Virus record (IMG/VR): IMGVR_UViG_3300017746_005971
Coordinates: 1 to 20,966 of that record
Reading direction: 5' to 3' (one strand)
From: a virus
DNA length: 20,966 bases
Position numbers and translations under genes: made by a program. Below the pieces are notes generated by a model. That model saw only the letters and a list, made by a program, of their open reading frames with translations. It searched no databases and had not been told where the DNA came from. Positions within the stretch are counted from its first letter, which is position 1. Every line of letters starts with the position of its first letter. This document shows, piece by piece, positions 1-20,966 of the stretch.

Positions 1-648
1 CCATTTAATTCAATTGCTTCAACTGCTTGGACTCATACAATTTTTAGTGATATTAGAGGAAAAGCTGAAAAAGCATCTATGGATTTAGCTAAAGAATATG
101 GTGAACCTTTATGGTGTAGGGGTACGGGTATGAGAAATACCCATTTATTAGCAGTTGCTCCAACAGTATCTAATTCAGTTATTGTAGGGGGTATTAGTGC
201 GGGTATTGAACCACTACCAGCAAATATTTATACTTTTAATGGAGCTAAAGGTACATTTATTAGAAAAAATAAAGTACTACAAGCATTACTAAAAGAAAAA
301 GGTGAAGATAAAGATGAATGGTGGGACCAAATGTTAGTTGATGGGGGGTCTGTAATGAATTTACCTGATACTGTTTTGACCCCAGATGAAAAAGAATTAT
401 TCTTAACATTCCCAGAGGTAAATCAATTAGAATTAGTTAGACAAGCAGCCATTAGACAGAGATATATAGATCAAACACAATCTTTAAATTTATCGTTTGA
501 TGTTAATGATTCCCCAAAATGGATTAATCAAGTACACTTAGAAGGGTGGAAGTTAGGGATTAAAACATTCTATTATTTAAGAACTGATTCAGTAATTAAA
601 GGAGATTTAGGATCTCGTATGGCTGATTGTGTTTCTTGTGATGGTTAA
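1..648 (+). CDS. nrdA: Ribonucleoside-diphosphate reductase alpha subunit, C-terminal part (5' end outside window)
   Basis: The reading frame is open from base 1, so only the last 215 residues are present; the Met at 79 is internal. The product reduces ribonucleoside diphosphates to deoxyribonucleotides, supplying dNTPs for phage DNA synthesis. The visible part carries family hallmarks of class I large subunits: a VAPTxSNS stretch, SAGIEP followed by ANIY, GTFIRKN, RQRYIDQTQSLNL and KTFYYLRT. The protein ends in CVSC plus two residues, matching the mobile C-terminal cysteine pair that passes electrons to the active site and is re-reduced by thioredoxin or glutaredoxin. A thioredoxin-like gene lies at 7529. 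The active-site cysteine and the small subunit (nrdB) are not visible here. It is followed after 18 bases by a methyltransferase gene. Family identity is very secure; assignment to class Ia rather than a related subclass is inferred. Confidence 0.95.
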   Translation, partial: PFNSIASTAWTHTIFSDIRGKAEKASMDLAKEYGEPLWCRGTGMRNTHLLAVAPTVSNSVIVGGISAGIEPLPANIYTFNGAKGTFIRKNKVLQALLKEKGEDKDEWWDQMLVDGGSVMNLPDTVLTPDEKELFLTFPEVNQLELVRQAAIRQRYIDQTQSLNLSFDVNDSPKWINQVHLEGWKLGIKTFYYLRTDSVIKGDLGSRMADCVSCDG

Positions 649-666
649 CGAGAAAATTGTATATAA

Positions 667-1296
667 ATGAAAAAAGAGTTATTTAAATACCCAAAATCTG
701 AAGAAGGAGTCGTTGATGATTTCTATAAAGAAATATTCCATGGTAATGAATATAATAGACATGGTGCAAAGGTTCAAGGTGGTGACGTTTGTATAGATTT
801 AGGTGCTTTTGTTGGAATGTTTTCTCATTATGCTTTAACAAGAGGTGCATCTAAAGTGTATAGTATAGAAATTAATCCTGAAACTTATAAATGCTTAGTA
901 GAAAATACTAAATCAACCCCAGAAATTAAAACATTTTTAGGGGAAGTATCTGATAAACATAATGGTAAAAATTTATATAGTATAGAAGGAATTATAAAAG
1001 ATAACAATCTTAAATGTGTTGATTTTGTTAAAATGGATATTGAATGGGCAGAATACCCAGTTTTAATAAACATGAAAGATTCAACTCTAAATAAAGTTAA
1101 AAAATGGGCTATAGAAATTCATTTAAATTGGTTAGGAGATGGTAATATGTGGACACATGGTTTTGATTTTCACTCTCATAATACTAGTAAATTACTTTAC
1201 ATAATGGATAAGTTTTCAACAAATGGTTTTTCTATAGCATTAGAACACATTCATAAGGAGTGTAATATAATGATGTTATATGCATGGAAACAATAA
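667..1296 (+). CDS. FkbM-family SAM-dependent methyltransferase
   Basis: A 209-residue protein with a Rossmann-type methyltransferase core. The SAM-binding motif I is at about residues 41-56 (VCIDLGAFVGMFSHYA), followed by the acidic end of strand 2 (YSIEINP, about 65-71) and a DFVKMDIEWAEYPVL stretch that matches the D-x-x-K-x-D-x-E-G-x-E signature of FkbM-type enzymes. Members usually O-methylate sugars or small molecules; phages and surface-glycan loci often carry them. The substrate cannot be read from sequence: a sugar, a modified base or a virion glycan are all possible. The length is near the minimal domain, with no extra domain. It starts just after nrdA with no Shine-Dalgarno sequence, and TATATAAATG overlaps its start, so it may have its own promoter or a very short leader. 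Confidence 0.8.
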   Translation: MKKELFKYPKSEEGVVDDFYKEIFHGNEYNRHGAKVQGGDVCIDLGAFVGMFSHYALTRGASKVYSIEINPETYKCLVENTKSTPEIKTFLGEVSDKHNGKNLYSIEGIIKDNNLKCVDFVKMDIEWAEYPVLINMKDSTLNKVKKWAIEIHLNWLGDGNMWTHGFDFHSHNTSKLLYIMDKFSTNGFSIALEHIHKECNIMMLYAWKQ

Positions 1297-1338
1297 TTAA
1301 CGATATGTATAATCACATTAATCATAAATTAAATAAAC

Positions 1339-1596
1339 ATGGCTAGAAAAGCAAAAAAACCAGCAGTAAAAAAGGTAGCGGAAAAACCAGTAAAAGTTAA
1401 TTGGTTTAAGAGAATCTTTAACTCAGTTAAAGGTTGGATAGTAGGAAATGGAATCGAAGGAATTTTAGGATTAATCGTAGGATTAGTACTTTGGACCTTT
1501 GGATACAAAGTTTACGCAGGAGTCGCATTTGGTGTATTCGCTACACGAAATTGGGATTTATTTAAAAATTGGATTTTAAAGTTATTTAAATCATAA
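1339..1596 (+). CDS. Small basic membrane protein, unknown function
   Basis: An 85-residue protein not recognised as a known family. The first 27 or so residues are rich in Lys, Ala and Pro (KAKKPAVKK pattern), followed by an amphipathic WFKRIF segment and two closely spaced hydrophobic stretches (about residues 38-52 and 56-68) that could form a membrane hairpin. The C-terminus is again Trp/Lys-rich. Such a cationic tail plus hairpin is seen in small phage membrane proteins, including some holin-like and inner-membrane effector proteins, but no specific role can be assigned. The start codon is preceded by an A/T-rich tract without a Shine-Dalgarno sequence. A strong terminator follows directly, so this is the last gene of its transcription unit. 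The base composition is typical of the window. Confidence 0.7.
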   Translation: MARKAKKPAVKKVAEKPVKVNWFKRIFNSVKGWIVGNGIEGILGLIVGLVLWTFGYKVYAGVAFGVFATRNWDLFKNWILKLFKS

Positions 1597-1620
1597 TAAA
1601 AATAATTTATTAAAGTTTAA

Positions 1621-1650
1621 AAGAGAGGTGTATTAACACCTCTTTTTTTA
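1621..1650 (+). terminator. Rho-independent terminator after the 1339 gene
   Basis: A perfect 8-bp stem (AGAGGTGT at 1624-1631 with ACACCTCT at 1636-1643) has a 4-nt ATTA loop. It can be extended by G-T and A-T pairs into the flanking A and T runs, and a run of seven T ends at 1649. It separates the nrdA/methyltransferase unit from the lysis genes. A TATATTTA element begins at 1649, directly at the end of the T run, but there is no TTGG box 20 nt upstream, so I do not call a promoter here. Confidence 0.92.
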
Positions 1651-1693
1651 TATTTATCATCAAACAAGTTATATTTCTCAATTAACAGTTTTC

Positions 1694-1960
1694 ATGAATT
1701 TTATTAAAACAAAAATAATGGCTTTTAAAGATATATTTAAAGATGATAACACATATAATGAAAAAACAATTATAGGTTTTTTATCATTTGCTATGATGGG
1801 AATATTCGCCCTTATAGATATAATAACTGGAGTTTGGGGAAAGGAATTAATAATTAGTGATACAATTTTTAATTCTTTCTTAATTGTAACTTTGGGGAGT
1901 TTTGGGATAGATGGAGCTACTAAAATATTTTCTAAAAAACCACCCGTAAGTAGCAGATGA
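1694..1960 (+). CDS. Small two-helix membrane protein, possible holin
   Basis: An 88-residue protein with two predicted membrane segments (about residues 24-45 and 54-75), a charged N-terminus and a short basic C-terminal tail. The size and topology fit class II holins or holin accessory proteins. It lies directly upstream of the endolysin gene and overlaps it by 4 bases (ATGA), so the two are probably translationally coupled. That position is the main argument for a lysis role; there is no family signature I can name. A second protein with better holin-family resemblance lies downstream at 2673, so this one could instead be an antiholin or an unrelated membrane protein. There is no Shine-Dalgarno sequence before the ATG. 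Confidence 0.65.
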   Translation: MNFIKTKIMAFKDIFKDDNTYNEKTIIGFLSFAMMGIFALIDIITGVWGKELIISDTIFNSFLIVTLGSFGIDGATKIFSKKPPVSSR

Positions 1961-2670
1961 AAAAAATCATAAAATGTCCTTCATGCGGTACTGAATATGA
2001 TATGTCAGTAACCCCAAATTGCCCTACACCAAAATCAAATTATCTTTGGATTTTTGATAATGGTCATGGGGGAATAATTGATGGAGTTTATCAAACATCA
2101 GGCAAAAGATCTCCAATTTGGGATGATGGAACTCAATTATTTGAAGGTGAATTCAATAGAGCTATTGTTGAAAGATTAATGAAATTATGCGCAGAAGCTG
2201 GTATTGAATGCGTTAATTTAGTCGATACTCAAGAAGATATACCGTTATCTGAACGTACAGATAGAGCAAATGACTTACATAGAAAGCGAGCAGACAAAGA
2301 TGGTAAAAGCATTTATGTTTCTATACATGCAAATGGATTTAGTGATGAATCAGCAAATGGTTGGTCATGTTATACATCAATAGGTGAAACGAAATCAGAT
2401 AAAATTGCAAGTGTGTTATATAAAAAAGCAGAAACTGAATTTGAAGGTGAATATATTAGAAAAGATACCTACTCAGATGGTGATGCAGATAAAGAATCTA
2501 ATTTTTGGGTTTTATCTAAAACTGTAATGCCTGCCATATTAAGTGAAAATTTCTTCATGACTAACTATGATAACTGTCATAAGTACTTATTAAGTGAAGA
2601 AGGAAGAGATAGAATTGCAAAAATTCATTTTCAAATGATTCAAGAGGTGGAAAATAAAAAATTAATTTAA
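1957..2670 (+). CDS. N-acetylmuramoyl-L-alanine amidase (Amidase_3-type endolysin)
   Basis: A 237-residue zinc amidase expected to cut the bond between N-acetylmuramic acid and the peptide stem, releasing virions at lysis. The catalytic core runs from about residue 28 to 228. Likely zinc ligands are His37 in DNGHGG, Glu65 in GEFNR and His124 in SIHAN, with the catalytic Glu197 in LSENFF; this is the Amidase_3 pattern. There is no signal peptide, so export would need a holin; candidates flank it on both sides. The N-terminus is unusual: CPSC at residues 7-10 and another Cys at 22 look like part of a small zinc ribbon ahead of the enzyme domain. No separate cell-wall-binding domain is seen at the C-terminus. 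Confidence 0.92.
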   Translation: MKKIIKCPSCGTEYDMSVTPNCPTPKSNYLWIFDNGHGGIIDGVYQTSGKRSPIWDDGTQLFEGEFNRAIVERLMKLCAEAGIECVNLVDTQEDIPLSERTDRANDLHRKRADKDGKSIYVSIHANGFSDESANGWSCYTSIGETKSDKIASVLYKKAETEFEGEYIRKDTYSDGDADKESNFWVLSKTVMPAILSENFFMTNYDNCHKYLLSEEGRDRIAKIHFQMIQEVENKKLI

Positions 2671-2672
2671 CA

Positions 2673-3086
2673 ATGACAACAAAATTAACTATAGTGGGAA
2701 TAACATCATTTTGTACATATTTATGTACCTATTTTTTAAACTTATCAATGGATAACATGGAACAGTACTTAGCAGTAGCAGCTGTGTTATGGTTAGATGG
2801 TGTTTTTGGTATATGGGCGGGAATCAAGAGAGAAGGATTTAAAACTTATAAAGCTTTAAGAATAACAAGAAATACAGCTGTATGGTTAGCTATACTAACT
2901 GTAATATTAATGGTTGAAAAAGGATTTACAGGAGTAGGTTGGCTTTCTGAAGTAACAATCGTACCATTCATGATATTACAGTTAATAAGTGCCCTAAAAA
3001 ATGCATCTATGGCTGGTTTAATAAAAGTAGAAGAACTAAATAAAATATTAGACCGAATAGATAAGCATAAGGGTTTTAGAAACTAA
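2673..3086 (+). CDS. Phage holin family protein
   Basis: A 137-residue membrane protein with about three to four hydrophobic segments (roughly residues 8-24, 30-50, 68-82 and 90-106). The motif WLDGVFGIWAGIKREG, followed by a basic stretch with TRN, resembles the Phage_holin_4 (toxin-secretion/lysis holin) family, in which a conserved Asp and Gly lie at the end of a helix before a charged loop. It would form membrane lesions that let the amidase reach the cell wall. It begins 2 bases after the endolysin stop, consistent with a lysis cassette. The C-terminal part (about 115-137) is charged and probably cytoplasmic. The family call rests on motif memory and context rather than alignment. Confidence 0.75.
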   Translation: MTTKLTIVGITSFCTYLCTYFLNLSMDNMEQYLAVAAVLWLDGVFGIWAGIKREGFKTYKALRITRNTAVWLAILTVILMVEKGFTGVGWLSEVTIVPFMILQLISALKNASMAGLIKVEELNKILDRIDKHKGFRN

Positions 3087-3097
3087 AACTTAAAAAT

Positions 3098-4207
3098 ATG
3101 CTTAAGAAAATCCAAGAAAGAATATTTCCTTTCATAATTGCACTATCAGCACTATCTGTTAGTGCTTCTGCTGCTTTCTATTCTGTTAGTGGTCTCAGTA
3201 AGTTGTTTGCAGGAGCAGCATTTGCTGTTATAGTAATGGCAGCTTCTTTAGAAGTTGCTAAGTTAGTTATTGCTTCTTTACTCTATCAATATAGAAAAAC
3301 TCTTCCAATTTTATTAAAATTTTATTTATCAATAGCTTGTTTTGTATTAATATTAATTACTAGTATGGGTATTTATGGGTTTTTATCTGCAGCATACCAG
3401 GAAACATCAGCTAAAGCCGGAAGTGTAGATTCCCAAATTGCATTAATTGAAACCAAAAGAGATAATATTAGGGAACAGTTAGCGGTGTATAATGACGAAA
3501 AAAGCACTATTAATAGTGCCGTAGCTGATTTACGTACGGGTTTATCTAACAATAAAATACAATATACAAACGCTGAAGGCGTATTAATAACTACAACCTC
3601 TAGGGCAACACGTCAATCATTAGAAAAACAACTAGACCAAGCTATTGAACGTCAAAATAAAATTAATTCTAAGGTAGATACTTTAAATGAGCAATTATTT
3701 AATTATGAAACTGAAATAGTAGAAGTATCAGTTAATAATGATATAGCAGGAGAACTAGGCCCACTTAAATACCTATCAGGGTTAACTGGGATTCCTATGG
3801 ACCAAATTATTAATTACCTTTTATTAACTATTATATTTGTGTTTGATCCATTAGCTATTGCTTTAGTAATTGCAGCTAATTATGCCTTTGAAAAATTAAG
3901 GCCTAAAACAAAAAAAAACCTTTACGGTGAGAAGGTAATAATTGAAGATAAAGACCCTATAGAAAATCTACAAGACGAAGATGAATGGGAAGCAGCTGAA
4001 AGGAGAATGAATATAATAGGTCAAAATGGGAATGATGGAGACCATTACTATGATGAGCCCTTAAGTAAAGAAAATTTAGAGGAACAGCTATCATCAACTT
4101 CTAAAAATAGAAAATATGGGAGTAAAGGGTGGAAAACTCTAGAAAAAAAATTACAAAATTTAAAAAAAAAAGATGATCGTAATGATGATCTTACTATAAA
4201 ATATTAA
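3098..4207 (+). CDS. Large membrane protein with periplasmic-type coiled coil, unknown function
   Basis: A 369-residue protein not assigned to a characterised family. It has three hydrophobic segments near the N-terminus (about residues 10-30, 36-62 and 71-97), a long heptad-rich region (about 106-208, rich in Gln, Glu and Lys), then a fourth membrane segment (about 238-262) containing FVFDPLAIALVIAANYAF, and an acidic then basic hydrophilic tail to the end. This layout suggests two pairs of helices with a coiled coil on one side of the membrane. I have seen similar FDPLA-containing membrane proteins in tailed phages without a known role. Its place after the lysis cassette allows a spanin-like or envelope-remodelling role, but virion or superinfection-exclusion roles are equally open. 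A terminator follows it. Confidence 0.75.
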   Translation: MLKKIQERIFPFIIALSALSVSASAAFYSVSGLSKLFAGAAFAVIVMAASLEVAKLVIASLLYQYRKTLPILLKFYLSIACFVLILITSMGIYGFLSAAYQETSAKAGSVDSQIALIETKRDNIREQLAVYNDEKSTINSAVADLRTGLSNNKIQYTNAEGVLITTTSRATRQSLEKQLDQAIERQNKINSKVDTLNEQLFNYETEIVEVSVNNDIAGELGPLKYLSGLTGIPMDQIINYLLLTIIFVFDPLAIALVIAANYAFEKLRPKTKKNLYGEKVIIEDKDPIENLQDEDEWEAAERRMNIIGQNGNDGDHYYDEPLSKENLEEQLSSTSKNRKYGSKGWKTLEKKLQNLKKKDDRNDDLTIKY

Positions 4208-4230
4208 AAATAAATTAAAGATTTCCGCGT

Positions 4231-4258
4231 AGGGGGTTGGCTTAGCCATCCCCCTTTT
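4231..4258 (+). terminator. Hairpin terminator after the coiled-coil membrane protein
   Basis: A GC-rich hairpin in an AT-rich background: A-G5-x-TGG (4231-4240) pairs with CCA-x-C5-T (4246-4255) around a CTTAG loop, with one T-T mismatch, followed by TTTT. It is the likely end of the lysis transcription unit. Its left arm contains the TTGG box of a promoter-like element that reads into the next gene. Confidence 0.85.
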
Positions 4259-4267
4259 GTATATTTA
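4237..4267 (+). promoter_or_regulatory. Promoter-like element P1 (TTGG, 20-nt spacing, TATATTTA)
   Basis: TTG at 4237-4239 (TTGG) is followed after exactly 20 nt by TATATT at 4260-4265. The same geometry recurs upstream of three other genes in intergenic gaps (11232, 17982, 20549). It resembles Bacteroidota promoters (-33 TTG, -7 TAnnTTTG). If it is active, transcription would start near 4272, which favours translation of the next gene from 4306 rather than 4276. Confidence 0.65.
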
Positions 4268-4305
4268 CCAGGTAAATGAGGTGCGAACCTAAATCAATTA
4301 AAATT

Positions 4306-4752
4306 ATGCTTAAAAAGGTACCTAAAAAACCTAGTGGGAGAAGAGCTTTACCCTTTTATTGGTGGAGAAGGTATAAAACTCATAAACCTTTACCCTCTAA
4401 ATATCCTCTACTTCAAAAAATTCAAAATGGAGATTTTAAATATTCTCCATTTTTCCAACAAGCTGAATGGGAATTACATTGGATGAAAGATGAACAAGAA
4501 GAATTTATAAAAAATTATCAAGGAAGAGAACCAGAACTAGATTATCTTTATATGGAGATTGAATTACGTGCCAGAAAACGTTACAATAAACTTATAGAAG
4601 ATGCTTATAAGGATGAAAATGAAAAATTAGAAAAAATTGTTACTTTATTCTGTAAAAACTTCAAAATACAAAAAGAAGAATTTAAAGATTTAATATCTAA
4701 ATTTGATAAAAATTTAGAAAGTTTATATAATTATTGTAAAAAATACTATTAA
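4306..4752 (+). CDS. Hypothetical protein, Trp/Lys-rich
   Basis: A 148-residue protein I do not recognise. An in-frame ATG at 4276 would add ten residues, but the upstream promoter P1 would start transcription only a few bases before it. The ATG at 4306 has an A/T-rich leader like its neighbours and a start (MLKK) similar to other genes here, so I prefer it. The N-terminal third is basic and aromatic (FYWWRRYKTHK), the middle has a Trp/Glu-rich segment (AEWELHWMKDEQEEF), and the rest is predicted helical and charged, with no membrane segment or known motif. It is the first gene of the unit leading to the transglycosylase gene and overlaps a small membrane ORF by TAATG. Confidence 0.7.
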   Translation: MLKKVPKKPSGRRALPFYWWRRYKTHKPLPSKYPLLQKIQNGDFKYSPFFQQAEWELHWMKDEQEEFIKNYQGREPELDYLYMEIELRARKRYNKLIEDAYKDENEKLEKIVTLFCKNFKIQKEEFKDLISKFDKNLESLYNYCKKYY

Positions 4753-4901
4753 TGGTAGAATTTATTAAACATGCTTTAGGAATTTGTGGTGAGCATTGGC
4801 ACCCAAATATTTTCACATTTATTTTAAGTGGGCTTGGATTTACTCCTGTCTTAGCGTATATTAAATACAAATATAAAACCTATAACAATAATGAAGATTA
4901 A
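4752..4901 (+). CDS. Small 49-residue membrane ORF between 4306 gene and the transglycosylase
   Basis: An open frame of 49 codons starts at the ATG that overlaps the previous stop (TAATG) and ends 11 bases inside the next gene. The protein begins MVEFIKHALG, contains CGEHWHPN, has one hydrophobic segment (about residues 19-35) and ends in a basic then acidic tail (KYKYKTYNNNED). Without it the 138 bases between the flanking genes would be the longest gap in the window, and its tight overlaps on both sides match the packing of the other genes. A one-helix membrane protein of unknown role is the best description. A Cys/His/Trp-containing motif directly before the helix is its only distinctive feature. 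Confidence 0.65.
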   Translation: MVEFIKHALGICGEHWHPNIFTFILSGLGFTPVLAYIKYKYKTYNNNED

Positions 4902-5682
4902 AGTAAGTCATGAAACTCCTCTTTGCTTGTTAGATGATAGTCAAAAATTTAATGATTATGATTATTGTCTCCCCCATCTATTAGATGAAGAACCGGCATA
5001 TGAAAAATATTTTAGAAAAGCAAAAAAAGAAGGACGTTACATTATAATGGATAACTCACTCCATGAGTTAGGTGAAGCTTACACCCATGAACGTCTTATA
5101 TATTGGATTAACGAATTAGAACCTAATGAATTTATAATTCCAGATGTTTGGGAAAATGCTGAAGAATCTATCCAAAATGCTGAAATATGGAACCTTTATG
5201 ACTTTCCTGAAGGGGTTGAAAAAGTAGTAGTTGTACAGGCAACAACATTACATGAGGCTGCTCAATGTGTTAAAGCTTATAAAAACCTAGGGTACGGAAA
5301 AATTTGTTTTTCTTATGGTGCTTCTTATTATAATGATATATGCACTCATCCTAATAAAGACTTAGGTAAAGCATTAGGAAGATTATTTGTCATTTCAACC
5401 TTAATAAAGACTGGAGAAATAAAACAAGATGATAGAATCCATTTATTAGGCTGTGCTGTGCCTCAAGAATTTGGGTGGTATAATGGAATTAATTGTATTG
5501 AATCTATTGATACTTCTAACCCCGTAATGGCCTCTATAGAAAATACAAAATACAACCTTTCAGGATTAAATCATAAACCTAAGGCTAACATGAATGATTA
5601 TTTTTTTATGTTAGATGATCAAATAGATTATGATTTACTAGAAAATAATTTAAAAATGTTTAAACAAATAAATAATATATAA
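4891..5682 (+). CDS. dpdA: Short TGT-like DNA guanine transglycosylase (DpdA-like), putative
   Basis: A 263-residue protein with sequence marks of the tRNA-guanine transglycosylase fold. Residues that line up by motif with TGT are Asp54 in IIMDNS (DSGG equivalent), Asp85 in IIPDVW, Gln116 in VVVQATT (IVQGG equivalent), HLLG at 184-187, and Asp207 in the ESIDTSNP segment, where the catalytic nucleophile would lie. DpdA enzymes of this superfamily swap guanine in DNA for a 7-deazaguanine such as preQ0. The protein is about 110 residues shorter than bacterial TGT and has no clustered CxCxxC zinc motif. The neighbouring queC, queD, queE and folE supply the substrate, which makes a DNA rather than tRNA target likely. 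Another base-exchange enzyme or a diverged TIM-barrel protein remains possible. Confidence 0.72.
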   Translation: MKIKVSHETPLCLLDDSQKFNDYDYCLPHLLDEEPAYEKYFRKAKKEGRYIIMDNSLHELGEAYTHERLIYWINELEPNEFIIPDVWENAEESIQNAEIWNLYDFPEGVEKVVVVQATTLHEAAQCVKAYKNLGYGKICFSYGASYYNDICTHPNKDLGKALGRLFVISTLIKTGEIKQDDRIHLLGCAVPQEFGWYNGINCIESIDTSNPVMASIENTKYNLSGLNHKPKANMNDYFFMLDDQIDYDLLENNLKMFKQINNI

Positions 5683-5683
5683 T

Positions 5684-5896
5684 ATGGAAATGCTTAGTTT
5701 ATATGACTATCAAGGTCATGCAGATAAAAATGGGACAGGGTTAAAAGTTAATACCTATGCACAACTTAGAAACCAACCTTACGAAAAAAGGTTATTAGAA
5801 TTTAATAATACAGAAGTATTTTTATATACTCGAGAATTTTTAGATGAATATTTTGAAATAGCAAAAATCTTTAATAATGAATTTGTAGTAGAATAA
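5684..5896 (+). CDS. Hypothetical small protein (70 aa)
   Basis: A 70-residue soluble protein I do not recognise. It starts one base after the stop of the transglycosylase gene (TAATATG) and ends one base before the next gene, so it is part of the same operon. The N-terminal half (LSLYDYQGHADKNGTGLKV) is polar and the second half is acidic and aromatic (FLYTREFLDEYFEIA). No metal-binding, membrane or nucleotide-binding motif is visible. A second Met two codons in is an alternative start. The context suggests an accessory role in, or simple linkage to, the base-modification cluster. Confidence 0.65.
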   Translation: MEMLSLYDYQGHADKNGTGLKVNTYAQLRNQPYEKRLLEFNNTEVFLYTREFLDEYFEIAKIFNNEFVVE

Positions 5897-5897
5897 T

Positions 5898-6092
5898 ATG
5901 GCAAAGTTAACAAGAAATGTAAATTACGCAAATTACAGATGGGAAGAATATGTGCTAACAGAAGAAGAATTAGCACAGTGGAAAACAGGTAATGAAGATC
6001 TCCAACAAGAAATCATAGATAATGCAGATTGGGACTTAGTAAGAGATAAACCAATTGATGATTATAGTGAACCAAAATTTGTAGAAGAATAA
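5898..6092 (+). CDS. Hypothetical small acidic protein (64 aa)
   Basis: A 64-residue protein without recognisable family. The first 20 residues are basic and aromatic (NVNYANYRWEEY), and the rest is strongly acidic, with TEEELAQW and an Asp/Glu-rich C-terminus. The alternating aromatic and acidic surface could bind a basic partner or mimic nucleic acid, but this is speculation. It lies between two other small genes with 1-base and 4-base gaps, and its start is preceded by AATAAT as in its neighbours. Confidence 0.65.
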   Translation: MAKLTRNVNYANYRWEEYVLTEEELAQWKTGNEDLQQEIIDNADWDLVRDKPIDDYSEPKFVEE

Positions 6093-6096
6093 TAAT

Positions 6097-6312
6097 ATGA
6101 CATTAAAAAAACAAACAATAAGAGGGTTAGAAAATATCCAATTAAATGGAGAACCTACTACTAAAGAAGAATTAATTACTTTAAGTGAAAGTTGGTCTGA
6201 AAATGAAGAAATCATAGTAAGAAAAATTTTAAAGCAAGGTGGAAAATGTAAAGTAGGTTCAGACATTATAACAGTAAAAAGACAAGATCCTATTTATAGT
6301 TTAGTAAGATAA
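6097..6312 (+). CDS. Hypothetical small protein (71 aa)
   Basis: A 71-residue mixed-charge protein I do not recognise. It has a Lys-rich N-terminus, a central acidic helix (LITLSESWSENEEIIVRKIL) and a C-terminal part with KQGGKCKVGSD that might form a beta hairpin. It has a single Cys and no membrane segment. It closes the three-gene run of small ORFs between the transglycosylase gene and queC; a 49-base gap follows, so queC may have its own promoter. Confidence 0.65.
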   Translation: MTLKKQTIRGLENIQLNGEPTTKEELITLSESWSENEEIIVRKILKQGGKCKVGSDIITVKRQDPIYSLVR

Positions 6313-6323
6313 AAGCGTTAGCC

Positions 6324-6335
6324 TATACGTATAAT
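6324..6335 (+). promoter_or_regulatory. Palindrome and -10-like element upstream of queC
   Basis: The perfect 10-bp palindrome TATACGTATA (6324-6333) overlaps TATAAT (6330-6335), 26 bases before the queC start, in a gap of 49 bases. It could be a promoter -10 box with an overlapping operator. No TTG box at the spacing seen elsewhere is present, so the call is weak. Confidence 0.35.
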
Positions 6336-6361
6336 ACCTGGCAAATAATAAAATAAATAAA

Positions 6362-7228
6362 ATGAAACAATTAGAACTTTCTGGTTTTGAAAAACCAAAA
6401 CACGCAGTAGTATCACTTTCAGGTGGTATGGATTCAAGCACATTATTACTAAGATGTCTTGATAAATTTGAAACTGTAACAGCTTTATCTTTTGATTATG
6501 GGCAAAAACATAAGGTTGAACTTAAAAGAGCAAGAGCTTTAGTTGATTATCTAAACCGACAATGTACTGAAAATAATTGTTATGGTGGGTGTAAAATCAA
6601 TTATCAAGTAATTAAATTAGATGGATTGGTTGATTTATTAGACTCAGCATTAGTTGAAGGTGGTGAAGAAGTACCAGAAGGGCATTATGCAGCTGAAAAC
6701 ATGAAAGCAACTGTAGTGCCTAACAGAAATAAAATATTTTCTTCAATAACTCAAGCTGTAGCTTTATCAGTAGCAAATAAAACAGAAGAACCAACAGTAA
6801 TAGCTTTAGGAATTCATTCTGGAGATCATGATATTTACCCTGATTGCAGACAAGAATTTAGAGATGCAGATGATAATGCCTTTAGAATGGGGAATTGGGA
6901 TCATGAGAGAGTAAGTTATTATACCCCTTATCTTAAAGGAGATAAGTTTACTATCCTCCAGGATGGAGAAATATTATGTGGGAAGTTAGGTATTGATTTT
7001 GATGAAGTTTATGCTAGAACTAATACTTCATATAAGCCAACTCCTGAAGGTTGGTCTGATTATAAATCAGCATCATCCGTAGAACGTATTGAAGCATTTA
7101 TTAAATTAGATAGACCCGATCCTGTACAATATGCAGATGAAACAGGTCCCGTTGGTTATGAAACAGCAAAAATATATGTTGAACAAGTTCTTTCAGAATA
7201 CGAAAAAGAACAATTAAAAGTTAAATAA
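6362..7228 (+). CDS. queC: 7-cyano-7-deazaguanine (preQ0) synthase, QueC
   Basis: A 288-residue PP-loop ATPase that should convert 7-carboxy-7-deazaguanine to preQ0 with ATP and ammonia. Diagnostic motifs are SGGMDSS at residues 20-26, SFDYGQKHKVEL (43-54), VVPNRNKIF (118-126) and the YPDCRQEF segment (159-166). The canonical C-terminal zinc site (CGxCxxC preceded by SCY) is not conserved: the corresponding stretch reads TSYKPTPEGWSDYKSASSVER, with Ser, Tyr or Ala in place of Cys. Three cysteines (68, 73, 77) in an unusual insertion might replace that site. An A/T-rich leader with no Shine-Dalgarno precedes the start. It is followed after one base by a small membrane protein. Family identity is very likely; full activity is less certain given the missing cysteines. 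Confidence 0.9.
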   Translation: MKQLELSGFEKPKHAVVSLSGGMDSSTLLLRCLDKFETVTALSFDYGQKHKVELKRARALVDYLNRQCTENNCYGGCKINYQVIKLDGLVDLLDSALVEGGEEVPEGHYAAENMKATVVPNRNKIFSSITQAVALSVANKTEEPTVIALGIHSGDHDIYPDCRQEFRDADDNAFRMGNWDHERVSYYTPYLKGDKFTILQDGEILCGKLGIDFDEVYARTNTSYKPTPEGWSDYKSASSVERIEAFIKLDRPDPVQYADETGPVGYETAKIYVEQVLSEYEKEQLKVK

Positions 7229-7229
7229 T

Positions 7230-7511
7230 ATGAGTGATAGAGAAATTATGAACGCTAAAAAGGGAGGGGAGATATTTACAACTCTGCCCCATAATGATCC
7301 AAAACTAGATAAAGAAGTAGATAAAATTGTTAAACAATTAGCAGGAGCTAATATTAAAGAATTACCTGATGCTTACCTACACCAAAAAATTAGTTTTATT
7401 AAATCTGGTATAAGGATTTTAGGTTATTGTTTTATTCCCTTTAGCTTGGGTTGGGCAACAGCTTTTCTTATATTGAGTGAAGTAATAGGTATAATCGAAG
7501 AATTAGTATAA
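7230..7511 (+). CDS. Small protein with C-terminal membrane segment
   Basis: A 93-residue protein with a soluble, charged N-terminal half (about residues 1-50) and a hydrophobic C-terminal half (about 61-90, containing ILGYCFIPFSLGWATAFLIL and a second hydrophobic run), likely a membrane hairpin or one long helix. No known family is recognised. It is inserted between queC and the thioredoxin gene and starts one base after queC stops, so it is co-transcribed with the preQ0 genes, but nothing links it to that pathway biochemically. Confidence 0.65.
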   Translation: MSDREIMNAKKGGEIFTTLPHNDPKLDKEVDKIVKQLAGANIKELPDAYLHQKISFIKSGIRILGYCFIPFSLGWATAFLILSEVIGIIEELV

Positions 7512-7528
7512 TTTAAAAAACAAATAAA

Positions 7529-7786
7529 ATGAACAAAGGAATTTTATATTTTTCAGCACCCTGGTGTGGACCTTGTAAAGCAATGTCTCCATTAGTAGAA
7601 CAGATGGAAAAAAAAGGACAAATTAAAGTTAAAAAAGTAAACATAGATTATGATGCTACTTTATCTCAAAAGTATAGTGTAAAAAGCATACCTACTATGA
7701 TTTTAACGGATCTACAAGGAAACGAAATAAAAAGAAATGTAGGAGGGATGTCAGAACAACAAATTTTAGAATTTTATAATGGGTAA
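7529..7786 (+). CDS. Thioredoxin-like protein
   Basis: An 85-residue minimal thioredoxin fold with the redox motif WCGPC at residues 12-16 and the conserved cis-proline loop SIPTM at about 54-58. It probably reduces protein disulfides, most plausibly the C-terminal cysteine pair of the phage ribonucleotide reductase encoded at the left end of the window. It lacks the N-terminal strand and helix of longer bacterial thioredoxins, a common shortening in phages. It overlaps queD by 8 bases. It is placed among the preQ0 genes but has no known role in that pathway. Confidence 0.9.
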   Translation: MNKGILYFSAPWCGPCKAMSPLVEQMEKKGQIKVKKVNIDYDATLSQKYSVKSIPTMILTDLQGNEIKRNVGGMSEQQILEFYNG

Positions 7787-8243
7787 ATTTCAATCAAGCA
7801 AAGTATTTGACGGGTTTAGTACAGTATTCCGCCAATGGAAAGCAGAAGACACACACTGTAGATTTTTACATGGTTATGGTATTTCTTTTAAAGTTTATTT
7901 TGAAGGAGAATTAGATCATAGAAATTGGGTTTGGGACTTTGGTGGAATGAAAAGAGCTAAAACTCAAATTGATGGAAAATCTCCTAAAGAATGGATGGAT
8001 TATATGTTTGATCATACTGTAATAGTAGCTGAAGATGATCCTGGTATTAAAGGATTTCAAACAATGGATAAGCTAGGTGTAATTCAGTTAAGAATGATTG
8101 AAGCTACAGGTGCAGAAAAATTTGCAGAGTATATTTATAACAAGCTTAATACTTTTGTGTTTGAAGAAACTGAAGGTAGAGTAAGAGTAATAAAAGTTAA
8201 ATTTATGGAGCATGGAAAAAATGCTGCATATTACAGTGAATAG
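7779..8243 (+). CDS. queD: QueD-like 6-carboxy-5,6,7,8-tetrahydropterin synthase, variant metal site
   Basis: A 154-residue member of the QueD/6-pyruvoyl-tetrahydropterin synthase superfamily, expected to convert dihydroneopterin triphosphate (from FolE) to carboxytetrahydropterin. The catalytic Cys27 in CRFLHGY, the WVWDFGGMK segment (50-58), the DH pair in FDHTV (78-79) and Glu144 are at expected places. Of the three classical zinc histidines, only His31 is plain: the position of the second is Tyr33, and the stretch that normally carries the first reads FSTVFRQW. I recall bacterial and phage homologues with this same FRQW...CRFLHGY pattern, so it may be a subfamily rather than a damaged enzyme. 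It starts inside the thioredoxin gene; queE follows after 21 bases. Confidence 0.85.
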   Translation: MGKFQSSKVFDGFSTVFRQWKAEDTHCRFLHGYGISFKVYFEGELDHRNWVWDFGGMKRAKTQIDGKSPKEWMDYMFDHTVIVAEDDPGIKGFQTMDKLGVIQLRMIEATGAEKFAEYIYNKLNTFVFEETEGRVRVIKVKFMEHGKNAAYYSE

Positions 8244-8264
8244 AAAACCACTTAAAAAAATTAT

Positions 8265-9113
8265 ATGTTAAAACGAATAGAAGATTACAACAAAACCCTC
8301 CCAGTATTAGAAGTTTACACCGCAGTTCAAAGTGAGGGTAGCCGTCAAGGTTACCCCACTATTGTAGTTAGAACAACAGGCTGTACTCATCGATGTTATT
8401 TTGGTGAAGGAGGATGGTGTGATAGTTGGTATACATCAATCCACCCAGAAAAAGGTACATTTACTTTTAATGATATTATTAAAATGTATGATGATAACCC
8501 ACATATTACAGAGATGATGCTTACTGGGGGTTCTCCTACTATGCATCCTAAATTAGTTAATGAATTAACTCACTTTGCACATGATCGAGGTATTTTTATT
8601 ACTATTGAAACTGAAGGTTCTCATTTCTTGAAAACAGATTACCCAATTGATTTATTATCTATTTCTCCTAAATTTAAGAACAGTGTACCTGTTGTAGGAA
8701 CATTAACCCCAAATGGAAAAGTTGTAGATGAAAAAATGATCAAAACCCATAACCGTTTACGATTAAATGTTAATGCTATTTCAGATTCAATTGCATATCA
8801 TAATGATTTTCATATTAAACCTGTTATAGATAAAGATTTAGCAGTTTTACCTGAAGTAGAAAGTTTTATGGAAACTTTAGTAGATGCTTTAGCTGAAAAA
8901 GAGTTTGGTGCTAGTGAATTTGGAGATGAAGCTTTTGATAAAGGAACAATTGCTCAATATCTTAAAGCAAAAACATGGTGTATGCCTGCTGGAGATGATA
9001 AACCAGCATTATTTGAATCTTACCCAATAGTAATGGATATGTGTAGAGATAAAGGTTATAAATTTACAGGTCGTGCTCATATTATGGCTTTTGGAACTGA
9101 ACGTTGTGTCTAA
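8265..9113 (+). CDS. queE: 7-carboxy-7-deazaguanine synthase, QueE (radical SAM)
   Basis: A 282-residue radical SAM enzyme that would contract carboxytetrahydropterin to 7-carboxy-7-deazaguanine. Typical QueE signs are the N-terminal VQSEGSRQGYPTIVVRTTGC substrate and cluster segment, the LTGGSPTMHP stretch that binds SAM, and the ETEG motif at about 125-128. The cluster cysteines are Cys40, Cys44 and Cys52, spaced C-x3-C-x7-C rather than C-x3-C-x2-C, with an insertion of FGEGGW-type residues. QueE proteins are known to vary here. The C-terminal 90 residues are longer than minimal QueE and contain a Cys/Trp-rich KTWCMPAG segment. A GTG-initiated small ORF overlaps its last bases. Confidence 0.9.
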   Translation: MLKRIEDYNKTLPVLEVYTAVQSEGSRQGYPTIVVRTTGCTHRCYFGEGGWCDSWYTSIHPEKGTFTFNDIIKMYDDNPHITEMMLTGGSPTMHPKLVNELTHFAHDRGIFITIETEGSHFLKTDYPIDLLSISPKFKNSVPVVGTLTPNGKVVDEKMIKTHNRLRLNVNAISDSIAYHNDFHIKPVIDKDLAVLPEVESFMETLVDALAEKEFGASEFGDEAFDKGTIAQYLKAKTWCMPAGDDKPALFESYPIVMDMCRDKGYKFTGRAHIMAFGTERCV

Positions 9114-9246
9114 AGACGAAGCACTTTTAATATTAGAAGAAATTAAGGAAAATGTTAATACTTGTTGTGCCATTACTATGGAACCTGATGAGGTATTAGT
9201 ACTGATTGATAAGTTAGAAAATTATATAAATGGTAGAATTAATTAA
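9106..9246 (+). CDS. Small GTG-initiated ORF (46 aa) between queE and the phosphoribosyltransferase
   Basis: A 46-codon frame starts with GTG overlapping the queE stop region and ends 17 bases inside the next gene. The protein is predicted to be two amphipathic helices (KDEALLILEEIKENV and PDEVLVLIDKLENYING) around a TCCAITM linker; the balance of Leu/Ile and Glu/Lys looks like real coding. An internal ATG at 9178 could give a 22-residue form. It fills an otherwise empty 116-base gap, which is large for this region. The function is unknown, and non-ATG starts are uncertain by nature. Confidence 0.5.
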   Translation: MSKDEALLILEEIKENVNTCCAITMEPDEVLVLIDKLENYINGRIN

Positions 9247-9733
9247 TGCTAAGGATATAGATATCCAAACAAAAATAGTAGCAAAACAGATTTCAGATGA
9301 ACATAAAGGTGATAAAACACCTGTAGTAATGGTTGGGTTACTTAATGGTTGTTTTGCGTTTTACGCTGATTTAGTACGTGCTATGCCTATTGATATTGAA
9401 TGTGATTTTATGCGTGTTAAATCATATATAGATCGTAAACAAGGTGATATAGTAATTACTAAAGACCTTGAAACCCCCATTAAAGGTAAACATGTTTACA
9501 TTGTAGATGATATTTATGACACTGGAAATACTATGGAAGTTGTTATTGATTATTTAAAAGTAAAAAAACCATCTTCTATTTCTATTGTTAGTTTAGTTAC
9601 TAGAAAATCATCACCCACACCACCCGTTAAAATGTTTAACGCTTTTAAAATTGATAATGAATGGTTAGTTGGGTTTGGGATGGACAATGAAAAAGGATAT
9701 TTAAGAAATCTACCAGCTATCTATTCTCTTTAA
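9230..9733 (+). CDS. Hypoxanthine/guanine phosphoribosyltransferase
   Basis: A 167-residue type I phosphoribosyltransferase. The PRPP-binding loop is VYIVDDIYDTGNT at residues 89-101, an early PVVMVGLLNG segment corresponds to the pyrophosphate loop, and the C-terminal LVGFGMDNEKGYLRNLPAIY matches the purine-binding end of HPRT enzymes. It would convert free guanine or hypoxanthine plus PRPP to GMP or IMP. In this setting an obvious source of free guanine is the base-exchange reaction of the DpdA-like enzyme, so it may return guanine to the GTP pool that feeds FolE; this is inference. Xanthine PRT is an alternative substrate class. It starts at an ATG within the end of a small ORF. Confidence 0.88.
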   Translation: MVELINAKDIDIQTKIVAKQISDEHKGDKTPVVMVGLLNGCFAFYADLVRAMPIDIECDFMRVKSYIDRKQGDIVITKDLETPIKGKHVYIVDDIYDTGNTMEVVIDYLKVKKPSSISIVSLVTRKSSPTPPVKMFNAFKIDNEWLVGFGMDNEKGYLRNLPAIYSL

Positions 9734-9753
9734 TATTTATAATTAAAATATTA
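9731..9753 (+). repeat. 8-bp inverted repeat reaching the start codon of the 9753 gene
   Basis: TAATATTT (9731-9738) and AAATATTA (9746-9753) are perfect inverted copies around a 7-nt spacer. The right arm ends on the A of the ATG, so an RNA hairpin would cover the start. It is A/T only and could be chance in this composition or a weak transcription-stop signal after the phosphoribosyltransferase gene. Confidence 0.4.
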
Positions 9754-11216
9754 TGGGAAGACCTCTTAAACATGCTACATCAAAACCTTCAAGGTCTATG
9801 AGACAGGGAAATATTGCTGCTCGAGTAGCTAAAGGAAACCTTGGCCCAACCTCAGCAACAGGATACTATAATGCATTTGCCCCTACAGAACCTGGTAAGT
9901 ATATAGTTTATAAAATGTTAGGAGCTTCCCAAGCACCTTTATCTTTTGCACCTCAAACGGATGAAGAGTTTATAAGATTAGCTAATCAAGAAGGAGCAGG
10001 AGCTGACAGTATATCATCAGCCTTAAATTTCTTTGCTTCAGATAGTAATTTTACAGTAGCCGCAATAATTAATACTACAGGAAGTGTAAATGTTAATCCT
10101 TTTTGCGTTTATGATGCTTTAGGAGATAACCCCTCCCCACAAAATGAGTGGTTTAATTCAGTTTCCCCTTTAGATAATATGTCTATAGATAATAAAGAGC
10201 ACGCTTTAAACGAATTTATAGCTATGAGAAGCTTTAATAGTGTAAGATGGGGAGCTCCTTATGCTGGAACTATTATTTATGAGATTGATACTAATGGTAA
10301 TATCTCAACAAAAGTTTCTGCAACCTCATCCCCTTCAAATGGTGATTTTAATGTTACTCAAGGTTATCGTTATGTAGGTAATAAACCTGTTCATTTTATT
10401 GGTGGTGGTAATGGTGATGTAATGTGTCCTGTATCATATTATGGTACAGAATGGGGTTGGTTTTATAGTAGATATACCCCACAAACGGTTAGATTTTATT
10501 GTTTTGTAGATGGTACTAAAATTAAATTATATTCTAGTTTAACTAACTCCCAAATAACAAATGATAATTTAGTCACAACCTTAGAAGGAGATGAAGGGGA
10601 TGTAGTTGAGTATCAAATCCCAACAGATCCAAATTACACAGGTAAGTATTGGCAAATCCATTCCAATGGACCTATAGCAATGACTGGTAGGGGTAGTTCT
10701 GGAGATATGTCAATAGGTGCTTTAGCTGGTGATCGTGTCTATAGAAGATTTGATGAATATGAAAGAACCACTAATAACACTACCCCTAGTGACATATCTA
10801 CATATACAATAGCTGATAGTACCAATAAAGTTTGGGCTCTAAGTATTGCAGATGGCTCAGGAGGAGATAATGAAGTAGGTCACCCTTTAGATCAATTAAG
10901 TAAAAATTATACTTATGGGTATTTGTTAAGATCATATTTTGTATTAAGTCCTTATACTAGTAATACTATTACAATTTCTTCTTGGGATGGTAGTAATTGG
11001 GTAGAGTTTTCTTCACATACCCTTAATGGGACTATAACAGTCCCAGTAGCTGCTTCAAGTGGGTCACAATCTGGGGGTGATAACCCTTTTAATAATAATA
11101 CTTTATGGAAATTTGAAGGTGATGATCCTTTTTATGTTGTTATTAATGATAATAGTAGAGATGAAGAAGCTTTATTAGGGTGGAATGCAGGAGAAGTAGA
11201 TGCCTTTTTTATGTAA
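9753..11216 (+). CDS. Probable virion structural protein
   Basis: A 487-residue protein rich in Asn, Ser, Gly, Thr and aromatic residues, with the beta-rich look of tail, fibre or head-decoration proteins and no signal peptide or membrane helix. It starts MGRPLKHATS followed by a basic, low-complexity segment (about 1-30); many virion proteins of marine T4-like phages start with MGRPL, which is the main reason for the call. The segment at about 48-80 (GKYIVYKMLG...TDEEFIRLANQEG) may be a small separate domain, and the remainder has repeated TxxxxWxL and SWDGSNW-like patterns. No enzymatic motif is seen. It stands alone among nucleotide-metabolism genes, with an inverted repeat at its start and a hairpin after its stop. 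Confidence 0.7.
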   Translation: MGRPLKHATSKPSRSMRQGNIAARVAKGNLGPTSATGYYNAFAPTEPGKYIVYKMLGASQAPLSFAPQTDEEFIRLANQEGAGADSISSALNFFASDSNFTVAAIINTTGSVNVNPFCVYDALGDNPSPQNEWFNSVSPLDNMSIDNKEHALNEFIAMRSFNSVRWGAPYAGTIIYEIDTNGNISTKVSATSSPSNGDFNVTQGYRYVGNKPVHFIGGGNGDVMCPVSYYGTEWGWFYSRYTPQTVRFYCFVDGTKIKLYSSLTNSQITNDNLVTTLEGDEGDVVEYQIPTDPNYTGKYWQIHSNGPIAMTGRGSSGDMSIGALAGDRVYRRFDEYERTTNNTTPSDISTYTIADSTNKVWALSIADGSGGDNEVGHPLDQLSKNYTYGYLLRSYFVLSPYTSNTITISSWDGSNWVEFSSHTLNGTITVPVAASSGSQSGGDNPFNNNTLWKFEGDDPFYVVINDNSRDEEALLGWNAGEVDAFFM

Positions 11217-11226
11217 AAATTAAAAT

Positions 11227-11250
11227 TTAATTTGGAATTGTCCAAATTAA
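11227..11250 (+). terminator. Hairpin after the virion-protein gene overlapping promoter P2
   Basis: A perfect 10-bp inverted repeat (TTAATTTGGA at 11227-11236 and TCCAAATTAA at 11241-11250) has an ATTG loop, starting 11 bases after the stop codon. It lacks a strong T run, so termination may be weak. The TTGG box of promoter P2 lies in its left arm, so it could instead act as an operator-like site. Confidence 0.5.
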
Positions 11251-11262
11251 TTCGTATATTAA
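11232..11262 (+). promoter_or_regulatory. Promoter-like element P2 upstream of folE
   Basis: TTGG begins at 11232, and TATATT lies at 11255-11260, exactly 20 nt after the TTG. The four bases before TATATT (TTCG) are the same in P3. Transcription would start near 11267, giving a leader of about 18 bases before folE, and would run on into the mazG-like and polymerase genes. Confidence 0.7.
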
Positions 11263-11284
11263 ATCAAATAAAAAGTTATAATCA

Positions 11285-11980
11285 ATGGAAAACAAACGAA
11301 GAAAAATTCACGAAGAATTAGAAGTTGTAAAAGAAGGTTTTGCTAATGGTGTTGCACCTGGATTCCCTCTAGAACAATCTGAAAAAGATAAAATGATTGA
11401 CGAAGCCGAAGTAGCCTATGGTCAATTTTTAGATGCTTTAAAGTGTGATTGGAGAAATGATCCAAACTCAATGGAAACACCAAGACGTGTAGCTAAAGCA
11501 TATGTAAACGATTTATGGGCAGGTAGATATACTGCTATGTCCCCTATTACTTCCTTCCCAAGTGATGGTTATGATGGAATTATTATTGAAAGAAATATTC
11601 CACTAACTTCAATGTGTTCACACCACCACCAAACAATTGGAGGGGTAGTTCATATTGGTTACATTGCAGGAGAGGGTGGTCAAGTAATTGGATTATCTAA
11701 ACTAAATAGAATAGTTGAATTATTTGGACGTAGAGGAGCTATCCAAGAACAACTAACATCAGCCATCCATAATGCAGTATGTAAAATTACTGAAGGTAAT
11801 AAGGGTGTAATCGTTACTATAGTAGGAACACATAATTGTGTTAGTTGTAGAGGTGTAAAACATCAAGGTGCTGCTATGGTTACAACTAAAGCATCGGGAG
11901 TATTTAGAGATAATGATAATTTAGCAAGAAAAGAGTTTTTTGACAGTCTGAAGATTAATAACGGAGGACATAATATTTAA
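11285..11980 (+). CDS. folE: GTP cyclohydrolase I (FolE)
   Basis: A 231-residue enzyme that opens GTP to 7,8-dihydroneopterin triphosphate, the first step towards preQ0 (and towards folates). The zinc site is visible as Cys111 and His114 in CSHHH and Cys185 in HNCVSCRG. Other hallmarks are ETPRRVAKAY (64-73), VIGLSKLNRIVELFGRR (134-150) and IQEQLT (153-158). The usual PF after the CEHH motif is replaced by QTIGG, a modest departure. The N-terminal 40 residues are charged and variable, as in other members. It follows promoter P2 and a hairpin. It is separated from queCDE by the phosphoribosyltransferase and virion-protein genes, so the pathway is split over two transcription units. Confidence 0.95.
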   Translation: MENKRRKIHEELEVVKEGFANGVAPGFPLEQSEKDKMIDEAEVAYGQFLDALKCDWRNDPNSMETPRRVAKAYVNDLWAGRYTAMSPITSFPSDGYDGIIIERNIPLTSMCSHHHQTIGGVVHIGYIAGEGGQVIGLSKLNRIVELFGRRGAIQEQLTSAIHNAVCKITEGNKGVIVTIVGTHNCVSCRGVKHQGAAMVTTKASGVFRDNDNLARKEFFDSLKINNGGHNI

Positions 11981-11993
11981 ATAAATAATAGTT

Positions 11994-12506
11994 ATGAAAA
12001 AAGTAAAAGTACCATTCGTAGATGAAGTAGAGGAATTTAATGAAGTTATGGGGAAAGGTTACCAAAATAGAACCACTCCAACCATCAACCCTAAAGACGC
12101 CCAGTTTGTAATTGATTTTATCCAAGAAGAGCTAGATGAGTTAAAAGTAGCAGTTAAAGAAAGAAATATAATTGAAATATTTGATGCTTTACTTGATATT
12201 ACTTATGTAGGTTTAGGTAATGGGGCTTTAGTATTTGGTTTAAAAGATAAAATATTAGATGGTTATGCTGAAGTACAAGCAAGTAATATGTCTAAAATAT
12301 GCCAAACATTAGAAGAAGCAGAAGAAACAGTTAAATTACGCTCTGAACAACAGGGGGAACCTTGTCACTATTTAAGTGATGGTAAAGGTAAATATGTAGT
12401 ATACCGTAGTTCAGATAATAAAGTAATGAAATCAGTTAATTACTTCAGACCAGACTTAGCACAATTTTTTACAGAGCAGGATATTATGGATACCCTTATA
12501 AAGTAG
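11994..12506 (+). CDS. MazG-like nucleotide pyrophosphohydrolase
   Basis: A 170-residue protein of the all-alpha NTP pyrophosphohydrolase (MazG/phosphoribosyl-ATP pyrophosphohydrolase) superfamily. The magnesium-binding pattern is seen as EELDEL (45-50), then Glu61 and Asp64/Asp68 in IIEIFDALLDITYVG. The following VQASNMSK segment is typical of phage members. These enzymes hydrolyse NTPs, dNTPs or the alarmone (p)ppGpp; in phages they are thought to adjust host nucleotide signalling or clean the dNTP pool. The C-terminal 55 residues (with YVVYRSSDNKVMKS) form an extra, probably beta, segment. It lies 13 bases after folE and 7 bases before the polymerase gene. Substrate not determinable. Confidence 0.82.
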   Translation: MKKVKVPFVDEVEEFNEVMGKGYQNRTTPTINPKDAQFVIDFIQEELDELKVAVKERNIIEIFDALLDITYVGLGNGALVFGLKDKILDGYAEVQASNMSKICQTLEEAEETVKLRSEQQGEPCHYLSDGKGKYVVYRSSDNKVMKSVNYFRPDLAQFFTEQDIMDTLIK

Positions 12507-12513
12507 GTTGTAG

Positions 12514-14196
12514 ATGTATAAAAAATGTTTCGCACAAAGAAAAAAGGGAAACCAATTTTTAATTCACCTTTGGGAAGACACAGGTTATAGCAAAATTGAA
12601 TGGACTAACCAAGCTTATGTTGAGTGTGATGACTCTCAATCAACCCATACAGGACTAAATGGGGAATCTCTACGTAAGGTAAGTAATTGGAAATCTGATA
12701 ACTCAAAACTTCACTTCCATGATATGACTCCATACCAAAAATTCTTAGTTGAAAAGTATGGAACAAATGATGAACCTTCAACAACTCAAAAAGAATTTTT
12801 CTTTGATATTGAGATTGAAATGGGTGAAGCTCTTACTGAAGATTATATCAAATCAGCACCTAAAAAGGTAACATCAATTGCTTGGTATGATAAACAAGCA
12901 GATGAGTGGGCGATTTTAATTTTGGATCCAAAATCTAATTTGAAAAGAACAAAAGCAAAAACTAAAGAAATCATTCCCTGTGCTACTGAAGATGAATTAT
13001 TACTTAAATTTCTAGAAAAATTTAGAGAAATTGATCCTGATATTGTAGTAGGATGGAATAGTGACTATTTTGATATACCCTATTTATATTATAGAATGTG
13101 TAATGTTTTAGGAGAAGATGTTGCTCGTTATTTATCCCCGATTGGTTATGTAAGAGAAACTCCTTGGTTTAAAGATCAATACATACAAATTGCAGGAGTT
13201 GAATCTTTAGATTATATGAGATTACATAAGAAATTTAGTTGGAAGGATGAACCCTCATTTAAATTAGATGCTATTGGAGAAAAATATGCTGGGTTAAATA
13301 AAATTGAATATGATGGGAATTTAGATAAATTATTTGATGATGATCCTTTAAAGTTTATCCAATATAACTTTAGAGATGTTGAAATTTTAAAAGTATTAGA
13401 TGAAAAATTAGAGTATTTATCTTTAGTTAAAAATTTGGCACATAAAGGTAAGCATAACTATAGTGAAGTATATGCTAATACTAAAACCCAAGATGGAGCC
13501 ATTTCAGCTTATTTATTAAGTAAAAAAATAGTTCCCCCTGCAAAAGATCGTAACCCTTTATCAAAAAAGAATTATGCTGGTGGTTATTTGTTTTGCCCTA
13601 AAGCTGGAATTTATAATTATGTATTTGATGAAGATTTAACTTCACTGTATCCTTCAATTATTATGACTATTAATATTGGTAAAGAAACTATGGTTGGAAG
13701 AATTATAGATGCTGATGATAGAAATAATCGTTTAGGGTTAAATGATTTAAAACGTAGAGATCCTAGTGAAGAGTTTATTGTTGAAAATGTTAAACGTAGT
13801 AGAACTAAAGTTAATGCTGGTAGGTTAGTAACCATGATAGAACAAAATGAACTATCAGTTTCTGCTAACGGGGTATTATTTAATACAAATCGTGAATCAG
13901 TACTATCAACTATACTTAAAAAATGGTTTGATGAAAGGGTTTTATATAAAAATAAAATGAAAGATGCTTATAAATCTGGTAATAAAGAATTAGGTGCAGC
14001 ATTTCATATGAAACAATATACAATGAAGATTTTACTAAATAGTTTGTATGGTGCAACTGCTCTTGGTAGTTTCCGTTATGGAAATGTTATTTTATCAGAA
14101 GCTATTACATTAAGTGGTCAGCGTATTATCCAAGAAAGTGCTTTAACTGCTAATAGACATATTAATAAAGTTATTAAAGAAGGTATAGAATTATGA
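12514..14196 (+). CDS. 43A: DNA polymerase family B, N-terminal subunit (gp43A-like: exonuclease, motifs A and B)
   Basis: A 560-residue protein matching the front two thirds of T4/RB69-type gp43. It contains the 3'-5' exonuclease motifs FFFDIEIE (95-102, Asp98/Glu100), NSDYFD (182-187) and YNFRDVE (284-290, Asp288), polymerase motif A DLTSLYPS (374-381) and motif B KILLNSLYG (505-513). It stops at residue 560 before motif C, which is in the next gene. Stop and next start overlap as ATGA, as in several other gene pairs here, so the products are probably made together and assemble into one enzyme. T4-like Aeromonas phages with a split gene 43 are known. A single-base error in the assembly cannot be wholly excluded. 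Confidence 0.93.
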   Translation: MYKKCFAQRKKGNQFLIHLWEDTGYSKIEWTNQAYVECDDSQSTHTGLNGESLRKVSNWKSDNSKLHFHDMTPYQKFLVEKYGTNDEPSTTQKEFFFDIEIEMGEALTEDYIKSAPKKVTSIAWYDKQADEWAILILDPKSNLKRTKAKTKEIIPCATEDELLLKFLEKFREIDPDIVVGWNSDYFDIPYLYYRMCNVLGEDVARYLSPIGYVRETPWFKDQYIQIAGVESLDYMRLHKKFSWKDEPSFKLDAIGEKYAGLNKIEYDGNLDKLFDDDPLKFIQYNFRDVEILKVLDEKLEYLSLVKNLAHKGKHNYSEVYANTKTQDGAISAYLLSKKIVPPAKDRNPLSKKNYAGGYLFCPKAGIYNYVFDEDLTSLYPSIIMTINIGKETMVGRIIDADDRNNRLGLNDLKRRDPSEEFIVENVKRSRTKVNAGRLVTMIEQNELSVSANGVLFNTNRESVLSTILKKWFDERVLYKNKMKDAYKSGNKELGAAFHMKQYTMKILLNSLYGATALGSFRYGNVILSEAITLSGQRIIQESALTANRHINKVIKEGIEL

Positions 14197-15125
14197 AACA
14201 TATAGAAGATACTCCTTGGTGGATTTGTGATCCTGAAGATACTAATTATGTAGCATATTCTGATACAGATTCAATTTATATACATGCAGAACCTTTACTT
14301 AGACATTTATATCCTAGTTTTGATGAAATGTCAAGTGAAGATAAGGATGATAAATTAGAAGGAGTTGCTTTAAAATATCAAGATATTATTACTGATTCCT
14401 ATAGTGAATTAGCTACAGATTGTTTTAATGCTAAGGGTACCCATCGATTAGAAATGAAAACTGAGTGTGTTATTAGAGCCGCTTACTTTAGAGCTACTAG
14501 AAGATATGCTCAATGGATTACTAAACAAGAAGGTATTATAAAGGAATCACTTGATGTTAAAGGTCTTGAATTTAAAAAAGCAAATTTTCCCCCTGTATTG
14601 GGTAAGTTTTTCCATAAAGCCTTAGTTGATGTGTTGAAAGGAGCAAAACAAGATGAAATAGATAAAAGATTAAAAGAATTTAAAACCCAAATATTAGATG
14701 GCACTATTCCACTTACAGAATTAGGTAATCCCACCTCAGTAAAAACTTTAAATAAGTATACTGAGAGAAAAGCAAGAGCAGGTGAAATGTTTACAGTTGT
14801 AGCTAAAGGAGCACCAGCAGCTGTAAGAGCAGTTATTAGATATAATGATTTATTAAATTTTTGGGGTTTGAATAAAACACATAGTCAAATAACTCAAGGT
14901 GATAAAATTAAATGGATTTATCTAAAACCCAACCCATACCAAATTGATGCAATAGCATTTTTAGAGTGGGATTTACCAGAAAAAATTCAAAAATTTATTG
15001 AACAAAATGCAGACAGAAAGAAGATTTTTGAATCCATACTGCTTAATAAATTAGAAGGATTTTATAATGATTTAGGGTGGACTTTAAACTTAAACCCCTA
15101 TAAAGAAATGTTTTTTAAATTTTAA
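14193..15125 (+). CDS. 43B: DNA polymerase family B, C-terminal subunit (gp43B-like: motif C and thumb)
   Basis: A 310-residue protein that completes the palm and thumb of the polymerase. Motif C is YSDTDSIY at residues 22-29, with metal-binding Asp24 and Asp26. A KTECVIRAAYFRATRRYAQW segment (about 90-109) corresponds to the KxKKRY region after motif C, and the rest resembles the thumb. The C-terminus (PYKEMFFKF) looks like the clamp-binding tail of gp43. The two subunits together are 870 residues, close to the roughly 900 of T4 and RB69 polymerase, so nothing large is missing. The first 20 residues (HIEDTPWWICDPED) form a link longer than expected between motifs B and C. The clamp gene follows after the carbamoyltransferase. 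Confidence 0.93.
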   Translation: MKHIEDTPWWICDPEDTNYVAYSDTDSIYIHAEPLLRHLYPSFDEMSSEDKDDKLEGVALKYQDIITDSYSELATDCFNAKGTHRLEMKTECVIRAAYFRATRRYAQWITKQEGIIKESLDVKGLEFKKANFPPVLGKFFHKALVDVLKGAKQDEIDKRLKEFKTQILDGTIPLTELGNPTSVKTLNKYTERKARAGEMFTVVAKGAPAAVRAVIRYNDLLNFWGLNKTHSQITQGDKIKWIYLKPNPYQIDAIAFLEWDLPEKIQKFIEQNADRKKIFESILLNKLEGFYNDLGWTLNLNPYKEMFFKF

Positions 15126-15128
15126 AAT

Positions 15129-16730
15129 ATGAAAATATTAGGAATATCAGGGGGAACACATAGTTGTGGTTTAGCTTATCTCAAAAATGGTAAACCTGAA
15201 TTTGCTTTTGAAGAAGAAAGATTTAATAGAATAAAAACTTATAAAGATTTTTATGATGACAAATTTAGATATCCTTATGAATCAGGACAGAATGTTTGGT
15301 TTAATGAAGGTTTTGATTGGAATAAATTAGATTATATAACCTCTCATTATTCTGCTAAAATTACTGAAAAAATTTGGAATGGTATAGGATTAGGTCCTTT
15401 CCCCAAAGAAAAATTTATAAAAGTTAACCACCATAGAGCACATTGCAGTTTAGCTTATTACTGTAGTGGATTTAAAGAAGATACATTAGTAGTATCAATG
15501 GATGCTATGGGTGAAAAATATAGTGCTAGATATTTTATAGGTAGCGATGGTAATATGGAAGATATAGGAAATATCGACGCCAACCATAAATCATTAGGCC
15601 ATTATTATGTTATGTTAACTGAGTTTTTAGGTTTTAGGCGACTTAAAGATGAAGGTAAAGTGGTAGGTACTGCTTCCCATGGTAAGTTTTATGATAAATA
15701 TTATGATGTTTTTAATAATTGTATTGACATTATTGGTACTAGAACTGATAAAGATTATGGAGATGTACTTTCAGGCGGAATATATGAAGATTTTTATGGT
15801 CTTTGGTTTAAAGCATTTGGTAGTAAATTCACATCCTCTGGTAAAGAAATTATAGCATATAATGGTCAATTAGTATTTGAGGAAAAAGTATTAAAAATAT
15901 TTAATAATTTACATAAAAAATATCCTAAAATAAAAAAAGTAGCATTAGCTGGTGGTATATTTGCTAATGTAAAATTGAATAAAAGAATCAATGAATTAGA
16001 ATGGGTTGATGAAGTATTTATTGCTCCCCCAATGGGAGATGAAGGAATACCTCTAGGAGCAACTTTATCAGTACATAAATTAATAAACCCAAGCTTTAAA
16101 CCCTTTAAATTAGATAATATATTTTTAGGTACATCTTATAAAGATAGTGATTTTGAGGTAGACAAAACTAAATATAATGTAAGACCTTATAATGAACAAG
16201 AATTAGCTTATGATTTAAGAGATGGCAATATAGTAGGTTGGTTTAATGGTAGGTATGAACATGGTCCAAGAGCATTATGTAATAGAAGTATAATTGCAGA
16301 TCCTAGCATTCCTGGAATTTATAAAAAAATAAATAATAGGTTACAAAGAAATGATCGTATGCCCTTTGCACCCGTTGTAATTGATAATCATGTAGATGAA
16401 GTATTTGATGTTAAAAAATCAAAATATACAGCTGAATTTATGACTATGTTATATGATACTAAAAAGGAATGGTATGATAAAATCCCAGCAGTAGTCCACC
16501 CAATAGATAAAACAGCTAGAATCCAAATAGTAACAGATAAAAGTAATCCTAAATTTTATAAACTAATAAACCAATTTTGGTCAGTAACGGGAATACCAGT
16601 TTTATTAAATACAAGCTTTAATGTGCATGGTGAGCCTATAGTTTGTCACCCCAAAGAAGCTTTCGTACATTTGGACAACAAAATAGTAGATATCTTAGTA
16701 ATTAATAATAAAGTTTACACTAAAAAATGA
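15129..16730 (+). CDS. NodU/CmcH/TobZ-type carbamoyltransferase
   Basis: A 533-residue full-length carbamoyltransferase. These enzymes use carbamoyl phosphate and ATP (through a carbamoyl-adenylate) to transfer a carbamoyl group to a hydroxyl. Seen are the N-terminal GISGGTHSCGLAY and EEERFNRIK segments, the metal-site HHRAH (101-105) and SMDAMGE (123-129), the GGIFANVKLN nucleotide segment, APPMGDEGIPLGA, GRYEHGPRAL and the C-terminal NTSFNVHGEPIVC of the family. Known substrates are antibiotics and Nod factors. Here the gene starts 3 bases after the polymerase gene and overlaps the clamp gene by ATGA. It may therefore decorate a modified base or a virion glycan; no substrate can be read from the sequence. 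Confidence 0.92.
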   Translation: MKILGISGGTHSCGLAYLKNGKPEFAFEEERFNRIKTYKDFYDDKFRYPYESGQNVWFNEGFDWNKLDYITSHYSAKITEKIWNGIGLGPFPKEKFIKVNHHRAHCSLAYYCSGFKEDTLVVSMDAMGEKYSARYFIGSDGNMEDIGNIDANHKSLGHYYVMLTEFLGFRRLKDEGKVVGTASHGKFYDKYYDVFNNCIDIIGTRTDKDYGDVLSGGIYEDFYGLWFKAFGSKFTSSGKEIIAYNGQLVFEEKVLKIFNNLHKKYPKIKKVALAGGIFANVKLNKRINELEWVDEVFIAPPMGDEGIPLGATLSVHKLINPSFKPFKLDNIFLGTSYKDSDFEVDKTKYNVRPYNEQELAYDLRDGNIVGWFNGRYEHGPRALCNRSIIADPSIPGIYKKINNRLQRNDRMPFAPVVIDNHVDEVFDVKKSKYTAEFMTMLYDTKKEWYDKIPAVVHPIDKTARIQIVTDKSNPKFYKLINQFWSVTGIPVLLNTSFNVHGEPIVCHPKEAFVHLDNKIVDILVINNKVYTKK

Positions 16731-17461
16731 TAAATAAATTAACAATACAATCGATTATTAACAAGTATTACCTTGGAACCAATGAATCTGTAAAATGGGT
16801 AATTAAGGATAATGCCTTAAATATTGATTTTATGACTCCTACAAAAGATGTTATAGGAAGTGTTATATGTGATGATTTTAAATTAGAAGACTGTAAATTA
16901 GCAATATATGATACTAAAAAACTTAACAGTTTAATTAGTATTTGTAATGGGGATTTGCTTCTTGAATTAGAAAAAAATGGATCCATTTATACTAAATTAA
17001 AAATATCAGATCTTAATTTTAATCTTAATTATGCTTTATCAGACCCTCTATTAATTAATAAAGTAGGTGAAGTTAATGAAGCTGAGTGGGTTGTAGAATT
17101 GGATTTAACTCAAGAAGATGTTGACAATATTATTAAAGCTAAAAGTGCATTAGTACAAATTGATAATATGTTAGTAACCACAACAACTAATTTAGATAAT
17201 GAGAATGTTGTTGAATTTGTTTTTGGTGATGAATCAGGACATAATAATAAAATTACCTACCAAGTATCAGGAGATATTAAGGAAACAAATATAAAACTAC
17301 CATTTAATTCTGATACATTTAAAACTATTCTCCAAGCTAATAAAGATATGGGGGGTGGTAAGTTACTATTAAGTAGTATGGGATTAATGAGATTAGATTT
17401 TAATTTAGAAGGAATTTCATCTAATTACTTTATGGTAAGAAAAGCAGAAACTGAATTTTAA
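16727..17461 (+). CDS. 45: DNA polymerase sliding clamp (gp45-like)
   Basis: A 244-residue protein consistent with a T4-type trimeric sliding clamp, which tethers the polymerase to DNA and, in T4, also activates late transcription. The fold is suggested by alternating beta strands and helices in two similar halves (about residues 1-110 and 120-244), a length close to the 228 residues of T4 gp45, a C-terminal LLLSSMGLMRLDFNLEGISSNYFMVRK resembling clamp ends, and the position next to polymerase and near the clamp loader. There are no short diagnostic motifs in this family, so the call leans on general resemblance and context. It overlaps the carbamoyltransferase gene by 4 bases. Confidence 0.82.
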   Translation: MINKLTIQSIINKYYLGTNESVKWVIKDNALNIDFMTPTKDVIGSVICDDFKLEDCKLAIYDTKKLNSLISICNGDLLLELEKNGSIYTKLKISDLNFNLNYALSDPLLINKVGEVNEAEWVVELDLTQEDVDNIIKAKSALVQIDNMLVTTTTNLDNENVVEFVFGDESGHNNKITYQVSGDIKETNIKLPFNSDTFKTILQANKDMGGGKLLLSSMGLMRLDFNLEGISSNYFMVRKAETEF

Positions 17462-17480
17462 TATATGTATAATAAATTGA

Positions 17481-17491
17481 CCTAAGGGCGC
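17481..17491 (+). repeat. Left arm of GC-rich inverted repeat flanking hsp20
   Basis: CCTAAGGGCGC here matches the reverse complement of 17970-17981 except for one extra base. Both arms are GC-rich in an AT-rich genome and sit in the leader and trailer of the hsp20 gene, so they could pair in the mRNA. Confidence 0.5.
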
Positions 17492-17513
17492 ACGTTTTAT
17501 TTTTATTAAACCC

Positions 17514-17528
17514 GAGAGCTTCGGCCTC
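17514..17528 (+). promoter_or_regulatory. Hairpin with TTCG loop in the hsp20 leader
   Basis: GAGAGC-TTCG-GCCTC can fold into a five-pair stem with one bulged A and a stable UUCG loop, ending 15 bases before the hsp20 ATG. A different pairing (CCGAG with TTCGG) overlaps it. It may protect or regulate the message, or help end transcription of the clamp gene; it does not cover the start codon. Confidence 0.45.
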
Positions 17529-17543
17529 ACAAAACTAAATGAT

Positions 17544-17963
17544 ATGAGTACATTATTCAATGAGCGTACACCGTTCGACTTACTATTCCGTAACCTATTC
17601 AAGGCAGACGGCGTTTTCCAACCCACAACGTTTGAAAACAAACAACCACACCCACTAGATATTTTTTATGACGATGAAGGACTTCATTTTGAAGTTGCTT
17701 GTACTGGTCTAACTAAAAAGGACATTCAACTAGAAGTTGATGGAGATCTTCTAAAAATTATTTATGATAAACCTAATGACGATGAGTTTGATTATAGTGG
17801 CTACATCTATAAAGGATTAGCTAAACGATCTTTTAACTTAGGTTATAAAGTAGCAGCTAAATTCGAACTTGAGAATTTAACAGCAGAAATGAAAGATGGT
17901 TTGTTACATCTATTCATCCCAATTGCAGAATCTAAAAAAGCAAAAACAATTAAAATTAAGTAA
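17544..17963 (+). CDS. hsp20: Small heat-shock protein, Hsp20 family
   Basis: A 139-residue alpha-crystallin-domain chaperone that binds unfolding proteins without ATP. The domain spans about residues 38-130; the family signs are HFEVACTGLTKKDIQLEVDGDLL, a GLAKRSFNLGYKV stretch (near 89-101), AEMKDGLLHLFIP and the C-terminal IKIK (I-x-I/V-type motif) used for oligomer contacts. The short N-terminal arm contains FDLLFRNLF. Hsp20 genes are frequent in marine T4-like phages. The leader is unusually GC-rich for this genome and can form a hairpin, and the flanks carry an inverted repeat. It is the first of three chaperone genes in this part of the window. Confidence 0.93.
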   Translation: MSTLFNERTPFDLLFRNLFKADGVFQPTTFENKQPHPLDIFYDDEGLHFEVACTGLTKKDIQLEVDGDLLKIIYDKPNDDEFDYSGYIYKGLAKRSFNLGYKVAAKFELENLTAEMKDGLLHLFIPIAESKKAKTIKIK

Positions 17964-17969
17964 CTAAAA

Positions 17970-17981
17970 GCGCCCTTTAGG
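17970..17981 (+). repeat. Right arm of GC-rich inverted repeat flanking hsp20
   Basis: GCGCCCTTTAGG lies 7 bases after the hsp20 stop codon and is the near-inverse of 17481-17491. Its TTTAG can also pair locally with CTAAA at 17964-17968. The TTGG box of promoter P3 begins right after it at 17982. Confidence 0.5.
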
Positions 17982-18012
17982 TTGGTTTATTTAATTAGGT
18001 TTCGTATATTAT
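17982..18012 (+). promoter_or_regulatory. Promoter-like element P3 upstream of the groES/groEL unit
   Basis: TTGG at 17982-17985 and TATATT at 18005-18010 have the same 20-nt spacing as P1, P2 and P4, with TTCG before TATATT as in P2. Transcription would begin near 18017, about 20 bases before the ATG at 18037. Confidence 0.7.
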
Positions 18013-18036
18013 GGTAAATAATAATAATAAAGTTAT

Positions 18037-18345
18037 ATGGCAAGAATCACAGATCCACTATTAGAACCCTATTTTATAGGGAAAGACACTTACTGTTACA
18101 CAGTATATGAATCAGTAGCTCCTAAAAAGACTAGAGCAGGAACAGTTTTAAAAGAAGGTGAAGCCGGAGAGGTTTATGAAAAACCCCAAGGTCATTACAG
18201 TTCTTTTGGAGCAGCTCTACAAAAAATAGCAAAGGAAAAACTAAACAATGAAAAATCACATTATGCTAGCATTAAGGAGTATGTTGAAAGGTGGGAAGAA
18301 TTATTAACAGAATTAAAAAAATTACAAAATTACAAAGGATTATGA
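18037..18345 (+). CDS. Hypothetical protein preceding groES (102 aa)
   Basis: A 102-residue soluble protein. The N-terminal half (about 1-55) seems beta-rich, with TYCYTVYESVAPKKTRAGT and a GHYSSFGAAL motif; the C-terminal half is helical and charged (about 56-98). Phage proteins with an FGxALxxIAKxKL-like segment and a C-terminal helix are common, but I cannot name a function. Promoter P3 lies directly upstream, and the stop overlaps the groES start as ATGA, so it is translationally coupled to the chaperonin genes. A DNA-binding or regulatory role is possible but not shown by any motif. Confidence 0.75.
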   Translation: MARITDPLLEPYFIGKDTYCYTVYESVAPKKTRAGTVLKEGEAGEVYEKPQGHYSSFGAALQKIAKEKLNNEKSHYASIKEYVERWEELLTELKKLQNYKGL

Positions 18346-18632
18346 AATTAGAAGCATTATTTAATGCAGTTATTGTTAAACCAATAGAGGCAGAAGAAGC
18401 ACAACATGGTAATATTATTGTACCTGATATGGGTAATGATAAAAATCAAATAGGAGAAATTATTTCCGTAGGTCCGGGACAATCAACTCTTATGGGTCAA
18501 TTTGTTAAAACTATTAGTAAAGTAGGAGATATAGTTGTTCTCCCAACTCAAGGTTTTACTAAATTACCACATGAGAATGAAGAATATTGGGTAGGACCTG
18601 AAAATCAAATTTTAGCAAAAATTAATAAATAA
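18342..18632 (+). CDS. groES: Co-chaperonin GroES
   Basis: A 96-residue chaperonin-10. I use the ATG at 18342, which overlaps the previous stop (ATGA), because the protein then starts MKLEALFNAVIVKP, as GroES does; the longer frame from 18291 adds 17 residues that overlap the previous gene. Seen are the mobile-loop region (EAEEAQHGNIIVPDMG, about 16-31), IGEIISVGPGQ and a C-terminal barrel strand with QILAKI. It caps the chaperonin ring. The GroEL partner is encoded 10 bases downstream, so the phage carries its own pair, unlike T4, which brings only the cap gp31 and uses host GroEL. Confidence 0.92.
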   Translation: MKLEALFNAVIVKPIEAEEAQHGNIIVPDMGNDKNQIGEIISVGPGQSTLMGQFVKTISKVGDIVVLPTQGFTKLPHENEEYWVGPENQILAKINK

Positions 18633-18642
18633 AAACAGAAAA

Positions 18643-20274
18643 ATGCCAGTAGATTTTAAAAAAGAAGTTCATTTTGGTCCTGAAGCTAGGGCTGAATTGA
18701 TGGAAGGAATTAATACATTAGCTGATGCTGTAGTTTGCACATTAGGTCCTAATGGTAGGAATGTATTAATTGACCAATCAGGTTATGATAACCTTACTAA
18801 ACCAACCCATACTAAAGATGGTGTAACCGTAGCTAAAAACATTACTGTAAATGGTTTAGTTAAGAATTTAGGAGCACAAATGGTAAAACAAGCTGCTATT
18901 AAAACAGCTGATAAAGCAGGAGATGGTACAACAACTTCTACCTTACTAGCCCGTGAATTAATTAGAGAAGGTCTTAAACATTTAAACAATGGTGAAAATG
19001 CTGTTGAAATAAAAAGACAAATTGATAGTGCAGTCCAGGAGGTTATTAGTACTATTAAAAGTAATATTAGTAAAGAAATTTCATCTGAAGAACAATTACA
19101 ACAAATAGCAACTATATCAGCTAATAATGATGTTGAAGTAGGTAAATTAATTGCTACTGCCATAGATAAAGTAGGTAGAGAAGGTGTAGTTCATATTGAA
19201 GAAAGTAAATCTGGAGAAACATATCTTGAAACTGTTGAGGGTATGCAATTTGATAGAGGATACAAATCACATTTCTTTGTTACAAATAATTCTGATATGA
19301 GTTGTACTTTAGAAGATCCTTATATTTTAATTGCAGATCATAAGTTTACTAAAGTAAAAGAACTACTTCCGGTTTTAGAAGGTGTTTCAAATGCTGGTAA
19401 ATCTTTACTTATTATTGCTGATGATATTGATGGTGAAGCTTTAGCTACTCTTATTGTAAACAAAGCAAGAGGTATTCTTAAAGTAGCAGCTGTTAAAGCT
19501 CCTGATTTTGGAGATAGAAAAAAATTGCTTCTTGAAGATATAGCTGCTTTAACAGGTGGTACCGTATTTGATAAAGATAAAGGTATGAAATTTGATAAAT
19601 TTTCTTATGATTGGTTTGGTGAAGCAAGAACAGTTACCATTACTAAAGAACAAACAACTATTGTAGATGGTAAAGGTTCAGAAGATGATATTAATACTAG
19701 AGTATCAGATCTTCAATCTCAAATTGATAAAGAAGATACTCCTTATATTGTTGAACATCTTCAAAATCGTTTAGCTAAAATGATTGGTGGTGTTTCTATT
19801 ATTCATGTAGGTGGTTATACTGAAGTAGAAATTGGAGAAAAGAAAGATAGAGTTGATGATGCCTTACATGCAACAAAAGCAGCATTAGAAAGTGGAATTG
19901 TCCCAGGTGGTGGAGCAGCTTTATTATATAGTTCAAATGGGTTGGATACACATTCTTTAGGTTATAATATTGTAAAAAAAGCATGTAGAAAACCATTTGT
20001 TCAAATCTTATCAAATGCAGGATATGAAACCACCCAAGCTGAAATGTTAGCAAATAGGTTATGTGAATCTGGCAATGATTATTGGGCAGGGTATAATCTT
20101 AAAAAAGAAGATATTGTTGATATGAGAGAAGATGGTATTATTGATCCAACTAAAGTAACTTGCACAGCACTTGCTAATGCAGCTTCAGTAGCTGGAACTA
20201 TATTATTAACAGAATGTGTAGTTGTAGACCATCCTGAACAGAATGATCCTCAACCACAAATGCAAATGATGTAA
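18643..20274 (+). CDS. groEL: Chaperonin GroEL
   Basis: A full-length 543-residue ATP-dependent group I chaperonin (E. coli GroEL is 548). ATP-site motifs are LGPNGRNVLI (34-43), KDGVTVAKNI (58-67), DGTTT (94-98), the VDDALHATKAALESGIVPGGGAAL segment with the catalytic-type Asp, and the C-terminal ANAASVAGTILLTECVV. The apical domain (about 195-380) is present but diverged, with the FDRGY and DDIDGEALATL stretches recognisable. It ends in a Gln/Met-rich tail (QPQMQMM) instead of repeated GGM. Cysteines near the ends and a substitution of PGGG context are not unusual. Phages with their own GroEL are uncommon; it probably folds capsid or other phage proteins. The stop overlaps the next start. 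Confidence 0.96.
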   Translation: MPVDFKKEVHFGPEARAELMEGINTLADAVVCTLGPNGRNVLIDQSGYDNLTKPTHTKDGVTVAKNITVNGLVKNLGAQMVKQAAIKTADKAGDGTTTSTLLARELIREGLKHLNNGENAVEIKRQIDSAVQEVISTIKSNISKEISSEEQLQQIATISANNDVEVGKLIATAIDKVGREGVVHIEESKSGETYLETVEGMQFDRGYKSHFFVTNNSDMSCTLEDPYILIADHKFTKVKELLPVLEGVSNAGKSLLIIADDIDGEALATLIVNKARGILKVAAVKAPDFGDRKKLLLEDIAALTGGTVFDKDKGMKFDKFSYDWFGEARTVTITKEQTTIVDGKGSEDDINTRVSDLQSQIDKEDTPYIVEHLQNRLAKMIGGVSIIHVGGYTEVEIGEKKDRVDDALHATKAALESGIVPGGGAALLYSSNGLDTHSLGYNIVKKACRKPFVQILSNAGYETTQAEMLANRLCESGNDYWAGYNLKKEDIVDMREDGIIDPTKVTCTALANAASVAGTILLTECVVVDHPEQNDPQPQMQMM

Positions 20275-20546
20275 TGGAAAAGAAAATTGTTGAACACAAT
20301 GAGCTGATTGCCTTAAGAGTACCACCTGGAGACAGGTGGTCACTCGTAGGTGATCCTAAAAAAGAAGTATTCAAGACACTAACAGATGCTTTAGAGGCAT
20401 TTTTCCACCAAACTAACTTTAATGGAGCTTTTAGACTAGATCCTATAGATAGTAAATTATATGCGATTCAAACATCCTCAGTAGATGTTAAAAAAGAAAC
20501 TCCAAAAATGTATAGCATGTATGGGGAATTTAGACAAGGGGTTTAA
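20274..20546 (+). CDS. Hypothetical protein following groEL (90 aa)
   Basis: A 90-residue soluble protein beginning at an ATG that shares one base with the groEL stop (TAATG), so it is in the chaperonin operon. It has a beta-like N-terminus (LIALRVPPGDRWSLVGD), a central helix (KEVFKTLTDALEAFFHQT) and a mixed C-terminal third (FRLDPIDSKLYAIQTSS). No known family is recognised. Promoter P4 and an AT-only inverted repeat overlap its stop codon. Confidence 0.7.
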   Translation: MEKKIVEHNELIALRVPPGDRWSLVGDPKKEVFKTLTDALEAFFHQTNFNGAFRLDPIDSKLYAIQTSSVDVKKETPKMYSMYGEFRQGV

Positions 20547-20548
20547 AT

Positions 20549-20579
20549 TTGGTTATTTAAATAAAAGTTATTATATTTA
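20549..20579 (+). promoter_or_regulatory. Promoter-like element P4 upstream of the clamp-loader gene
   Basis: TTGG at 20549-20552 lies in the loop of a 7-bp inverted repeat (TTTAAAT at 20542-20548, ATTTAAA at 20555-20561). TATATT at 20572-20577 is 20 nt after the TTG. The ATG at 20583 is only 5 bases beyond it, so a transcript from this element would be leaderless or nearly so. Confidence 0.65.
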
Positions 20580-20582
20580 CGT

Positions 20583-20966
20583 ATGAATAAGAATCACAGT
20601 TTATTAGTAGAAAAGTATCGTCCTATTAATTTAGAAAATTATGTAGGAAATGATCATATTAAAAAAAGTATTAAACAATATCTAGGTCAGAATGATATTC
20701 AAAATCTAATATTTTATGGACCTGCCGGAACGGGAAAAACAACTCTTGCTAAACTTATTGTTAAAAACCTTGATTGTGAGCATCTTTATATTAATGCCTC
20801 AGATGAACGTGGTATTGAAACGATTAGAGATAAAGTTTCAGGATTTGCGTCATCAGCTAGTTTTAAACCACTTAAAGTGGTCATTTTGGATGAAGCTGAT
20901 TTTCTTACTATTCAAGCGCAGGCTTCTCTCCGTAATGTCATTGAAACGTTTTCGCGTACTACTAGG
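20583..20966 (+). CDS. 44: Sliding-clamp loader ATPase (gp44/RFC-like), N-terminal part (3' end outside window)
   Basis: The first 128 codons of an AAA+ clamp-loader subunit that opens the gp45-like clamp and loads it on DNA. It starts with LLVEKYRP (7-13), the classic opening of RFC/gp44 proteins, then has Walker A GPAGTGKTT (46-54), NASDERG (71-77) and Walker B ILDEADF (101-107). T4 gp44 has a similar FASAASF stretch, here FASSASF at 88-94. No in-frame ATG exists between 20583 and the conserved motif, so this start is secure even though promoter P4 ends 4 bases upstream. The gene runs off the window; the gp62-like partner is not seen. Confidence 0.94.
   Translation, partial: MNKNHSLLVEKYRPINLENYVGNDHIKKSIKQYLGQNDIQNLIFYGPAGTGKTTLAKLIVKNLDCEHLYINASDERGIETIRDKVSGFASSASFKPLKVVILDEADFLTIQAQASLRNVIETFSRTTR

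Follow-up and report, generated by a model that had tools for sequence, protein, structure and literature searches.

A candidate guanine-recycling phosphoribosyltransferase in the 7-deazaguanine DNA modification locus of an aquatic phage

The window analysed here, 20,966 nucleotides from a marine phage (positions 1 to 20,966 of the virus record IMGVR_UViG_3300017746_005971), encodes FolE, QueD, QueE, QueC and a DpdA-like protein, all five as claimed in its initial annotation. Dozens of other contigs carry the set with its gene order preserved, which places it beyond chance. Next to queE lies a gene for a hypoxanthine-guanine phosphoribosyltransferase (HGPRT; 9230-9733), inside the interval described by that annotation but unmentioned there; it appears to belong to the pathway as a regular sixth component. 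What would a purine phosphoribosyltransferase (PRTase) do among genes for a modified base? Judging from the genes and their surroundings, it probably recycles the guanine that the DpdA-like enzyme would expel from DNA.

Together, FolE, QueD, QueE and QueC would convert GTP to preQ0, and the family matches and fold comparison bear out the proposed full route with a TGT-fold inserter at its end. FolE, a GTP cyclohydrolase I (11285-11980; all genes described here are on the plus strand), matches its Pfam family at 3e-41 (141 bits, cut-off 27), and its zinc ligands are conserved: C111 in 50 of 50 rows, H114 in at least 97% and C185 in 48 of 50. The QueD-like 6-carboxytetrahydropterin synthase (7779-8243) is matched by Pfam PTPS at 1e-14 (54.8 bits) and by the PHROG QueD-like profile at 2e-38; C27, H31 and H79 are conserved, and the HGH motif reads HGY. 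The QueE-like radical SAM 7-carboxy-7-deazaguanine synthase (8265-9113) is recognised by PHROG (QueE-like, 7e-47) and aligns with solved QueE at 6e-8; its radical SAM cysteines C40, C44 and C52, spaced Cx3Cx7C, are present in 67 of 67 sequences. The 7-cyano-7-deazaguanine synthase (6362-7228) matches Pfam QueC at 2e-36 (125.8 bits, cut-off 22) and keeps the invariant SGGxDS PP-loop, here SGGMDS. We label it QueC-like, because it misses the NCBIfam equivalog cut-off (119.6 against 150.3 bits) and the C-terminal zinc cysteines are absent, as they are from the whole clade of the window, from MMDA13 and from a Stenotrophomonas phage.

The HMM search proposed for all five proteins thus succeeded for FolE, QueC and QueD with Pfam and for QueE with PHROG; the DpdA-like protein (4891-5682, 263 aa) has no Pfam family. 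Since Pfam TGT (PF01702) detects no phage DpdA tested here, its silence is uninformative. Structure prediction, set beforehand as a test that could refute the assignment, left it standing and gave a TGT-type (β/α)8 fold. The AF2 model (pLDDT 93.4, pTM 0.90) aligns with the DpdA of a bacterial dpd island (PDB 7ui4) at Z 16.6 and 3.2 Å over 230 residues with 15% identity, with archaeosine TGT at Z 16.8, and with many tRNA-guanine transglycosylases at Z of about 16. The protein shares the TGT fold with 7ui4, a DNA preQ0 insertase whose solved chain has 413 residues against 263 here. This link to a solved DpdA came through fold comparison only, not through sequence searches: the DpdA profile gave a marginal match to 7ui4 in the PDB (E 1.4), and its comparison with the CAjan DpdA profile was insignificant. 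Closer relatives are a Campylobacter phage protein and the protein annotated as DpdA in Flavobacterium phage immuto, both 37-38% identical; CP220 gp056 belongs to the same PHROG (phrog_19058, profile match 2e-49). Residues D54, D85, Q116 and D207 are invariant among 33 DpdA-like sequences, and D54 (MDNS) and D207 (SIDTSNP), the putative counterparts of the catalytic aspartates D102 and D280 of TGT (PMC6165067), stand where sequence order would place them.

A TGT fold could also mean that the protein targets tRNA rather than DNA and that the preQ0 genes mainly raise host tRNA queuosine, as Hutinet et al. suggested for phages with preQ0 genes and no DpdA (PMC6884629). We consider this most improbable: the window encodes a DpdA like that of CP220, in whose DNA 100% of dG is replaced; the near-complete relatives have no QueF; and the protein is short compared with the roughly 370 aa of tRNA TGTs. 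The CxCxxC...H zinc site of canonical tRNA TGTs occurs in 0 of the 33 sequences, and for this reason we do not file the protein as a tRNA TGT. The window holds a known kind of system, within a large aquatic phage clade. The DpdA3 subfamily, reportedly described by Cui et al. in 2023, is said to comprise Campylobacter phage transglycosylases with full guanine replacement; the window protein, with its PHROG and profile match to the CP220 protein, may belong to it.

The genes had been described as two transcription units with folE apart, which finds no support in the layout. All are on the plus strand, no plus-strand terminator was found in 4200-12600, and a single ORF (9753-11216) intervenes between the HGPRT gene and folE, with gaps of 19 and 68 bases. 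Its 487-aa product has no Pfam or PHROG match and the position is variable among relatives: no match was found at the same place in L017, L018, L020 or L031, for example. It is probably not a pathway component. A small protein with no assigned function (7230-7511) occupies the same place in many relatives, and a thioredoxin of 85 aa (7529-7786), with no assigned pathway role, accompanies the cluster in most. A gene for a MazG-like nucleotide pyrophosphohydrolase (11994-12506) adjoins folE in relatives; its link to the pathway is uncertain. Further along, a carbamoyltransferase (15129-16730), found in some relatives only, is reminiscent of 5-carbamoyloxymethyl-cytosine phages (PMC8670742).

The HGPRT matches Pfam Pribosyltran with 86.3 bits (cut-off 26.3) and TIGR01203 at E 4e-43, where its 147.0 bits lie slightly below the cut-off of 150. 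Its closest solved chains are HGPRTs (4e-28), and the PRPP-binding motif VDDIYDTGNT is conserved. At the position of an E. coli Hpt lysine, which we take to be the purine-contacting residue, the window protein (R125) and the aligned phage members have arginine; because of this replacement, we call the protein HGPRT by family, and its putative specificity is possibly different. Phage PRTases share the PRPP motif and the overall family with bacterial Hpt and Gpt, but are phage-borne and tied to deazaguanine genes; the phage HGPRT type is set apart by that arginine, and the phage Gpt type is shortened relative to bacterial Gpt and sometimes fused to FolE.

A role for such an enzyme is suggested by the proposed base exchange itself. 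The DpdA-like enzyme would exchange guanine in finished DNA for preQ0 by the two-step TGT mechanism, and DNA substituted in this way would block restriction enzymes. Guanine is released in TGT chemistry (PMC6165067); each swap would accordingly free one guanine base. The phage HGPRT, or the Gpt-type enzyme of relatives, would combine the expelled guanine with PRPP to give GMP, which could be converted back to GTP, on which FolE acts, and to the dGTP that replication needs. If the guanine were not recycled, each modified position would use up two guanine nucleotides: one becomes preQ0 and the other is released. With about 51,000 G in each duplex of a 164-kb genome at 31% GC, 100 progeny with every G replaced would release about 5 million guanines. 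If this is true, genome-wide post-replicative base exchange has a hidden metabolic cost, the guanine discarded at each swap, and the PRTase is the missing bookkeeping enzyme, a possible marker of phages in which much of the guanine is replaced. In the literature searched, outside which lay Cui 2023, Gedara 2023 and a 2024 review, we found no mention of a PRTase as recycler of DpdA-expelled guanine.

The PRTase slot is filled by either of two types at one locus. Among 48 dereplicated loci it holds an HGPRT in 28, a Gpt in 18, neither in two and both in none; on the tree of these loci the PRTase changes four times, and at least three of the changes are exchanges. Linkage to the pathway extends over several lineages. 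Gpt is fused to FolE in Vibrio phage VpKK5, in Sphingomonas phage MMDA13 and in Stenotrophomonas and Pseudomonas phages; it adjoins FolE in a Brevundimonas phage and queE in MIJ3, lies between QueE and QueD in cyanophage BUCT-ZZ01 and between QueE and FolE in immuto, and is also found in phiST and in CP220/CC_R7. In the Brevundimonas, MIJ3 and BUCT-ZZ01 phages the observed link is to pathway genes other than dpdA, to which Pfam TGT is blind. Fifteen Campylobacter phage records were matched by DpdA and fifteen by the PRTase. An initial search with the HGPRT query returned mostly bacterial fragments and unannotated contigs. When viral contigs were searched with the PRTase only, pathway genes lay within 6 kb in 78 of 80 Gpt loci and 20 of 22 HGPRT loci (98 of 102). 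We find it fairly likely that guanine recycling is a recurrent part of the pathway, for which phages repeatedly recruit, swap or fuse an HGPRT or Gpt-type PRTase whose GMP feeds FolE's GTP pool. This would give a role to the overlooked phrog_8995, whose annotation reads simply 'phosphoribosyl transferase', and likewise to an unannotated domain at the N-terminus of numerous phage FolE proteins.

The PRTase is not essential, since none was detectable in the pathway phages CAjan, nt-1, MA9V-3, RHEph06, Moby and phiSM, and a clade within the group to which the window belongs (L051, L123) lacks one; hosts may supply the activity in such cases. Conversely, one viral lineage, represented by L186 (173 kb) and L187 (22 kb), has an HGPRT, while neither QueC nor this type of DpdA could be detected in it; the L186 record has FolE. 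General purine salvage is for this reason possible: the PRTase would, like phage nrdA, reuse bases of degraded host DNA and RNA, and the preQ0 neighbourhood would be a nucleotide-metabolism module, with which the nearby nrdA, thioredoxin and MazG genes agree. We hold this to be unlikely, given the PRTase-FolE gene fusions (Queuovirinae-type phages) and the substitution of one PRTase type for the other at this locus. Moreover, a neutral E. coli Gpt query matched, host fragments apart, no named isolated phages other than pathway phages (11 records, 3 lineages), and phrog_8995 occurs in 0 of six control phages without the pathway.

The position of the PRTase between QueE and FolE, its fusion to FolE in other phages and the arginine in place of the purine-contacting lysine would also suit an enzyme that makes a nucleotide of preQ0 or another deazaguanine, so that the polymerase would incorporate part of the modified base as a dNTP, bypassing base exchange. 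This seems highly unlikely, since everywhere in the window's clade the PRTase comes together with a DpdA, and CAjan loses the modification when its dpdA is deleted (PMC6884629). MIJ3 and BUCT-ZZ01, moreover, have a PRTase and no detectable QueC, so that preQ0 is not the common PRTase substrate.

As for the final base, dPreQ0 had been predicted from the lack of tailoring genes. Indeed, the window shows no gene for QueF, Gat or ArcS. When relatives were searched for QueF and formyltransferase, the two turned up in immuto alone, and five relatives of 158-170 kb lack both. This leaves dPreQ0 plausible and, going by gene content, a fair guess, although the nearest characterised relative makes another base: in Campylobacter phage CP220, 100% of dG is replaced by dADG (PMC8306585). 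It is possible, if somewhat doubtful, that the window phage makes dADG too, either because an unrecognised enzyme hydrates the nitrile or because its QueC goes no further than the amide. Only the identity of the product is at stake here, and guanine recycling is compatible with either base. Besides the full dADG replacement in the nearest characterised DpdA relatives, the lost zinc site of QueC in the window's clade pointed that way. We dropped this loss as a sign of a dADG-making QueC, since CP220 retains the cysteines and zinc loss does not track dADG. No YaaA/DpdC-type gene occurs in 14 records, a weak test, as CP220 lacks one too. We infer that dPreQ0 is likelier than dADG.

Swapping preQ0 into phage DNA is a known anti-restriction strategy, and the PRTase partner is what the initial annotation missed. 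The CAjan system (Hutinet et al. 2019, PMC6884629) shares FolE, QueD, QueE, QueC and a DpdA, without an amidotransferase, and for this type of set dPreQ0 was predicted and measured, at about 30% of G (PMC6884629). The window DpdA, however, belongs to a distant, shorter subfamily, and CAjan has a FolE without PRTase domain and no detectable Gpt-like gene. Campylobacter phages CP220/CPt10 have a DpdA of the same group (phrog_19058, 37-38% identity), QueC and a PRTase; unlike in the window, their genes are scattered, the product is known to be dADG, the QueC zinc cysteines are kept and the PRTase is Gpt-type, not HGPRT. Flavobacterium phage vB_FspM_immuto has the same gene set and DpdA group, with its PRTase, also Gpt-type, between QueE and FolE. 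It differs from the window in the additional QueF and formyltransferase, and since these are encoded, its product is likely dPreQ1 or a formyl derivative.

The viral fragment (20,966 bases, 31% GC) encodes FolE, QueD, QueE, QueC and a DpdA-like protein, all real genes with the coordinates claimed in the initial annotation, whose reading of them as a pathway from GTP to a 7-deazaguanine in DNA is right; the system is of an already known kind. Profile searches identify FolE, QueE and QueC as clear family members, and QueD is recognised through Pfam PTPS and a phage-specific PHROG. Residues C111, H114 and C185 of FolE are conserved throughout the clade in the alignment, as are C27 and H31 of QueD, three cysteines of QueE and the PP-loop of QueC. 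QueC (6362-7228) scores below the NCBIfam equivalog cut-off and lacks the C-terminal zinc cysteines in the whole clade; they are likewise missing in QueC of Sphingomonas phage MMDA13 and of a Stenotrophomonas phage. In QueD (7779-8243), HGY replaces the HGH zinc motif and is conserved in the clade. A 93-residue protein (7230-7511) is encoded beside QueC, at a position kept in many relatives.

A division of the pathway into two transcription units, as also proposed, is unsupported: all genes share the + strand and are separated by short gaps only, a search of the pathway region for + strand terminators gave none, and folE is displaced solely by one variable ORF. The 487-residue product of this ORF (9753-11216), inserted between a phosphoribosyltransferase (PRTase) gene and folE and variable among relatives, has no Pfam or PHROG match, and several relatives have no detected counterpart at the same place.

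The DpdA-like protein (4891-5682) has no match in Pfam or NCBIfam and is assigned to phrog_19058, a PHROG of unknown function. Relatives are encoded in more than 580 viral stretches, and dozens of stretches have the gene order of the window. A third subfamily, DpdA3, was reportedly named by Cui et al. in 2023 and is said to permit full replacement. In translated searches the protein is 37-38% identical to Campylobacter phage proteins and 37% identical to the annotated DNA guanine transglycosylase of Flavobacterium phage immuto. Its AlphaFold2 model, built from 33 relatives (pLDDT 93.4, pTM 0.90), has the TGT fold and compares best with archaeosine TGT (Z 16.8) and the solved DNA preQ0 insertase DpdA, 7ui4 (Z 16.6, 3.2 Å, 230 residues), many tRNA-guanine transglycosylases also being among the top structures. 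Residues D54, D85, Q116, G187-C188 and D207, invariant in 33 sequences, occur in the same order as the TGT active-site motifs, order being the only property compared; the catalytic residues of TGT are D280 and D102 (PMC6165067). The zinc motif is absent, so the protein is not a canonical tRNA TGT. Its homologue in Campylobacter phage CP220 (E 2e-49; 7995-8771 of sequence L072) is annotated as a hypothetical protein. In CP220 and CPt10, dADG replaces 100% of dG (PMC8306585); such phages were listed by Hutinet et al. as lacking DpdA (PMC6884629).

The nearest characterised relatives of the window DpdA thus make dADG, and this base is a possible, if tentative, candidate for the product of the window clade in place of dPreQ0. 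The simplest prediction for the clade is dPreQ0, because neither QueF nor a formyltransferase was found in five relatives of 158-170 kb. Immuto, unlike these relatives, has both, which suggests formylated dPreQ1 in its DNA; the two genes (16948-18924 of sequence L071) lie near its DpdA.

Further along the window, the family B DNA polymerase is divided between two overlapping ORFs (12514-14196 and 14193-15125); both pieces recur in relatives, separated in some of these by a further ORF. A NodU/TobZ-type carbamoyltransferase follows (15129-16730), detected in only some relatives. Since a phage carbamoyltransferase elsewhere produces 5-carbamoyloxymethyl-cytosine (PMC8670742), a second DNA modification is conceivable. 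Phage-encoded Hsp20-like, GroES and GroEL genes (17544-20274) adjoin those of the sliding clamp and clamp loader.

Between queE and folE, the window encodes a 167-residue protein (9230-9733, + strand) whose NCBIfam match (E 4e-43; 147 bits, cut-off 150) and similarity to solved HGPRTs identify it as an HGPRT. Phage HGPRTs carry Arg in place of the purine-contacting Lys of E. coli Hpt, and their substrate choice could differ for this reason. At the corresponding place, relatives encode this HGPRT or, instead of it, a Gpt-like PRTase from a different subfamily: 52 complete-cluster loci comprise 33 with HGPRT, 17 with Gpt, two with none and none with both. With near-copies removed and PRTase-bearing loci with incomplete clusters also counted, the figures are 28, 18, two and zero (n=48). 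On a tree built from the five pathway proteins, the PRTase state has to change four times, and at least three of these changes are HGPRT/Gpt exchanges on well-supported branches. The slot is rarely vacant and alternates between two enzymes of the same expected reaction, which suggests that the activity is needed.

The association recurs in other phages. In Vibrio phage VpKK5, MMDA13, one Stenotrophomonas phage and several phages of Pseudomonas, Variovorax and Xanthomonas, FolE has a Gpt-type PRTase as an N-terminal fusion partner. Both the PRPP motif (DDIIDSG and similar) and the W(I/V)xxPWE motif of the Gpt type are retained in the fused domain. Elsewhere the Gpt-type protein adjoins folE (Brevundimonas phages) or queE (Pseudomonas jumbo phage MIJ3), or stands within a QueE-Gpt-QueD-FolE cluster (cyanophage BUCT-ZZ01), and it is also present in Cellulophaga phiST, in immuto and in the Campylobacter phages CP220 and CC_R7. 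Among Campylobacter phage records, 15 match the DpdA query and 15 the PRTase query. The PRTase family phrog_8995 is absent from the control phages T4, phiKZ, SPO1, P-SSM2, phi14:2 and N4. A neutral query, E. coli Gpt, matched 16 of 50,697 phage records. Of these, 11 records belong to pathway phages (Brevundimonas, immuto and phiST-group phages); the other five are a pair of near-identical host fragments, a Salmonella assembly and two faecal contigs that carry no annotation. In a PRTase-only search of viral contigs, less neutral since its queries came from pathway phages, one or more pathway genes lie within 6 kb in 78 of the 80 Gpt loci and in 20 of the 22 HGPRT loci. The link has limits: PRTase was not detected in some pathway phages, and one clade of the window's group has lost it. 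Two contigs of one lineage (173 and 22 kb) carry an HGPRT of the window family, with neither QueC nor DpdA of window type detected; FolE is present in the larger.

TGT-type exchange sets the original guanine free (PMC6165067). If DpdA swaps guanine after replication, each modified base would consume two nucleotides, a GTP to make preQ0 and a dGTP from which the base is discarded; a 164-kb genome at 31% GC contains about 51,000 guanines. The PRTase would convert guanine to GMP, closing the loop to FolE and dGTP. The PRTase-bearing phages MIJ3 and BUCT-ZZ01 have no detectable QueC, which argues for guanine, the common by-product, rather than preQ0 as the probable substrate. If these two phages insert a modified base, it may be 7-carboxy-7-deazaguanine or 7-deazaguanine itself.

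Judging from the genes, the recurrent guanine PRTase is a new element, best explained by guanine recycling; no paper found in the open-access literature searched connects a PRTase with DNA deazaguanine. Across the few measured cases, its presence fits the replacement level only loosely: it was not found in CAjan (about 32%, PMC6884629), against the trend, nor in nt-1 (about 0.1% of G, PMC6884629), and it is present in CP220, with 100% replaced (PMC8306585).
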